Positions 1 to 64,000 of a stretch of DNA of 64,000 nt are shown here, one piece after another (the first letter of the stretch is position 1; every line of letters starts with the position of its first letter). Made by a program: the position numbers and the translations under genes. The notes beneath the pieces were generated by a model. It made no database searches. It was not told the DNA's origin and was given only the letters and a program-made list of their open reading frames with translations. Source of the stretch: Flavobacterium gilvum (GTDB taxonomy: Bacteria; Bacteroidota; Bacteroidia; Flavobacteriales; Flavobacteriaceae); contig NZ_CP017479.1 of the NCBI RefSeq assembly GCF_001761465.1, positions 2,542,001-2,606,000 of the forward strand, in the 5' to 3' direction.

Positions 1-2438
1 GGCGGACGCATTTTGAACCACGAAGTATTCCAGAATACAGGCAGAAAATGCATTTCTACTTCCTTTCCTTTTACCACTTTTCCGGCGGCGTTCAGGAATA
101 CTTTTCCGCCTTTATTCAATACTTCTTTGGCTTTGTCATCTAAGACCGTTGTGTAATAAATAGAGGATGCAGCAACCGGATTTTTTTCGGGATACACCCA
201 GAAATTCCAATCGTTGGCAAAAGTTGTAGCGTTTACTTTTACCTCAAGGTTTAATTTTGAGGCTTCTTTTATTTCGCTTAAAGCAAAAGAAATATTTCCT
301 GCAAATAGTCCGTTTCCGTTCTCGAAAGTTTTGGGTTCAAAACTGCCAGAAGCCATTAAATTTCCTTTTTCGTTTTTGATCGTCCAACTCAAAACGGCAT
401 TCTGCAAAGGTGTTTTCCCTGAATGAAAAAGAGCAATTTCGGCCTTGAAGGTTTCATTGTTGGTGTAAACAAATTTTGGAATCTCGGCCAATGGAACGGT
501 TTCATTACAAAAACGACTGTATTCTTTGGCGGTAACATATCCTTTTTCTTCAAAAAAAGCATCCAAAACGCCTACGAGTGCCGTTCCCTGTCCAGGGAAA
601 TCCTGTAATCCCAACATCTGGAATCCACCATAGTTGGGCGTTCTCAGCATTTTTTCTATTTCGTTTTTATAACACAAAACTTGCAGTTTTCCCGAGGCAT
701 TCAAAAAGGCTGCTGCCTGGTCTTCCATGTGGTGATCGCTCAAATCTTCGCGGAACATTTCAAAGTTTTTGGCTCTGTAAACACCGGTGTATTTTTTGAT
801 TTCATCAAAATTAGGGAAAACGCAGTATTGACCTATTTCGTGAGCTACAAAAGGCACTTTGAACTTGGCAATTCCCTCACTGAAATCCGATTCGGTTTCG
901 GGTATTTTTTCCCATTTTAATCCTCTCACACCGCCACGAACCTGGTATTCCGCATTTGGGACAATCGGCCAGCTTCCGCCCACGGACATTCCGGTGTAAA
1001 CGCGTCTGTTGTCTTTTTCTTTCCAGAAATTAACAAATTCGTTAAGGTATTTTACCTGATTTCCTGCCGGTTCATTCCCCGCAGACAGCATTGTGAACGA
1101 GGCATAATTGCCGTATTCTTTTGTCATGCGTTGGGTTTCATCGTATATAAATTTATCTACAGGCTGTCCTAAACCAATTTTCGGCCCATGATTTGGCCAA
1201 CTCGGGCCTTCAGGCTGTAAATAAAGGCCAATTTTATCGGCGGCAATAAATGCGGCTTCAGGAGGACACCAGGAATGAAAACGTACGTGATTTAATCCAA
1301 ACGATTTGATTTTCTGGAAAATTATCTCCCAAGCCTCAACCGTTGTTGCGGGATAACCCGTCAGCGGAAATTCGCAATTGTGTACCGTTCCGCGAAGAAC
1401 TACCGGAATATCATTTATCATAAACCGATTTCCTTCAATTCTGAATTCTCGCATTCCAAACTGAATTTCCTTCTCAGAAATGATTTCTTTGTCAGTCAGT
1501 TTTGCTTCCAAATGATACAAAGCAGGGTCGAATTCGTCCCAAGTTTGCATTCCTTTTCCAAAAGGAAGTTCGAGTTCAATTGTGTTTTCGGTTTGCTTGG
1601 TTACGGTTGTTTTTTCTGTAATTTCTTTAGTTTGGTCGATTTTCGGGCTGTTGAAACTTTTGGCAACAATGCTCAGTTTTCCCTCAAAATCCTTTTTCGA
1701 AGTGTTATTAATCGTGATTTTTACTCGGGCTTTTCGGTTTTTTACATCAGGATAAATCTGAACATCGTTTATGTAAACCGGAGAAGAGGATTCCAAGGCG
1801 ATTTTCCCTATTATTCCGTTCCAGTTTCCTTGTGTATGATCGGTGACGCTATGCGAATCAGGGCCAACATTAATCTCCTTGATGCGATTGTCGATGCGTA
1901 TGCTGATGCGTTGTTTTCCTGGAGTCAGAAAAGTGCTTAAATCATAAACATGAGGTGCTACGAGCGAATTTTGAAGACCTACTTCCTTGTTATTAATCCA
2001 AACTCGGGTTTCGATATGCGCTCTTTCCAGATGAAGCAAAATGCTTTTTCCTTTCCAGTTTGCCGGAATATTTACTTCTTTTTGGTACCAAGCCACGCCC
2101 ACATAATGCTTTGCAGGAGTCAGCCAGAAAGGGATGTGTATATTACCGGGTTGACGAAATTTTTTCAGTCTTGGAACAAAATAAAAAGAACTGTCATAAA
2201 TAGAACCCGTCCATTTTGTTTTCAGAGTGATATCGTCACCCTTTAAAAACTGAGCCATGGAACCAGGCAGTTTAATGTTATCTGCAAGATTCCTGTTGTA
2301 CCATTTTTCTGTGACGCCCACATCTTGTCGGTCTATTTCAAAATGCCAATCTCCTTCCAGATTTATTTCGTCTTTTTTAAAACTGCTTAAAGCAAAAAAT
2401 GATGCCAAAAGGAGACAGGCATAGATGTATTTTTTCAT
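1..2438 (-). CDS. Glycoside hydrolase family 2 enzyme (beta-galactosidase/beta-glucuronidase type), 3' part missing
   Basis: Open frame read leftwards from ATG at 2438 to the window edge without a stop (about 812 residues visible). It begins with a signal peptide (MKKYIYACLLLASFFALSS), so the enzyme is exported. The GH2 sugar-binding domain comes first (WHFEID near residue 30, VAWYQKEVNIPANWKGK near 125), then the immunoglobulin-like domain and a TIM barrel. The general acid/base is seen as E456 in the motif SAGNEPAGN and the likely nucleophile as E534 in VAHEIGQYC. The piece after the barrel (KGGKVFLNAAGK, then FWNTSWF) is the C-terminal region of long Bacteroidota GH2 enzymes. Substrate cannot be fixed from sequence; galactoside or glucuronide are both possible. 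It follows the GH35 gene on the same strand after a 352-base gap holding a palindromic repeat. Confidence 0.9.
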   Translation of the reverse strand, partial: MKKYIYACLLLASFFALSSFKKDEINLEGDWHFEIDRQDVGVTEKWYNRNLADNIKLPGSMAQFLKGDDITLKTKWTGSIYDSSFYFVPRLKKFRQPGNIHIPFWLTPAKHYVGVAWYQKEVNIPANWKGKSILLHLERAHIETRVWINNKEVGLQNSLVAPHVYDLSTFLTPGKQRISIRIDNRIKEINVGPDSHSVTDHTQGNWNGIIGKIALESSSPVYINDVQIYPDVKNRKARVKITINNTSKKDFEGKLSIVAKSFNSPKIDQTKEITEKTTVTKQTENTIELELPFGKGMQTWDEFDPALYHLEAKLTDKEIISEKEIQFGMREFRIEGNRFMINDIPVVLRGTVHNCEFPLTGYPATTVEAWEIIFQKIKSFGLNHVRFHSWCPPEAAFIAADKIGLYLQPEGPSWPNHGPKIGLGQPVDKFIYDETQRMTKEYGNYASFTMLSAGNEPAGNQVKYLNEFVNFWKEKDNRRVYTGMSVGGSWPIVPNAEYQVRGGVRGLKWEKIPETESDFSEGIAKFKVPFVAHEIGQYCVFPNFDEIKKYTGVYRAKNFEMFREDLSDHHMEDQAAAFLNASGKLQVLCYKNEIEKMLRTPNYGGFQMLGLQDFPGQGTALVGVLDAFFEEKGYVTAKEYSRFCNETVPLAEIPKFVYTNNETFKAEIALFHSGKTPLQNAVLSWTIKNEKGNLMASGSFEPKTFENGNGLFAGNISFALSEIKEASKLNLEVKVNATTFANDWNFWVYPEKNPVAASSIYYTTVLDDKAKEVLNKGGKVFLNAAGKVVKGKEVEMHFLPVFWNTSWFKMRP

Positions 2439-2790
2439 TGTGGTATTGTTTAACTATTAGTTCTTAGTGATTAGTCCTTAGTGATTATTCTTTGGGATAT
2501 CAGTGTTTTTTTTAACCCATTGGGTGAAATTATTTTTTACCACATAGAAACATAGAATTTATAGTGTTTAAAAAGACTTTGATAGTCGTTTTACTTGTCA
2601 CATAGACAGACTATGTGAAAAATAGATCTATTTCTATTATTTCTTTAATGATTTGCTATTAAATCTATGTTTCTATGTGGTTCGTTTTTTATTTAAAAAG
2701 AATCGAACCCAATGTGTTATAAAAGGCTTTCCGTTTTTTTGAAAGTATTTAGTATTAATAATTGTAAGCTAACTGCTAATCACTATCCAT
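2439..2790. other. Intergenic gap with nested palindromes, no gene
   Basis: No coding frame is supported. The gap holds a tandem pair of the word TTAGTTCTTAGTGA/TTAGTCCTTAGTGA from about 2457. TAGTGATTAG at 2465-2474 is mirrored by CTAATCACTA at 2776-2785, so the outer ends of the gap form a long-range inverted repeat. Inside lies the nested palindrome listed at 2539-2681. Confidence 0.7.
2539..2681. repeat. Nested intergenic palindrome, CACATAGAAACATAG family
   Basis: Outer arms ACCACATAGAAACATAGA (2539-2556) and TCTATGTTTCTATGTGGT (2664-2681) are an exact 18-base inverted repeat. Between them TCACATAG (2598-2605) and CTATGTGA (2611-2618) form a second perfect 8-bp hairpin with a 5-base loop built from the same word. 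The arrangement looks like a dispersed repetitive element and not a simple terminator, as neither arm is followed by a clean T-tract. Confidence 0.75.
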
Positions 2791-5136
2791 TTATTTTTTA
2801 ATCAAAAAGGAATTTGTTTTGATATAAAAATTATACAATTTAATATTTCCGGTACTGCTTTTATCAGTTCTCGGAAGGTACTTAAATCCTTTAATTTTAT
2901 AGTTCTGCCCCATATCAACAACCACCTGATGCGGATAAGAAATTTTATCACCGCTTCTGCTTGTTGACCAAATAGTGGACTCCTGCTGGTCGTAGATCTT
3001 TTCGGCAGAATGATTTCCAGACATTACTTCTTCGCTGTCGGCATAAACCATTTTCCATTGTGTACGAGGAATTAACTGGCCATCGCTACCGATTAATTCT
3101 ATTTCGGCTACGGTTGCGCCATTGTCTTTTGGATTTTGGGGAGTTACTGCTTCAAGACAAAAATATTGCCCTTCCAGTGTTTTTGAAAAAATCACTTCTT
3201 TCCAGCCTTGTCCAGCCGCAAAGGAACCAGTAGCAGATGGAACCTCTGACGAAAGATCAAGAGTTTCTCCTTTTTTGCGATGCAAAAGTGATTCATCAAC
3301 CATAATTTTGTCCAAAACAGGAACGGTCACACCCGAGATTTGAGCTTCTTTTGGTGTTTCCAAATCCAGAATTATAATTTCGTTTTGTCCTTTTTTTAGC
3401 CAACATCCAGGCATAAAGAGTGTTTGTTGCGGTCCAATTTTCCAATATCTACCAATATTATAACCGTTTACCCAAACCATTCCTTTGCCCCAAGTACTCA
3501 TGTCAATATAAGTATCGCCAACTTTGTTAAGATTGAATGTAGCCCTGTGCCAAGCCGGGCCGTTTGCTTTTCCTGTTTTGAATTTTAGTTTTTTCTGAAA
3601 ATCATATTCAACAGGGAAATTATAAACGTTCCAATTGGTCAGATTGACTGAATTGGATGCTAATTGTATTTCAACTTTTTCAGTAATTCCTTTTCGGTCA
3701 ATAATTTCTTTACCATAATTTACACGGCCATTTGCATCAACCAAAATATCGAGGACATCTCCTTTTTTTACCGCAGGCATATTGATGGTGTTTTCATCTT
3801 TTCGGCGATCAAGATTTCCTATAAGTTTTCCATTTACATAAATGTTGGCCCAGTCATGTACATTGGTAATTTTTAATTTAAAAGGAGTTGAACATTCAGG
3901 CAAATTTGTTCGATACAAAATTCGTCCCCAACCTTGGTCGAAGTCTTCCATTGGTTTTATATTCGATGATGAAATCGCTTTTGGTAGGTTTTCAAAAAGA
4001 GGTGCCGATTCTTTAAAAGTAATTTTAGGAATTGAAATTACCGGATAATTTACCGGTGGTTCTGGAATCGTTTCACCTGGATTCAGGTAATTTTTCAACA
4101 GTTCACGTACCGCATAGAATTTGTCTGTAGGTTGTCCTGCCTCGTTTATTGGAGCATTGTAATCATAGGAAGCGACCATGGAACTATACGGAGGCGAATT
4201 GGCACCGCCCCATTGCCCAAATGATGTTCCGCCATGCGCCATGTAAAGGCTGAACGAAATTTTGCGATCTAACATGTCTTTTAAACTACCGATAAAACTG
4301 TCTATAGAACGGGTTTCGTGCGCGCGTCCCCAATGGTCGAACCAGCCAGTCCAGTATTCACTACACATTTGCGGAGCGTTAGGATGTACTTCTGAGTATT
4401 TTTTGAACTGTTGCTCGATATTTGAACCAGCACCAAAGTTTAATGCAGTATAAACGTCATCCAACTCATAATTGAAGAAATTAGAATTCCAATCACAACG
4501 GAAAAGCTGTACTTTGTCGAATCCGGCAGAACGAATAGCATCTCTCACTTGCGTCATATAGCTGGCATCCTTTCCAAAAGAACCGTATTCGTTTTCTACC
4601 TGAACCATGATGATATTTCCACCATTTTGAATTTGAAGTGGCGCCAATTCTTTGCCTACATGCTGTAAATATTTGATGGCACGTTCCATAAAATAAGGAT
4701 CTGCATTAGTTCTCACCTGAATATCTTTTTTCTTTAGAAGCCACCAAGGCAAACCACCCATATCCCATTCGGCACAAGCGTAAGGCCCGGGACGCACAAT
4801 GCAGTACATTCCGTTTTTTTGAACCAGACGCACAAACTCAGCTACATCTTTTTGTCCTGTAAAATCGAATTTATCAGGTTGTTGTTCGTGAAAATTCCAA
4901 AAAAGGTAAATACAAATCGTATTCATTCCCATGGCTTTGCACATTTGAATACGGTGTTCCCAGTATTCGCGAGGAATTCTAGGGAAATGAATTTCGCCGG
5001 CACGTACGATAAATGGTTTGCCATTGAGCAGGAAGGTTTTTTCACCTTGAACAAAAGTTCCCTTTTGTCCAGTTTGTGCCCCGACACTCAAGGATATAAA
5101 AAAAACTAGGGTAAGAATGAATTTTGATATTTTCAT
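2791..5136 (-). CDS. Glycoside hydrolase family 35 beta-galactosidase
   Basis: 781-residue exported enzyme with a signal peptide ending about SLSVGAQ (residue 21). The GH35 TIM barrel follows, with the opening motif GEIHFPRIPREYWEHRI (residues 48-64), acid/base E183 in VENEYG and nucleophile E260 in CSEYWTGWFDHWG. Both catalytic residues are intact. Beta-sandwich domains follow, including the jelly-roll segments around WGRILYRTNL and the WVNGYNIGRYWKIGPQ signature. The last ~120 residues (AEKIYDQQESTIWST to the end) resemble an F5/8 type C or CBM32-like module, which could bind galactose. The family removes terminal beta-galactose from glycans. It sits between the DUF5107-TPR gene and the GH2 gene on the same strand; a terminator just upstream suggests its own promoter. 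Confidence 0.92.
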   Translation of the reverse strand: MKISKFILTLVFFISLSVGAQTGQKGTFVQGEKTFLLNGKPFIVRAGEIHFPRIPREYWEHRIQMCKAMGMNTICIYLFWNFHEQQPDKFDFTGQKDVAEFVRLVQKNGMYCIVRPGPYACAEWDMGGLPWWLLKKKDIQVRTNADPYFMERAIKYLQHVGKELAPLQIQNGGNIIMVQVENEYGSFGKDASYMTQVRDAIRSAGFDKVQLFRCDWNSNFFNYELDDVYTALNFGAGSNIEQQFKKYSEVHPNAPQMCSEYWTGWFDHWGRAHETRSIDSFIGSLKDMLDRKISFSLYMAHGGTSFGQWGGANSPPYSSMVASYDYNAPINEAGQPTDKFYAVRELLKNYLNPGETIPEPPVNYPVISIPKITFKESAPLFENLPKAISSSNIKPMEDFDQGWGRILYRTNLPECSTPFKLKITNVHDWANIYVNGKLIGNLDRRKDENTINMPAVKKGDVLDILVDANGRVNYGKEIIDRKGITEKVEIQLASNSVNLTNWNVYNFPVEYDFQKKLKFKTGKANGPAWHRATFNLNKVGDTYIDMSTWGKGMVWVNGYNIGRYWKIGPQQTLFMPGCWLKKGQNEIIILDLETPKEAQISGVTVPVLDKIMVDESLLHRKKGETLDLSSEVPSATGSFAAGQGWKEVIFSKTLEGQYFCLEAVTPQNPKDNGATVAEIELIGSDGQLIPRTQWKMVYADSEEVMSGNHSAEKIYDQQESTIWSTSRSGDKISYPHQVVVDMGQNYKIKGFKYLPRTDKSSTGNIKLYNFYIKTNSFLIKK

Positions 5137-5290
5137 GTTTAATTCTGGTTGCGATTAGTTAAGTGTCAAATCTACATTTACTTTATATTCTATCGAAATT
5201 ATTGGCAGATTAATTTTTTTAACTTTTAATTTTTTTTGTGATAGAAAAGTTGGGAAGGATTTTCTTTTTGATATTGTTTAAAAGAAATAA

Positions 5291-5321
5291 GCTAAGTGAT
5301 TCTTCCGAAGAATCACTTAGC
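5291..5321 (-). terminator. Hairpin terminator after the DUF5107-TPR gene
   Basis: GCTAAGTGATTCTT and AAGAATCACTTAGC pair perfectly over 14 bp with a 3-base loop. On the minus strand the hairpin is followed by TTATTTCTTTT, a usable U-rich tail. It lies about 30 bases past the stop of the 5350-8628 gene, so it should end that transcript before the GH35 gene. Confidence 0.75.
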
Positions 5322-5349
5322 CTTTAAAAAAAAATCAAATCGATAATTT

Positions 5350-8300
5350 TTATTCTAATGAGTTTAGCATTGCCAAATGCACCTGAACTCCCTGATGGTT
5401 GACATCCATTTTGGCAGCTTCAAGCAAATGTTTTTTTGCTTTGGCGGTATCGCCCAGTCCATAATTGCCTAACCCAATCATATAATGGCAATGGATTTTG
5501 TTGCGGAAAGTTAAATCATCATCCCAAATCAATAAATCAGGCAGAGATACCGCAAAATAATCGAGTTTTATGGTTTCGTCCAAATGTTTTTCTCCAAAAG
5601 CAATCAAGGAATCAAATCTTTGTTTGGCTTCTTCTTTGCGACCTAATTTTAGCAGAGCCAAACCTTGGTAATATATTTTATCAGGTTTTTGGTCATTATA
5701 AAAAATGGCGGCCGCAGGTTCTGTATTACCTTCTTTAGCTAGTTCCCAGAATTTTTTGGCTTCATCAATTTGTCCCAAACCTTCGTAGGCACACCCTAAC
5801 CAATAATGGAAATCATTTTCCTGGGCACCGGAAAGTTTGCCTTCGCCCAGATTGTCCGGATAAACCAAACATTCTTGCAATAACTGAATGGCTTTTTCGA
5901 ATTTTTTTTCAACCAAAAACTGCTTCGCCAATTCTACTCGTGCCAATTGATATTGTGCCGGAACTTTTCCTTCTCCACCTTCCCAAGGATGAAAAATACG
6001 ATTATCGATTAACGTAATTGCTTTGCTGAAATTCTTTAATTGGTTGCATAAGGTTGCATATTCGAGATAAACATCATCACGTTGCTGAACCAGATTGATG
6101 TGTTTTTCCAAAAATGCCAATCGTTCTTCATGAGGTCTGCAAAGACGCTTGTACAACTGATCCAACTCCATCAATATACGGGAATCCTTTGTGTCTAGTG
6201 CGAATGCTTTTTCAAGATATTGAACAGCTTTTTCTTCAAGTTGAAGCTTGTTGAAATACGCCAACGATAGATTTCTGAGTACCGTTGGAAAATTATCGCT
6301 TATTGCCACTGATTTTTCCCAACAGGCAATGGCTTCGGGATATTGGCGTTTGTCGTACCATAAATTTCCTAAATAATAAGCTGCTTTTGAATCTTTTGAA
6401 TTCATTTTTTGGGCAGTTTCCAATGCAAGAATGGCTTCCAATCGGTTAGGAAAACAATATTCAGGCGAATGGGAGGCTGCTTTTTCAAAGGATTCTTTAC
6501 TGTCTTTCTTTGCCAGACTTAATGCCCATCCCATATAGTAAAAGGTCATCGGGGTTGTTTTGCAAACTTTGGCACCACTTTCAAGTAGCAATACTGCCTC
6601 GTTATACATTCCGGCAGCAATATAATCCAATGCCACAATTTCATAATTATGGATTTCTCCACGCATAAGCGAGTGCATTTTTTCAAGAACCGAAGGAGTA
6701 TTCAATATCAGATATTCTTCGAAGTAACACCCAAAATTGAATAAGTCAATCTTCAACGATTCCACGATTAACGACAAGGCTTCGTTTTGTTTGCCTAATT
6801 TTCGCAGAATAGCTACTTTTAATGTTCGGGCTTTATGGTTGTGCCAATTACGGATTAATGATTTGTCAATTTCATAAAGCGCTTCGGTTAGATTATCATT
6901 AATACATGAAATCTGAGCGCAGCCAAAATATCCTGCATCTTGCATGGCGGCATTCCAACACGATTTATAAAAAGCAGTATAGGCTTCTTTATTTTTGCCT
7001 TGGTATTGCAGTGCAAGTCCCAGATTGTAGTGAGGTTCTCCATCATACGGATTCGGATTTCGCTGTAATTGTGTGTTGATTGCCGTTTGGAAATAACTTT
7101 CTGATTCGGCAAATTTCCCACGGCGAAGCAGCCAAAGTCCCATGGCGTTGTTGTTACGAACGTCCGAAGGGTCGCGTTTTAAAGCTTCTTGATAATAATC
7201 GGTGGCTTTGTAAGTGGCGTGGCGGTATTGTTCCAAATGCAGTCCTGTAAGGTACAATTGCTCGCAAGTTGATGTTTCTTCCGGAGAAAATGCTGGTTTG
7301 GCCGCTTCGGGAGTTGGTTTTGCATCTTGTTTTTCAGATTTGATACTCAATAATTCCCTTCCGCTTTTTGAATAAACAGACAGTTTTAAGTCGGATATAG
7401 TAACATTACCTACAATAATTTCACGTTCAAAAACCTGCTCAGGACTCAGGTCTAAAGTTTCCTTAAAATAGCCTTCGAGTTCTATTGTGGCTTCTTTTTG
7501 TAATGAAGTTGCAAAAATCTTTACAATAGCTTTGTCTCCTTCAATGTCGAGATTCATCAGTAAATCCTGCGAAGCATTTTTCACTACGCCGAGTTCGCGA
7601 TAAGGGAGAAAATATTGCGTAAATGTTTTTTCTTCATAGGGTTGCATCCAACTGAAATCAGGCTGATTGTCTGTATAGACACCCGCCATCAATTCGATAT
7701 AAGGTCCGTCCTCATCTGTTAGATTTCTATCCCAAGCTTTTCCAAAATCACCATTGCCCCACGTCCATTGTTTTTTTCCTGGTGAAATATGATGATTAGC
7801 CACGTGAAGCACACCAGCCTGAGTGTCGTTTTCATATCCTCCAACAAAATTGAACTCCGAATTTATCGCCATATACGAAGTAGGAACGGGGATGTTTTTA
7901 TAATTCGAAATGTCAACACCGGCAGAATAATCGACTTTGTAATAGGTTCCCGTAGCAATCGGGAAAGTAGAAACATCTCTTTTTCCATGGTCAAAGACTG
8001 CGTGAACATCCGGAGGAAAAACCGACTGATAATGTTCGTTTACTGCCACAGCAGGATTTGCCCACCATAAGAATGTTTGGGGAACAGGAGTTGGGTTGTA
8101 CAGTTTCCCTTTTATTTCGAGATAAGCTTTTCCGGGATGCAAAGTAAATCCTGCCATTCCTTTTTGATGAAACATTTTTTCGTTTTCGCTTACCCAAACC
8201 GTAATGCTTCCGTCAGCATTGTTTTCGATGGTAAAATCAACTGGCAAAAAGGTACTTGGGCGGTGGTGCTGTGGCCAGTTGAATTCGATTCCGCCCGAAA

Positions 8301-8628
8301 TCCACGGTCCTGTAAGTCCTACTAATGCAGGTTTAATTACCTGATTATAATAAATAAAATGACGTTGTTTTATTTTGTCATAAGCCATTTGAACGCGTCC
8401 GCCCAATTCTGGGAGAATCATTACTTTGATGTATTCGTTCTCCAGAAAAACGGCTTGGTATATCTTATCCTGTTTTTCGTCTTCAATTTTTTCTACTACG
8501 GGATAGGGATAAACGACCCCGCTGCTTCCCTGATAGACTCTTTTTTCGAGAAATATTGGGTTCTTTTCGGCTTTCCCAATTTCGTAGGTTGGGATGTTTA
8601 CTTCTTCTTGCCAAGCTTTTACACTCAT
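5350..8628 (-). CDS. DUF5107 domain protein with C-terminal TPR array
   Basis: 1092 residues, no signal peptide and no membrane segment, so most likely cytosolic. The first ~350 residues match the DUF5107 family (galactose-mutarotase-like beta-sandwich); visible marks are LPELGGRVQMAYD (about 74), GGIEFNWPQHHRPSTF (about 112-127) and a histidine/tryptophan-rich stretch NHHISPGKKQWTWGNGDFG. From about residue 450 to the end the protein is a chain of tetratricopeptide-like helices (for example YYQEALKRDPSDVRNNNAMG and AAYYLGNLWYDKRQYPEAIA). The family has no firmly established reaction known to me. Its mutarotase-like fold and position between a sugar symporter and GH35/GH2 enzymes suggest it handles imported sugars or oligosaccharides, but that is inference. 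Ends in a strong hairpin terminator. Confidence 0.85.
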   Translation of the reverse strand: MSVKAWQEEVNIPTYEIGKAEKNPIFLEKRVYQGSSGVVYPYPVVEKIEDEKQDKIYQAVFLENEYIKVMILPELGGRVQMAYDKIKQRHFIYYNQVIKPALVGLTGPWISGGIEFNWPQHHRPSTFLPVDFTIENNADGSITVWVSENEKMFHQKGMAGFTLHPGKAYLEIKGKLYNPTPVPQTFLWWANPAVAVNEHYQSVFPPDVHAVFDHGKRDVSTFPIATGTYYKVDYSAGVDISNYKNIPVPTSYMAINSEFNFVGGYENDTQAGVLHVANHHISPGKKQWTWGNGDFGKAWDRNLTDEDGPYIELMAGVYTDNQPDFSWMQPYEEKTFTQYFLPYRELGVVKNASQDLLMNLDIEGDKAIVKIFATSLQKEATIELEGYFKETLDLSPEQVFEREIIVGNVTISDLKLSVYSKSGRELLSIKSEKQDAKPTPEAAKPAFSPEETSTCEQLYLTGLHLEQYRHATYKATDYYQEALKRDPSDVRNNNAMGLWLLRRGKFAESESYFQTAINTQLQRNPNPYDGEPHYNLGLALQYQGKNKEAYTAFYKSCWNAAMQDAGYFGCAQISCINDNLTEALYEIDKSLIRNWHNHKARTLKVAILRKLGKQNEALSLIVESLKIDLFNFGCYFEEYLILNTPSVLEKMHSLMRGEIHNYEIVALDYIAAGMYNEAVLLLESGAKVCKTTPMTFYYMGWALSLAKKDSKESFEKAASHSPEYCFPNRLEAILALETAQKMNSKDSKAAYYLGNLWYDKRQYPEAIACWEKSVAISDNFPTVLRNLSLAYFNKLQLEEKAVQYLEKAFALDTKDSRILMELDQLYKRLCRPHEERLAFLEKHINLVQQRDDVYLEYATLCNQLKNFSKAITLIDNRIFHPWEGGEGKVPAQYQLARVELAKQFLVEKKFEKAIQLLQECLVYPDNLGEGKLSGAQENDFHYWLGCAYEGLGQIDEAKKFWELAKEGNTEPAAAIFYNDQKPDKIYYQGLALLKLGRKEEAKQRFDSLIAFGEKHLDETIKLDYFAVSLPDLLIWDDDLTFRNKIHCHYMIGLGNYGLGDTAKAKKHLLEAAKMDVNHQGVQVHLAMLNSLE

Positions 8629-8728
8629 TGCTTTATGTTTTTTATTGATATTTTTTTTTAATTCAGAATTAGCATTTTATTCAATGTTATTAAGCTGATA
8701 TTTCCTCTCAATATTTTTAAATCTAGTC

Positions 8729-8792
8729 CTCGCAAAGACGCAGAGACGCAAAGTTTGGAATCTATTTCTTTGCGTCTTCGCGCCTTTGCGAG
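8729..8792. repeat. Intergenic palindrome, CGCAAAGACGC family
   Basis: Arms CTCGCAAAGACGC...GACGCAAAG (8729-8753) and CTTTGCGTCTTCGCG...TTTGCGAG (8768-8792) pair over 25 positions with three mismatches and a 14-base loop. It is far more GC-rich than the flanking DNA. It lies between the MFS gene and the DUF5107 gene on the same strand; it could end transcription but has no proper T-tract on either side, so a dispersed palindromic element is preferred. Confidence 0.75.
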
Positions 8793-8902
8793 AAAAAAAT
8801 ATGCTTAACTGATGACATTGCGTTCTCGTTCGTTCGGGTTTACATATTTTATGTTTTTAGTTAAACTAAAAGAAAAAAAAGTCAAATTATGTTGATAAAG
8901 AA

Positions 8903-10288
8903 TTACTCAACCAATTCTTTTTCGATTTCCTCTAAAGTTTTTCCTTTGGTTTCGATTAGATTTTTGAGAATAAATAAAAATCCGAAGATACATATTCCTG
9001 CATAAACCCAAAATGTTCCTGCAGCTCCCAAGGTTTTATTGAGCAAAGGGAAGGTATAGGTCAGGATAAAACAGGCTATCCAAAGGGCAAAAGTCGCTAG
9101 AGCCATGGCAGCTCCACGAACACGGTTTGGGAAAATTTCGGAGAGAATTACCCAAGTTATTGGAGCCAATGACATTGCATAAATCGCTATGGCCAAAACC
9201 ACCAGCGAAAGAACTACAACGCCTTTTAACTGAAAATAAAAAGCCGTGCCCAAAAGCAAATAGGTAACCGCTAATCCCGATGCTCCAAATATCATCAGTT
9301 TTTTACGTCCCCATTTATCAACCGTAGACATTGCGACAATTGTAAATACGAGGTTAACCGTTCCAGTAATTACGATGTTGAAAAGGGTATCGCTTACGCC
9401 ATAACCAGCGGCTGTAAAAATTTCTTCGGCATAATTAAAAACCGTGTTGATTCCGCACCATTGCTGGAAAACGGCGATAACAATTCCTAGAAGCAATACG
9501 TTTCTATATTTGGGATTGAAAAGTGATTTGAAATCAATTTTTTCACTCACATCATCCAATGTCGCCTGTATGTTGGACATTTCCTCATGGGCATATTCTT
9601 CACCGCCAATTTTTTGCAATGTTGGGAAAGCCTTTTCTTTTTTGCCTGCTTTTATCAGCCAACGCGGACTTTCGGGAAGGGTGAAAACTAGTATAAAAAA
9701 CACAATTGAAGGGACTCCACAAGCATAAAACATCCATCGCCAGCCTATTTGTCCATTCCATGAAGAACGAATGAATTCATCGCTAACCTCTGCAGGAACT
9801 TTGTCGGCAATAATGAGGTTTACAATTTGGGCGGCTAGAATTCCTATAACGAGTGTCATTTGATTAAGCGCCACAAAACGTCCTCTTAAATGTGAAGGAG
9901 CAACCTCGGCGATATATATTGGCGAAAGCGCCGATGCAAGTCCAATTCCCACCCCGCCTATGATTCTGAAAATAACAAATGAAAGGTAACTTGTAGCTAA
10001 TCCTGTGCCCAAAGAGGCGACCGTAAATAAGAAAGCAGAAAGTAACAACGGCCATTTTCGTCCAAATTTATCACTAATTACACCAGATACAACTGCACCA
10101 AGAATGCAACCAATTAAAGCGCAACTCATGGCCCAAGCCTGCAAATTGGCAGATGAAGTGATTTCGAAAAAACGTTCGTAAAAAGGTTTTGCACCGCCGA
10201 TTACGACCCAGTCATAACCAAAAAGCAATCCACCCATTGCCGAAACCATAGAAATGGATAATAAATAGGAATTGTTGAATTTCTTCAT
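8903..10288 (-). CDS. MFS sugar:proton symporter (XylE/GalP-like)
   Basis: 461-residue inner-membrane carrier with 12 predicted helices. Family marks are all present: GGLLFGYDWVVIGGA in helix 1, DKFGRKW in the 2-3 loop, IYIAEVAPSHLRGR after helix 4, PESPRWLIKAGK at the end of helix 6, QQWCGINTVFNYAEEIF in helix 7, DKWGRKKLM, and SEIFPNRVRG near helix 10. Members import xylose, galactose, glucose or similar monosaccharides with H+. Being first in the minus-strand cluster with DUF5107, GH35 and GH2 genes, it probably brings in the released sugar; galactose or a pentose are reasonable guesses. It is divergent from the AraC gene at 10444, and the gap between them carries operator-like repeats. 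Confidence 0.92.
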   Translation of the reverse strand: MKKFNNSYLLSISMVSAMGGLLFGYDWVVIGGAKPFYERFFEITSSANLQAWAMSCALIGCILGAVVSGVISDKFGRKWPLLLSAFLFTVASLGTGLATSYLSFVIFRIIGGVGIGLASALSPIYIAEVAPSHLRGRFVALNQMTLVIGILAAQIVNLIIADKVPAEVSDEFIRSSWNGQIGWRWMFYACGVPSIVFFILVFTLPESPRWLIKAGKKEKAFPTLQKIGGEEYAHEEMSNIQATLDDVSEKIDFKSLFNPKYRNVLLLGIVIAVFQQWCGINTVFNYAEEIFTAAGYGVSDTLFNIVITGTVNLVFTIVAMSTVDKWGRKKLMIFGASGLAVTYLLLGTAFYFQLKGVVVLSLVVLAIAIYAMSLAPITWVILSEIFPNRVRGAAMALATFALWIACFILTYTFPLLNKTLGAAGTFWVYAGICIFGFLFILKNLIETKGKTLEEIEKELVE

Positions 10289-10314
10289 CGAGATAGGTTT
10301 ATAATTATGAATGC

Positions 10315-10397
10315 AATATATTCTAAAAAAAATTAGGGAAGTATGGAATATATTACTTTATTACTGGATTATTTTACGATTTGTGTAGTTTGTGTAG
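10315..10397. promoter_or_regulatory. Operator-like repeats in the symporter/AraC divergent promoter
   Basis: A perfect 9-base inverted repeat, AATATATTC (10315-10323) and GAATATATT (10346-10354), has a centre-to-centre distance of 31 bases (three helical turns). Further right, TTTGTGTAG occurs twice back to back (10380-10388, 10389-10397). Both lie in the gap between the divergent symporter and AraC genes, the usual place for an AraC-type dimer to bind. Confidence 0.45.
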
Positions 10398-10443
10398 TAA
10401 TTATTTATGAAATTTGAATTTGATTTTTAAAAAAAGCAACGCT

Positions 10444-11340
10444 ATGGCTAAAATTAGAGATGGATTTATGGGTGAACGAGCCGTCGTTTTACCAATCCCC
10501 ATCATTGAAGATTTCAGAAAAACCGACTTGGGGTCATTGTTATACATCACGGATATTGGGTTTTATCCAAAAGCTTCGTTCCATTTTAGGAAAAGAAAAA
10601 AGGAAGAGGCTTCCCAATATATTTTGATTTATGTTATTGAAGGAGAGGGGTGGTTTGAATTAGAAAATCAAAGGCAAAAAGTAAGCGCAAGCCAAGTTTT
10701 TGTTTTACCAAAGGAAAAAGCACACAGTTATGGAAGTGATTTGAATAATCCATGGACTATTTATTGGTGCCACTTTGATGGAGGAAAAGCTGCTTTTTTT
10801 GCCGAGGGACTCCAAAAGCCATTGCTTATTCCAGCAGAAAAAGATTCAAGGATTGAATATCAATTTAAGTTATTTGAGGAGATATTTTCGACCTTAAAAA
10901 ACGGATTCAACAAAGAGAATTTGGAATTTAGTATTACTGCCTTTTTTTATTTTCTCGGTTCGCTTAAATATTTAGGGACTTTCCGTGCTGGTACATCGGT
11001 GAATGAGGAAGAACAACAATTGGATATGGTGGACAATGCCATACATTATATGCGAGAAAATGTTCGCAAACGTATTACTTTAAAACAAGTTGCTGATTAT
11101 GTAGGCTTTTCTACTTCTCATTTTTCGGCAAAATTTCAAGAAAAAACCGGTTATTCTCCGTTGAATTACCATATACATCTAAAGATTCAGGAAGCTTGTC
11201 ATTATCTCGATTTTTCGGATATGAAAATCAACCAAATCAGCATGCTTGTAGGTTTTGATGACCCTTTTTATTTTACGCGATTATTTGGCAAGACCATGGG
11301 AAGTTCCCCGAGCGATTACCGTAAAAAGGAAAAAGGATAA
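10444..11340 (+). CDS. AraC family transcriptional regulator with cupin sensor domain
   Basis: The start is set at the ATG at 10444 (MAKIRDGFMGERAVV, 298 residues); a longer reading from a TTG at 10414 adds only a lysine/asparagine-rich tail. The N-terminal half is an AraC-binding cupin (residues ~25-170; EGEGWFELENQRQKVSASQVFVLP), which senses a small sugar. The C-terminal ~100 residues hold two helix-turn-helix motifs (ITLKQVADYVGFSTSHFSAKF and INQISMLVGFDDPFYFTRLF). It is divergent from the MFS symporter and 150 bases ahead of a GH2 gene on its own strand, so it probably controls both in response to the imported sugar. Confidence 0.9.
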   Translation: MAKIRDGFMGERAVVLPIPIIEDFRKTDLGSLLYITDIGFYPKASFHFRKRKKEEASQYILIYVIEGEGWFELENQRQKVSASQVFVLPKEKAHSYGSDLNNPWTIYWCHFDGGKAAFFAEGLQKPLLIPAEKDSRIEYQFKLFEEIFSTLKNGFNKENLEFSITAFFYFLGSLKYLGTFRAGTSVNEEEQQLDMVDNAIHYMRENVRKRITLKQVADYVGFSTSHFSAKFQEKTGYSPLNYHIHLKIQEACHYLDFSDMKINQISMLVGFDDPFYFTRLFGKTMGSSPSDYRKKEKG

Positions 11341-11447
11341 TCACATTTTTCCATATCAACCCCGGTCATTATATATCATTATTTGCCAAATGTCCGATTT
11401 TGACAAGCTTTGGCAAGTATTGATAACTCAGGGTTTATGAGAGGATT

Positions 11448-11455
11448 TATATTTG
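11448..11455 (+). promoter_or_regulatory. Putative -7 box TATATTTG for the GH2 gene
   Basis: TATATTTG matches the Bacteroidota sigma-ABfr -7 consensus TAnnTTTG and sits 36 bases before the ATG at 11492. No well-spaced -33 TTG/TTTG is obvious, so this rests on the -7 match alone. Confidence 0.4.
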
Positions 11456-11491
11456 TGAATCTTAATTAACCCCTAACCAAATAATGGAATA

Positions 11492-14476
11492 ATGAATTTT
11501 AAAAGTATTTTTTACGCATTAAGTTTTGCAATGTTATTTGCAAATTTTTCGGGTGCACAGAATAATGTGTCAGACAGAACAAAGTACAACTTTGATTACG
11601 GTTGGAAATTGCATGTTGGCGATGTTGAAGAAGCATCAAAAACAGAGTTTGACGACAAGGTATGGACACAAGTAAGTCTTCCTTATGCATGGAATCAGGC
11701 TGAAGCTTTTAAAATGGATATAGCCGAATTATCCACCGGAATAGCTTGGTATAGAAAATCATTTCAATTGCCAAAAGATTCGAATGATAAAAAGATTTTT
11801 ATAGAATTTGAAGGCGTTCGCCAAATGGGGGAAATTTATGTCAACGGTACTTTTGTGGGCAGGCATGAAAATGGTGTTATGGCTTTTGGTTTTGATCTGA
11901 CTCCTTTTGTAAAACCTTATCCGCAAGAGAATATCATCGCCGTAAAAACAGATAATGACTGGAAATACAAAGAGAAAAGCACCGGATCTGGATACCAATG
12001 GAATGATAAAAATTTTAACGCCAATTATGGTGGTATTCCCAAGAATGTTTATTTGTATGTAAAATCAAAGGCGTATCAGACACTTCCGTTGTATTCTACT
12101 TTGGGTACAACAGGTACTTATGTCTATGCGACCGATTTTGATATTCCACAAAAAAAGGCCGTTGTAAATATTTCTTCTCAGGTAAAAAATGAATTTGCAA
12201 AACCAATTAAAGCACAGTTGAAAGTAAGTGTTGCAGATATGGATGGAAAAGAAGTTGCTTCATTCTTGAGTGACACCTATACTTTGGCACCAAATGAAAC
12301 AAAGGATTTGAAAGCGTCAAAATCCTTAAATAATTTGAATTTTTGGAGTTGGGGATACGGTTATTTGTACAAAGTTTCTAGTGAATTATTAGTTGATAAT
12401 GCTTCTGCTGAAAAAGTTGTGATTCGTACAGGTTTCCGTAAAACTAAGTTCGAAAAAGGAATGATTTATCTAAACGATCGTGTCATTATGATGCACGGAT
12501 ATGCACAGCGCACGAGCAACGAATGGCCTTCTGTCGGAATGTCGGTTCCTTCCTGGATGAGCGATTACAGCAATAGTCTTATGGTTAAGAGCAATGCCAA
12601 TTTGGTACGATGGATGCATATTACGCCTTGGAAACAAGATATAGAATCCTGTGACAGAGTAGGTCTTATTCAGGCTATGCCGGCAGGAGATTCTGAAAAA
12701 GATGTAAATGACCGTCGATGGGGACAACGCACAGAGGTGATGCGCGACGCCATTATTTACAACCGAAACAATCCTAGTATTATTTTTTATGAGTCGGGGA
12801 ACGAAAGTATTTCTGAGGAGCACATGCAGGAAATGTTAACTATCAAAAATACTTATGATCCTTTTGGAGGAAGGGCAATAGGAAGTCGTGAAATGTTGGA
12901 CAGCAAAGTAGCCGAATACGGTGGGGAAATGTTGTATATTAACAAAAGTGCTCACATTCCGTTTTGGGCGACAGAATACAGCAGGGATGAAGGTTTGCGT
13001 AAATTTTGGGACGAGTTTACACCTCCTTTCCATAAGGAAGGAACTGGAGGAACGGCACATAAAAATGTGAACGGAAGCAAAGTTGCCGATGCAAGCCCTT
13101 ACAACCACAATCAGGATACACACGCAATAGAAGATGTGGTGCGCTGGTACGACTATTGGGAAATGCGTCCCGGTACAGGAGAACGAGTAAGTTCTGGTGG
13201 GGTTAATATTATTTTCAGTGATTCTAATACGCATTACCGAGGTCAGGAAAATTACCGTAGAAGCGGGGAGGTGGATGCTATGCGAATCCCGAAAGACAAT
13301 TATTTTGCGCATCAGGTAATTTGGGACGGATGGGTAGATACCGATACTCCAAATGCTCATATAATAGGTCATTGGAACTACGAAAATGGTGTAACCAAAG
13401 ATATTACCGTAGTTTCAACAGCTGATGTGGTGGAGTTATTCGTAAATAATGTAAGTATTGGAAAAGGAACTCAGGACAAAAGATTCTTGTTTAAGTTTAA
13501 AAATGTACAATTTAAACCGGGAACTATCAAAGCAATTGGTTACGACAAATCGGGTAAAAAAGTTTGTGAAAATGAAATTAGAACTGCTGGAAAACCTTAT
13601 GCGCTCAAATTAAGTACTATCGAAAGACCAGGTGGTACGCTTGCCAATGCAAATGATTTGGCAATCATACAGGTTGAAGTGGTGGACGAAAAAGGAAACC
13701 GTTGCCCAACTGCATTAAATATGATTGACTTTAAGGTAGAAGGAGAGGGAACTTATTTAGGCGGAATTGCGCAAGGATCGGATAATTTCATTGGCAAAAC
13801 AAGTCTTCCGGTGGAGTGTGGCGTGAACCGAATTTTGGTTAAAGCCAATGATAAAGCAGGGGAGATTTTAATAAAAGCAACTTCCGAATCTTTGAAAGGG
13901 GATGCTGTTACTGTGAAAACCATTAAAGCGGATACCTCAAAATTATCGACGACGATGACGAGTGAAAATTTGCCATCTTACATTGCAAAAGGACCTACAC
14001 CAAAAACACCATCGTTTAAGAAAACCAGAAATGCTATCGCTATTATTGGAGTCAAAACAGATTCAAATCAAGAGGATGTGGCCAAAAGTTACGATGATAA
14101 TGAGTTGACAGAATGGTCTAACGGAGATGGGATTGCAAAAATTGAATACGAATTGGAACGAAAAGCAACCATCAATCAGGTAGTTTTGAAACTATCCGGA
14201 TGGAGAAGCAAAAAATACCCGCTTCGAATTTCAATAGACGGGAAACAGTTATTCGACGGGATTACGCCTACCAGTTTGGGCTATGTGACCCTTGATGTTA
14301 AACCTACGAAAGGAAAAACGGTTCAGATTGAATTGATGGAGAATTCTAAAAACAGTAATGATATCAATTTGGTTGAAATTACTGGGAAAGTGGATGATGG
14401 TCTTTTGAAAAAAACAAACAGCAAAACCCCACAATTACCGATAGTTGAAATAGAATTTTATGAATCAATTCGTTAG
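11492..14476 (+). CDS. Glycoside hydrolase family 2 beta-galactosidase-type enzyme
   Basis: 994 residues, exported (signal peptide ends about ANFSGAQ, residue 23). GH2 sugar-binding domain (WYRKSFQLP near 88, EFEGVRQMGEIYVNG near 109), Ig-like domain, then a TIM barrel with acid/base E438 in ESGNES and likely nucleophile E495 in WATEYSRDEG. After the barrel come DUF4982-like and bacterial Ig-like sandwiches (from about 610), and a C-terminal F5/8 type C-like module (from about 845; WSNGDGIAKIEYELERKATI) that may bind glycan. Typical of the large Bacteroidota GH2 enzymes found in polysaccharide loci; galactoside, glucuronide or mannoside specificity cannot be told. It follows the AraC gene with its own -7 box and is closed by a strong terminator. 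Confidence 0.9.
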   Translation: MNFKSIFYALSFAMLFANFSGAQNNVSDRTKYNFDYGWKLHVGDVEEASKTEFDDKVWTQVSLPYAWNQAEAFKMDIAELSTGIAWYRKSFQLPKDSNDKKIFIEFEGVRQMGEIYVNGTFVGRHENGVMAFGFDLTPFVKPYPQENIIAVKTDNDWKYKEKSTGSGYQWNDKNFNANYGGIPKNVYLYVKSKAYQTLPLYSTLGTTGTYVYATDFDIPQKKAVVNISSQVKNEFAKPIKAQLKVSVADMDGKEVASFLSDTYTLAPNETKDLKASKSLNNLNFWSWGYGYLYKVSSELLVDNASAEKVVIRTGFRKTKFEKGMIYLNDRVIMMHGYAQRTSNEWPSVGMSVPSWMSDYSNSLMVKSNANLVRWMHITPWKQDIESCDRVGLIQAMPAGDSEKDVNDRRWGQRTEVMRDAIIYNRNNPSIIFYESGNESISEEHMQEMLTIKNTYDPFGGRAIGSREMLDSKVAEYGGEMLYINKSAHIPFWATEYSRDEGLRKFWDEFTPPFHKEGTGGTAHKNVNGSKVADASPYNHNQDTHAIEDVVRWYDYWEMRPGTGERVSSGGVNIIFSDSNTHYRGQENYRRSGEVDAMRIPKDNYFAHQVIWDGWVDTDTPNAHIIGHWNYENGVTKDITVVSTADVVELFVNNVSIGKGTQDKRFLFKFKNVQFKPGTIKAIGYDKSGKKVCENEIRTAGKPYALKLSTIERPGGTLANANDLAIIQVEVVDEKGNRCPTALNMIDFKVEGEGTYLGGIAQGSDNFIGKTSLPVECGVNRILVKANDKAGEILIKATSESLKGDAVTVKTIKADTSKLSTTMTSENLPSYIAKGPTPKTPSFKKTRNAIAIIGVKTDSNQEDVAKSYDDNELTEWSNGDGIAKIEYELERKATINQVVLKLSGWRSKKYPLRISIDGKQLFDGITPTSLGYVTLDVKPTKGKTVQIELMENSKNSNDINLVEITGKVDDGLLKKTNSKTPQLPIVEIEFYESIR

Positions 14477-14548
14477 TGATTTTGGTACAAAAAACCTAAG
14501 AAAGGTAAATAAAAATATAGATTAATTTGGTTTGTTATTTTAGTCAGT

Positions 14549-14588
14549 AACCTATCAGGACTTAGCATTACCCTGATAGGTTTTTTTT
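14549..14588 (+). terminator. Rho-independent terminator after the GH2 gene
   Basis: AACCTATCAGG (14549-14559) pairs with CCTGATAGGTT (14572-14582) over 11 bp, followed directly by a run of T. It is about 70 bases past the GH2 stop. Confidence 0.85.
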
Positions 14589-14691
14589 AAAGAGATTGAA
14601 TAGAGGAACAAAAAGTTTTCTTTTAATCTATATACCAAACAGTGACAATACGGGATACTACAGTGGGAATAATTAATATTTTTTTAATACT

Positions 14692-14739
14692 TTTAGCAAA
14701 ATTTCAGGTGAGGAAATTTTAGTACATTTAGCAGAATTT
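14692..14739 (+). promoter_or_regulatory. Direct repeat upstream of uxuA
   Basis: TTTAGCAAAATTT (14692-14704) and TTTAGCAGAATTT (14727-14739) differ at one base and are spaced 35 bases start to start. The second ends 17 bases before the uxuA start codon. Their position suits a regulator binding site or a promoter, but chance in AT-rich DNA is not excluded. Confidence 0.35.
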
Positions 14740-14755
14740 TTAAATAAATAATATA

Positions 14756-15934
14756 ATGAAACAAACATGGAGATGGTATGGGCCAAACGATCCGGTGTCA
14801 CTATCAGATATTAAACAAGCAGGAGCAACAGGAATTGTATCGGCTTTACATCATGTTCCAAACGGGAATGTTTGGACCGTTGAGGAGATTAAAAAAAGAA
14901 AAGCAATCATTGAGGAAAAGGGACTTATTTGGGATGTTGTAGAAAGTATTCCGGTTCATGAAAATATCAAAACCCGTTCTGGTGATTTTGCAAAATATAT
15001 CGAGAATTATAAAGCCAGTATTCAAAATTTGGCAAGCTGCGGTATCAACATCGTGTGCTACAATTTTATGCCGGTTTTGGACTGGACAAGAACTGATTTG
15101 AAATACGAAGTTGAGGATGGATCCAAAGCGCTTCGTTTTGACGTGACAGCTTTTGCTGCATTCGAATTGTATTTGTTGAAACGTCCGGGAGCAGAAGCAG
15201 AATATTCTGAAGAAATGAAGAAAGAGGCAAAATTATATATTGATAAACTTTCGGATGATGAAAAATCAGAGTTGGTAAGAAACATTATCGCAGGGCTTCC
15301 AGGAGCTGAAGAAGGATATACTCTTGAACAATTTCAAACAATCTTGAACACTTATTCTGAAATTGATGCTCAGACTTTGCGTGAAAATCTAGCATCTTTC
15401 TTAAAGGAAATCGTTCCTGTTGCAGAGCAAAATGGGGTGTTGATGTGTATTCACCCAGACGATCCACCTTACCCGATTTTGGGATTGCCACGAGTGGTAA
15501 GCACAGAGGAAGATTATGCTTATTTATTTTCGGAAGTGCCAAGCCGTTCCAACGGAATAACTTTTTGTACGGGATCATTGGGCGTTAGAGCCGATAATGA
15601 TTTAGTGGCAATTTTCAAACGTTTTGCTGACCGTGTTCACTTTTTACATTTGAGAAGTACGCTACGCGACGAAAAAGGAAATTTCTTTGAGGCAAACCAT
15701 TTGGAAGGTGACGTAAACATGTTCGATATCGTAAACGAAGTCGTAAAAGAAGAAAGAAGAAGACAAGCTGCAGGTATGATTGATGCAGCTATTCCAATGC
15801 GACCAGACCACGGGCACCAAATGCTTGATGATTTGAATAAAAAAACCAATCCGGGTTATTCAGCTATTGGGCGATTGAGAGGATTGGCAGAGTTGAGAGG
15901 ACTTGAATACGGAATTCTTTGCAGTTCTAATTAA
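14756..15934 (+). CDS. uxuA: D-mannonate dehydratase (first copy)
   Basis: 392 residues, cytosolic. It dehydrates D-mannonate to 2-keto-3-deoxy-D-gluconate in glucuronate catabolism. The family start TWRWYGPND, the segment [29 protein letters not shown] (about 102), the metal-site motif CIHPDDPP (about 230), FCTGSLG, HFLHLR and the closing RPDHGHQML are all seen, and the length matches the family. It is a single-gene unit: its own upstream direct repeat and a bidirectional terminator follow. A second, clearly diverged copy lies head-to-tail opposite at 16120-17289. Uronate isomerase (uxaC) and the KDG kinase/aldolase are not in the window. Confidence 0.95.
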
Positions 15935-15974
15935 TTGCTAAGAATGAGTTTATAACAACTCATAATAATAGAAA

Positions 15975-16010
15975 AGGGCTTCGACTATAAAATCGAAGCC
16001 CTATTTTTTT
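15975..16010. terminator. Bidirectional terminator between the two uxuA genes
   Basis: AGGGCTTCGA (15975-15984) and TCGAAGCCCT (15993-16002) form a perfect 10-bp stem. On the plus strand it is followed by ATTTTTTT, on the minus strand by TTTCTATTATT, so it can serve both converging genes. Confidence 0.85.
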
Positions 16011-16044
16011 CTATTTAACTCAAACCTATATTAGTTTTTTTTTA

Positions 16045-16111
16045 CGCAGATTCAGCAGATTTTATGTTTTAAAAACAATTAAAAAATCCGTGTAAATCTG
16101 TTTGATCTGTG
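16045..16111. repeat. Intergenic imperfect palindrome, CGCAGATT family
   Basis: CGCAGATTCAGCAGATTT (16045-16062) is mirrored by AAATCTGTTTGATCTGTG (16094-16111) with 14 of 18 positions matching. It lies between the shared terminator and the stop of the second uxuA copy. The word structure (CAGATT repeated within each arm) resembles dispersed repeats and not a regulatory operator. Confidence 0.6.
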
Positions 16112-16119
16112 GGCTAATG

Positions 16120-17289
16120 TTATTTCTGCAAAAGTTTAATAGCAGCCATAGCTCCCTCTATTTGTGCCAAAGCCAGCATTCTACCATGAAACGAATATCC
16201 AGGATTGTACCCTTTGTCTGCATCGTCAAGCATCAATCGCCCATGATCGATACGCATCGGTAAATTTGGGTTCAGGGATTCAAATAGGGCAGCCACTTCA
16301 ATTAGATGGCCGCGCCCTTCGAGATGGGATGCTTCAATAAAATTGCCGCCTTCCAGAGTGTCAGTACTTCTTAGATGTACAAAATGAGTTCGCGAGGCAA
16401 ATTTTCGTGCCAGTTCTGGAACATTATTATTGATTCCGGTACTTAATGAGCCAGCACAAAAAGTCAGACCGTTATGGGGATTATCCACAGCATCCAATAT
16501 CCACTGAATATCTTCTTCATTGGTTACAATCCGAGGTAAACCCAACATTTGAAACGGAGGATCATCAGGATGAATACACATATTGATTCCGTATTGTTCA
16601 CAAACTGGCATGATGCGATTTAAGAAGTAGCGTAAATTTTCACGCAATTCATTTTTGTCTATTCTGTCGTAAACGCTAAGCAACCTGTTGAATATTGCCA
16701 CGGGATTTTGATCGCCCGCCTTAATGTTTCCGTTGATAAACCCCTGAGTCTTTACAATAATTGTGTCAATCAATTGTTCTTTTTCTGCTTCAGTAATCGT
16801 TTTGTCTAAGGCATAAACTTTTTTAAGTTCTTCACTGGTATATTCTTTTTCGGCATTTTTTCTGTTAAGAATTAGAATATCAAAATAAGCAAATTTGATT
16901 TTGTCAAAATAAAGCGTTGAGGTACCGTCTTCCAGCTTATAATCCAGATCCGTTCGAATCCAGTCAATCACCGGCATAAAATTATAACAGATTGTTTTAA
17001 CTCCTGCTTTTCCCAAATTCTCGAGACTTACAATATAGTTGTCAATGAGTTTGTTTCTATTGGGAGCGTTGTGTTTTATACCTTCACTCACCGGAAGGCT
17101 TTCCACAACAGACCATCGTAAACCTGCGTCTTCAATATATTTTTTTAAATCAAGAATTGCCTCCAGTGTCCATATTTCTCCATTCGGGATATCATGCAAT
17201 GCCGAGACTATGCCTTCAACACCAATTTGTCTAAGCATGGATAACGTTATTTTATCCTTTTTGCCAAACCATCTCCAAGTTTTTTCCAT
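16120..17289 (-). CDS. uxuA: D-mannonate dehydratase (second copy)
   Basis: 389 residues with the same family marks as the first copy: TWRWFGKKD, GIVSALHDIPNGEIW, CYNFMPVIDWIRTDL, the metal-site motif [21 protein letters not shown] and RIDHGRLML. The sequence is clearly diverged from the first copy, most of all in the central insert (residues ~150-200, with a longer SerLys/Glu-rich loop), so this is not a recent duplication. The stop codon of the SDR gene is 2 bases upstream, so the two are co-transcribed and probably translationally coupled. Together they make the classical fructuronate to mannonate to KDG pair; here the dehydratase acts on the SDR product. Confidence 0.94.
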   Translation of the reverse strand: MEKTWRWFGKKDKITLSMLRQIGVEGIVSALHDIPNGEIWTLEAILDLKKYIEDAGLRWSVVESLPVSEGIKHNAPNRNKLIDNYIVSLENLGKAGVKTICYNFMPVIDWIRTDLDYKLEDGTSTLYFDKIKFAYFDILILNRKNAEKEYTSEELKKVYALDKTITEAEKEQLIDTIIVKTQGFINGNIKAGDQNPVAIFNRLLSVYDRIDKNELRENLRYFLNRIMPVCEQYGINMCIHPDDPPFQMLGLPRIVTNEEDIQWILDAVDNPHNGLTFCAGSLSTGINNNVPELARKFASRTHFVHLRSTDTLEGGNFIEASHLEGRGHLIEVAALFESLNPNLPMRIDHGRLMLDDADKGYNPGYSFHGRMLALAQIEGAMAAIKLLQK

Positions 17290-17291
17290 AA

Positions 17292-18107
17292 TTATACGCC
17301 GCTAAATGCACTAAAACCACCGTCTACCGGCAATACAACACCTGTGATAAAACTCGCTGCATCGCTGCACAAAAATTGAACAGCACCATTTAATTCCGAA
17401 ATGTCACCAAATCGTCCCATAGGAGTTTTTGCTAAAACTTTTTTACTTCTGTCTGTAAGCGAGCCGTCAGGATTGATAAGTACAGCGCGGTTTTGGTCAC
17501 CAATGAAGAATCCTGGTGCAAGTGCGTTTACACGAATTCCATCACCATATTTCATCGCCATTTCCATTGCTAGCCATTGGGTGAAATTACTGATTCCTGT
17601 TTTGGCAACCGAATAGCCTGGCACACGCGTAATCGCGGAATAGGCGGCCATTGAGGACATATTGATGATGTTTCCGCTTTTTTGTTTAGACATTATTCGT
17701 CCAAATACCATGCTAGGGAATACTGTTCCGTTTAAGTTTAGGCTTGTCACTTTGTCCCAGTCGCTAATTTTCATGTCAAAAAACTCTTGGTCTGGTAATA
17801 GCGTGGCTCCCGGAAGGTTTCCTCCTGCAATATTCAATAGGATATCTATTTTTCCCCATTTGGCCAATACCTCATTTGCTACATTTTCCAAACTCTCAAT
17901 ATCCAATACGTTACCAACAACGCCTATTACGTCCTTGCCGTAAGCGGCAAGTTCTGCCACACGCTTATTGAGGTTTTCTTCATGAATATCTATAGCAACC
18001 ACTTTGGCGCCAGCCTGGATAAAACTTTTTGCGATACTACTGCCTAGAACACCACCGGCTCCGGTTATTATTGCTACTTTATCTTTTATGCTAAATGTCT
18101 CGTTCAT
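17292..18107 (-). CDS. SDR oxidoreductase, probable D-fructuronate reductase (D-mannonate oxidoreductase)
   Basis: The start is set at the ATG at 18107 (MNETFSIKDKVAIITGAGG, 271 residues). Rossmann motif TGAGGVLGSSIAK (about 15), NIAGGN (about 95), catalytic Ser in NMSSMAAYSAI, and the YSVAKTG motif with catalytic Tyr and Lys; the end ITGVVLPVDGGFSAFSGV is standard for the classical SDR family. Bacteroidota use an SDR in place of the long-chain UxuB, and the 2-base gap to uxuA supports NAD(P)H-dependent reduction of fructuronate to mannonate. A longer in-frame reading upstream would turn a 16-base A-tract into a lysine run and is not believed. The gene is divergent from an AraC regulator. Confidence 0.88.
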   Translation of the reverse strand: MNETFSIKDKVAIITGAGGVLGSSIAKSFIQAGAKVVAIDIHEENLNKRVAELAAYGKDVIGVVGNVLDIESLENVANEVLAKWGKIDILLNIAGGNLPGATLLPDQEFFDMKISDWDKVTSLNLNGTVFPSMVFGRIMSKQKSGNIINMSSMAAYSAITRVPGYSVAKTGISNFTQWLAMEMAMKYGDGIRVNALAPGFFIGDQNRAVLINPDGSLTDRSKKVLAKTPMGRFGDISELNGAVQFLCSDAASFITGVVLPVDGGFSAFSGV

Positions 18108-18130
18108 TTTTTTTTTTTTTTTGATACTTA

Positions 18131-18173
18131 CAAATTTAGTTATATGTAAAATCACTTATTTATCCTAAATTTG
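18131..18173. promoter_or_regulatory. Mirror-image -7 boxes in the SDR/AraC divergent promoter
   Basis: TAAATTTG occurs on the plus strand at 18166-18173 and, as CAAATTTA, on the minus strand at 18131-18138; both match TAnnTTTG. The plus box would start the AraC transcript about 33 bases before its ATG, the minus box would start the SDR-uxuA transcript with a very short leader made almost only of A. The same 8-bp inverted repeat could also be an operator. Confidence 0.5.
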
Positions 18174-18212
18174 CACATACTGATTCTATTTTTGCAACTT
18201 ACAATACAAGAA

Positions 18213-19082
18213 ATGAAAGCAATAATGAATGAAAGGCTTCTTATTTCGAAGTCATCTCCGCTCAGCGTACGTTTTTACGATTATAAACATTTTACTTATC
18301 CCTTGCATTTTCACACAGAATATGAAATTATTTATATAAAGGAAAGCACAGGAACCCGATTTGTGGGGAACAATATATCAAAATACGAGGCGGGTGATGT
18401 TTTGCTTATTGGCTCAAATTTGCCTCATTTTTTGAAAAGTGACGATATATACCATTCAGCTGAAAGTGTTTTGAGGGTGAAAGGCACGATAATTCAGTTT
18501 GAAAAGGAATTTATGTATTATGCCATAAATAATTATCCCCATTTTATTAAAATAAAAAACCTGTTTCAGGAGTCTGAAAGAGGAATTTTTTTTGCAAAAG
18601 ACTGTAGTAAGAAACTAAAGAATTTATTGGAAAAAATATCATTGGAAAACGGGTTAAATCAATTGTTTTCTTTTTTGGAAATTCTAAAAGAAATGTCAGA
18701 AATTGAGAGCAGACAAAGGATTTCTACTTCTGATTTTGTCAATGAAACCATATATGACACGACAAGAATCGATAAAATAATTTCCTATCTCAATAAGAAT
18801 TACACAAGAAATGTCACCCTTGATGAAATTGCGTCTTTTGCAGCTATGAATCCTTCTGCTTTCTGTCGTTATTTTAAAAGCAAAACAGGCAAATCTTTTA
18901 AAAACTACATTATAGATATGCGGATTGGTTACGCCTGCAAATTATTGATGATGGAAGATATAAGTATTTCGCAGCTTAGTATTAAATGTGGTTTTGAGAC
19001 GCTTTCCTATTTTAATAGAGCATTTAAAAAAAACACTGGCTATGTACCTTCTCAATATAAAAATACTATTTTGGAGAGTTAA
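18213..19082 (+). CDS. AraC family transcriptional regulator
   Basis: The start is set at the ATG at 18213 (MKAIMNERLLISKSS, 289 residues); 18225 is an alternative, and an upstream TTG at 18171 overlaps the -7 box and is rejected. N-terminal cupin sensor (FTYPLHFHTEYEIIYIKES; metal-like HFH and a later LPHFLKS), C-terminal pair of helix-turn-helix motifs (VTLDEIASFAAMNPSAFCRYF and ISQLSIKCGFETLSYFNRAF). Divergent from the SDR-uxuA operon, so it most likely regulates uronate catabolism with a uronate or KDG-type effector. Confidence 0.9.
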   Translation: MKAIMNERLLISKSSPLSVRFYDYKHFTYPLHFHTEYEIIYIKESTGTRFVGNNISKYEAGDVLLIGSNLPHFLKSDDIYHSAESVLRVKGTIIQFEKEFMYYAINNYPHFIKIKNLFQESERGIFFAKDCSKKLKNLLEKISLENGLNQLFSFLEILKEMSEIESRQRISTSDFVNETIYDTTRIDKIISYLNKNYTRNVTLDEIASFAAMNPSAFCRYFKSKTGKSFKNYIIDMRIGYACKLLMMEDISISQLSIKCGFETLSYFNRAFKKNTGYVPSQYKNTILES

Positions 19083-19152
19083 TTTCAAAATCTTAACCGA
19101 GGTTTGTTTTAAATTGTATCAATAACAAAATAATTGTGATGAGCTGTCGTTT

Positions 19153-19551
<399 letters not shown>

Positions 19552-19750
19552 TTATATCAGAAAATGAATTTAAAAAGTCTTGAAAGTAAATAAGTTAAAT
19601 AATCTTGAGGTTGTCAAAATTAGCTAAAATATTGATTTAAAAATATTGTTTTGAAACTCAAAAAATATTTATTTCAGATTCTGAAACTTTTATTAATTGT
19701 TGTATTACAAATTTATTATCTTACCGCGTTAATTTTTTTTAGATATAAAT

Positions 19751-20509
19751 ATGCGTTTCAAACTAATGAATTTTTGTATTGTTTCAGCAATTGCTGTAAT
19801 CAGCTTTGTTTTAGTATCTTTTTGTCAGGTAAATAAAGACGAAGCAATTTTTGTAAAACCGAAAAAAGTTCTGATTTTTTCCAAAACGAATGGCTTTAGA
19901 CACGGAAGTATTTCGGTTGGCATCAATGCGATAAAGAAATTGGGAGAAGAAAATAATTTTTTGGTTGATGCCACCGAAGATTCACTTGCAATTAACTCTA
20001 AAAATCTGAAGCAATATCAAGTCATCATTTTTTTGAATACAACCGGAACCATTTTAGGGAAGGAAGGGGAATTGGCCTTGCAGGAATTCATGAAGAAAGG
20101 GAAGGGGTTTGTAGGTGTGCATTCTGCTTCTGATTGCGAATTCGACTGGCCTTGGTATGGAAAAATGATTGGAGGTTATTTTGTTTCCCATCCTGCTCAG
20201 CAAACCGCAAAACTGGTGGTTGTAAACAAAGAACACATCGCTACGAAACACTTGCCAGCAATTTGGGAACGAAAAGACGAATGGTATAACTTTAAGGATC
20301 TAAATCCTGATGTAAATGTGCTCCTCAAAATTGATGAATCATCATATACCGGTGGAAAAAATGGAGACAATCATCCTATGGCATGGTATCAAAATTATGG
20401 AGGTGGCAGGATGTTTTACACTGCTTTGGGACATACGAACGAAAGCTATAGTGATCCTTTATTTTTGCAACATTTGCTTGGCGGAATCACTTATGCCATG
20501 GGGGAATAA
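19751..20509 (+). CDS. ThuA-like protein
   Basis: 252 residues with an N-terminal hydrophobic segment (NFCIVSAIAVISFVLVSFC), so secreted or anchored; the cysteine at about 25 is in a poor lipobox. The ThuA fold is clear: KVLIFSKTNGFRHGSI, VIIFLNTTG, EFMKKGKGFVGVHSASD, GGYFVSHPAQQTAKL, and the closing HPMAWYQNYGGGRMFYTALGHTNESY. ThuA of rhizobia takes part in the 3-keto route of trehalose and related disaccharides, so its nearness (1.9 kb) to the keto-sugar operon at 22401-31214 may be functional. Its stop codon abuts the stop of the convergent YciI gene with no base between. Confidence 0.85.
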   Translation: MRFKLMNFCIVSAIAVISFVLVSFCQVNKDEAIFVKPKKVLIFSKTNGFRHGSISVGINAIKKLGEENNFLVDATEDSLAINSKNLKQYQVIIFLNTTGTILGKEGELALQEFMKKGKGFVGVHSASDCEFDWPWYGKMIGGYFVSHPAQQTAKLVVVNKEHIATKHLPAIWERKDEWYNFKDLNPDVNVLLKIDESSYTGGKNGDNHPMAWYQNYGGGRMFYTALGHTNESYSDPLFLQHLLGGITYAMGE

Positions 20510-20806
20510 CTATTTTTCGGGAACTATAGCTTTCATGGGATAATATTCATATCTGTTTATTTTTCCGGCAGGATCATTTGCGATAAACTCTTTGACTTCA
20601 TCTTCGTTTTCAACAGCGATTATACCAAGTCCGTAAATGGATTTTGGGTCAAGAACCGGTCCAAAAGCCAAAACTTTACCCTTATTCATAAGTGATGTCC
20701 AATAAGCAATGTGTTCCATCATGATAGAACGTTCTTCATCAGTCATCGTTTGTGCAAAATCAGGTCTTGATGGCAATAAATGCAATACGTAATATTTAGT
20801 TTCCAT
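20510..20806 (-). CDS. YciI family protein
   Basis: 98 residues, cytosolic. Start METKYYVLHLLPSRPDF; the YciI marks seen are the early conserved aspartate/arginine region (MTDEERSIMMEHIAYW), GKVLAFGPVLDP and FIANDPAGKINRYEYYPMKA. The family is a small ferredoxin-like fold with a putative catalytic His/Asp pair and no agreed physiological reaction. It converges on the ThuA-like gene, the two stop codons being adjacent (20507-20509 and 20510-20512). Confidence 0.85.
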   Translation of the reverse strand: METKYYVLHLLPSRPDFAQTMTDEERSIMMEHIAYWTSLMNKGKVLAFGPVLDPKSIYGLGIIAVENEDEVKEFIANDPAGKINRYEYYPMKAIVPEK

Positions 20807-21024
20807 GATTGTTTTTTGGTTTTAACTTCGTGTTGAATATTAAAAAAAAAGAATTTACCTTTTTGATGTGTATAAATTTATGAAATAATATAATGCCTTG
20901 CTTTTCAATATCTGGACTATTTTAAGTAAAAGAAAAAGTTTTTATTTTTAAAAGTTTGAAAGCTTAGGATTGGTGTCATGAATAACAAACAATATTGTAG
21001 TTGATTAATTAAAACTTCTTTATA

Positions 21025-21822
21025 ATGAAATCTGTATCGATAAAAAGCATAGTTTTTGTAATTATTGTAGCTATTGCAACCGTATTATTGGCTGTTAAAA
21101 TGTACCCGGAAGAAAAAGCTATTGTGGTAAAACCTTTGAAAAAGAGCTATAAAGCAGGTGTAGTTTTTACTTTTGATGACAATTATATCGAAGATTGGTA
21201 CGTTGCCGATTTGCTTTTGCATCCTTACGGTTGGAAAGCTACTTTTTTTGTTACCTGGTATGGTAGTTTGACACCAGAGCAAAAAACAAAACTTCATTAT
21301 TTAAAAGATAATGGTCATGATATAGCTGCGCATGGTTACAATCATTTGAATGCATTAAAATATTATAAGCAATTTGGAATGAAGAAGTATATCAAAGACG
21401 ATATTTTGACATTGAAATCGGCAATGGCAAAAGATGGTTTTGATGTTCATTCCTTTGCTTATCCAGATGGAGCACGCGATTCGACCCTAGATAATGAATT
21501 GCTTAATTATTTTTCTATAATAAGAGGGACTACTTATGAGGAGATTCCGCCACAATCACAATATTGCTATTATGAAGGAAAAAGAGTTGTCTACGGCCTC
21601 GGTATAGATGATGACTACAAACAGTTTAATATTCCTTATTATAAAAGCCTGATGGATTACGCCAAAAAGCACAATAAAATAGTGATATTTTATGGTCATA
21701 AAACGGTTCCTGATGCCGATGAAAAGCTAGAAACACCACTTTCTGCTTTAGAAGAACTTTGCAAATATGCCAAAAACAAAGGCCTTAAATTTTATACTAT
21801 AGATGATTTGGCGAAGTTGTGA
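21025..21822 (+). CDS. Polysaccharide deacetylase (NodB-type)
   Basis: 265 residues with an N-terminal membrane anchor or signal peptide (IKSIVFVIIVAIATVLLAV, residues 6-24). The NodB fold shows the catalytic Asp pair in FTFDD (51-52), the metal histidines in HGYNH (103 and 107), the PDGARDS loop (about 148) and the closing FYGHKTV with the last histidine. The family is a carbohydrate esterase (CE4) removing N- or O-acetyl groups, usually from chitin, peptidoglycan or xylan. It stands alone, between the YciI gene and the keto-sugar operon. A weak hairpin CCACTCT/AGAGTGG lies just after its stop. Confidence 0.88.
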   Translation: MKSVSIKSIVFVIIVAIATVLLAVKMYPEEKAIVVKPLKKSYKAGVVFTFDDNYIEDWYVADLLLHPYGWKATFFVTWYGSLTPEQKTKLHYLKDNGHDIAAHGYNHLNALKYYKQFGMKKYIKDDILTLKSAMAKDGFDVHSFAYPDGARDSTLDNELLNYFSIIRGTTYEEIPPQSQYCYYEGKRVVYGLGIDDDYKQFNIPYYKSLMDYAKKHNKIVIFYGHKTVPDADEKLETPLSALEELCKYAKNKGLKFYTIDDLAKL

Positions 21823-22400
21823 TTTTGTAAAATAATTTGAATAAACCACTCTGTATTTTTATAGCTTAGAGTGGATTATTTGACTGTTTTTAAGCATTCA
21901 ATTGCTGTTTTTATTATTTGGAAATAATCCAGTCTTTACTTCCTTTCTTTTGGTAAGGGTTGGAGCTGTGCTATGCTAAAAAACTATTGTAGATTTCCAA
22001 TTGGTATTAATTCTTTCTTAATTGTTTTTTACACGAAAAAAAATCTTTTCAATCTTCTTTTTTAATTTTTCCTCAGTTATCCTGAATATTTTTTTATTTG
22101 TAATTATTTGATAAAAAAATTATATACTTGTAAAATATTTATTTTGTAAAATATTAACAATAAAAAAATATATGTAAAAGTTTTATAGCGCATATATAAA
22201 GTAATATGCTTAAAATTATTTCAATTGATAATTTTTTGTTTATAATTTAAAAATGTTTTTAAATCTATAAAATAAGGAAAAAGAAATATTTTAGTATAAA
22301 AGTGCAAGATTGTGTGCCTTCTAAAATAATATATAAACATACTGTTGGAGAAATCGTTTTTACTAAAACGATTTTTGTAATTAATTTAATATTTCTTAAA
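21823..22400. other. Very AT-rich leader of the keto-sugar operon
   Basis: No gene is supported in this 578-base gap. It holds a weak hairpin near 21845-21876, a 12-base direct repeat TTGTAAAATATT (22128-22139, 22144-22155; spacing 16 bases) and a perfect 10-bp palindrome close to the start codon. The length suggests a long untranslated leader or a regulator-rich promoter. Confidence 0.6.
22351..22374 (+). promoter_or_regulatory. Perfect palindrome in the keto-sugar operon leader
   Basis: AAATCGTTTT (22351-22360) and AAAACGATTT (22365-22374) pair perfectly with a 4-base loop TACT, ending 26 bases before the ATG at 22401. It could be a repressor operator, or a hairpin that blocks or attenuates expression. 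The right arm runs into TTG, so terminator strength would be modest. Confidence 0.45.
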
Positions 22401-22961
22401 ATGGAAAGACGAGAAGCATTGAAAAAAATAGCTTTTTTGATGGGTGGAGCAATTTCTGCTACAACAATGGGGGTTTTATTTGAAAGTTTTACTGTATATG
22501 ACCCCGAACAAAGCACCTATTTCTATTCTCTAAATGATGAAGAAGTTTTGGGTGAATTTTCAGAAATTATTTTGCCTACAACTGCAAAATCGCCTGGGGC
22601 AAAAGCTGCTGGTGTTGGTGCTTTAATACCACAGATTATTCAAGATTGCTATCCTCCAAAATTACAAGAAGTTTTCAAGAATGGATTTCAAGAAATGTTG
22701 ACTAAATGTAAAAGTAAATTCAACAAAGAATTTATGAGTCTTTCCAATGAAGATAAAAATCTACTCATGAATGAGCTAAGACAGGAAGCGCTTAATAATC
22801 AAAAGAAACCTTCTTTTTTTATAATTGCCAGAGATTTAACCCTTTTAGGTTATTTCTCCTCTGAAATTGGATGTACAATCGCCAGGGAATATTTGCCAAT
22901 ACCTGGTAGATATGATGGCAATGCCGACTACAAAGAAGGGCAAAAAGCTTGGGCAACCTAA
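22401..22961 (+). CDS. Gluconate 2-dehydrogenase subunit 3 family protein
   Basis: The start is the ATG at 22401 (MERREALKKIAFLMGG, 186 residues); a GTG 99 bases upstream is rejected as the extra stretch covers the leader palindrome. The twin-arginine-like start ERREALKKIAFLMGGAISA suggests Tat export with its large partner. The family marks LPTTAKSPGAKAAGVGALI and the closing ARDLTLLGYFSSEIG, LPIPGRYDG are seen. In the family this is the small subunit that carries the GMC flavoprotein to the periplasm or membrane. It is the first gene of a nine-gene operon, and the flavoprotein follows 50 bases later. Confidence 0.88.
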   Translation: MERREALKKIAFLMGGAISATTMGVLFESFTVYDPEQSTYFYSLNDEEVLGEFSEIILPTTAKSPGAKAAGVGALIPQIIQDCYPPKLQEVFKNGFQEMLTKCKSKFNKEFMSLSNEDKNLLMNELRQEALNNQKKPSFFIIARDLTLLGYFSSEIGCTIAREYLPIPGRYDGNADYKEGQKAWAT

Positions 22962-23011
22962 AATAATTGGCTGTTTGTAATTTTTTTTTCAATTCTAAAA
23001 TTAAAAATATA

Positions 23012-24715
23012 GTGAATATCAATACTGATTTAAAGAAGCAAAATACGTATGACGCCATTGTCATTGGTTCAGGAATAAGTGGTGGATGGGCAGCCAAAGA
23101 ATTAACAGAAAAAGGGCTTAAGGTTCTTATGCTGGAACGAGGAATGGATATAGAACACATCAAAGATTATGATTCGGCCATGAAAGCTCCTTGGGAAATT
23201 GCCTATTGCGGAAAATTAACCGAAGAGCAAAAAAGAACCCATCCCGTACAAACCAGAGATTACGTATATAGTCAGGCTACTCCAAATTGGTCAGTAAATG
23301 ATTTAGATTGCCCTTATACCGAAATCAAACGTTTTGATTGGTACAGAGGATTTCATGTTGGTGGAAAGTCCTTGATGTGGGGGCGCCAAAGTTATCGTTT
23401 AAGCGATATTAATTTTGAAGATAATGCCAAGGATGGTCACGGAAATGACTGGCCAATTCGATATAAAGATTTAGCCCCTTGGTATGATCATGTTGAAAAA
23501 TTTGCCGGAATAAGTGGACAAAATGAAAACTGGCCTTCTTTGCCAGATGGTCATTTTTTGCCACCAATGGATATGAATTGCGTTGAAAAATCGGTAAAAG
23601 AACGTATCGAGAAACATTACAATAAATCCAGAATTATGACAATTGGTCGTACTGCAAATTTAACAGTACCACATTTAGGCCGAGGCAATTGTCAATACAG
23701 AAGTTTATGCAGTAGAGGCTGTCCGTTTGGAGCCTATTTTAGTACGCAAGCTTCAACCTTGCCAGCAGCTATGGCTACAAAAAGGCTAACTGTTCGTCCT
23801 TATTCAATTGTTAATCATATTATTTATGACAAAGAAACCAAAAAAGCCAAAGGTGTAATGGTTATTGATGCTCAGACTAATGAAACGATGGAGTTTTATG
23901 CCAAAATCGTTTTTGTAAATGGATCAACTCTAGGAACAACTTTCATCTTATTAAATTCAACTTCCGAAGCGCATCCAAATGGTTTGGGTAATGCCAGCGG
24001 ACATTTAGGACATAACTTAATGGATCATCACTTCAGATGTGGAGCAAGTGGAGATGCAGAAGGATTTGAAGATAAATATACTTACGGACGAAGAGCCAAT
24101 GGTATTTATGTTCCTAGGTATCAAAATTTTAATAATGACAAACGAGATTATGTGCGCGGTTTTGGATACCAAGGGGGCGCCAGCAGAGGAACTTGGTATG
24201 ATAACGTTGCCGAATTGTCGTTTGGTGGGGATTTCAAAGATAATTTATCAAAACCTGCCGATACATGGAGAATGGGATTAGGAGGATTTGGCGAAATGTT
24301 GCCTTACTACGAAAATAGAGTTTACATCGACCATTCCAAAAAAGACAAATGGGGACAATCCGTATTGGCTATTGACTGTGAACACAGAGAAAATGAAGCT
24401 AAAATGCGTAAAGATATGATGAATGACGCCGCCGAAATGCTCGAAGCGGCGGGTATGAAAAACGTAAAAACATACGATAATGGCTCTGCACCGGGAATGG
24501 CGATTCACGAAATGGGAACTGCACGTATGGGGAATGATCCAAAAGAATCGGTGTTAAACAAGTGGAATCAAATGCATGAAGTGAACAATGTATTTGTTAC
24601 TGATGGTGCCAGTATGCCTTCGGGTGGTTGTCAAAATCCATCCTTGACATTCATGGCCTTAACCGCCAGAGCATGTGATTATGCTGTAAAAGAATTAAAG
24701 AAAAAAAATATTTAG
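23012..24715 (+). CDS. GMC oxidoreductase, probable glucoside 3-dehydrogenase large subunit
   Basis: The start is set at a GTG at 23012 (V/M-NINTDLKKQNTYDA, 567 residues), which matches the usual family start; a TTG reading at 22967 adds 15 odd residues. Dinucleotide-binding motif DAIVIGSGISGGWAAKEL (about 13-30), then a cysteine group C227, C233, C237 (CQYRSLCSRGC), spaced as in FAD glucose dehydrogenases with an iron-sulphur centre. The C-terminal active-site region has HEMGTARMG and QNPSLTFMALTARA. The family oxidises the 3-hydroxyl of glucosides and disaccharides and gives electrons to a cytochrome c; a monohaem cytochrome gene lies in the same operon. Flavobacterium saccharophilum is a classic source of such D-glucoside 3-dehydrogenase. 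Confidence 0.9.
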   Translation: MNINTDLKKQNTYDAIVIGSGISGGWAAKELTEKGLKVLMLERGMDIEHIKDYDSAMKAPWEIAYCGKLTEEQKRTHPVQTRDYVYSQATPNWSVNDLDCPYTEIKRFDWYRGFHVGGKSLMWGRQSYRLSDINFEDNAKDGHGNDWPIRYKDLAPWYDHVEKFAGISGQNENWPSLPDGHFLPPMDMNCVEKSVKERIEKHYNKSRIMTIGRTANLTVPHLGRGNCQYRSLCSRGCPFGAYFSTQASTLPAAMATKRLTVRPYSIVNHIIYDKETKKAKGVMVIDAQTNETMEFYAKIVFVNGSTLGTTFILLNSTSEAHPNGLGNASGHLGHNLMDHHFRCGASGDAEGFEDKYTYGRRANGIYVPRYQNFNNDKRDYVRGFGYQGGASRGTWYDNVAELSFGGDFKDNLSKPADTWRMGLGGFGEMLPYYENRVYIDHSKKDKWGQSVLAIDCEHRENEAKMRKDMMNDAAEMLEAAGMKNVKTYDNGSAPGMAIHEMGTARMGNDPKESVLNKWNQMHEVNNVFVTDGASMPSGGCQNPSLTFMALTARACDYAVKELKKKNI

Positions 24716-24736
24716 ACTTAGTATATTTCTGATTTT

Positions 24737-25894
24737 ATGAGAAAATTAAAAATGGGAATGATTGGCGGTGGCAAAAACGCTTTTATAGGAGCTGTTCATC
24801 GCATTGCTGCCAATATGGATGGATTAATCGAATTGCATTGCGGTGCTTTTAGTTCGAATCCTGATTTATCCCTTGAATCCGGTAAAGAATTAGGGTTGCC
24901 AAAAGATAAATGTTATGAATCTTATGCCCAAATGATTGAGACCGAAGCAAAATTACCTTCTGAAGAAAGAATGGATTTTGTTTCAATTGTAACTCCGAAT
25001 CATGCTCATTTTGCACCTGCAATGTTGGCTTTGGAAAATGGTTTCCATGTTGTTTTGGATAAGCCAATGACTTTGACTTTGGCGGAAGCCAAATTATTGG
25101 AACAAAAAGTCAAAGAAACAGGACTTTATTTATGCGTGACGCATACGTATTCCGGTTATCCAATGGTGAAACAAGCCAGAAATATGGTTGCTGAAAATCA
25201 ATTTGGAGCCATTCGGAAAATTATGGTAGAATATCCTCAAGGCTGGTTGAGTACACCTTTTGAAAATGAAGGAAATAAACAGGCGGCCTGGAGAACAGAT
25301 CCATCCAAAAGTGGTATCAGTGGTTGTATGGGAGATATTGGTACTCATGCTGCCCACTTGGCCGAATATATTTCGGGATTAAAAATCACACAACTTTGTG
25401 CAGATATTAATACTGTCGTTGCCAACAGAAGACTGGATGATGACGGGAATGTGTTGCTTAAATTTGATAATGGGGCCAATGGAATTTTGGTTGCAAGCCA
25501 AATTGCCGCCGGTGAAGAGAATAGTTTGAAAATAAAAATTTATGGTGAAAAAGGAGGCTTGGAATGGCATCAAATGGAACCAAATACTTTGATTGTAAAA
25601 TGGCTGAACGCGCCTGCTCAAGTGTATCGAACCGGAAATGGGTATGTGTCACCAATAGCAGCTTTTAATACACGAGTTCCAAGCGGACATCCAGAAGGAT
25701 ATATGGAAGCTTTTGGGAATTTATACAAAAATTTTGCTTTGACTTTACAATCAAAACAGGAAGGTAAAGAACCAACAACAAGTATGCTAGATTTTCCAAA
25801 TGTAGTAGATGGTGTTCGTGGAATGGCTTTTATAGAAAATGTAATTTCTTCGGGAAAATCATCTCAAAAATGGACAGATTTTTTGAGTTGCTAA
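24737..25894 (+). CDS. Gfo/Idh/MocA family oxidoreductase
   Basis: 385 residues, cytosolic. The NAD(P)-binding start is KMGMIGGGKNAFIGAVHR (about 5-22), followed by SIVTPNHAHFAPAMLALENG and the KP motif LDKPMTLTLAEAK. The catalytic segment GDIGTHAAHLAEY has the expected Asp and His. Oxidoreductases of this family sit in nearly all keto-sugar loci and interconvert 3-keto and hydroxyl forms of sugars. It is 22 bases past the GMC gene. Its stop codon is inside a palindromic repeat (25892-25942). Confidence 0.9.
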   Translation: MRKLKMGMIGGGKNAFIGAVHRIAANMDGLIELHCGAFSSNPDLSLESGKELGLPKDKCYESYAQMIETEAKLPSEERMDFVSIVTPNHAHFAPAMLALENGFHVVLDKPMTLTLAEAKLLEQKVKETGLYLCVTHTYSGYPMVKQARNMVAENQFGAIRKIMVEYPQGWLSTPFENEGNKQAAWRTDPSKSGISGCMGDIGTHAAHLAEYISGLKITQLCADINTVVANRRLDDDGNVLLKFDNGANGILVASQIAAGEENSLKIKIYGEKGGLEWHQMEPNTLIVKWLNAPAQVYRTGNGYVSPIAAFNTRVPSGHPEGYMEAFGNLYKNFALTLQSKQEGKEPTTSMLDFPNVVDGVRGMAFIENVISSGKSSQKWTDFLSC

Positions 25895-25942
25895 GAAACT
25901 AAGATTCTTAGAATCTCAGAATCTCAGTAACTTAGTTTCTTA
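25892..25942. repeat. Palindrome of the CTAAGAAACTAAG family overlapping a stop codon
   Basis: TAAGAAACTAAG (25892-25903) and CTTAGTTTCTTA (25931-25942) are a perfect 12-base inverted repeat; the middle repeats GAATCTCA twice. The first three bases are the stop codon of the Gfo/Idh/MocA gene. The element fills most of the 69-base gap inside the operon and does not look like a terminator, since translation-linked genes continue on both sides. Confidence 0.7.
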
Positions 25943-25963
25943 ATTAATTTTAAATCACAACAA

Positions 25964-27016
25964 ATGACAACAATGCAAGGACCTGCGGTTTTTATAGCAC
26001 AATTTATTTCTGATGAAGCTCCTTTTAATTCCTTAGAAGGAATGTGTCAATGGGCAAAGAATCTTAATTTTAAGGGGATTCAGATACCAACTTGGGATTC
26101 CCGTTTTATTGATTTGAAAAAAGCGGCCGATAGTAAAACTTATGCCGAAGAAATAACAGGAATTGCTGCTTCGCATGGATTGAAAATATCCGAACTTTCT
26201 ACTCATTTACAAGGTCAACTAGTTGCTGTTCATCCCACGTACGATGATTTTTTTGACGGTTTTGCACCACAAGAGTTTCGAGGCAACCCAAAAGCAAGAC
26301 AAGAATGGGCTGTACAACAAATGCATTATGCGGCACAAGCTTCTCAAAATTTAGGGCTTAATGCGCATGCGACTTTTAGCGGTTCCTTATTGTGGCAATT
26401 TTTTCATCCCTGGCCGCAACGACCACCTGGATTAATTGAAGAAGGATTCAAAGAACTTGCCAATCGCTGGTTGCCAATCCTCAATGAATTTGATAGAAAC
26501 GGTGTGGATGTTTGTTACGAAATCCACCCTGGCGAGGATTTATTTGATGGGGAAACTTACGAAATGTTTCTAAAAGCGGTCAACAATCATCAGCGCGCCT
26601 GTATTTTGTATGATCCTTCCCATTTTGTTCTTCAACAATTGGATTATATTCAATACATCGATTTTTATCATGAGCGAATCAAAGCTTTTCATGTGAAGGA
26701 TGCGGAGTTTAATCCAACAGGAAAACAAGGAACTTTTGGGGGGTATCAAAGTTGGCTGAATCGTGCGGGACGTTATCGTTCGCCGGGTGATGGTCAGGTA
26801 GATTTTAAAACCATTTTCAGCAAATTGGCACAATATGATTATAAAGGATGGGCTGTGATGGAATGGGAATGCTGTTTGAAAAACCAAGAAGATGGTGCTC
26901 GTGAAGGAGCCGAATTTATTAAAAAACACATCATTAAAGTGACTGATAAGGCTTTTGATGATTTTGCAGCGGTCGAAACCGATACCCAACTTAATAGAAA
27001 AAATCTAGGGTTATAA
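25964..27016 (+). CDS. Sugar phosphate isomerase/epimerase-like TIM barrel (first of three)
   Basis: 350 residues, no signal peptide. The xylose-isomerase-like (AP endonuclease 2) barrel is clear: KGIQIPTWDSRFIDL, metal-binding ligands in CYEIHPGEDLFDG, LYDPSHFVLQQLDY, AFHVKDAEFNPTGKQG and the terminal WAVMEWECCLKN. Longer than a simple isomerase barrel. In keto-sugar operons barrels of this type are thought to carry out isomerisation, epimerisation or C1-C2 lyase steps on 3-keto compounds; the exact step is inference. It has two successive ATG codons (25964 and 25973). Confidence 0.87.
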   Translation: MTTMQGPAVFIAQFISDEAPFNSLEGMCQWAKNLNFKGIQIPTWDSRFIDLKKAADSKTYAEEITGIAASHGLKISELSTHLQGQLVAVHPTYDDFFDGFAPQEFRGNPKARQEWAVQQMHYAAQASQNLGLNAHATFSGSLLWQFFHPWPQRPPGLIEEGFKELANRWLPILNEFDRNGVDVCYEIHPGEDLFDGETYEMFLKAVNNHQRACILYDPSHFVLQQLDYIQYIDFYHERIKAFHVKDAEFNPTGKQGTFGGYQSWLNRAGRYRSPGDGQVDFKTIFSKLAQYDYKGWAVMEWECCLKNQEDGAREGAEFIKKHIIKVTDKAFDDFAAVETDTQLNRKNLGL

Positions 27017-27044
27017 AACAAATTTATTAAAGGAATATTATAAT

Positions 27045-27419
27045 ATGAAAATTAAAATTTTAGTTGCAGTAATAGCTTTTGGAGGATTAAGTTCTTTCTC
27101 GGGTTTTGAAACAAATTTAAAGGAATATAAAAATAGTAGTGATGAAACCGAACTTTCTGAGGGAGAAAAAATAATGGCAAAACTAGACTGTGCCACTTGT
27201 CATAAAATTGATAAAAAAGTCATCGGACCATCGTATTTGGATATTGCAAAAAAATATCCACTGAATGATAAAAGCATTGGTTATTTATCGGATAAAATTA
27301 TCAAAGGAGGTTCTGGAGTTTGGGGGGCTATCCCAATGGCTCCGCATGCTGCATTAAAAAAAGATGATGCAAAAAAAGTAGCCAAATATATTTTGTCACT
27401 AAACAATAAAAAAGCGTAA
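27045..27419 (+). CDS. Monohaem c-type cytochrome
   Basis: 124 residues with a signal peptide (KIKILVAVIAFGGLSSFSG). One haem site CATCH at residues 49-53 and a distal Met at about 98 in GAIPMAPH, as in small cytochrome c551/c552. It would be periplasmic and is the likely electron acceptor of the GMC glucoside dehydrogenase of the same operon. The DUF1080 gene starts 8 bases after its stop. Confidence 0.92.
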   Translation: MKIKILVAVIAFGGLSSFSGFETNLKEYKNSSDETELSEGEKIMAKLDCATCHKIDKKVIGPSYLDIAKKYPLNDKSIGYLSDKIIKGGSGVWGAIPMAPHAALKKDDAKKVAKYILSLNNKKA

Positions 27420-27426
27420 TCAATTT

Positions 27427-28119
27427 ATGGAAAAAGGTTTTGTATCAAGGTTATTCATTGGTTGCGTGCTGTTTACGGCATTGCAAACGCTACAGGCTCA
27501 AAAAGGATTTAAGCCTCTTTTTGACGGAAAAACCACAGCAGGTTGGCATTCATATGGAAAAACATCGGCTAGTGCCGGATGGAAAGTCGAAGAAGGCGTT
27601 TTGCATTTTGATCCCGAGGCAGCCAAAAATGGTCAAGGAGGAGATTTGGTAACTGATGCTGAGTATGAAAATTTTCATTTAAAACTAGATTGGAAAGTGG
27701 CGCCAAATGCCAACAGCGGAATCATTTTTTATGTTAATGAAAATCCTGAAAAATATAAAAACACCTACGATACCGGACTAGAAATGCAGGTTTTGGATAA
27801 TAATGGACATAGTGATGGGAAAATCATCAAACACCGTGCAGGAGATCTTTATGATTTGATTCAGAGCAAATCAGAACCTGTTAAACCAGTTGGAGAATGG
27901 AACACAGCCGAAATTATTAGTAAAAAAGGAAAACTTACACTTATTTTAAACGGTGTTGTGGTAGTTGAAACGGTGCTTTGGGATGATCATTTTAAAAAAT
28001 TAATTGCAGGGAGCAAATTTGCCACCTGGCCAGGTTTTGGAACATTCAAAAAAGGTAAAATTGCTTTGCAGGATCACGGCAATAATGTGTGGTATCGCAA
28101 CATTATGATTAAAGAATAA
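27427..28119 (+). CDS. DUF1080 (3-keto-disaccharide hydrolase/lyase family) protein
   Basis: 230 residues, exported (signal peptide ends at LQAQ, residue 25). The concanavalin-like DUF1080 fold has the marks FKPLFDGKTTAGWHSYGK, GGDLVTDAEYENFHLKLDW, NSGIIFYVNE, YDTGLEMQVLDN and the terminal QDHGNNVWYRNIMIKE. Members of this family act on 3-keto glycosides, cleaving the glycosidic bond by elimination and hydration after oxidation at C3. The periplasmic position matches the exported dehydrogenase and cytochrome, so oxidation and bond cleavage may both happen outside the inner membrane. Confidence 0.9.
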   Translation: MEKGFVSRLFIGCVLFTALQTLQAQKGFKPLFDGKTTAGWHSYGKTSASAGWKVEEGVLHFDPEAAKNGQGGDLVTDAEYENFHLKLDWKVAPNANSGIIFYVNENPEKYKNTYDTGLEMQVLDNNGHSDGKIIKHRAGDLYDLIQSKSEPVKPVGEWNTAEIISKKGKLTLILNGVVVVETVLWDDHFKKLIAGSKFATWPGFGTFKKGKIALQDHGNNVWYRNIMIKE

Positions 28120-28189
28120 AATATTGGAAGTTGAAACTATCTGAATGGTTGTTCCAAAATGACCTAACCAAATAAACCAATCTATTTTT

Positions 28190-29419
28190 ATGAATACTTC
28201 AATCCGAATTAAATTATCACTGATGATGTTTCTGGAATTTTTTATCTGGGGGGCATGGTTTGTCACTTTGGGTACATTTTTGGGAAACAATTTAAAAGCT
28301 TCCGGTTCAGAAACGGCGGCAATATTTTCTACGCAATCGTGGGGTGCTATTATCGCTCCTTTTATTATTGGCTTGATTGCAGACCGTTATTTTAACGCCG
28401 AAAAAATATTGGGCATTTTACATCTTGCAGGTGCATTTTTGATGTATCAAATGTACCAGTCACCAGATGTTGGAATGTTTTATATCTATGTGTTAAGTTA
28501 TATGATTTTGTATATGCCAACATTGGCTTTGGTAAATTCTGTGGCATTCAACCAAATGAAAGATCCAGAGAAAGAGTTTGCAAATATCAGAGTCTGGGGA
28601 ACGATAGGCTGGATTTTGGCTGGTTTGGCTATTAGTTTCCTATTTCATTGGGATTCTACCGAAGCTATTGCTCAAGGATTGCTTAAAAACACATTTCTTT
28701 TAGCTGGCATCGCCGCTTTGGTTTTAGGATTGTTAAGCTTTACATTGCCTAAAACGCCACCGAAAGTGAGTGAAGGAAAAATTAAAATTGCCGATATTAT
28801 TGGTCTTGACGCTTTAAAACTTTTGAAGGATAAAAATTTCCTGATATTTTTTATTGCATCGATTCTGATTTGTATTCCGTTGGCTTTTTATTATCAAAAT
28901 GCACATCCTTTCCTGACTGCTTCTGGAGTTGAAAATCCAACAGGGAAAATGGCAATAGGGCAAATATCTGAAGCATTATTCTTGTTATCCATTCCCTTGT
29001 TTTTTTCACGTTTTGGATTCAAGAAAACAATTCTGGTAGGAATGATTGCTTGGGCAATTCGTTATGTTTTATTTGCATATGGCGATGGTGGTGAATTGAG
29101 TTTTATGCTTATTCTCGGAATCGCTTTGCACGGAATATGTTATGATTTTTTCTTTGTTTCTGGACAAATTTATACCAATTCAAAAGCGGGTGAAAAATAC
29201 AAAAGTGCGGCTCAGGGATTGATAACATTGGCGACTTATGGTATTGGGATGTTAATAGGTTTTGCAGTCGCAGGTTGGATAACAGATAATTACAAAACTA
29301 TCGAAGGAGCAATCAATTGGCAAATGGTATGGATAATTCCTGCCGGAATTGCCTTTGCGGTATTCTTGTTTTTTATCCTTTTATTTCAGGACAGAAACAA
29401 ATTGGTAAACGAAATTTAA
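28190..29419 (+). CDS. MFS transporter, nucleoside:H+ symporter (NupG-like)
   Basis: 409 residues, 12 predicted helices. Opening RIKLSLMMFLEFFIWGAWFV and QSWGAIIAPFIIGLIADRYF are characteristic of the NupG/XapB group; DPEKEFANIRVWGTIGWI and the C-terminal GMLIGFAVAGWITD agree. In keto-sugar operons of Bacteroidota this carrier type is regularly found and is presumed to take up the oxidised sugar and not nucleosides. Placed between the periplasmic DUF1080 protein and the Tat-linked TIM barrels. Confidence 0.88.
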   Translation: MNTSIRIKLSLMMFLEFFIWGAWFVTLGTFLGNNLKASGSETAAIFSTQSWGAIIAPFIIGLIADRYFNAEKILGILHLAGAFLMYQMYQSPDVGMFYIYVLSYMILYMPTLALVNSVAFNQMKDPEKEFANIRVWGTIGWILAGLAISFLFHWDSTEAIAQGLLKNTFLLAGIAALVLGLLSFTLPKTPPKVSEGKIKIADIIGLDALKLLKDKNFLIFFIASILICIPLAFYYQNAHPFLTASGVENPTGKMAIGQISEALFLLSIPLFFSRFGFKKTILVGMIAWAIRYVLFAYGDGGELSFMLILGIALHGICYDFFFVSGQIYTNSKAGEKYKSAAQGLITLATYGIGMLIGFAVAGWITDNYKTIEGAINWQMVWIIPAGIAFAVFLFFILLFQDRNKLVNEI

Positions 29420-29437
29420 ACATTTTAAAAATATAAA

Positions 29438-30331
29438 ATGAGTACAACATTTGATAGAAGAACTGCTCTAAAAGGCATTCTTGCAGGAACAGTGTCTTTG
29501 GCGATTCCAACTGGTTTATCTGCTGCGATACTTTCGGAAGAAGAATTACAATTAAAATCTAATAAATTGAAAGGAAAAATTAATCATTCGGTTGCTCGCT
29601 GGTGTTTCAATAGTTTTGATATCGAAACCCTTTGTATAGAAGCAAAAAAAATAGGAATTACAGCTATTGATTTAGTAGGTCCCAAAGATTGGCCTGTATT
29701 AAAGAAACACAATCTTGTTTCGGCTATGTGTAATGGTGCCGAAATAAATCTGGTAGACGGATTTAATGACACCAAATTTCATGAACAACTGATTAAGAAT
29801 TATACAGAAATGATTCCGCTGGTTGCCGAAGCCGGTTATAAAAACTTAATCTGTTTTAGCGGAAATAGAAGAGGAAAAACAGATGAAGAGGGTTGGAATA
29901 ATTGTGTGCTTGGGTTGCAAAAATTGATTCCATTGGCCGAAAAGCATGGAGTTATCTTGGTTATGGAATTGCTTAATAGTAAAATCAATCACAAAGACTA
30001 TCAATGTGATAAGACTTCTTGGGGTGTAGAATTGGCAAAACGACTTAATTCCGAAAATTTTAAACTGCTATATGATATTTACCATATGCAAATTGACGAA
30101 GGTGATGTCATCAGAACAATCCAAGAGAATCATAAATATTTTGCGCACTACCATACCGGCGGTGTTCCGGGGCGTGCTGAAATTGATGAAACTCAGGAAC
30201 TTAATTACGGTGCCATAATGAAAGCCATTGCTGATACTGGTTTTACAGGTTTTGTGGCGCAAGAGTTTATTCCAAAACAAAAAGATAAAATAGCTTCTTT
30301 GAAAAAAGCAATTGCCATTTGTGATATCTAA
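29438..30331 (+). CDS. Hydroxypyruvate isomerase-like TIM barrel with Tat signal (second of three)
   Basis: 297 residues. Twin-arginine signal DRRTALKGILAGTVSLAIP points to Tat export of a folded metalloenzyme. Barrel marks: RWCFNSFDIETLCIEAKKIG, VMELLNSKINHKDYQCD, LLYDIYHMQIDEGDVI, FAHYHTGGVPGRAEID and GFVAQEFIPKQ, as in hydroxypyruvate isomerase. The real substrate is probably a keto-sugar derived from the same operon. 18 bases past the MFS gene, 13 before the next barrel. Confidence 0.87.
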   Translation: MSTTFDRRTALKGILAGTVSLAIPTGLSAAILSEEELQLKSNKLKGKINHSVARWCFNSFDIETLCIEAKKIGITAIDLVGPKDWPVLKKHNLVSAMCNGAEINLVDGFNDTKFHEQLIKNYTEMIPLVAEAGYKNLICFSGNRRGKTDEEGWNNCVLGLQKLIPLAEKHGVILVMELLNSKINHKDYQCDKTSWGVELAKRLNSENFKLLYDIYHMQIDEGDVIRTIQENHKYFAHYHTGGVPGRAEIDETQELNYGAIMKAIADTGFTGFVAQEFIPKQKDKIASLKKAIAICDI

Positions 30332-30344
30332 TCAATAAGAAATA

Positions 30345-31214
30345 ATGAAAAGAAGAGATTTTATAATTAACAGCGGTTTGGCATTAGGAGTAATAGCAGT
30401 TGCTCCTTCTTTTGCCTTTTCCTCTAAACCAAAAAATATTGGTATTCAATTATATACTTTAAGAGAGTCATTTTCGAAAGACGTAAAAGGGGTTTTAGAA
30501 CTAGTAGCTAAGTCTGGATATAAAGAGGTAGAACCGTATGGTTACTCACGTGAAAAAGGTTTTTTCGGGACTTCGCCAAAAGAATTCAAAAAAATACTGA
30601 TGGATAATGGACTAAAAGCACCAAGCGGTCATTATGAATTTAGTGAATTTATGAAAAGCAATTCAACCGATTTCCTCAAAGCTTCCATCGAATGTGCTAA
30701 TCAATTAGGAAGCGAATATGTGGTTGTTCCTCATTTGGACAAAGAAATAAGAAGCAATCTAGACGATTATAAAAAAATTGCGAAAAAACTAAACGAAGCG
30801 GCGGTTTTATGTAAACAATTAGGATTAAAATTGGCTTATCATAACCATGATTTTGAGTTCACGAAGTACGAAAATCAAACGGGTTATGATATTTTATTAC
30901 AGGAAACTGATAAAAAATTAGTCGATTTTGAAATGGATTTGTATTGGATGATTCGCTCAGGAAATGATCCTTTGAAATTTTTTAAAGCCAATCCCGGCCG
31001 ATTTAAGATGTGGCATATAAAAGATATGGATAAATCCAAAGAGGAATGGAACACAGAAGTTGGTAAAGGGAGCATCAATTTTAAAGCTATTTTTGCGGAA
31101 GCGAGACTTTCGGGAATGCAGCACTTTTTTGTAGAGCAGGAAACGAATTACATTCCAACACCGTCAGATTCTATTAAAACAAGTTGGGAATATGTGTCGA
31201 AAGAATTGATTTGA
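30345..31214 (+). CDS. Sugar phosphate isomerase/epimerase-like TIM barrel with Tat signal (third of three)
   Basis: 289 residues. Tat-type start MKRRDFIINSGLALGVIAVA. Barrel marks: NIGIQLYTLRESFSKD, KEVEPYGYSREKGFFG, LAYHNHDFEFTKYENQTGYD, DFEMDLYWMIRSGNDP and KMWHIKDMDKSKEEWN with the usual Glu, Asp, His and Glu ligands (last in FVEQETNY). Last gene of the operon, followed by a terminator at 31253-31285. Sequence is clearly different from the two other barrels, so each may do a separate step. Confidence 0.87.
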   Translation: MKRRDFIINSGLALGVIAVAPSFAFSSKPKNIGIQLYTLRESFSKDVKGVLELVAKSGYKEVEPYGYSREKGFFGTSPKEFKKILMDNGLKAPSGHYEFSEFMKSNSTDFLKASIECANQLGSEYVVVPHLDKEIRSNLDDYKKIAKKLNEAAVLCKQLGLKLAYHNHDFEFTKYENQTGYDILLQETDKKLVDFEMDLYWMIRSGNDPLKFFKANPGRFKMWHIKDMDKSKEEWNTEVGKGSINFKAIFAEARLSGMQHFFVEQETNYIPTPSDSIKTSWEYVSKELI

Positions 31215-31628
31215 TTCTAACTTTTTTTGATTATTAAGCAAAAAAAGAAAAGGCCTTTAAATAGCAATGTTTAAAGGCTTTTGACTTTTAAAGTTTTTTT
31301 TGAAACTTGTTTTGGCGGGGAAAGGAGCCCCTTCGCCTGAATTTTGAGCCAGTATACATAAGGTTTGACACGTTTTTATAAGAACAGGTACACCAATAGG
31401 GTAACTCTAAATTTTTAAAATGAAATATAAATATCAAGTTATTATAGAAAAAAATAATTCAGTAATGTTCTTTTTCCAAGAAAGATTTTCCAGAGAACAG
31501 ATTGCCGCAATTTTGCGGTAACATCGTAATTACTTTATAAAAGTTTTAAAAAGACCATCTAATTCCGGAGTAAAAAAACCAATCAAATTTTGATAAATAA
31601 ATAACAGAATGGTTTAAAAATCATTCCC
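31215..31628. other. Gap between keto-sugar operon and PUL, with a doubtful small frame
   Basis: Besides the terminator at 31253-31285, the gap has a short frame at 31420-31521 (33 residues, starts MKYKYQVIIEKNN, ends FSREQIAAILR) whose last part resembles one helix of a helix-turn-helix; it may be a gene remnant or chance. A short hairpin TTGCCGCAA/TTGCGGTAA overlaps its end. Nothing else is supported. Confidence 0.4.
31253..31285 (+). terminator. Terminator of the keto-sugar operon
   Basis: GCCTTTAAA (31253-31261) pairs with TTTAAAGGC (31270-31278), loop of 8 bases, followed by TTTTGACTTTT. It lies 39 bases past the last stop of the operon. Confidence 0.7.
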
Positions 31629-32225
31629 TTATTCTGAAATAGAATCTCTATTAGCTGGATGGAAAAGCAAAAGCAATACCATATTTTTTTTGTCTTTTAA
31701 TTTTTCCTTTAATATTTTATACGCTTTGCTTATTTGGGCTTCAACTGTCTTAATCGAAACATCCAAGTGTTCAGCAATTTCAATATTAGTAAGTCCCTCC
31801 TTTTTGCTCAGAATAAATACCTGCTGACACTTAGTTGGCAGATTTTGAATTTCTTTATTGATAATTACCAGCATACGTTCAATTGAACTTTCATCTGTTG
31901 TTTCAACTACGTGCTGTATCGATTCAATATATTTTTTCTGTAGAAGCATCATCGCTTTATTCTGCTGATAATTGTTTATGAATTCATTGTAAACAGATTT
32001 ATACAAAAAACTTTGAATTGAAAATTCAGGATTAAGTTTATTTCTGTTTTTCCATGTTTTTAAAAATACATTTTGAACAATATCTTGCGCCATTGAATAA
32101 TCGTTGACAAGTGTCAATGCATAGGTATGAAGTTTTTTATGAAACTTATTTAGCAGAAATTCATAGGCCTTTTCTTCTCCATTTGTAAGGCTTTGCATTA
32201 AAAACGTATTGTCATCAAAACTCAT
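31629..32225 (-). CDS. ECF RNA polymerase sigma factor
   Basis: The start is set at the ATG at 32225 (MSFDDNTFLMQSLTNGEEKA, 198 residues); the frame stays open up to 32492, but that extension is hydrophobic, overlaps the divergent FecR gene and is rejected. Region 2 is seen in ALTLVNDYSMAQDIVQNVFLKTW, region 4 in LPTKCQQVFILSKKEGLTNIEIA and VSIKTVEAQISKAYKIL. Bacteroidota sigma of this type work with a FecR anti-sigma factor and an STN-carrying SusC to switch on one glycan locus. Here the sigma gene is divergent from FecR, while such pairs are often co-directional. Confidence 0.92.
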   Translation of the reverse strand: MSFDDNTFLMQSLTNGEEKAYEFLLNKFHKKLHTYALTLVNDYSMAQDIVQNVFLKTWKNRNKLNPEFSIQSFLYKSVYNEFINNYQQNKAMMLLQKKYIESIQHVVETTDESSIERMLVIINKEIQNLPTKCQQVFILSKKEGLTNIEIAEHLDVSIKTVEAQISKAYKILKEKLKDKKNMVLLLLFHPANRDSISE

Positions 32226-32343
32226 AAAAAGGTATTTATTCAGCAATAATAAGAAAAAAAAAATATGAATATAAAATAAAAACGATAAAAAAATTAGGGT
32301 ATTGTAATTCTGTCTTGTATCATATATAAAAACCCCCACAAAA

Positions 32344-33510
32344 ATGGATTTTAAAGAAATTGAAATTATAATCATTAAGTATTTTTCCCAGTCGGCAAAT
32401 ATGTCTGATTTGGATATTTTAAACCAATGGATAGAAGTTCCAGAAAACCAATTGATTTTCCTGGAATATGTAAAAACGCATTTTGCAGTCACATTAGCTA
32501 TGAGTGATCCGGATATAGAATCTGTTAAAGAGATATTGCTGAAAGAGATTAGAAAAGAAAAGAAGAGAGTTCGTATCTATCGACTCCGTGCAATAATGAA
32601 ATACGCCGCAATAGCTGTTGTATTTTTAGGGATAGGTATTTTAATGCAGAAGAATATCTTTGGCAATAACATTACTAAAGAAATAATTGTACCTAGAAAA
32701 GATGTAATTACATTAAAATTAGGAGATGGAAATGTCAAAATTATTTCTGCTGATGGAACTTCAAAAGTATATGATGCCAACGGAAAGGTTGTCGGCGAAC
32801 AGAATGGCAAAGAGCTGGTATATACAAATAATGGCAAAGCAACTAAATTAGTATATAATACTCTAACAATTCCTAGAGGAAGACGTTTTAATATTACCCT
32901 TTCCGATGGAACAGTAGTGTATTTAAATGCCGGAAGTTCTATGACTTATCCAGTTCAGTTTATTAAAAACAAAAATCGAAAGATATTCTTAACAGGTGAA
33001 GCTTATTTTGATGTCACTCACGATAAAAAACATCCATTTATTGTCAATGCCAGCAAACTAGATGTACAGGTTTACGGGACAAAATTCAATGTCAGTAATT
33101 ATCCGGAAGATCAGGCCACTGATGTAGTGCTTGTTGAAGGCTCCGTAGGTATGTCACAGGCGGGACTCCCTCAAAAGGCTGAAAACGAATTCTTTTTAAC
33201 TCCCGGATATAAAGGAACTTTCAACAAAGAGGACAAGAAAATTTCTAACGAAAAGGTAAATACTTCATTATATACGTCATGGATGACCGGTAATCTTGTT
33301 TTTAGAAATGAATCTTTTGCAAAGATTGTTAAAAAATTAGAACTGCACTACAACGTGCAAATTATCAATAATAACAAAAATTTGGCAAACGAAACTTTTA
33401 ATGCCACAATTGAAACTGATCATGAAACCATTGAACAGGTATTCAATTACTTTAAAAAAGTTTATCAGATTGACTACACTATTGTAGAAAACAAAATTAT
33501 AATCAATTAA
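32344..33510 (+). CDS. FecR-type anti-sigma factor
   Basis: 388 residues. An N-terminal cytosolic sigma-binding part (residues 1-80, ILNQWIEVPENQLIFLEYV), one membrane segment (about 86-103, MKYAAIAVVFLGIGILM), then the periplasmic FecR domain with RGRRFNITLSDGTVVYLNAGSSMTYP, FLTGEAYFDVTHDKKHPFIV and VYGTKFNVSNYPEDQ, and a DUF4974 end (RNESFAKIVKKLELHYNVQI). It should hold the ECF sigma factor until the SusC STN domain signals substrate transport. 177 bases ahead of SusC in the same direction. Confidence 0.93.
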   Translation: MDFKEIEIIIIKYFSQSANMSDLDILNQWIEVPENQLIFLEYVKTHFAVTLAMSDPDIESVKEILLKEIRKEKKRVRIYRLRAIMKYAAIAVVFLGIGILMQKNIFGNNITKEIIVPRKDVITLKLGDGNVKIISADGTSKVYDANGKVVGEQNGKELVYTNNGKATKLVYNTLTIPRGRRFNITLSDGTVVYLNAGSSMTYPVQFIKNKNRKIFLTGEAYFDVTHDKKHPFIVNASKLDVQVYGTKFNVSNYPEDQATDVVLVEGSVGMSQAGLPQKAENEFFLTPGYKGTFNKEDKKISNEKVNTSLYTSWMTGNLVFRNESFAKIVKKLELHYNVQIINNNKNLANETFNATIETDHETIEQVFNYFKKVYQIDYTIVENKIIIN

Positions 33511-33687
33511 ATCAATACAATGCCTATGAATTAGCGTTTCACAAACAATTTAGACTAACGATCACTTTATAGCCTTTCCAAATCAAAATCATTTGATAAA
33601 AAAAAAATCGGAAAATGCTCGAACATCTCCCGATTAGGTAAAGTGATTAAATCGCAATGACTAATCACCAATTAACACTCCAAAATT

Positions 33688-36600
33688 ATGAAAAAACCAC
33701 CAAAGGCCAATGGATTATTTCCGGCGTGCTTAAAATTTGATTTAAAAATGAAGTTATCACTATTATTTTTTGTCACTGCAAGCTTTGTTATACAAGCAAA
33801 TGAATCGTATTCCCAAAAAACAAAAATTTCTTTAAATAGAGAAAACACTACAGTAAAGGAAATAATCGATGAAATTGAAACTACTACAGAATTTAAGTTT
33901 TTATTTAATACCAAGGCTGTTGATTTAAACCGAAGGGTTTCTGTCAAAGTCCAAAAAGTGTCAGTAAATGTTATACTCGATCTTCTTTTTAAAGGGTCTG
34001 ATACTTCATACGAAATTGATGATCGAAAGATTTTACTAACTAAAACAAAAAAAAACAAGACAGAAATTGTCAGTTTGCCCAATCCTGTTGATCTGCCTCC
34101 TATAGTTGTAAAAGGGACAGTCTTAGATTCTAAAGGACTTCCTGTATCTGGAGCCAATGTCCTAGTAAAAGGGACTAATGTTGCCACAGAAACAGATTTA
34201 GATGGTAATTTCTCGATTAATGTACCTGATAAATCATCCAAGTTGGTTATTTCTTATATAGGTATGGAATCACAAGAAGTTGCCATTGGGAATAGTCCGC
34301 TTAAAATTGTTTTAAAAGATCAAGGACAAAAATTAGATGACGTGGTTGTTATTGGATATGGTACGCAAAAAAAAATATCCCAAACTGGAGCCATTACAAA
34401 AATAAAAACCCAAGAATTAAACAATATTCCAGCTTCAAACCTTTCTACTTTGTTAGCTAACAGAGCTTCTGGAGTTTTCGTTCAGACAGCTTCTGGAATA
34501 CCTGGTCGAGCATCTATTGTCAAAATTAGGGCCTCTTCCTCATGGAATGGTGGAACTCCTTTATTTGTAATAGATGGTGTAATCCGGGATCAAGCAAGTT
34601 TTGATCTCTTGGACCCTAGTCAAATTGAAGATATCACTATTTTAAAAGATGCAGCATCAGCTGCTATATATGGATCACGTTCTGCAGATGGTGTTTTATT
34701 GGTCAGAACAAAAGTTGGTAAAATAGGTAAACCAGTTGTCCAATTCAATTCTGCTTTTGGTGTATATAGTCATCCAGAGATTGACGATTTATATATGGAT
34801 CCAAATTATGGAATGGATGTTATGAATGCTATAAAACCAGGCTCAGTGAATGATTATGATAGAGCTTGGGTTAACAAGAATAATCCCGATGGGAGGTTGT
34901 GGTATAACGAAGCTTATGAGAATCCAACAAATCAAAAAATTGGTTTGAATATTTCAGGAGGTAATGAATATATTACCTACTTCTTTGGAGGATCATATTA
35001 TAATGAAAATGGATTTTTGCCACAAGTAGGTTATAAAAAATATAATTTGAGATCAAATGTTCAAGTCAAAATAGCTAAAGATCTGACGGCGGGAATAAAT
35101 ATAAATGGGAGTAATGGACTTAATCATAGATTTGGCTTAGCTCTTTCTAATTCGAATGCGGATCCTCTTGATGTTGGACAGTATTATGGAATATTGAGAT
35201 ATATGGGAGGCGGATTTACTCCCCCTTATATTGACGGCAAACCTGTTTCCCCAGGTTGGTTGGGAGGTAATGCTATTGATGTTATGAGAAATGGGGGATA
35301 TTGGAAAAAAGAAGATCAGAAGAATGATGTGCTTCTTTCACTAGAGTATAAACCTTCTTTCATCAAAGGATTGTCATTGAAGGGGTCTTACAGTTCTAAT
35401 ACAGATAATACTTTTATTAAAACTTTTGAGAAAAAACTTATAAATTATCATTTTAAGCCAGATCCATTGAGTGCTACAGGTTCTGTTTTAACAAATGAAT
35501 TAGTGAGTAGCGAACCGGGAGGATCCCCATCGCAGCCCTATATTGGAAATGAAAATGGGAAACTTAAATCGTATCAGATAAATGGAATAATAACTTATGA
35601 TACTCGTTTTAAGGATCATCATTTCAATATTGTTGGAGTTTTTGAAAAGTATGGGTCTAATTATACGTTCTCAAAATTATATAAATACGATTTTCCATAT
35701 TATACTTCTGATCAGTTTTTATTTGCCAGTCCAGCCTCTACCAATACACAAGGTTCTGGTTTTGAAACTGAAGAAGCCCGTTTATCGTATGTGGGTAGGC
35801 TTAATTACGATTATGCAGATAAGTATTTGTTATCATCATCAGTTCGTGTAGATGGATCAATGAAGTTCGCACCAAACAAAAGATGGGGTACGTTTCCTTC
35901 TACTTCTCTAGGGTGGGTAGTTTCCAAAGAGAATTTCTTTGCAGAATCAAAAATAGGATCTGTTATAGATTTTATGAAACTTCGTTTTTCTTACGGAGCT
36001 ACAGGAAATGATTCCGTTGGTGGATGGCAGTGGAAAGATTTATATAATGCTGCCACTTATCCTTCAGGTAATCCTGTGACTAGTAATACTTTTTATGTTG
36101 GGAACCCTGGGTCGCAATCATCCATATTGCAATATGGAGGTATTGCTAACCCTAATCTTACTTGGGAAACATCTGAAGCGTATAATATTGGTCTTGATTT
36201 GACATTCTTCAAGAATTGGAATTTTACTGTAGAGGCATGGAAAAAACATTCATATAATATTTTAGGTGAGCGTATCCTTGCGCTACCAGTTGAATTTGGA
36301 ACAAATTATCCGGCTGAAAATTATGGAATTGTTGATGCACATGGAATTGAATTTGAATTAGGCTATGTAAATGGTACAATTGGTAAAGATTTTACGTATA
36401 ATGTACATGCAAATTTTGGTTTGGCAGAGACTAATGTGGTGAAAAAAGATTATGCAGCAAATTCATTGCCAGCTCAAAATCCAAACGGAAAACCATTAAA
36501 TTACTTGGTAGGATATCAAGATACGGGTATTATCCGTACACAAGAGGACTTGAATAAATTACCAGCTGGTTATAAAATATTTGGGGCTACTCCAGAATTG

Positions 36601-37194
36601 GGGATGATGAATTTTCAGGATGTAAGTGGTTTAGATGGTAAACCTGATGGCGTTATTGATTCATATGATCAAGTGGTAATCGCCAAACATGCTTCAACTG
36701 GGCAAATGGGAGTAGGTAATAATGCGCCTATGTCCTATGGATTGTCAATGAATTTTAAATACCAAAGATTTTCATTGGATGTATTGTTAGGAGGATTAGC
36801 CGGTTATAAAATAAGTTATAACGATCCTTTTGGTAGAAATGCAGGAGGAATGATGCTTCCAGCCTATTTAGGTAATGCATGGTCAGATACCAACCCAAAT
36901 GGGACAGCACCTAAGCTTTTCAAAAATGGGGATCAACGTGCAAATGGATATGTTGTGACATCTACTTATAATCTTTATGATGGAAGTTTCTTGAGACTGA
37001 AAAATATTAATCTGTCTTATGACCTACCTACAGGGATAGTAAATAAAGTAGGGATTGGTTCGGCACAAATATTTGCTGGAGCTTCTAATTTGTTTTGTTG
37101 GACAAAATTTAAATTCTATGATCCTGAAGCATATGGATTTGGAACATATCCTGCCAATACTTCAGTAATATTGGGGCTTAACATTCAATTTTAA
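33688..37194 (+). CDS. SusC/RagA TonB-dependent transporter with STN signalling domain
   Basis: 1168 residues, outer membrane. The start with a long n-region (MKKPPKANGLFPACLKFDLK) before the hydrophobic signal is common in this type. Domains: STN/secretin-TonB N-terminal domain (about 48-118, KTKISLNRENTTVKEIIDEI), carboxypeptidase-D-regulatory-like domain (about 140-215, VVKGTVLDSKGLPVSGANV), TonB plug (about 220-345, LDDVVVIGYGTQKK, PLFVIDGVIRD, ILKDAASAAIYGSRSADGV) and the beta-barrel ending in LGLNIQF. The STN domain talks to FecR, so transport and gene control are linked. With SusD it takes in an oligosaccharide. Confidence 0.96.
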   Translation: MKKPPKANGLFPACLKFDLKMKLSLLFFVTASFVIQANESYSQKTKISLNRENTTVKEIIDEIETTTEFKFLFNTKAVDLNRRVSVKVQKVSVNVILDLLFKGSDTSYEIDDRKILLTKTKKNKTEIVSLPNPVDLPPIVVKGTVLDSKGLPVSGANVLVKGTNVATETDLDGNFSINVPDKSSKLVISYIGMESQEVAIGNSPLKIVLKDQGQKLDDVVVIGYGTQKKISQTGAITKIKTQELNNIPASNLSTLLANRASGVFVQTASGIPGRASIVKIRASSSWNGGTPLFVIDGVIRDQASFDLLDPSQIEDITILKDAASAAIYGSRSADGVLLVRTKVGKIGKPVVQFNSAFGVYSHPEIDDLYMDPNYGMDVMNAIKPGSVNDYDRAWVNKNNPDGRLWYNEAYENPTNQKIGLNISGGNEYITYFFGGSYYNENGFLPQVGYKKYNLRSNVQVKIAKDLTAGININGSNGLNHRFGLALSNSNADPLDVGQYYGILRYMGGGFTPPYIDGKPVSPGWLGGNAIDVMRNGGYWKKEDQKNDVLLSLEYKPSFIKGLSLKGSYSSNTDNTFIKTFEKKLINYHFKPDPLSATGSVLTNELVSSEPGGSPSQPYIGNENGKLKSYQINGIITYDTRFKDHHFNIVGVFEKYGSNYTFSKLYKYDFPYYTSDQFLFASPASTNTQGSGFETEEARLSYVGRLNYDYADKYLLSSSVRVDGSMKFAPNKRWGTFPSTSLGWVVSKENFFAESKIGSVIDFMKLRFSYGATGNDSVGGWQWKDLYNAATYPSGNPVTSNTFYVGNPGSQSSILQYGGIANPNLTWETSEAYNIGLDLTFFKNWNFTVEAWKKHSYNILGERILALPVEFGTNYPAENYGIVDAHGIEFELGYVNGTIGKDFTYNVHANFGLAETNVVKKDYAANSLPAQNPNGKPLNYLVGYQDTGIIRTQEDLNKLPAGYKIFGATPELGMMNFQDVSGLDGKPDGVIDSYDQVVIAKHASTGQMGVGNNAPMSYGLSMNFKYQRFSLDVLLGGLAGYKISYNDPFGRNAGGMMLPAYLGNAWSDTNPNGTAPKLFKNGDQRANGYVVTSTYNLYDGSFLRLKNINLSYDLPTGIVNKVGIGSAQIFAGASNLFCWTKFKFYDPEAYGFGTYPANTSVILGLNIQF

Positions 37195-37212
37195 TTTTAA
37201 ATCTATCAAAAG

Positions 37213-39108
37213 ATGAAAAGAAATATTCAATCATTATATATAATCCTACTTTCAAGTTTATTGTTCACAGGTTGTTCATCAGACTTTTTAGATGTGGAAC
37301 CTACAACTGCTCTTACCAATGATCAATTATGGAGCAGTTCGACAGCAGCGACAGCCTTTTTGGATAAGGTTTATAATAACGAAATGCCTGGAGTAGCATA
37401 TGGAACGGGGCAACCGGGAGGATGTATGCCAACTGTATTTAACTGGTGGTGGGGTGGAACAGGTGGATGGGTAGCAAATACCGATTATCTGAATTATGGA
37501 AATGGAAATGGTACCGACGAAGCAGTTCCTGTAGGACGTTTGACGGATAAATTCCTGTTAGGTCAGGCAACCTATGACTGGCTCGAAAATTATGATTCTC
37601 CTGGAATATCAAATAGTTGGGCAGTTAAAGTATATAGTGACATTAGAACGGTCAATCAGATGTTAGATAATATTGATAAAGCTACTTTTGATGAAACTTC
37701 CAAAAATAATATCAAAGGACAAGCATTGTTCTGGAGAGCGTGGTGTTACAATAAGTTAGTGAAGGATGTCGGTGGAGTTCCCCTTATTCTTACTGCTCAA
37801 GCAGTAGAAGCAGATCTTACCAAATTACAGGTACCAAGAAACAAAACTTCGGAATGTGTGGCTCAAATTTTAAAGGATCTTGATCAAGCAATTAGTCTTT
37901 TGCCGGATACATGGTCTGGTGCTAATTTAGGGCGAATTGATAAAGGGGCCGCGATGGCATTTAAGGGTAGAGTTCTCCTCTTTTTTGCAAGTCCCTTATT
38001 TAATGGGCTGGGAGGAGTTGCTTCATGGCAAAAAGCCTATGATGCCAATTTGGCTGCCGTCAATTTTTTAAATTCCAAGGGAAAAGGTTTGTATCCTGAT
38101 TACAATAAAATTTGGTCTGACGAAGGAAATAATGAGGGAATCATGGTAAGAAGGTTCAATACTCCAGATGCCACCTATCCTGCACCGGGTTTCGCCCCAT
38201 TAAGATATTCTGCGGATGATTGGGGTGTAGATAGCCCATCATTAGAATTACTTGATGCATTTCCTATGAAAGATGGTTCGAAATGGAATCCAGCAACTAT
38301 GTCTTACGCAACTTTATTTAAGAACCGTGATGACCGATTCTATGCTACTGTTTATTATAACGGAGCACCGATTCAATTTACGCCAAAAATGGCAACAAAT
38401 AAAGAATATTTTTGGACTTATATTGACGATATTATTGGGACAGAACCGACAACAGGAGCGGTATTGGCGTCTGCTAATAATAATGGTGTTACTCCATCAT
38501 GGACTTATGGAGAGGGGATAGGGGTTACCTCTTGCTTCCTTCGATTAAAAGCGGTAGACCGATCTGCATCTGATGTTGAACATTCTGGATTGGATTGGCC
38601 AGAAATCAGGTATGCCGAAGTTTTAATGAATTTTGGAGAAGCAGCCAATGAAATGGGTATGACTAATGATGCATTAGATGTACTTTATAAGATTAGGCAG
38701 AGAGCAGGGATTACTAACACGAATGGGAAATATGGAATTACAGCATCTTCTCAATCTGAGATTCGTGTTGCCTATCAAAACGAGCGCTTCGTAGAATTTG
38801 CTTTTGAAGGAAGACGATGGGATGATTTAAGACGTTGGAAGTTGTTTGGAAATTTAAGAAGTCAGTCAAGAAGACACGGCCTGCTTGTAGTTAGAAAATC
38901 AAGTGTTCCAAAACCTGCAGTTGCACCAATGGATGACATTAATACTGTGTGGAATAGGTTTGACTACATCAAAACCGATGGTGATCGTGGTAATCTAGTT
39001 ATTCCTGATCAGTATTATATTTACGGTTTACCCTATGCTTTCTTACAGCGAAATCCTTCGCTTAGACAAAATAATAACTGGGGTGGTGACTTTAATCCGC
39101 TTCAATAA
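37213..39108 (+). CDS. SusD/RagB outer-membrane glycan-binding lipoprotein
   Basis: 631 residues. Lipobox LLFTGCSSDFLDVEPTTAL, lipid on Cys about 21. RagB/SusD helical domain with KVYSDIRTVNQMLDNIDKA, GQALFWRAWCYNKLVKDVGGVPLI, RIDKGAAMAFKGRVLLF, and the closing region AYQNERFVEFAFEGRRWDDLRRW. The lid protein for the SusC channel; the pair starts 18 bases apart. The N-terminal half is rich in Trp/Gly (FNWWWGGTGGW), likely at the ligand site. Confidence 0.96.
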   Translation: MKRNIQSLYIILLSSLLFTGCSSDFLDVEPTTALTNDQLWSSSTAATAFLDKVYNNEMPGVAYGTGQPGGCMPTVFNWWWGGTGGWVANTDYLNYGNGNGTDEAVPVGRLTDKFLLGQATYDWLENYDSPGISNSWAVKVYSDIRTVNQMLDNIDKATFDETSKNNIKGQALFWRAWCYNKLVKDVGGVPLILTAQAVEADLTKLQVPRNKTSECVAQILKDLDQAISLLPDTWSGANLGRIDKGAAMAFKGRVLLFFASPLFNGLGGVASWQKAYDANLAAVNFLNSKGKGLYPDYNKIWSDEGNNEGIMVRRFNTPDATYPAPGFAPLRYSADDWGVDSPSLELLDAFPMKDGSKWNPATMSYATLFKNRDDRFYATVYYNGAPIQFTPKMATNKEYFWTYIDDIIGTEPTTGAVLASANNNGVTPSWTYGEGIGVTSCFLRLKAVDRSASDVEHSGLDWPEIRYAEVLMNFGEAANEMGMTNDALDVLYKIRQRAGITNTNGKYGITASSQSEIRVAYQNERFVEFAFEGRRWDDLRRWKLFGNLRSQSRRHGLLVVRKSSVPKPAVAPMDDINTVWNRFDYIKTDGDRGNLVIPDQYYIYGLPYAFLQRNPSLRQNNNWGGDFNPLQ

Positions 39109-39140
39109 ATAATACGTTAACATTAATTATTTAAATTCAG

Positions 39141-39171
39141 ATTAGGGAGGATCAATAATAACCTCCCTAAT
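39141..39171 (+). terminator. Hairpin after SusD
   Basis: ATTAGGGAGG (39141-39150) and CCTCCCTAAT (39162-39171) form a perfect 10-bp stem with an 11-base loop. The T-tract is weak (TCTTGAATT), so it may be a transcript-stabilising end or a partial terminator between SusD and the enzyme genes. Confidence 0.6.
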
Positions 39172-39729
39172 TCTTGAATTAATATTTTTGTATTAGTTAT
39201 GCAAATCAAGAGTTAAAGTATTTAAGTTTATAAAGGCAGCTACTATCTTTCCAAACAGATGTGGTAAGAATTCTTTTGTGGATTTAATTTTATATCTTTT
39301 TTGAATATTTTTTCAATAAACCTGTTAAAAAAAGAATCGATTGACACTTTATCTCTATTTCTAATTTCTTGACATTCACCTTTTACGGCTTTAGACTGAA
39401 TAATTTCAAGTTTAAAAGTGCATCGAGTGTGTTTTAAATATTTTGATTTTCAGACTTTTAAGATAAAATATTTAAACGAATTATATCTTTATTAATTGCA
39501 TTTATTACTGCTTTTTCACACTTGGATTACATTATAAACCAGATTTTTGAAACATTGCTTTTACTAAAGTTTTTTCAAAGATAATTTTATTAGCAACCGA
39601 AAAATACAAATTCGTTAATTAAAGCTTATACTATTTTGATCCGTTGGTGGTAACACAGGAATTTTAAAGAATGGTATTGTAATAAATTGTTTGTCACAAA
39701 AAAATACTTTTTATAAGCTCAAAAAAAAA
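39172..39729. other. Long AT-rich gap inside the PUL, no gene
   Basis: No coding frame with sensible composition is seen on either strand. The gap divides the sensing/transport half from the enzyme half and presumably holds a separate promoter for the dioxygenase gene. No convincing TAnnTTTG box with spacing was found. An A10 run directly precedes the ATG at 39730. Confidence 0.5.
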
Positions 39730-40710
39730 ATGATTATGGGAAATTTAAATTTATCAAATGATTTGGCAGATTATTGCCATTCGATAAGTAACATGTTTGT
39801 ACAACCAAAGACAGCAAAAGAGTGGGAGCAATATATGTTGTCTGAAGAACAAGTTTCTTTCTTTAAAGAAAACGGATTTGTCAAGGGAATAAAAATCCTG
39901 ACAGAAGAACAAGTTGATATACTTAACCAAGAACTTGTAAAATTACAATCTGTAAACGAAGCAGAGAAAAAATTATTTTATCATTATGAAAGCAATGAAT
40001 CAGTAGACCCAAGCAAAGTGCTCTTTCATGCAATTGGCGGTTGGCGTGTAACTCCAGGATTTCATGATTTGTTTTGGGCACCTGCGTACCGCATGGCAGC
40101 CTATCAATTATTGGGACAATCCTTTAGGCTTTTTCATGACCAATTGTTTTGCAAACCAGCTAAGCATGGAGGAGTAGTGGCATGGCATCAGGATTTTTCA
40201 TATTGGACATTTACTAAACCAATGCACCATCTCACTTGCTGGATAGGCTTAGATGATGCAAATGTAGAAAATGGTTGTCTCTATTTTGTTCCAGGAAGTC
40301 ATAAATGGGGGTTGTTACCTATTACGGGATTAACGGGAGATATGGATGCAGTAAGAGAAATTTTGAATAAAAAACAATTAGAGCAATTTGATAATAGCAT
40401 TGCCAATGAATTACCAAAAGGATATGCTAGCTTTCATCATCCACTTACAATGCACGGATCCTATGCAAATACCTCAGATCGTTCGAGAAGAGCGATTGTT
40501 CTAAATGCTATGAACTATAATACATTAGGAAATACAGCAGGCTACAGTAGATTAGAAGCCTTAAAAAGTTTTCCAACTATGGAACAGGATAAAGTACTTG
40601 ACAGCAATTTTTTTCCACTTTTATTTGATGGAGATAAAGAGTTAGAAGCTTTAGGCAAAAATATACCTAAAGTTGATTATACAGAACTCTATAATTATCC
40701 TAATAATTAA
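39730..40710 (+). CDS. PhyH-type Fe(II)/2-oxoglutarate dioxygenase
   Basis: The start is set at the ATG at 39730 (MIMGNLNLS, 326 residues); a TTG at 39691 is not believed. No signal peptide, so cytosolic. The phytanoyl-CoA dioxygenase fold is clear: SFFKENGFVKGIKILTEEQV, RLFHDQLFCKPAKHGG, facial triad H153 and D155 in AWHQDFSYW and H242 in LTMHGS, 2-oxoglutarate-binding arginine in RSRRAIVLN. CWIGLDDANVENGCLYFVPGSH is a typical PhyH segment. Such enzymes hydroxylate or oxidatively demethylate small molecules. Its presence in a SusCD locus is unusual, and the substrate might be an O-methyl sugar or other modified sugar released by the locus; that is inference. Confidence 0.88.
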   Translation: MIMGNLNLSNDLADYCHSISNMFVQPKTAKEWEQYMLSEEQVSFFKENGFVKGIKILTEEQVDILNQELVKLQSVNEAEKKLFYHYESNESVDPSKVLFHAIGGWRVTPGFHDLFWAPAYRMAAYQLLGQSFRLFHDQLFCKPAKHGGVVAWHQDFSYWTFTKPMHHLTCWIGLDDANVENGCLYFVPGSHKWGLLPITGLTGDMDAVREILNKKQLEQFDNSIANELPKGYASFHHPLTMHGSYANTSDRSRRAIVLNAMNYNTLGNTAGYSRLEALKSFPTMEQDKVLDSNFFPLLFDGDKELEALGKNIPKVDYTELYNYPNN

Positions 40711-40845
40711 TTACATTGGGCTATTAATTATTCAAAAAAAATAAAATGCTATTGTGTTATTCCTGAGAGATTAGGAATCAAATAATAAATTCACTAAATG
40801 GAGTTTTTTGTTTAAATTCTAAATAAAAATATATGATAAAAAAAC

Positions 40846-43176
40846 ATGAAAAGAAAAGTTAGTTTATTATTCCTGATGCTATCGTTAGTTGTAGTACAAT
40901 TATCGGCTCAAAATCAAACCAATCAAGTCAATGATTTTTTAAAAGATTTGAAAGGTTCATTTAAACCAGTTTTAAATGAATATAAAGGAACTGATTTACA
41001 ATCGTCTCAATCTATTGAAAAGGGGATTTTGAAACTGAACGGTAGCGATTGGAAATGTAAAGTAATGACTTCAAATGCGAAACCTGAAGTGATTGATTTG
41101 AAAGTTACTTTTCAATTGCAAAGCGAATCAGCCAAAGAAACAGCAGTTGTGGCAAATTTTGATTTCAGTCAATGGGACACCAAGAATTATGTAATGATTC
41201 CAGGGATTATTTACAATGGGAATCGCTATAGAACAATTGGGAATGGCTATATGCCAGAATATCCAAAGGATATGTATTACAATCCCGATGCTCCTTTGAC
41301 TTTTTCGAATGACCCGCAATTGTCGCCAGATCCATCAAAACCATCATTGATTGATTTGCAAACAGGAAACATGGCAACACCGGCTGTTTGTTTTTATTCA
41401 CCCACCTTGAAAAAAGGATTCATTTTACTTACCGAACAACAAACCCGCTTTGGAAATTCGGGAATTTCGGTTCGTGAAAATGCGGATCGTTCGGTTGCTT
41501 CGATTCAGGTAAGTGCACCTTCGGTAAGAAAATTGCGTACCGGATTTGGTGATTTTGCACCAAGCGGAGACAAAGCGGCCGATTGGAAAAAGGGGGACGA
41601 GGTGATTTTGAATTTTAAATTGTATTCTTTTCCAGCAAATTCGATTCCGGATTTGTTGAAAAAATTCATGGAAGTTAGAAAAGCTTTGACAGGAGCAAAC
41701 AATCCGAGAAATCTGGTGCCTATGAGTAAACAATTCGAATTGGGAACCGGAATTGCATCAACACGTTGGGTTGAAGTTCCCGTTGGGAAATATTATGCTC
41801 CCGAAAACGGAAACGATTTTCAGTTGGGTTGGGTGAGCGGTATGATGAATACGTTCCCGATGCTGATGTTGAATGACGCAAAAGAAAGAGAAAGAGTAGG
41901 AATCGAATTTGATTTCATCATCGATAAACTGCAAGGAAAGAGTGGATATTTCTATGGAGGAATTACGGCCGCCGGAAAAATACGCCCTGAAAGACAACAC
42001 GCAGATTTTCCAAAAGTGCAGGCTATGGTGCGCAAAAACTGTGATGCTTTGCTTTGGATGACGAAACATTTGATGTTGTATAAAGAATTGGGTTACGGGA
42101 AGGAAATTAAACCGAAATGGGAAGAAGCGACCAAAAAATTAGCTCAGGCTTTTGTAAACACTTGGAAAAAAGACGGTCAATTTGGTCAATATATTGTTCC
42201 GGAAACAGGAGAAGTTGCAGTTTTTAACTCAACTGCAGGGGCGATTGCGCCAGCTGGTTTAGCTGTAGCTTCGGTCTATTTTGGGAATAAAGAATTTTTG
42301 GAAGTTGCCAAAGCATCCGCAGCGTATTATTATAAAAGAGATGTTGAAAAGCAAGGGTTGACAACGGGTCATAGTGGCGATATATCGCAAGATGCTGATG
42401 CAGATTCTGGCTTTGGTTTTTTGGAATCTCTAATGGCTTTGTACAATGTAACCGAAGATGTGCAATGGTTGGAGAAAGCCAAAGTTCAGGCTGCTTTGTG
42501 TTCTTCTTGGGCATTTTCATACGACCCAATTTTTCCGGCTCAAAGTCAAATAGGGAAAAACAAATCGAATATGGCAGGAGCTATTTGGGCTAGTACACAA
42601 AATAAACATGCCGCACCTGGAATTTGTACATCTTCTGGAGATTATCTTTTTAAATTGTATCGTGCAACTGGAGATTCAAAATATGCAGAATTAATCAGAG
42701 ATATTCAACACGCCAATGTTGAAGCCATGGATATGCCAGACCACAGAACTACAAATCACGGTTTTGGAACAGAAATGGAACGTATCCAACTTTCGGATGC
42801 CGAAGGCAAAGGAGCGATTGGGAATTTTTATAATACGCGAAACTCTTGGTGCGAAACCAACGGGGTTTTTATGGCATTAGAACTTCCGGGTGTTTATGTA
42901 CAAACAGATACAAATAAATTATTTGTATTTGACCATGTTGAAGCGAAATGGCTGAAAGATAGTAAAGTCATAATATTGGAAAATAAAACAACCCATGATG
43001 CCAAAGTGGCTGTTTTTGCCGAAACTTCAAAACAAGCTCAAACACCTATGAGTTATGTTGCTTTTACAAAATGGCCAAAAGTAGAAGTAAAAGCAGGTCA
43101 AAAAGTAATCGTTAACTTCAATAGTGACGGAACTGTGAAATCTGTTATTCCAACAGTTCAAGGAGTAAAAAAATAA
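40846..43176 (+). CDS. Uncharacterised secreted protein, twin A (possible alpha/alpha-barrel glycosidase or lyase)
   Basis: 776 residues with a signal peptide ending VVVQLSAQ (residue 22). I do not recognise a named family. The first ~300 residues read as beta-sandwich (VANFDFSQWDTKNYVMIPG, YNGNRYRTIGNGYMPEYPKD, GFILLTEQQTRFGNSG), the central and C-terminal part as helical hairpins (GFGFLESLMALYNVTEDVQWL, YFGNKEFLEVAKASAAYYY), as in (alpha/alpha)6 barrels of glycosidases and lyases, followed by a short beta domain. Invariant-looking blocks shared with the 45832-48186 protein include PETGEVAVFNSTAGAIAPAGLA and TGHSGDISQDADADSGFGF. These two flank the GH67N-like gene, so they probably act on the same glycan. 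Confidence 0.8.
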   Translation: MKRKVSLLFLMLSLVVVQLSAQNQTNQVNDFLKDLKGSFKPVLNEYKGTDLQSSQSIEKGILKLNGSDWKCKVMTSNAKPEVIDLKVTFQLQSESAKETAVVANFDFSQWDTKNYVMIPGIIYNGNRYRTIGNGYMPEYPKDMYYNPDAPLTFSNDPQLSPDPSKPSLIDLQTGNMATPAVCFYSPTLKKGFILLTEQQTRFGNSGISVRENADRSVASIQVSAPSVRKLRTGFGDFAPSGDKAADWKKGDEVILNFKLYSFPANSIPDLLKKFMEVRKALTGANNPRNLVPMSKQFELGTGIASTRWVEVPVGKYYAPENGNDFQLGWVSGMMNTFPMLMLNDAKERERVGIEFDFIIDKLQGKSGYFYGGITAAGKIRPERQHADFPKVQAMVRKNCDALLWMTKHLMLYKELGYGKEIKPKWEEATKKLAQAFVNTWKKDGQFGQYIVPETGEVAVFNSTAGAIAPAGLAVASVYFGNKEFLEVAKASAAYYYKRDVEKQGLTTGHSGDISQDADADSGFGFLESLMALYNVTEDVQWLEKAKVQAALCSSWAFSYDPIFPAQSQIGKNKSNMAGAIWASTQNKHAAPGICTSSGDYLFKLYRATGDSKYAELIRDIQHANVEAMDMPDHRTTNHGFGTEMERIQLSDAEGKGAIGNFYNTRNSWCETNGVFMALELPGVYVQTDTNKLFVFDHVEAKWLKDSKVIILENKTTHDAKVAVFAETSKQAQTPMSYVAFTKWPKVEVKAGQKVIVNFNSDGTVKSVIPTVQGVKK

Positions 43177-43198
43177 TTAACAAAAGAAACTTATATAA

Positions 43199-45781
43199 TT
43201 GAAAAAAAAATTAATACTAATAGCTTTTGTTCTATGTCAAAGTGGATATTCAAATGATATTACTTTGAAGAACAAATTATCTTCGATTTCGGTTAACGAA
43301 AAAGGATTTCTCACGAATACAAAAGACCCCAAAACAGATAATACATTGGTAATTGTCTGTCCTGATAATTCTTCACCGCAGCTAAAGCTCGCAGCGAAGG
43401 AACTACGTCGTTACATTTATTTGCGAACTGGCAAACTCTTGCGAATTTCATCTAAAAAAGCGACACAATCCATCACTTTGATAATAGATTCCAAACTTCA
43501 AACACAGGAATACAGTCTAAAGTCTACCGGAGAATCATTGGTGATTTCTGGCGGATCGGGCGTGGCCGTGCTTTATGGAGCATATGGATTTGTAGAAAAA
43601 TTGGGTGTGCGGTTTTATCTTCATGGCGATGTTGTTCCCGATGGGAAAATTTCATTGCATATTCCGCAACTCAATGAAACCCAAAAACCATTCTTTGAAT
43701 TGCGTGGTATTCAACCTTTTCATGACTTTCCAGACGGGCCCGATTGGTGGAATCAGGATGATTACTTAGCTTATATTGGGCAGCTTGCCAAAATGAGAAT
43801 GAATTTCATCGGATTACATTGTTACCCGTATCGTAAGGATAATGTTCCAAAAAAAGGAGACATGATGATTGGACCCGAGCCATTGGTGTGGTTCGGACTT
43901 CCACAAGATATTAACCCTGACGGAACGGTAAAATCAAGCTATCCAACATGGTGGGATAATACCGCACGGGATAGCGGCTGGCCATATGGTTCGCTCAAGA
44001 CTTCTGAATTTACTAACGGTTCTGCTCAATTGTTCCCTACGGATATATACGGCCCAGATGTTATGGAGGGGATGATGCCTTTGCCTAAAACAGCGGAGGA
44101 ATCCAATGAATTGTTCAACCGTGTAGGTAAACAGATGGGGATTGTATTTGCGGAAGCAAAAAAGGTTGGAGTAAAAACGTGCATAGGTTCGGAAACCCCT
44201 TTTATCATGCCACCTGCTCTTGCAGAACACTTAAAACAGTTAGGCAAAGATCCGAAAGCACCAGAAACTATAGCGGAGGTCTACGAAGGCGCATTTCAAC
44301 GAATAGCAAAAGTAATGCCGGCAGATTATTACTGGCTCTGGACAAGTGAAGGGGATTTGCATAAAAATCCAGAGGGAGTAAAGCGCGACCTGTTAATTGC
44401 TTACAATGCTTTGAAAAAAATCAGTCCATCCGTGCCTTTGGCAACTTGTGGCTGGGGTTTTAACCCGGCTTACGATGCCTTTTTGCCTAAAGATAGCCCA
44501 ATGAGTGGTATCAGTGCAGAATTTGGACATTATAGCCTTTCGCCAGCGCTTGCTGACATTCAAGGACGTCCCAAATGGGCAATCCCATGGTTTGAAAACG
44601 ATGTGAATTTGGCAGGCTATCAGCCTTGGGTTGGGCGTCTTCGACAGGATGCTGTTGATGCACGCAGATTTGGAGCAAACGGATTGATGGGGCTTCACTG
44701 GCATGTTAAATCTATGATGAACAATATTGCTGCACTAGCTCAGGCTGGTTGGGATCAATCATACGTTGCAAAGAATTTTAATATTGTACCTGTTTCTTCG
44801 GGGAAAGGATTAAATGTATTGAAGGAAACCCGTATGATGCCCATTGACGATTATTATGAGGATTTTGCGAAGGCGAATTTCGGTTCAAATAAAGCGAAAG
44901 AAACTGGAGGTATTTTGGCTGAATCCGAAAAAATGCAGACATCGCTGAAAGGTACAGCCCACCGCCCAGACCCAACCGGTTGGGGGACATTCTGGGGGGC
45001 GCAAGGTGCTTTACAATCGGATCCGGAAATGCATGCTTACGCACAGAAGAACGGCGAATTAGCCGAAAGATTTGCTAAGCTCCGTCAGAATATCAAAGGT
45101 GCAGGTAATCTAGAACGTTTTGATTATTGGCTGACTATGCTACGCATCCAAACAGCGATGTATGAGGCAGGTGCTGTGCATGGAAAATTGCGTGTAATTG
45201 TGGCTGAGATGGAAAAAGAAAATGATCCGGTAAAGAAGAAAGATTTAGCAAGCAAGGCCATAATAATACGAGCCGAAGTGGTTCGCGCATGGGATAAAAT
45301 TATGCAGTTGGAAATTATATCCGCCAGCACTCCCGGTGATCTTGGTCTTATTGCCAATTTGGAACGCAATAGCCGTATTTGGGATAATTGGTTAAATCGC
45401 TTTGATACAACAATTGAGAAAGTGACTGGCAAGCCAATGCCTGCTGATTGTGCACCATCGATGAATTATACTGGGCCAGCAACGATTAAAGTGTTTACGG
45501 TACGGTCTTCCTTGCATCGTGGAGAAGTCTTAGAATTGCGTCCTGTAGTACTAAGTGCAGAACAGTCAAGTTCTGTAATAGTCAAATGGCGTAAACTGGG
45601 GGAAAAAAACTGGCAGCAATCCAGCGCTGTTAATGTGGGGCGTTCTGTATGGACTGTTAAGTTACCCACAGCAACTGAGGATTTTGAATATCATATTATT
45701 GCTAATGGTGCTAATGATCAAAAACTGATTTGGCCAGCAACTGCTCCTATGCAAAATCAAACAGTAATCGTGACAGAGTAA
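43199..45781 (+). CDS. GH67N-like secreted protein (alpha-glucuronidase-type N-domain plus TIM barrel)
   Basis: 860 residues. The start is a TTG at 43199: an in-frame stop TAA lies directly before it, and the signal peptide (MKKKLILIAFVLCQSGYS) begins there, so TTG is really used. Residues ~50-155 match the alpha-glucuronidase N-terminal domain type (LKLAAKELRRYIYLRTGKLL, AVLYGAYGFVEKLGVRFYLH). A TIM barrel follows (FELRGIQPFHDFPDGPDWW, LAKMRMNFIGLHCYP, YYWLWTSEGDLHKN, PLATCGWGFNPAYDAFLP, GLMGLHWHVKSM), then helices and a C-terminal beta domain from about 755. Not a canonical GH67, whose length is ~700. Substrate unknown; uronic-acid or related side chains are a guess. Confidence 0.8.
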   Translation: MKKKLILIAFVLCQSGYSNDITLKNKLSSISVNEKGFLTNTKDPKTDNTLVIVCPDNSSPQLKLAAKELRRYIYLRTGKLLRISSKKATQSITLIIDSKLQTQEYSLKSTGESLVISGGSGVAVLYGAYGFVEKLGVRFYLHGDVVPDGKISLHIPQLNETQKPFFELRGIQPFHDFPDGPDWWNQDDYLAYIGQLAKMRMNFIGLHCYPYRKDNVPKKGDMMIGPEPLVWFGLPQDINPDGTVKSSYPTWWDNTARDSGWPYGSLKTSEFTNGSAQLFPTDIYGPDVMEGMMPLPKTAEESNELFNRVGKQMGIVFAEAKKVGVKTCIGSETPFIMPPALAEHLKQLGKDPKAPETIAEVYEGAFQRIAKVMPADYYWLWTSEGDLHKNPEGVKRDLLIAYNALKKISPSVPLATCGWGFNPAYDAFLPKDSPMSGISAEFGHYSLSPALADIQGRPKWAIPWFENDVNLAGYQPWVGRLRQDAVDARRFGANGLMGLHWHVKSMMNNIAALAQAGWDQSYVAKNFNIVPVSSGKGLNVLKETRMMPIDDYYEDFAKANFGSNKAKETGGILAESEKMQTSLKGTAHRPDPTGWGTFWGAQGALQSDPEMHAYAQKNGELAERFAKLRQNIKGAGNLERFDYWLTMLRIQTAMYEAGAVHGKLRVIVAEMEKENDPVKKKDLASKAIIIRAEVVRAWDKIMQLEIISASTPGDLGLIANLERNSRIWDNWLNRFDTTIEKVTGKPMPADCAPSMNYTGPATIKVFTVRSSLHRGEVLELRPVVLSAEQSSSVIVKWRKLGEKNWQQSSAVNVGRSVWTVKLPTATEDFEYHIIANGANDQKLIWPATAPMQNQTVIVTE

Positions 45782-45831
45782 ATAATATCTCGAACAATAA
45801 TTTTTCAATGAATTAATATAATTAGCTAGTT

Positions 45832-48186
45832 ATGGTAGAAAATAAAAATGGTTTAAAGATTGGTAAAAGTAAGTTGCGAAATGTTATACTGTTATTGGCT
45901 TTGGTGGGCATTGTTAATAGCAATGCATCAGCTCAAACAGACCCATCTATACTACCACTGTTAAGAGAAGTGAAGGGAGTTTTACGCTGTAATATTACAT
46001 CTTATCAGGATACTAATGTTTTACAAAAAAGTGTATTCTCAAGTAAAGAATTAAATACTACTTCAGGACGCTGGACATTGCAAATGCAAAGTTCTCCTGT
46101 TGCAAAGAGTCCTAATGCAATCGATGTAAATGCAGTATTTCAGCTCAAGGAGGGAACGGCCTCAGCTTCGGCGGTGTCAGTATCGTTCGACTTTAGCCAA
46201 TGGAGTAGTAATAATTACGTATTGGTACCGGCTAGTGTTTACAATGGTAATCGCTATCGAGCCATTGGGAATGGTTATATGCCCGATTATCCAAAGGATA
46301 TGTATTATAATCCCAAGGTTCCGTTAACTATCTCGAATGATCCTCGCCTTAATGTAGATAAGGGGAAGGCATCATTGATTGAATTACAAACAACCAATGC
46401 TAGCACCCCTGCCATGTGTTTTTTCTCTCCAAAGGAAAAGAAAGGGTTTATTGTACTAACGAATCAACAGACAAGGTTTGGTAACAACGGATTATCAATC
46501 GTAGAAAATGCGAAGCAGGATAGTTGTTCCTTTCAAATTTCGGCTCCTTCCATGCGCAAGATGGCTACCGGCTTTGGCGATTTTCATGCAAGCGGGGATC
46601 GTGCTCCTGACTGGAAGGCCGGGGATGAATTGTCATTACAGTTTCGTGTGTACGTATTCCCTGCTAACGATATTCCGGATTTGCTTAAAAAATTCATTGA
46701 AGTTCGTAAAAGTTTTACTGGTTCTAATGAACCACGTAATCAACTCCCAATGAGTAAACAGTTTGAGGTAAGTACTGCCATTGCTCGCAATAATTGGTAT
46801 GAGAATTCCACTGTGAATTTTTATAGAACGGGGAACAGTAATGATTTTCGATTAGGTTGGGTGGCTGGCATGATGAATACCTATCCGATGCTTGTTTTAA
46901 ATGAGGAAAAAGAAACGAATAGGGTTGAAAAAGAACTTGATTTTGTTGTGAATAAACTGCAAGGAAAAAGTGGATTCTTTTATGGAGGAATCACCGGAGG
47001 TGGAAAAATTATTCCTGACAAGATGAGTAAAGATTATCCGGCTATTCAGGCAATGGTAAGGGTAAATAGTGATGTATTGCTTTGGTTCATGAAGCACTTT
47101 ATGCTGTTAAAGGCTCAGGGTAAATCCTCTTTTATTAAACCCGAATGGGAAAATGCAGCAAAGAAATTAGCACAAGCATTTGTCGTTACCTGGAATAAAT
47201 ATGGCGAGTTTGGACAATACATCGTGCCCGAAACAGGGGAAATTGCTGTTTTTAACTCAACAGGCGGCGCTATTGCGCCGGGTGGACTTGCATTGGCTGC
47301 AAAATATTTTAATGAACCTTCTTTTTTAAACGTTGCAAAAGCTTCAGCCGATTATTATTATCAAAGGGATGTTGTGAAGCAAGGACTTACTGGAGGTCAT
47401 TGTGAGGACATTTCCCAGGATGCGGACTCCGAATCTGCTTTTGGCTTTTTGGAATCATTAATGGCGTTATATTATACTACTAATGATGTTCAATGGTTAA
47501 AGAAAGCTGAAGTTCAAGCTGCTCTTTGTTCTACATGGACCTTATCTTATGATCCAATTTTTCCTAAAAACTCTGCGATAGCCAAACTTGGTTGTCACAT
47601 GGCTGGCGCTGTATGGGCTAGTATTCAAAATAAGCATGCCGCTCCAGGTATTTGTACCGCATCGGGCGATTATTTATTCAAACTTTATAGAGCAACGGGT
47701 AATAAGCTTTATGCTGATTTGATTAACGATATTCAGCATGCTAGCGCTGAAGCAACTAACATGCCCAATCATATTACAACAAACAATCTTATAGGTTCTT
47801 CAATGGAACGCATCCAACCTTCTGATGCAGAAGGAAGAGGAAGTATAGGCAATTTTATTAATACAAGAAACACGTGGACGGAGACGAATGGTATTTTGAT
47901 GGCTATGGAGTTGCCTGGTATTTATTTGCAAACAGATACTAGAAAATTACAAATATTTGATCATGTGGAAGCAAAGATCGTTAAGTCCTCTGCTGCAGGT
48001 GTTGTGTTGGCTATATCCAATAAAACCATTTATGATGCTTCGGTTACATTATTTGCTGAAACCAGTAAAGATGCAAGTAGAGTAATGGACTATACAAGTT
48101 TTCTGAATTGGCCAAAGCTTGAAGTGAAAGCTGGGGGAAATATAAGCGTATTGGTTGCTAAAAACGGTAAAGTAACGTTGTTATAG
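45832..48186 (+). CDS. Uncharacterised secreted protein, twin B (paralogue of 40846-43176)
   Basis: 784 residues with a signal peptide (RNVILLLALVGIVNSNASAQ) after a longer polar start. Same architecture as twin A: N-terminal beta part with YNGNRYRAIGNGYMPDYPKD and GFIVLTNQQTRFGNNG, central helical part with PETGEIAVFNSTGGAIAPGGLA, HCEDISQDADSESAFGFLES and AAPGICTASGDYLFKLYRATG, and a short beta end. Long blocks are near-identical to twin A; the N-terminal 60 residues and several loops differ (for example TGHSGD in A against GGHCED in B), as expected if the two attack different linkages or anomers of one glycan. 50 bases past the GH67N-like gene. Confidence 0.8.
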   Translation: MVENKNGLKIGKSKLRNVILLLALVGIVNSNASAQTDPSILPLLREVKGVLRCNITSYQDTNVLQKSVFSSKELNTTSGRWTLQMQSSPVAKSPNAIDVNAVFQLKEGTASASAVSVSFDFSQWSSNNYVLVPASVYNGNRYRAIGNGYMPDYPKDMYYNPKVPLTISNDPRLNVDKGKASLIELQTTNASTPAMCFFSPKEKKGFIVLTNQQTRFGNNGLSIVENAKQDSCSFQISAPSMRKMATGFGDFHASGDRAPDWKAGDELSLQFRVYVFPANDIPDLLKKFIEVRKSFTGSNEPRNQLPMSKQFEVSTAIARNNWYENSTVNFYRTGNSNDFRLGWVAGMMNTYPMLVLNEEKETNRVEKELDFVVNKLQGKSGFFYGGITGGGKIIPDKMSKDYPAIQAMVRVNSDVLLWFMKHFMLLKAQGKSSFIKPEWENAAKKLAQAFVVTWNKYGEFGQYIVPETGEIAVFNSTGGAIAPGGLALAAKYFNEPSFLNVAKASADYYYQRDVVKQGLTGGHCEDISQDADSESAFGFLESLMALYYTTNDVQWLKKAEVQAALCSTWTLSYDPIFPKNSAIAKLGCHMAGAVWASIQNKHAAPGICTASGDYLFKLYRATGNKLYADLINDIQHASAEATNMPNHITTNNLIGSSMERIQPSDAEGRGSIGNFINTRNTWTETNGILMAMELPGIYLQTDTRKLQIFDHVEAKIVKSSAAGVVLAISNKTIYDASVTLFAETSKDASRVMDYTSFLNWPKLEVKAGGNISVLVAKNGKVTLL

Positions 48187-48289
48187 CAGTCAAAAACAAC
48201 GACAGTTATTCATCAAGGCCTTTATTAAAAGCTTAATGATAGAAATTTTAAAAACACAAACTAATATATTTAATTAAAGACAAAATACA

Positions 48290-50440
48290 ATGAAAAAAAG
48301 CACTTTATTTATTTTATTCCTATTAGGTATAAATAATTTTTATGGTCAAAATAGGAGTGACAAAGAAGCTTTACAAATAGCAAATGATTTATTGTCAAAA
48401 ATGACGTTGTCTGAAAAAGTATTATTGATTCACGGTGATCATATATACAGTTCTCCCGGATTAGAAAGATTGGGTATTCCACGATTTTACCCTAGTGATG
48501 GTCCTTGTTCAATACGACCTGAATTAACGGACAAAGGAGAATATCTTCATGCCGGAGATACGATAGATTGTGCAACGGCATTTCCTACATTGTCTGCATT
48601 ATCTGCAACTTGGAATCCTCAACTGGCAAATCAGTTTGGTGATGCAATATCCAGCGAACTCAGAGCTCGAGGAAAGGATATGTACCTTGGGCCGGGAGTG
48701 AATATTATGCGAACTCCTATATGTGGTCGCAATTTCGAATACATGGGAGAAGATCCTTTCCTGACTTCGTCTATGGCAGTTCCTCTAGTTAAGGGTGTGC
48801 AGAAAAATAATGTGTCGGCTTGTATTAAGCATTTTGCCTTAAATAACCAGGAGTTGGAGCGATTCTCTGTGAATGTAGTAGCCAGCGAGCGGGCACTACA
48901 TGAAATTTATTTCCCAGCCTTTGAGGCAGCTGTTAAAAAGGGAGGAACATTGGGCTTGATGGGAGCATACAATAAGATCAATGGTGATTGGTGTTGTGAA
49001 AGTGACTTCCTTTTAAACAAAACCCTAAAGCAGGATTGGGGCTATAAAGGTGTAGTAATAAGCGATTGGGGAGCTGTTCATTCATTGATAAAGGCAGTTC
49101 AGGCAGGGTGTGATTATGAATCAGGTAACTCAAGTCATTATGGCCACATTGAAAAGGCTATAAATGAAGGTAAATTGTCCGTTTCGGATGTAGATGAGAA
49201 AACAAGAAGGCTGTTATGGGTGTTTGCCAAAATCCGTATGGTTGGTCCAGGTTCTGAGCAAAGAGAAAAGGGGAAATTGCGTACTGAGAGCCACAAAATG
49301 GTGGCCAGAAAAATTGCAGAAGAATCGATTGTTCTATTGAAGAACGACGAACAAATTCTACCGTTAGACAAAAATAAAATTTCAAAACTCCTCATTGTTG
49401 GAAAAATAGCTAATGCTAGATTGACGATAGATGTTAATACAAAAGGACCTTGCGATCTTTTAACCGGTGGTGGTAGTGGCGAAGCAAAACCATTATATGA
49501 AATAACACCTTTAGAAGGAATTAAACGTTACCTATCTACTTCTGCAAATGTAGAGTATATAGAGTCGGCCAACTATAGTGATGCAAGTTTTATACAAAAA
49601 GTAAAAACAGCCGATGTTGTTATCGCTTTTACAGGAAATACCCATGCTGAAGAACAAGAAGGTCAGGATCGAAAAGACATTACCCTCCCTGAGGGACAGG
49701 ATGAAATGGTGAAAGCTGTTCTTGCAATACAACCTAAGGCAGTTATTATCAATCAGAGTGGTGCTCCGGTAGCTATGCCATGGTCAAATCAAGCAAAAGC
49801 AATCGTGCAAAATTGGTTTAACGGCCAAGAAAATGGAAATGCGCTAGCTCGAGTTATTTTCGGAGATGTGAATCCATCAGGAAAATTAAGCAGTACTTTC
49901 CCAAAACAGCTGTCTGATGTTGCCTGTCACTCATTAGATGCTTATAAGGCCGTAAGCGAAAATTATAAAGAAGACATTTTGGTAGGTTATCGTTGGTATG
50001 ACAAGCAAAATATTGATCCTCTTTTTGCTTTTGGGCATGGTTTGTCGTATGCTAAATTTCAATATGGGAAAATTAAAATTACGCAATTAAAAAAAGGTAA
50101 CACTATTAAAGTTATTATTCCTGTTAAAAACATAAGTAACAGAGCGGGCGCAGAAGTAGTACAGTTATATATCCATGAAAATACTCCTTCAGTTTTAAGA
50201 CCGAATCAAGAATTGAAGGGCTTTCAGAAAGTACAAATAGCTGCAAATGAAACTAAAGAAGTGGTGTTGTATTTAACCGCAAAAGATTTTTCTTATTGGA
50301 GCGAAACAGCACATGATTGGAAATATGATTTTGGAAATTATGAAATTAAAGTAGGATCATCTTCCCGTGATATTAGGGTTAACAAAAAGATTGTTTTAGA
50401 AAAAGACTTTGCAATCAAATTACCGACAAGTGGGTTGTAA
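48290..50440 (+). CDS. Glycoside hydrolase family 3 (beta-glucosidase/beta-xylosidase type)
   Basis: 716 residues, exported (signal peptide ends NNFYGQ, residue 20). The GH3 N-terminal barrel has GIPRFYPSDGPCSIR, GPGVNIMRTPICGRNFEYMGEDP, CIKHFALNNQELERF and the nucleophile D259 in VISDWGAVH. The C-terminal alpha/beta sandwich shows GNTHAEEQEGQDRKDITLPEGQ, where the usual acid/base Glu lies, and VIFGDVNPSGKLSSTFPKQ; a fibronectin III-like domain closes the protein (VVQLYIHENTPSV). Complete and of normal length. Last enzyme of the PUL, likely to release terminal beta-linked glucose or xylose. Confidence 0.93.
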   Translation: MKKSTLFILFLLGINNFYGQNRSDKEALQIANDLLSKMTLSEKVLLIHGDHIYSSPGLERLGIPRFYPSDGPCSIRPELTDKGEYLHAGDTIDCATAFPTLSALSATWNPQLANQFGDAISSELRARGKDMYLGPGVNIMRTPICGRNFEYMGEDPFLTSSMAVPLVKGVQKNNVSACIKHFALNNQELERFSVNVVASERALHEIYFPAFEAAVKKGGTLGLMGAYNKINGDWCCESDFLLNKTLKQDWGYKGVVISDWGAVHSLIKAVQAGCDYESGNSSHYGHIEKAINEGKLSVSDVDEKTRRLLWVFAKIRMVGPGSEQREKGKLRTESHKMVARKIAEESIVLLKNDEQILPLDKNKISKLLIVGKIANARLTIDVNTKGPCDLLTGGGSGEAKPLYEITPLEGIKRYLSTSANVEYIESANYSDASFIQKVKTADVVIAFTGNTHAEEQEGQDRKDITLPEGQDEMVKAVLAIQPKAVIINQSGAPVAMPWSNQAKAIVQNWFNGQENGNALARVIFGDVNPSGKLSSTFPKQLSDVACHSLDAYKAVSENYKEDILVGYRWYDKQNIDPLFAFGHGLSYAKFQYGKIKITQLKKGNTIKVIIPVKNISNRAGAEVVQLYIHENTPSVLRPNQELKGFQKVQIAANETKEVVLYLTAKDFSYWSETAHDWKYDFGNYEIKVGSSSRDIRVNKKIVLEKDFAIKLPTSGL

Positions 50441-50524
50441 TGAATTTATATGTGAATATAGCTCTGGATAAATTAGGATTAACAAGTCTTTTGATGCGTC
50501 GTAGAAATGCGATAGCTGGTGATT

Positions 50525-50556
50525 AGACTTAACAGGTTTTAAAATCTGTTAGGTCT
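50525..50556. repeat. Palindrome of the AGACTTAACAG family after the GH3 gene
   Basis: AGACTTAACAG (50525-50535) and CTGTTAGGTCT (50546-50556) pair at 10 of 11 positions, the odd one being a G-U pair; the spacer GTTTTAAAAT is itself nearly palindromic. No T-tract. It lies 85 bases past the GH3 stop and directly before the recombinase remnant. Confidence 0.6.
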
Positions 50557-50593
50557 CCGCTGGAAACTCAAAAGTTGTAAATCCAATCCTTGA

Positions 50594-51094
50594 ATTGCTT
50601 CACTTCGGTATTCGACACAGCTTGAAGATATTGAAACTGGGAAAAAATCAAACCAATGTAGATATTTTGAAGAAAAATTATTCGATAGGCTAGTAATTGC
50701 AAACATTATCAAAGAAAACACAAAAGAAAGCCAAGGGGAAAAGCAGAGGGTTATTTCAGAACTAAAGGAATGTGAAAAACGTCTATCCTATATTAGAGAT
50801 CTCTTGGCCTCTCAACAATTGGGTGTAAAAGATTATAATGAAATGAAAGAGGATTATGATATTAGAATAAATAGATTGAACTTAAAATTATCAGCTTTAA
50901 ACGAAGATCAAGTAGATTTAAAAGATTTGCTTAATGTTGGAATCAAAAACTTGTTAAAGCTTGATAAATGTTTGGATACGGAAGATTTGACGAAGTCTAG
51001 AGGGTTGATTGGTTCGATTTTTCTTGAAAATTTTGCAATTCAAGGAAATGATTTTCGAACCACTAGAATAAATGAAGTTGTGAATATTATTTAA
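50594..51094 (+). pseudogene. Serine site-specific recombinase remnant (C-terminal part only)
   Basis: An open frame without a proper start runs from a stop codon at 50591 to TAA at 51094, about 166 residues. The text YFEEKLFDRLVIANIIKE, a long charged coiled coil (KQRVISELKECEKRLSYIRD, DYDIRINRLNLKLSALNE) and the tail RGLIGSIFLENFAIQGNDF are like the coiled-coil and C-terminal region of large serine recombinases (resolvase plus zinc-ribbon type). The catalytic resolvase domain and its serine are absent from the 150 bases upstream. I read this as the fossil of an integrated element at the PUL border. A TTG at 50804 could start a 96-residue peptide, but no role is known for such a piece. Confidence 0.6.
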
Positions 51095-51121
51095 TTAAGA
51101 AGAAATTAGATCCAAATAAAA

Positions 51122-51156
51122 ATGGGACAAAGAAGGATATTTCTTCTTTGTCCCAT
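51122..51156 (+). terminator. Strong hairpin after the recombinase remnant
   Basis: ATGGGACAAAGAAG (51122-51135) and CTTCTTTGTCCCAT (51143-51156) pair perfectly over 14 bp with a 7-base loop. The second arm runs into a smaller hairpin CATAAGGT/ACCTTATG (from 51154). A T-tract is missing, so terminator function is uncertain; it may belong to the end structure of the lost element. Confidence 0.5.
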
Positions 51157-51194
51157 AAGGTGAACCTTATGATTTGCAATCCGCGTTCACAAAG

Positions 51195-51335
51195 TTAAGG
51201 TTTTTTGAAAGGTAAGGCATTTACCATTTGCCCAACTTTACGGCCTTGTATCACTCCTTCTTCTCCACAAAATATGAAAATGGTTCCACCACTCACTCTT
51301 GCCTCGACCTCGTCTAACACAATTAAAATAGTCAC
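51195..51335 (-). CDS. Doubtful 46-residue frame overlapping the haloperoxidase stop
   Basis: A GTG at 51335 overlaps the stop codon of the haloperoxidase-like gene as GTGA, the arrangement of translational coupling. The frame reads VTILIVLDEVEARVSGG, then TIFIFCGEEGVIQGRKV and ends in LPFKKP. No family is recognised. It may be a real coupled small gene, the end of a broken gene, or chance. Confidence 0.15.
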   Translation of the reverse strand: MTILIVLDEVEARVSGGTIFIFCGEEGVIQGRKVGQMVNALPFKKP

Positions 51336-52723
51336 TCTTTGTTTTCCCTGAATTGATGATTGAATACATAGTTGGCAATTTGTTTTCCCATTTCTTCTCC
51401 ATCCGAAACGGATTTTCTAAAATCCCAACCATTATAGACTGTACTGAGCGAATTGGCTCTAGCCGCCTGTGAAAAGCTTGAATAATGAAAAGAGGGTTTG
51501 GGTTCTGTTACACCTGGGTTTATACTGGTAGATGTAATATCAATAGAAGTTTCATCAGTGCCGAGGAATAACCGCAATATTTCGGCTGTTGTGCCGCCAA
51601 AAGCTGCAAAGCCATTTGGATAACCAGGTACTGGCGGTGTAGCAGAAGTAGGGCTTTCCGAATATACTGGCAGCCAGTTGGCGTCTCCTTGTGTATTGGG
51701 ATTGCCATCGGTGTCAGCCCAGCGAACAGCAGTCTCCGGTCTCCATGAATAGTAGTAATAGCTGGCATTAAATTGTGAATTGATACTTTCCGCTATGCAC
51801 ACATGTATAAGAGCAAACAAGCGAGCCGTTTTCCACGCATCGAGTTTTTTAGTTGCAATGGCATTTGTTGCTATAATGTTCCAAAGGATTGACGGCCTGT
51901 TCTCACTCCAGAATTTTCCCATTTTTTCTTCCTCAGCAGTACGGATGCCACCTACTCTGGCTCCCTTTGTTTTCACTTCATTGAAATCAGTTGTGTATTC
52001 ATTTGAATTGACGGCATAAGGACCTCCGGGTCTAAACTGCGAATTGCTTTCAATAACATAAGGTTTATTTACTGTACCCCAGTTATAAAGTATTCTAAAA
52101 GGTGACAGCGCTGTTGTGGGTACATAATTCAAGGCAGTAACCGTTGAACGATATTCGCCAGGATTGATGCCATTGGCTGGTATGGGCGAAGCAAGAATAA
52201 TTTTTGTAAATCCATCATCGGCACGGTTGGCAATGATAGCTTGGGCTGATTTTTTACCAAGAGCTATACCTAAATTTTTACTTTCTCCATCGGGGATGGT
52301 CGCTAGACTTTCAGAGTACCATGAATCGACTTGAGAACTTCCCCGACCCAATAATGTAATGGCCCAATAGGCTGCGCTGGCAACTGTTGCATCAGGGTCA
52401 GCAAATTGTTCTTTTTCATTCATGGCAAAGCGTTCATACTTTGGCTTAATACTATTCAGCGCATCGTGTACGGAAATTTCAATTATGGCAAAAAGACGAG
52501 TACGAGTGGGTTGCTGTATTGGATTGCTAAGGACAGTTTCTGTTATTTTGTTCCAATACAAGACCATCTTGTTGTCTACAAAACCGTGTTCCTTAACGAC
52601 TTTTTTAGTTAAATTGGAAGTATTTATTTCGTCATTGTTAATAGGTAAATCTTCTTTTGCACAGGAAGTAACCAACAAAAAAAGAATAAAGTACGTTGTT
52701 ACTTGTTTTATGTGATTTTTCAT
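51332..52723 (-). CDS. Vanadium-haloperoxidase-like (PAP2 superfamily) lipoprotein lacking key histidines
   Basis: 463 residues. Lipobox LLVTSCAKE, lipid on C21, so membrane-anchored outside the cytosol. The family fold is visible: VHDALNSIKPKYERF (about 86), ARLFALIHVCIAESIN (about 300), SWRPETAVRWADTDG (about 326, oxyanion-binding basic residues) and SFSQAARANS. However, the motif normally PSGH is P369-N-G-F372, and the normal GGxHF/W motif is N431-G-W-D434-F. The two histidines that serve as catalytic base and vanadate/phosphate ligand are therefore absent. Probably a non-catalytic or repurposed member. It stands alone between two broken genes. Confidence 0.8.
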   Translation of the reverse strand: MKNHIKQVTTYFILFLLVTSCAKEDLPINNDEINTSNLTKKVVKEHGFVDNKMVLYWNKITETVLSNPIQQPTRTRLFAIIEISVHDALNSIKPKYERFAMNEKEQFADPDATVASAAYWAITLLGRGSSQVDSWYSESLATIPDGESKNLGIALGKKSAQAIIANRADDGFTKIILASPIPANGINPGEYRSTVTALNYVPTTALSPFRILYNWGTVNKPYVIESNSQFRPGGPYAVNSNEYTTDFNEVKTKGARVGGIRTAEEEKMGKFWSENRPSILWNIIATNAIATKKLDAWKTARLFALIHVCIAESINSQFNASYYYYSWRPETAVRWADTDGNPNTQGDANWLPVYSESPTSATPPVPGYPNGFAAFGGTTAEILRLFLGTDETSIDITSTSINPGVTEPKPSFHYSSFSQAARANSLSTVYNGWDFRKSVSDGEEMGKQIANYVFNHQFRENKE

Positions 52724-53011
52724 GATTGTTTATTTTAAAATTGAAATGCATTATTTATAGGATAGGCGAAGGTGTACCATGTACAAAATCGCTTTTATTA
52801 TTTATGTATTTCCAGAAGCCAGTTATAGAAATTATTCTATTTAGTTGAGTAACTTCCAGTTTTTATTTTAAATATGGTTGGGAATAAGTATCACTAAATA
52901 CAGGTTTTGAAAGTAAATAATCTTAAGTGATCATTGGCTCAACAAAAATGAGTTTCCAATTATAAAATCCATAAATCATGATTTTGAAGAATGGCAGGAA
53001 GAAATCGATAT

Positions 53012-53535
53012 TTACAGGTGACCAGTGTTTTTCCCATTTATAGGTTCTGAGGTAACTGAACCAGGAGGTGTCATATAATCTTCGGGCAAATAACTAGAAG
53101 AATGGTAGTCATTAAATAGTGCATTGGTACTTGAGCACCTGGAGGTGGGCGGTTACGAGGATTCCAATTCAATCCTATGTAATCAAAAGGAATGATTTGT
53201 TTTGCTTTAAGATACAATGGGGTAATAATCGTTGAGCTATGACTATTTTCAGGAGGTCTCTCTAATGTTTTAGGTGTTATTGCAATGCCAATTTCAACAG
53301 GCATTCCAGTTTCTTTTTTTACATTAATCCAAGAACGGATACTGTCATTTTCTATGGCAACGTTAGATCCTTTAAATAGGTTGACAACCTTGTTTGGATT
53401 AATTTTAGCAGTAAGGGATTGTGGCGCATCAATTAGTAAATTACTATCAATCATTTCACCCTGATTATAAGAAAAAAAGCAAAAAAGTAAATCTAAAACA
53501 ATGTTTTTTTGGGACAATCTAAACGAATTCTCCAT
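53012..53535 (-). pseudogene. DUF5602 (TTHB210-like) protein gene with a frameshift
   Basis: The frame from ATG 53535 reads SWINVKKETGMPVEIGIAIT, IPFDYIGLNWNPRNRPPPGAQVP and then turns to a short odd tail ending at 53071. DUF5602 proteins continue after the PPG motif with a HxDxH-type and PEDY-type segment. Exactly such a continuation, FNDYHSSSYLPEDYMTPPGS and GKNTGHL with a TAA at 53012, is present in the next frame, starting at the TATTTAATG stretch near 53113. One lost base there restores it. The N-terminus (VLDLLFCFFSYNQGEM) is also a poor signal peptide, so further damage is likely. Confidence 0.6.
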
Positions 53536-54346
53536 GGCTAAAAAAAATTAAATTGTTTTTAATGCCAATTAGAAACAAAAAATAATCCAATCGTACTTCG
53601 TCTCCAAAGGAGAGTGTTGGGGCTGCGGTTAAACTAAAAATCTAAAATATATTTCTAGTTGGTACAATATACTGAAATGTGAATATTCGGGGAGAAAAAA
53701 TGAAAGTCAAAATTACAATATTTTATGTAACATGTCTGATAATCAATTGTTTTATTATTATTGTTAAATGCTTTTAATGTTTGATTTTTTTTAAATGGAG
53801 TTTATGTGTACGGGGTTTAGTACAAGATATTGTAAATGTGTGTTATAGGGTTTCATCTTTCATATTTCTGATGATAAAGTTTGGTGTTTTACGTTTCTAT
53901 TTTCGATTCCGACGCAGATTCTTTTAGATGGAGGGTTTTTAAATATCGGTTTTGTGTGTTTTGTAAAAGTGCGGGATTTGTTAGGTAGGAGTAAATATCA
54001 ATAATATTAACCACCCAATTCCAATTTCCAATGACCATTAAATTTAGATTGTAGTTAATGATTCAATCGCAATGTTTGATTTTAAAAGCAATAAATGTAC
54101 TTTTAAAAAAGGAATGACTACTGATATGTACTGGTCTGTTGAAACTGGGAAAGGGGGGGGCAATTAGACCGGTTTTTCTACTTAAAAGACAAAATGAAAT
54201 TTAAAAATAAAATGGAAAAGTTATAACTGATTTAATTTTTAGCTTGTTTTGTATCTTTGGTTCCAAATAATGATAATTAATCTTCATTGTTCATGCTTTA
54301 GCTGTTTAGATTAATTAAAATTTTGAACTAAGAATTAAATAACCCA
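53536..54346. other. 810-base gap upstream of the HTCS gene
   Basis: No gene is firmly supported. A 25-residue hydrophobic frame at 53700-53777 (MKVKITIFYVTCLIINCFII, then IVKCF) has a GGGGAG stretch just upstream, rare in this AT-rich, SD-poor genome, but nothing else speaks for it. A G8 tract lies at 54153-54160. The right end holds the HTCS promoter. The remainder is AT-rich DNA without visible structure. Confidence 0.5.
54252..54259 (+). promoter_or_regulatory. Putative -7 box TATCTTTG for the HTCS gene
   Basis: TATCTTTG fits TAnnTTTG and lies 87 bases before the ATG at 54347. There is no well-spaced -33 element, so confidence is limited. Confidence 0.4.
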
Positions 54347-57300
54347 ATGTCTATTTCAAATACAAAAAACACAACTATAATAGCATTCTTTTTATTACTC
54401 CAGCTTTCAGTATTTCAACTGGAAGCTCAGGAAAATATTTTAAAATTCAACCATTTAACCGTAAATAATGGATTACCTCAAAATTCAGTACACGCAATAG
54501 CCAAAGATAAGTACGGTTTCATATGGTTTGGAACATGGGGAGGCGCTTGCAGATACGACGGTTATTCATTTAAAGTCTTTAGGGCAAATGATAATGACCC
54601 AACTGCTTTTGCAGATAATATGATAGAGGCTATAGTCACAGATAAATTGAAAAATATCTGGATAAAAACAGGAGAACCTGATTGTTTATACAGGTACAGT
54701 TATGAAAATGAGAATTTTAAACGTTTTTCCACAAAAAATGTTGCTCCATATATACTTAATCTCATTACAAAGCCAAAAGCAGCAGAAAACAACAAATATA
54801 AATTTACTTTTAGTGGATCCGGACTAAAGCAATTGAACAAAATTACTGGTAAAGAAACACTCTATCAAGTCAATTACAATGATCCGTTTTCAATCTCTGA
54901 TTCATCTATTTTTATGAGTTATATAGATGATGCCGACAACCTTTGGATCGGGACTCGAAAAGGCGGCGTAAATCAGGCTAACCTAAATATCAAGCCTTTT
55001 AATTATTATCACGCAGACAGTCCGGGAAATGGGTTAATCAGTAATGAAGTAAGAGCAATCTGTAAAGATAAAAATGGTCGGATGTGGATTGGTTCGGAAG
55101 AAATGGGAGGAACAATTATTGAAAATACCTCGCAAGGAAATAAATATTCCTATTTCAATAACAAAACTTTCATAGATAACAGAAGAGTCCGTTCCCTTTA
55201 TTGTGATAAGCTTGGATTTATGTGGATCGGAACCAAAGGTGGTCTTGACAAGTACGACCCACACACCAAAACTTTCAAGCACTATGCTGCCGATAAACAA
55301 AAATCCGGAAGTATTACAAGTCCAATTATCTTTAGCATACTAGAAGACAGTTATGGCATATTGTGGATTGGAACCTACAGCGGTTTGGCAAAATACGACA
55401 GGACAAATGACAAGTTCGTATATGTACCTCAACCTATAACCGGGGGTGTCCAAATCCGGGTTATAATGGAAGACCGTCAAAAAAATCTTTGGATAGCAAC
55501 AGAAGACAAAGGTTTGACTAAATTGACACGAACAGCTGATAAACCAGGTGAATTTAAATCCGTGCGATATATGCATATTGCCGGAAAGGATGATTCACTC
55601 ATCTCCAATAGGCTTTACTCACTTGCTGAAGATAATGCAGGGATGATATGGATAGCCACAAATTTGGGTCTAAGCCGCATAAATCCCAAAGACAATACAG
55701 TAAAGAATTTTTTCATTAAAGATGGTCTGCCAGATGAAATTATAATGGGACTTTTATTTGATGGAAAAGAATCTATATGGATAAGTCATAAAAAAGGATT
55801 AACCCGAATGAATACAAGAACATTTGAACTCCAAAACTTTAATATAAACGATGGATTACAGAGTAATGAGTTCAATCAAAATGCTTGTTTTAAAGACGGA
55901 ACAGGTGAAATGTTTTTTGGAGGTCAAAATGGACTCAATTCATTTTTTCCAAATAATATTCATGTTGACAAAAACAAACCACAAATTGTATTCACCCAGT
56001 TAAATGTGATGAACCAAGAGCTGCACGTCGGGACAAAAGTTAACGACCGAGTTATTCTTGAAAAATCACTGCTTTCCACCAAAGAAATTATTCTTAGCTG
56101 GTGGGACAGAACGTTCAGTATAGAATTTGCTGCTTTACATTATGCCAATCCGCAAGGCAATAAATACAAATACAAACTTGAGGGGATCAACAACCAATGG
56201 ATTTTTACGGATGCCTCTATGCGAACTGCCTCCTATTCTCATCTTCCATCCGGAACCTATACCTTTAAAGTTTATGGTTCCAACGGTGACGGTGTTTGGA
56301 GCGATAAACCAGCTACTCTCCGTATTATAATACTACCTCCATGGTGGCTTTCTTGGTGGGCGATTGCACTATACATCGCAATTGGAGGCTTTGTTGTTCT
56401 ATTTGTTTATAAATACATTTCCGCACGAATTGAATTTAGCAAAAACGAAGCAATACATAAATCCAAGCTTGAATTTTTCACAGGGATTTCACATGAATTC
56501 CGTACTCCCCTTACACTGATTATTGATCCACTGGAAAAACTCATTTCTGGAAAACTGGATAATGATACAGTAAAGCAGTACCACACCATGATGCACCGCA
56601 ATGCCAAACAGTTGCTTCTACTGATTAACCAATTGCTGGATTTTAGAAAACTGGAATCAGGACATCTTACTTTAAATATGCAACAATCGGATATTATTGC
56701 TTTTGTAAAAACTGCGGCCGCATCATTTGAGTCAAAAGCAAAAGACAGAGAAATTCACTTTTTGATAGAATCAACCGTAAGTAGCTTGATTACCCGTTTT
56801 GACACAGCCAAAATGAATATGGTGTTAAATAATCTCTTATCAAATGCTTTTAAATTCACGCCTGATCAAGGCGAAATTGTTATCAATATTGATATTCTGA
56901 ATGCAGAAAATCAGATGGTCGTGATAAAGGTACACGACACAGGAGTCGGTATCTCAGACGAAGAGCAGGAAAAAGTTTTTAATCTTTTTTATCAATCGGA
57001 GCATTCGACTTCACAACAGGAAGGTTCAGGAGTTGGATTGGCTTTGACAAAAGAACTGATCCAGCTACATGATGGGGAAATTGTATTGGAAAGCAAAGTG
57101 GGGCTTGGCACGACTTTTACTGTTTTTCTTCCTGTTTCTGGTGATCAAGAAGTGCCAAAAATTGGATTCTCTCCGGAAGTGTTACCTGTTCAGGAGGAAA
57201 GTGTACTTACGGAGTCAGCCCAACTGCTTGATTCGTCTGCTGAATTGCCCCTGTTGTTAATTGTAGATGACAATGCCGATATTCGTAATTATATAGCGCA

Positions 57301-58003
57301 GAACTTTAGCAATGAATATCGAATTATTATTGCCACCAATGGTTCAGAAGGTTTTCTGAAGGCCACTGAGACGATTCCGGATATTGTGGTTAGCGATGTA
57401 ATGATGCCTGTCATGAATGGATTTGAATTGTGTCGTGAACTTAAATCAGACGAACGCACAAGTCACATTCCGGTAATTTTACTCACTTCACGGCAATCGG
57501 ACGAGTCCAAAACGGAAGGCTACGAAACAGGTGCTGATGCTTATGTTACCAAACCTTTCAATTCAAATGTACTTCTGGCTCAAATACGGAATCTTCTTAA
57601 TCAAAGGCAACGCTTACGTGAACTATTTTCGCAGGGTTCTGACATTGAAATAAAGAAAATTGCAATAAACGTTACCGACGAAGCTTTTCTGAATAAAGTA
57701 ATACTGCATATTCATGAGAATTTGGAAGATGAAGAGTTTAATATTAATGTGCTTTCCGAACTGCTTAACATGAGCCGTTCACAGTTCTATCGCAAGATAA
57801 AAGCACTTACCAATCAATCATTGCTTGATTTTGTAACTACTATCCGTATGAACAAAGCCTTGGAGTATTTAATGAGCGGAGACTATAATATTTCTGAAAC
57901 TGCCTATAAAGTTGGTTATAGTATGTCCAGTAATTTTACTAGAACGTTCACCCGTCATTTTGGAGTAAGTCCATCCAAATATATAGAGTCAATCAGGAAA
58001 TAA
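54347..58003 (+). CDS. Hybrid two-component system sensor/regulator (HTCS)
   Basis: 1218 residues with all parts of a two-component system in one chain. Signal peptide (IIAFFLLLQLSVFQLEAQ), periplasmic propeller with repeats such as FIWFGTWGG, NLWIGTRKGG, FMWIGTKGG, ILWIGTYSG, NLWIATEDKG and MIWIATNLG, Y_Y_Y domain (about 585-655), one membrane helix (about 665-690), histidine kinase with H716 in ISHEFRTPLTL, ATPase domain (GVGISDEEQEKVFNLFYQ), receiver with phospho-acceptor D1017 in VVSDVMMPVMNG, and an AraC-type DNA-binding end (about 1115-1218). I count about ten propeller repeats against the usual fourteen or so. It should sense a glycan breakdown product and control the genes that follow. 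Confidence 0.94.
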   Translation: MSISNTKNTTIIAFFLLLQLSVFQLEAQENILKFNHLTVNNGLPQNSVHAIAKDKYGFIWFGTWGGACRYDGYSFKVFRANDNDPTAFADNMIEAIVTDKLKNIWIKTGEPDCLYRYSYENENFKRFSTKNVAPYILNLITKPKAAENNKYKFTFSGSGLKQLNKITGKETLYQVNYNDPFSISDSSIFMSYIDDADNLWIGTRKGGVNQANLNIKPFNYYHADSPGNGLISNEVRAICKDKNGRMWIGSEEMGGTIIENTSQGNKYSYFNNKTFIDNRRVRSLYCDKLGFMWIGTKGGLDKYDPHTKTFKHYAADKQKSGSITSPIIFSILEDSYGILWIGTYSGLAKYDRTNDKFVYVPQPITGGVQIRVIMEDRQKNLWIATEDKGLTKLTRTADKPGEFKSVRYMHIAGKDDSLISNRLYSLAEDNAGMIWIATNLGLSRINPKDNTVKNFFIKDGLPDEIIMGLLFDGKESIWISHKKGLTRMNTRTFELQNFNINDGLQSNEFNQNACFKDGTGEMFFGGQNGLNSFFPNNIHVDKNKPQIVFTQLNVMNQELHVGTKVNDRVILEKSLLSTKEIILSWWDRTFSIEFAALHYANPQGNKYKYKLEGINNQWIFTDASMRTASYSHLPSGTYTFKVYGSNGDGVWSDKPATLRIIILPPWWLSWWAIALYIAIGGFVVLFVYKYISARIEFSKNEAIHKSKLEFFTGISHEFRTPLTLIIDPLEKLISGKLDNDTVKQYHTMMHRNAKQLLLLINQLLDFRKLESGHLTLNMQQSDIIAFVKTAAASFESKAKDREIHFLIESTVSSLITRFDTAKMNMVLNNLLSNAFKFTPDQGEIVINIDILNAENQMVVIKVHDTGVGISDEEQEKVFNLFYQSEHSTSQQEGSGVGLALTKELIQLHDGEIVLESKVGLGTTFTVFLPVSGDQEVPKIGFSPEVLPVQEESVLTESAQLLDSSAELPLLLIVDDNADIRNYIAQNFSNEYRIIIATNGSEGFLKATETIPDIVVSDVMMPVMNGFELCRELKSDERTSHIPVILLTSRQSDESKTEGYETGADAYVTKPFNSNVLLAQIRNLLNQRQRLRELFSQGSDIEIKKIAINVTDEAFLNKVILHIHENLEDEEFNINVLSELLNMSRSQFYRKIKALTNQSLLDFVTTIRMNKALEYLMSGDYNISETAYKVGYSMSSNFTRTFTRHFGVSPSKYIESIRK

Positions 58004-58033
58004 AAGAGAAAACCTAATTTGTCGTAAATTAAA

Positions 58034-58076
58034 AACAGTTGCTATTCGAGAAACTCGGGTAGCAACTGTTTTTTTT
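58034..58076 (+). terminator. Terminator of the HTCS gene
   Basis: AACAGTTGCTA (58034-58044) pairs with TAGCAACTGTT (58060-58070), with an inner CGAG/CTCG pair, followed by T6. A strong intrinsic terminator 30 bases past the stop. Confidence 0.88.
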
Positions 58077-58230
58077 GACTTAAAATTTTACTAACAGCCA
58101 TCATTATTGATATTATGCTCCAAAATGAATTGTTTTGATTTGTTTTGAATAGTCCTTTTGTTGTCTTTAGAGATAGATTTGTAAATGAATTATTGAGTGG
58201 AATAACCCTTAATGATTCGGAAATTTTTTA

Positions 58231-58269
58231 ACTATTGCCGAATTAAACGAATAGTCAAACCAATAGTCA
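58231..58269 (+). promoter_or_regulatory. AATAGTC repeat cluster upstream of the DUF4450 gene
   Basis: AATAGTCA occurs at 58250-58257 and 58262-58269 (12-base period), with an inverted copy ACTATTG at 58231-58237 and further copies GAATAGTC at 58147-58154 and AAATAGTTAT near 58293. A 12-base period puts both sites on nearly the same face of the helix. They fill the 338-base gap between the HTCS terminator and the DUF4450 start, the expected place for HTCS binding. A -7-like TAGATTTG lies at 58174-58181. Confidence 0.4.
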
Positions 58270-58341
58270 TTTTAACCTTTAAACATAGTACCAAATAGTT
58301 ATAATTGACAAAATCGCATCTTCGAATAAACACTTAATACT

Positions 58342-61300
58342 ATGATAACATTTGCAAATAAAAAAAACATTGTAACCCAGCTTGTAACAGCAACATTGCT
58401 TGTTACTTCATTGCAAACTTTTGCGCAAGAACTTTATCCTTTAAAAAAATCGGATCGCTTGTGGCACAACGAGCAACAGGAACTGCGCTACAAACCCGAT
58501 GGAACCGATTTTGTCATCACAAACGGAAACAGGCTTTTTACCCGTGCCCTCTATGGAACCCATACACTGTTCAGGGTAGAAACCGGTGACCGACCTGAAT
58601 TTGCTTTATATATGCCTGGAATGGGAGGTAATTTTAAATTAGGAATATCCAGTAATGACACTAATGGTAAATGGTTGACAAAAGCACAGACCATAACGGC
58701 AAGATATAGAGCTGGCTCTATGTATTATACAATTCAAGACCCAATCCTTGGGAATGGAAAACTTTTATTGGAAGTACTGGCAATGTCAGATGCCGAGGGA
58801 TTTATTGTAAAAGCGCGCTTTGAGAATGTAAAAACGTCGATTGCTTTATTTTCGGCTTTCGGTGGTGCAACGGGTAAAAGTTTTAGTCGCGAGGGCGATA
58901 TGGGACCCGATCCTGAATCTAATTTTTATCTAAAACCCGAAAACTGCAAGGATAATACCTACGCTATCGAAAAAGATGCTTTTACTTTGAAGTACGGTTC
59001 AGGTGTGGAAATAGGTCAAGATGGACGTTATTATGTGGAAGATTTGAAGCAACCATCCGTAAAATCTAAAGAGCGTATATTGGTTGGAAGCTTCCCAGCT
59101 GGAACAGTATTAAAAATTGGTGATGCCACTAAACTATCCACTCCACAAGATTTTTTTAATTCTAAAATGGAAAGTGCCCCAGCAATAGTTGGGAAAGTAA
59201 ATGCTAAAACCAATACCGATTATTATTTCTCCATCCACAATCCTGCTACTAAGCCTGCATTTAAGAATAGTGAGGCACCTCGATTGTTTGCACAGGCAGA
59301 GACAGCCAGAAAATCAATTGCAGACCGCATTACCATCAATACACCTGACCCTTATATCAACACTATTGGAGGAACATTGGCTATAGCATCGGATGCGACA
59401 TGGGAAGCACCTTCCTATTTACACGGTTCTATTGGATGGCGCAACCGATTGAATGGATGGCGTGGTGCTTATACAGCTGATGCATTGGGTTGGCATGACC
59501 GTGCCAAAATGCATTTGGAAAGCTATGCTAAATCCCAGGTGACTAGCCCAGCTAGCGGGCCTATTGTTGCAGATACATTAACCAATTTGTCGCGAAGCCA
59601 AGAAAAATTAGGGGTAGGAATGTTTACCAGCGGTTATATCAGCAGACTTCCTAATGGCGAAAAAATTCAAGCTCACCATTACGACATGAATCTGGTATTT
59701 ATCGACATTATGTTGCGACACTACGAATGGACTGGCGACAGAGAATTTTTAAAAGAAACCTGGCCGGTATTAAAACGCCATTTGGAATGGGAGACCCGTA
59801 ATTTTGATTCTGACAGAGATGGTTTGTATGATGCCTATGCAGTGATTTGGGCGAGCGATGCTTTGCAATACAGTGGGGGTGGCGTAGCACATTCATCTGC
59901 CTATAACTATTATTCATTTTCAAAAGCGGCTCAAATAGCAACTATACTAGGAGAAGATCCAAGTCCTTACCGTAAAGAGGCTGATAAAATTTTGAAAGCG
60001 ATGAATGCCGATTTGTGGATGAAAGACAAAGGTTCTTATGCCGAATATAAAGATGCGATGGGCAACCGATTATTGCATCCCGCACCTGCGTTATGGACTG
60101 TCTATCACAGTATGGATTCCGAAACGTTGAATCCATTTCAGGCTTATCAAAGTTTGCGTTATATAGATAATGAAATACCGCATATCCCTATAAAAGCAAA
60201 AGGTCTTGAAGATGACGGTTATTACACGCTCTCAACAACCAAATGGATGCCCTATGAATGGTCATTAAACAATTCGGCTTTAGCAGAATCTATGCATACG
60301 GCACTTGCAAACTGGCAGGGAGGTCGTGCTGATGAAGCCTATAAATTATTTAAAAGCGAAGTATTGGCCTCAATGTACCTTGGTGGAAGCCCAGGAAACT
60401 TTGTTCAAATATCGCATTATGATGCTGCACGTAACGAAGCTTATCGCGATTTTGGTGATCCAATCGGTATGTTTTCAAGAGCTTTGGTAGAAGGTCTTTT
60501 TGGTATTGTGCCGAATGCTTTGAGTAATACACTTAGTATTCGTCCCGGATTGCCTTCTTCATGGAATTATGCTTCCTTCTCAACACCGGACATTTCGTTT
60601 GATTTTAAACGTAACGGCCAAACCGATGTCTATACATTGGTTCCTAAATTACCGCAAAGCCTTAATTTGAAATTCCAAGCTATTGCAAGAGGTCAGGTAA
60701 AAAATATTACCATAAACGGCAAATCTGTTAGCTGGAAAAATATTGATTCGGCTGTAGGAAAACCGGTAATCGAAATCACTGCTGCAGCAGCTGAAAAATA
60801 TGTTGTCAATATTACTTGGCAAGGAGCCTTACCAGTACTGCCAACTGCTGAAAAAACATATGCAAATGGTGGTTTGATAACCGAAAATTTTAACGGTGTA
60901 ACTGTTTTAAAAATAAATGATCCGCAAAATATTTTGGTAAATAGTACGATCAAATCATCGGGATTTTCAGCTAAAGTAAACGCATCAGCTGGAAATTATA
61001 CTGTTTTTATCCAGTTAAGTCAGGGGCAGTTATCGTGGTGGATGCCAATTTGTTTTAACGTAGAAAAAACGGTTAAGCTAGTTACAGGAAGAGATTCGGA
61101 AGAAAACAGCAACAGTTTTGCATTGCAGAATAATACAAGTAGTTCTGTAGAAGCAATTGTAAGTGTTAATGAATTTAGTACATCACTTAACATTCCTTCA
61201 GGTAAAACTAGTACTGAGATAGTAGTTCCAGAAAATAACCTGATAACTGGAACAAATCAGGTAACTATTACGCTTTCTAACGGTGATACTGTTACAGAGT

Positions 61301-62046
61301 CATTGTACAATTGGAAAGCAACTACAAAAGGCAAATTAGAAACCGTGAACATTACAGGATATTTTAACGATAAGGTAACCCAAATCTTCAAGAACAAATA
61401 TCTTTCACCGAGACCACAGGTTACAACCTTACAGCTTCCATGGCAGGGAATAGGCGACTGGCCGCATGCTTTAAGAACATTTGACGTGGACGATAGCGGT
61501 TTACGCAAACTGGCAGGTGAAAAAAATGCAATAACACTGCCACAGGGCATCACTTTTTCTACCTCTGGAACTGCAGGGACTAACAATATTCTGTACACTT
61601 CGCAATGGGATAATTATCCAAAAGAGAAGTCAATTCCGCTTGCGGGCAGTGCATCTCATGCGTGGTTTTTAATGGCTGGTTCTACCAATCCGATGCAAAG
61701 CCAGTTTGATAACGGTATTATAATTGTTGAATATACCGATGGTACAACCGATTCACTCGTATTACGCAATCCTGAAACTTGGTGTCCTATGGAACAGGAT
61801 TATTATACAGATGGTTTTGCCTTTGCATTAAAAAGACCTCGTTCTACCCGTATTCACTTGAAAACTGGAACTATTGTTTCCGGGCAGGAATCCAAAGAAA
61901 AATATAATGGAAAAGGTATTGAGGGTGGTGCCGCAACGGTGCTCGATATGCCGTTGAACCCATCAAAAACACTAAAGAATATTACCCTTAAAACAATTGC
62001 TAATGATGTAGTGATAGGATTAATGGCGGTTACGCTTTTGCGATAA
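58342..62046 (+). CDS. DUF4450 domain protein, putative (alpha/alpha)6-barrel glycosidase
   Basis: 1234 residues, exported (signal peptide ends LQTFAQ, residue 29). The N-terminal DUF4450 beta-sandwich (about 35-300) shows NGNRLFTRALYGTHTLFRVE and PGMGGNFKLGIS. A helical barrel follows (about 335-735) with WRNRLNGWRGAYTADALGWH, HYDMNLVFIDIMLRHYEWTG, VIWASDALQYSGGGVAHSS and KWMPYEWSLNNSALAES; its Asp and Glu residues are candidates for catalysis. It closes with several beta domains. The reaction of this family is not settled to my knowledge; the architecture is like that of rhamnosidase-type enzymes. First gene behind the HTCS, 62 bases before a GH2 gene in the same direction. Confidence 0.82.
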   Translation: MITFANKKNIVTQLVTATLLVTSLQTFAQELYPLKKSDRLWHNEQQELRYKPDGTDFVITNGNRLFTRALYGTHTLFRVETGDRPEFALYMPGMGGNFKLGISSNDTNGKWLTKAQTITARYRAGSMYYTIQDPILGNGKLLLEVLAMSDAEGFIVKARFENVKTSIALFSAFGGATGKSFSREGDMGPDPESNFYLKPENCKDNTYAIEKDAFTLKYGSGVEIGQDGRYYVEDLKQPSVKSKERILVGSFPAGTVLKIGDATKLSTPQDFFNSKMESAPAIVGKVNAKTNTDYYFSIHNPATKPAFKNSEAPRLFAQAETARKSIADRITINTPDPYINTIGGTLAIASDATWEAPSYLHGSIGWRNRLNGWRGAYTADALGWHDRAKMHLESYAKSQVTSPASGPIVADTLTNLSRSQEKLGVGMFTSGYISRLPNGEKIQAHHYDMNLVFIDIMLRHYEWTGDREFLKETWPVLKRHLEWETRNFDSDRDGLYDAYAVIWASDALQYSGGGVAHSSAYNYYSFSKAAQIATILGEDPSPYRKEADKILKAMNADLWMKDKGSYAEYKDAMGNRLLHPAPALWTVYHSMDSETLNPFQAYQSLRYIDNEIPHIPIKAKGLEDDGYYTLSTTKWMPYEWSLNNSALAESMHTALANWQGGRADEAYKLFKSEVLASMYLGGSPGNFVQISHYDAARNEAYRDFGDPIGMFSRALVEGLFGIVPNALSNTLSIRPGLPSSWNYASFSTPDISFDFKRNGQTDVYTLVPKLPQSLNLKFQAIARGQVKNITINGKSVSWKNIDSAVGKPVIEITAAAAEKYVVNITWQGALPVLPTAEKTYANGGLITENFNGVTVLKINDPQNILVNSTIKSSGFSAKVNASAGNYTVFIQLSQGQLSWWMPICFNVEKTVKLVTGRDSEENSNSFALQNNTSSSVEAIVSVNEFSTSLNIPSGKTSTEIVVPENNLITGTNQVTITLSNGDTVTESLYNWKATTKGKLETVNITGYFNDKVTQIFKNKYLSPRPQVTTLQLPWQGIGDWPHALRTFDVDDSGLRKLAGEKNAITLPQGITFSTSGTAGTNNILYTSQWDNYPKEKSIPLAGSASHAWFLMAGSTNPMQSQFDNGIIIVEYTDGTTDSLVLRNPETWCPMEQDYYTDGFAFALKRPRSTRIHLKTGTIVSGQESKEKYNGKGIEGGAATVLDMPLNPSKTLKNITLKTIANDVVIGLMAVTLLR

Positions 62047-62108
62047 TAACTTTCCTTTAGACAAAGTTCTTGTCATAATTTAAAACTGAATATTTAATAA
62101 TACACACA

Positions 62109-64000
62109 ATGAAAAATAAGAGAATTTTATCAATTATTATCTCCTTTTTTTGCACAACATTTCTTTTTGCCCAAAACAGCAATGAAAATGTTAGAATAAA
62201 CCAACTTTTTAATTTTGGTTGGAAATTCAAAGCGGGTGAAATCACTAATGCACAGGATCTGACTTTCGATGACAGTGGCTGGCGCAAGCTGGATTTACCA
62301 CACGATTTTCAGTTTGAGCAGCCTTGGGATAAAACAGCTAATAAAGGACGTGGATTTAAAACCTTGGGTGCAGGCTGGTACCGTAAAACATTCAAAGCAG
62401 ATCCTAAATGGATTGGGAAACGAGTATTACTTGATTTTGAAGGCATCATGCTATCCGGAGAAGTTTGGGTAAACGGAACTAAAATCGGAGGAACAGGATA
62501 TGGTTATCTTGGCTTTGAAGCAGATATAGCACCTGTTATTAAATATGATGCCGATAATGTGGTTGCCGTTCGAGCAACTACAGAAGGTAATTCCCGTTGG
62601 TACACAGGTGGTGGACTTTTCCGTGATGTCCATTTGCAGGTAAAAGACAGTGTCTCTATTGCCCGTCATGGTATTTTTATAACTACTCCAAAAATTTCTA
62701 ATGAGAATGCCGAGGTCAGCGTACAAGTTGAAGTGGCCGGAATTAAAAACAAAGAATACGAGCTGGAGATTAATACAAAAATCTTTTCTCCAGAAGGAAA
62801 GCAAGTGGCCGAGACAAAAACATTGGCTCCAAAAAAATCGAATCTTGTTGCAGTAGAAGTTCCATTACCTAAAGTTAATATACCTAATCCACAACTATGG
62901 TCTTGTGAAACTCCGAATCTTTACTCTGCCGAAGTTGTATTGGTTTTAAACGGTAAAGTGGTTGATAAACTTACTAAAAAGTTTGGGATTCGTACTATTG
63001 AATTCTCGAAAGAATTTGGACTAAAATTAAATGGGAAAAAAGTCTTTCTTAAAGGTGTCGCCAATCATGATGATTTGGGAGCTGTTGGAGTAGCTGCCCA
63101 TAAAACTTCAATTGCCAGAATGATGGATAAGCTGAAAGCCTTTGGTTTTAATCATATACGAACTTCACACAATCCTTATTCCGAATCATTTTTTGACCTT
63201 GCCGACGAAAAAGGAATTCTGGTAGTAGATGAATTATATGATAAATGGGGTAGCACAGTTGCTTGGGCAGGAAGTGCACCGTGGAATGACATATGGTATA
63301 ATAATATAAAGGAATGGATTAAGCGAGACAGAAATCATCCTTCGGTTATTATGTGGAGTTTCGGAAATGAATTACAGTTTCAGGAAGAACGTTGGAATTT
63401 CCCAACATCTGATTGGGGGGTAACAACCTATCGTCTGATGGATGTCGTGGCAAAACGTTATGATCCTACCCGTAAAACTACCGTTGCCATGTATCCCGCC
63501 CGTGCCGGAGGTATCATCAGAGCCAACCCAGATTTCCGTATCAAAGAGAACATCGTCCCACCTGAATTGTCAACAGTGACCGAAATTGCCAGTTTCAACT
63601 ATACTTGGGAGGATTACCAAGAATATCTAAAGCACGCACCCAATATGATTATTTATCAAAGTGAAGCTGTAACCAATGAGTTGGCTGCGCCATACTTTGG
63701 AATGGATAGAGACAAAATGGTAGGACTTGCTTATTGGGGCGGTATCGAATATTGGGGTGAATCTCAAGGTTGGCCTCGAAAAGGTTGGAACTATTCATTT
63801 TTCAATCATTCGATGGAGCCCTTTCCACAAGCATGGCTGACAAAAAGCATTTTTACAGACGAACCGTTGGTTTATATAGGTGTGGTAGATAGCGAAGGAG
63901 AATCGAAGATGTGGAATGATCAAATTGTGGGACAAAAAGTTATTTCGGCGCATTGGAATCGAACTGAGGGCAGCAAATACAATTTATACACTTATACTAA
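62109..64000 (+). CDS. Glycoside hydrolase family 2 enzyme, 3' part missing
   Basis: ATG at 62109, frame open to the window edge (about 630 residues). Signal peptide MKNKRILSIIISFFCTTFLFAQ. Sugar-binding domain with WRKLDLPHDFQFEQPWD, GAGWYRKTFKAD and DFEGIMLSGEVWVNGTKIGG, Ig-like domain, then the TIM barrel with GVANHDDLGAVGVAAH, FNHIRTSHNPYSESFFDLAD, acid/base E421 in MWSFGNELQ and nucleophile E519 in IIYQSEAV. Like beta-galactosidase/beta-glucuronidase of family 2, but not the same sequence type as the two other GH2 genes in the window. Part of the HTCS-controlled unit after the DUF4450 gene. Confidence 0.9.
   Translation, partial: MKNKRILSIIISFFCTTFLFAQNSNENVRINQLFNFGWKFKAGEITNAQDLTFDDSGWRKLDLPHDFQFEQPWDKTANKGRGFKTLGAGWYRKTFKADPKWIGKRVLLDFEGIMLSGEVWVNGTKIGGTGYGYLGFEADIAPVIKYDADNVVAVRATTEGNSRWYTGGGLFRDVHLQVKDSVSIARHGIFITTPKISNENAEVSVQVEVAGIKNKEYELEINTKIFSPEGKQVAETKTLAPKKSNLVAVEVPLPKVNIPNPQLWSCETPNLYSAEVVLVLNGKVVDKLTKKFGIRTIEFSKEFGLKLNGKKVFLKGVANHDDLGAVGVAAHKTSIARMMDKLKAFGFNHIRTSHNPYSESFFDLADEKGILVVDELYDKWGSTVAWAGSAPWNDIWYNNIKEWIKRDRNHPSVIMWSFGNELQFQEERWNFPTSDWGVTTYRLMDVVAKRYDPTRKTTVAMYPARAGGIIRANPDFRIKENIVPPELSTVTEIASFNYTWEDYQEYLKHAPNMIIYQSEAVTNELAAPYFGMDRDKMVGLAYWGGIEYWGESQGWPRKGWNYSFFNHSMEPFPQAWLTKSIFTDEPLVYIGVVDSEGESKMWNDQIVGQKVISAHWNRTEGSKYNLYTYT

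Follow-up and report, generated by a model that had tools for sequence, protein, structure and literature searches.

A glycan-utilisation locus of Flavobacterium gilvum, apparently assembled by recombination, carries a possible cytosolic sugar O-demethylase

Operons for the utilisation of N-glycans and high-mannose glycans encode GH92, GH38, and PNGase F-like proteins, and an oxygenase is not known to be part of this type. In snails and other organisms, sugars can be capped by methyl ethers, which are presumed to keep them out of the usual catabolic pathways. In molluscs, the glycans contain 3-O-methyl-mannose and 3-O-methyl-galactose in addition to xylose, fucose, GalNAc, and GlcNAc (PMC8699351, PMC3372779). 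The only methyl-sugar catabolic route returned by a thin literature search is the P450 route for 6-O-methyl-galactose. The paper describing it (PMC10033563) reports that the demethylation clusters contain a P450, redox partners, an esterase, and a dehydrogenase, that ZoADH is required for growth on 6-O-methyl-galactose, and that FoADH/ZoADH, when assayed, showed neither thiol-dependent formaldehyde oxidation nor formaldehyde dismutation. The same search, a weak probe of novelty, gave no literature joining phytanoyl-CoA dioxygenase with polysaccharide utilization loci (PULs).

We analysed a stretch of 64,000 nucleotides from Flavobacterium gilvum (contig NZ_CP017479.1, positions 2,542,001 to 2,606,000), hereafter the window. 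The row of genes noticed in the original prediction, i.e., a dioxygenase, a first twin protein (A), a GH67N-like enzyme, and a second twin (B) behind a SusC/SusD pair, is real and is followed by a GH3 gene (Table 1). The locus is a PUL, with SusD, FecR, and GH3 recognised by Pfam and SusC by BLAST to other SusC proteins. Scans for sigma-70 promoters and terminators gave matches at chance level.

Table 1. Features of the PUL, in window positions.
Feature	Position	Strand	Evidence
FecR-type anti-sigma factor of the PUL	32344..33510	+	PF04773, PF16344
SusC, TonB-dependent glycan importer	33688..37194	+	ORF; closest BLAST match among SusC proteins elsewhere 50-51% (L060); STN and plug assigned by eye, without profile scan
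SusD	37213..39108	+	PF07980, PF14322; 62% to SusD of L060
36 bp, likely remnant of the dioxygenase's former operon	39691..39726	+	Resembles the G857 TIM-barrel isomerase gene end and leader
PhyH-type Fe(II)/2-oxoglutarate dioxygenase, proposed cytosolic O-demethylase	39730..40710	+	PF05721; no signal peptide by eye
Twin A: signal peptide (by eye), N-terminal beta domain, (alpha/alpha)6-type toroid, C-terminal beta domain	40846..43176	+	
Segment copied from another PUL of this genome (3.485 Mb)	40888..43341	+	40888-43146 (95.8%), 43178-43341 (85.5%)
GH67N-like enzyme	43199..45781	+	GH20b/GH67N-type domain, TIM barrel, helical and beta domains
Twin B	45832..48186	+	60% identity to twin A
GH3 enzyme	48290..50440	+	PF00933, PF01915, PF14310; 103 bp past twin B, same strand

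The row had been put forward as one undescribed system, and this part of the prediction does not hold. The gene sets of twin-bearing genomes rule out a conserved unit: among 21 such genomes, only that of the window has the full-length GH67N-like gene, and a close dioxygenase adjoins a twin only there and in G507. The row is a mosaic of pieces of other clusters, assembled by recombination. A first rearrangement is seen in twin A, whose sequence duplicates, at 95.8%, a gene of the 3.485 Mb PUL elsewhere in the same genome. The copied DNA continues past twin A and takes in the 5' part of the following donor gene (family X), so that the GH67N-like gene carries the signal peptide of the family X gene. 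About 47 N-terminal residues of the GH67N-like enzyme have this origin, and its start codon is TTG where the donor counterpart has ATG. An origin of the twins by local tandem duplication was ruled out, since twin A matches the copy in the other PUL at 95% and twin B at 60%.

The twins resemble six-hairpin toroid proteins (GH76, the polysaccharide lyase BACCELL_00875, GH127, and epimerases), at 6-14% identity among the matches listed. Neither can be placed in GH127 (PF07944), as twin A scores 19.9 bits against a cut-off of 24.9 and twin B has no match at E<=0.001. Relative to the rest of the family, twin B carries the changes E320G, Q326R, R348T, and K397V, numbered as in twin A. In other genomes, the twins' relatives neighbour GH20, GH123, GH95, GH29, and GH110 genes, mostly hexosaminidases, fucosidases, and galactosidases, as judged from 11 of the 12 matches at at least 45% outside the window and Streptomyces plasmids (a short fragment in G564 was left out). 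In the Siphonobacter locus, none of the other genes was recognised by BLAST. Two Streptomyces plasmids carry a twin at 54-55%, one of them with a GH120-type gene nearby. Because twin relatives accompany such enzymes, these neighbourhoods point to amino-sugar and fucose-rich glycans rather than to uronic-acid branches, and the earlier suggestion that the exported proteins trim such branches gains little from them. What speaks for it is that the best structural matches of the GH67N-like model include alpha-glucuronidase folds (GH115, GH67).

The GH67N-like protein itself has no Pfam family at E<=0.001 and cannot be assigned to the GH67 alpha-glucuronidases (Glyco_hydro_67N). PF03648 is annotated on six of the 120 relatives listed, P0004 and P0050 among them. 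In the PDB, the profile of the GH67N-like protein matched GH20 and GH115 enzymes over their N-terminal domain alone (E 0.0002 to 0.2). The protein resembles the GH20/GH84/GH89/GH67/GH115/GH138 superfamily at 8-16% identity among the matches listed, below every family cut-off. In the model, E384 and E466, which follow strands 4 and 7, are proposed to be catalytic. Retaining enzymes of clan GH-A have their catalytic residues after these two strands, and the arrangement resembles them more than the D-E pair of GH20. Searches of the PDB by sequence gave nothing convincing for a twin, for family X, or for the single GH67N-like sequence, which does not show a new fold.

The dioxygenase is a member of PhyH (PF05721: 116.6 bits against a cut-off of 22, positions 1-213 of 213). 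Residues H153, D155, H242, and R253/R254 are invariant in 16 sequences; we take the first three to be the HxD...H metal site and R253/R254 the 2-oxoglutarate arginine. It falls below the curated cut-off for ectoine hydroxylase (TIGR02408; 45.9 bits against 336.5), and no dioxygenase was found on plasmids at 1e-40. Copies 71-85% identical occur in Flavobacterium and Chitinophagaceae, and the window genome has two paralogues, at 1.32 and 3.82 Mb. We compared the neighbourhoods of 25 loci, 10 with close copies and 15 with more distant ones (15 of the 48 matches in that second clade), most neighbours being assigned by BLAST clusters or by eye and not by Pfam.

The closest orthologues (81-85%) lie in an alpha-mannosidase operon in two other Flavobacterium genomes, G857 and G842, with which a tree groups the window copy (support 98/96). 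At E<=1e-70, one close copy was found in G857. The original prediction had named conservation of the dioxygenase apart from the PUL as an observation against it, and these two genomes provide it. Their operon contains a GntR-type regulator (by eye), a ROK kinase with a weak mannose-6-phosphate-isomerase cupin match, a sugar transporter, a TIM-barrel isomerase, and the dioxygenase, followed by GH38, GH92, GH94-superfamily, and DUF4838 genes. The operon is also present in the window genome, at 3.005-3.025 Mb, where its proteins are 84-95% identical; there a phosphoesterase gene occupies the position of the dioxygenase, and an additional protein has a PNGase F C-terminal domain. In a second rearrangement, the dioxygenase gene thus appears, from these comparisons, to have been displaced from the mannosidase operon into the window PUL. 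Movement in the opposite direction also fits; the 36-bp remnant, whose score was reached by none of 500 shuffles for L065 and by 6 of 500 for L066 of G842, argues against it. Across close copies, GH38 or GH92 lies within 10 kb of the dioxygenase in 7 of 10 (0.43 expected). The comparison counts each copy as independent despite the close kinship within G857/G842 and within G618/G458/G549, and it omits two GH92 fragments shorter than 60 aa (2 of 83 matches). The window copy has neither within 25 kb.

Such a displaced gene might be a passenger: a fragment of the mannosidase operon, inserted behind SusD, that plays no role in an otherwise ordinary six-hairpin/GH20-superfamily PUL. The location of the orthologues in another operon, the upstream remnant, and the 621-bp gap with an inverted repeat after SusD all suit this idea. 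We consider it quite unlikely, because the gene is open with its catalytic motif intact, because G507 independently has a dioxygenase, a TIM protein, family X, and a twin in one row, and because dioxygenase and twin appear to be present together on each of two contigs (687567 bp, from F. granuli, and 788120 bp). In Chitinophagaceae, a twin occurs in 4 of the 5 genomes with a close dioxygenase, against 18 of 294 overall, a comparison that ignores kinship (two of the four are of the same genus); when all dioxygenases are counted, the association with any twin is not significant (5/18, P 0.16).

Other neighbours bear on the reaction. An alcohol dehydrogenase/esterase pair accompanies the dioxygenase in 3 of the 25 loci (L050, L068, where it is 7 kb away, and L074); it was not found in the window. 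For the dehydrogenase, the nearest PDB entries are 8H2A/8H2B, i.e., FoADH/ZoADH (to 8H2A, 627 bits for L074 and 497 bits for L050). Only L050 of the three adds FdhD and an FdhF/YdeP-family protein; it comprises the dioxygenase, a regulator, a SASA esterase, the alcohol dehydrogenase, a PF00756-type esterase, these two genes, a TIM protein, and a partial sequence matching a desaturase-Rieske-reductase fusion at 91%. The suggestion of an oxidisable decoration such as O-methyl thereby receives indirect support, from relatives of the dioxygenase.

The enzyme might instead oxidise a sugar or sugar acid itself, by C-H hydroxylation in an epimerase- or dehydrogenase-like role, within a general sugar pathway that includes the TIM-barrel isomerase and involves no methyl groups. 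The stretch examined includes this partner for six of the 10 close copies and five of the 15 distant ones (it was not found in the window), and 6 of the 15 distant copies are near NagB-like, SIS/MurQ-type, and transporter genes (L070 by Pfam, the others by BLAST cluster). Six further distant copies (L062, L075-L077, L080, L081) showed no recognisable linked sugar gene among the minority of neighbours scanned. Sugar oxidation is somewhat unlikely in our view, as it leaves the demethylation-type cassettes in L050, L068, and L074 unexplained.

We give still less credence to hydroxylation of a phosphonate or phospho-decoration of the glycan (2-aminoethylphosphonate type) in place of a methyl ether, with the replacing phosphoesterase performing a neighbouring step. 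That gene has a PF04185 domain and a 51% relative in the twin PUL L053, methylphosphonate hydroxylase (NF052437) is the best NCBIfam match of the dioxygenase, and N-methyl-2-aminoethylphosphonate and phosphorylcholine are reported in molluscs (PMC8699351). However, the NCBIfam score is far under the curated cut-off (60.1 bits against 500), no PhnZ-like partner was seen among the neighbours scanned, and the dehydrogenase/esterase pair suits demethylation better, making this account very unlikely.

The reading we favour, short of being confident in it, is a recombined Flavobacterium glycan locus whose dioxygenase is a cytosolic methyl-hexose O-demethylase acting in trans with the mannosidase operon left behind. 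SusC/SusD would import oligosaccharides of an amino-sugar- and fucose-containing eukaryotic glycoconjugate, which the exported twins, the GH67N-like enzyme, and GH3 would trim outside the cytoplasm. In the cytosol, the dioxygenase would hydroxylate the O-methyl carbon of a methyl-hexose (3-O-methyl-mannose as a first guess, 3- or 4-O-methyl-galactose next), giving formaldehyde and a free sugar that may then enter the kinase and isomerase steps. Against this reading count the GH38/GH92 genes, TIM-barrel partner, and dehydrogenase/esterase pair not found near the window copy, the occurrence of that pair at only 3 of 25 loci, the six distant copies without a recognisable sugar gene among the neighbours scanned, and the methylphosphonate hydroxylase match. 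More tentatively, the whole PhyH clade of the window (the 71-85% copies, perhaps also the 50% clade) could consist of sugar O-demethylases dependent on 2-oxoglutarate, which would provide Bacteroidota with a soluble, single-protein counterpart of the three-component P450 system for using methyl-capped invertebrate-type N- and O-glycans. If so, many PhyH genes in Bacteroidota would gain a functional assignment. For the evolution of PULs, the locus illustrates the capture of one gene together with the signal peptide of another, and an operon apparently deprived of an oxygenase that is now carried by a distant PUL.

Set against P450-based demethylation of 6-O-methyl-D-galactose in porphyran-using Flavobacteriia (PMC10033563), the proposed chemistry is the same, with the ether methyl oxidised and formaldehyde released, and a close dehydrogenase relative and an esterase are shared with the three cassette-bearing loci. 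In contrast, the window-type oxygenase is a PhyH 2-oxoglutarate enzyme, alpha-mannosidases neighbour its close copies, and no P450, alone or with ferredoxin and reductase, was found among the neighbour proteins scanned (a selection of ORFs). Relative to operons for N-glycan and high-mannose utilisation, the window PUL differs in having no recognised mannosidase, whereas the apparent source operon of the dioxygenase is like them in its GH38, GH92, and ROK proteins and, in the window genome, also in its protein with a PNGase F C-terminal domain.

FecR, SusC, SusD, the PhyH-type dioxygenase, twin A, the GH67N-like protein, twin B, and GH3 are encoded in the same direction in the window (G000:C1:2542001-2606000), and the open reading frames and family matches confirm the row of genes originally described. 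Its interpretation as one new system does not hold. Among 21 genomes with twin relatives (E<=1e-20), the GH67N-like protein is full length in the window genome only, and six others have short matches, mostly to the N-terminal domain. The close dioxygenase clade (70% identity or more) is present in 5 of the 21, and in just two of these, the window genome and G507, does it adjoin a twin. Protein lists indicate co-occurrence at the contig level: two contigs, one of 687567 bp (F. granuli) and the other of 788120 bp, apparently carry both twin and dioxygenase, and a third, of 29894 bp, apparently carries GH67N-like (73%) and twin-like (60%) proteins. In the genus sample of 299 genomes, two have twin relatives: the window genome itself and one with a 33% match. 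An overlapping set of 289 genomes of higher completeness yielded the window genome alone. In another family, Chitinophagaceae, 18 of 294 genomes have such relatives. Relatives at 54-55% also occur far from Bacteroidota, on two Streptomyces plasmids typed mobilizable (L090, L091).

Coordinates of the features discussed (L, fetched loci)
Location	Coordinates	Strand	Feature
Window	14756-17289	opposite	Pair of UxuA mannonate dehydratases (46% identity) with GH2 and GH35 genes nearby
Window	22967-31214		GMC oxidoreductase, Gfo/Idh/MocA, three xylose-isomerase-like TIM proteins, 3-keto-disaccharide hydrolase, nucleoside-type symporter; lies upstream of the PUL and resembles a 3-keto-glycoside pathway
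Window	39730-40710	+	Dioxygenase
Window	40846-43176	+	Twin A
Window	40888-43146		Matches the twin in a second PUL (3.485 Mb) at 95.8% identity
Window	43178-43341		Matches, at 85.5% identity, the 5' end of the gene that follows this twin in that PUL (family X)
Window	43199-45781	+	GH67N-like gene
Window	45832-48186	+	Twin B
L005	8356-19957		Five tandem family X members (~750 aa) beside a second twin copy
L050	2-646		Part of a desaturase-Rieske-reductase fusion
L087	9314-11752		Beta-propeller/phosphoesterase gene, in the exact dioxygenase position of sister operons
L089	5165-7435 (genome 3.831-3.833 Mb)		756-aa fusion: fatty-acid-desaturase-like, Rieske, and NAD-binding reductase domains

The similarity to family X stops around 47 codons into the GH67N-like gene, approximately where similarity to GH67N-like relatives starts. 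Hence, this enzyme has acquired a family X signal peptide. The start codon is ATG in the donor gene and TTG in the window, and the database version of the protein has 838 aa, as if it started 22 codons downstream. Of 11 twin loci, 9 also contain family X; one member scanned had no Pfam match, and one searched had no PDB relative at E 0.1.

The dioxygenase lacks a signal peptide, as judged by eye, and its HxD...H motif and following arginines are kept in 16 of 16 aligned sequences. Its closest copies, in G857 (85%) and G842 (81%), are flanked by TIM-barrel isomerase and GH38 genes. The operon also encodes a regulator judged GntR-like by eye, a ROK protein that weakly matches a mannose-isomerase cupin, a XylE-like transporter, GH92, and proteins of the GH94 superfamily and of DUF4838. 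The window genome has the same operon at 3.005-3.025 Mb, with genes 84-95% identical one by one, an 812-aa beta-propeller/phosphoesterase gene in the dioxygenase's place, and a protein with a PNGase F C-terminal domain. In the tree, the window dioxygenase groups with its G857 and G842 counterparts (98/96) and not with the other two close copies in its own genome. Upstream of it, a 36-bp stretch resembles the end of the G857 isomerase gene; the match to G842 is unconvincing. From the tree, the operon with the phosphoesterase, and the upstream resemblance, we take it that the dioxygenase apparently moved from a mannosidase operon into the PUL, the reverse move being a possible alternative. The 812-aa phosphoesterase (L087) has a relative (51%) within the twin PUL L053, as though twin PULs and dioxygenase-type operons had swapped genes.

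GH38 or GH92 genes lie within 10 kb of 7 of the 10 close dioxygenase copies (0.43 expected; P 2e-8 if copies are independent); the window dioxygenase has none within that distance. The fetched stretches also contain a TIM-barrel partner in 6 copies and a XylR-like regulator in 5 (Peripla_BP_3 and HTH_18, scanned in L044 and assigned by BLAST elsewhere). At ~3.80-3.84 Mb of the window genome, another copy occurs with a TIM-barrel partner, a desaturase-Rieske-reductase fusion, three GH38 genes, and GH88, SASA, and GH120-type genes; here too, oxidative enzymes are found among mannosidases. This 756-aa fusion (L089; in part also L050), whose neighbours are a dioxygenase, a TIM protein, and mannosidases, looks like a self-contained oxygenase and is possibly another candidate demethylase. 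Among 15 fetched copies of the more distant clade (~50%), 6 lie in an amino-sugar cluster (GH20-like, NagB-like, and SIS/MurQ-like proteins, transporters), 6 have no recognised linked sugar gene, and 3 (L068, L069, L074) are near SusC-type or dehydrogenase/esterase genes. Dehydrogenase and esterase are at 7 kb in L068; in L074 the esterase adjoins the dioxygenase and a dehydrogenase is present. Given these mixed neighbourhoods, the family may have several jobs.

The dioxygenase is a candidate O-demethylase of methyl-hexoses and the part of the locus worth following. One of the close copies (L050, in G458) apparently shares an operon with genes for a FoADH-like dehydrogenase, an esterase of the PF00756 type, FdhD, and a member of the FdhF/YdeP family. 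According to PMC10033563, growth on 6-O-methyl-galactose requires ZoADH, such dehydrogenases are encoded beside a demethylating P450 and an esterase, and conversion of formaldehyde by FoADH/ZoADH was not found. This negative result weakens the argument for demethylation from the FoADH-like protein. Mollusc glycans, described in PMC8699351 and PMC3372779 as carrying 3-O-methyl-mannose and 3-O-methyl-galactose, fit as candidate targets.
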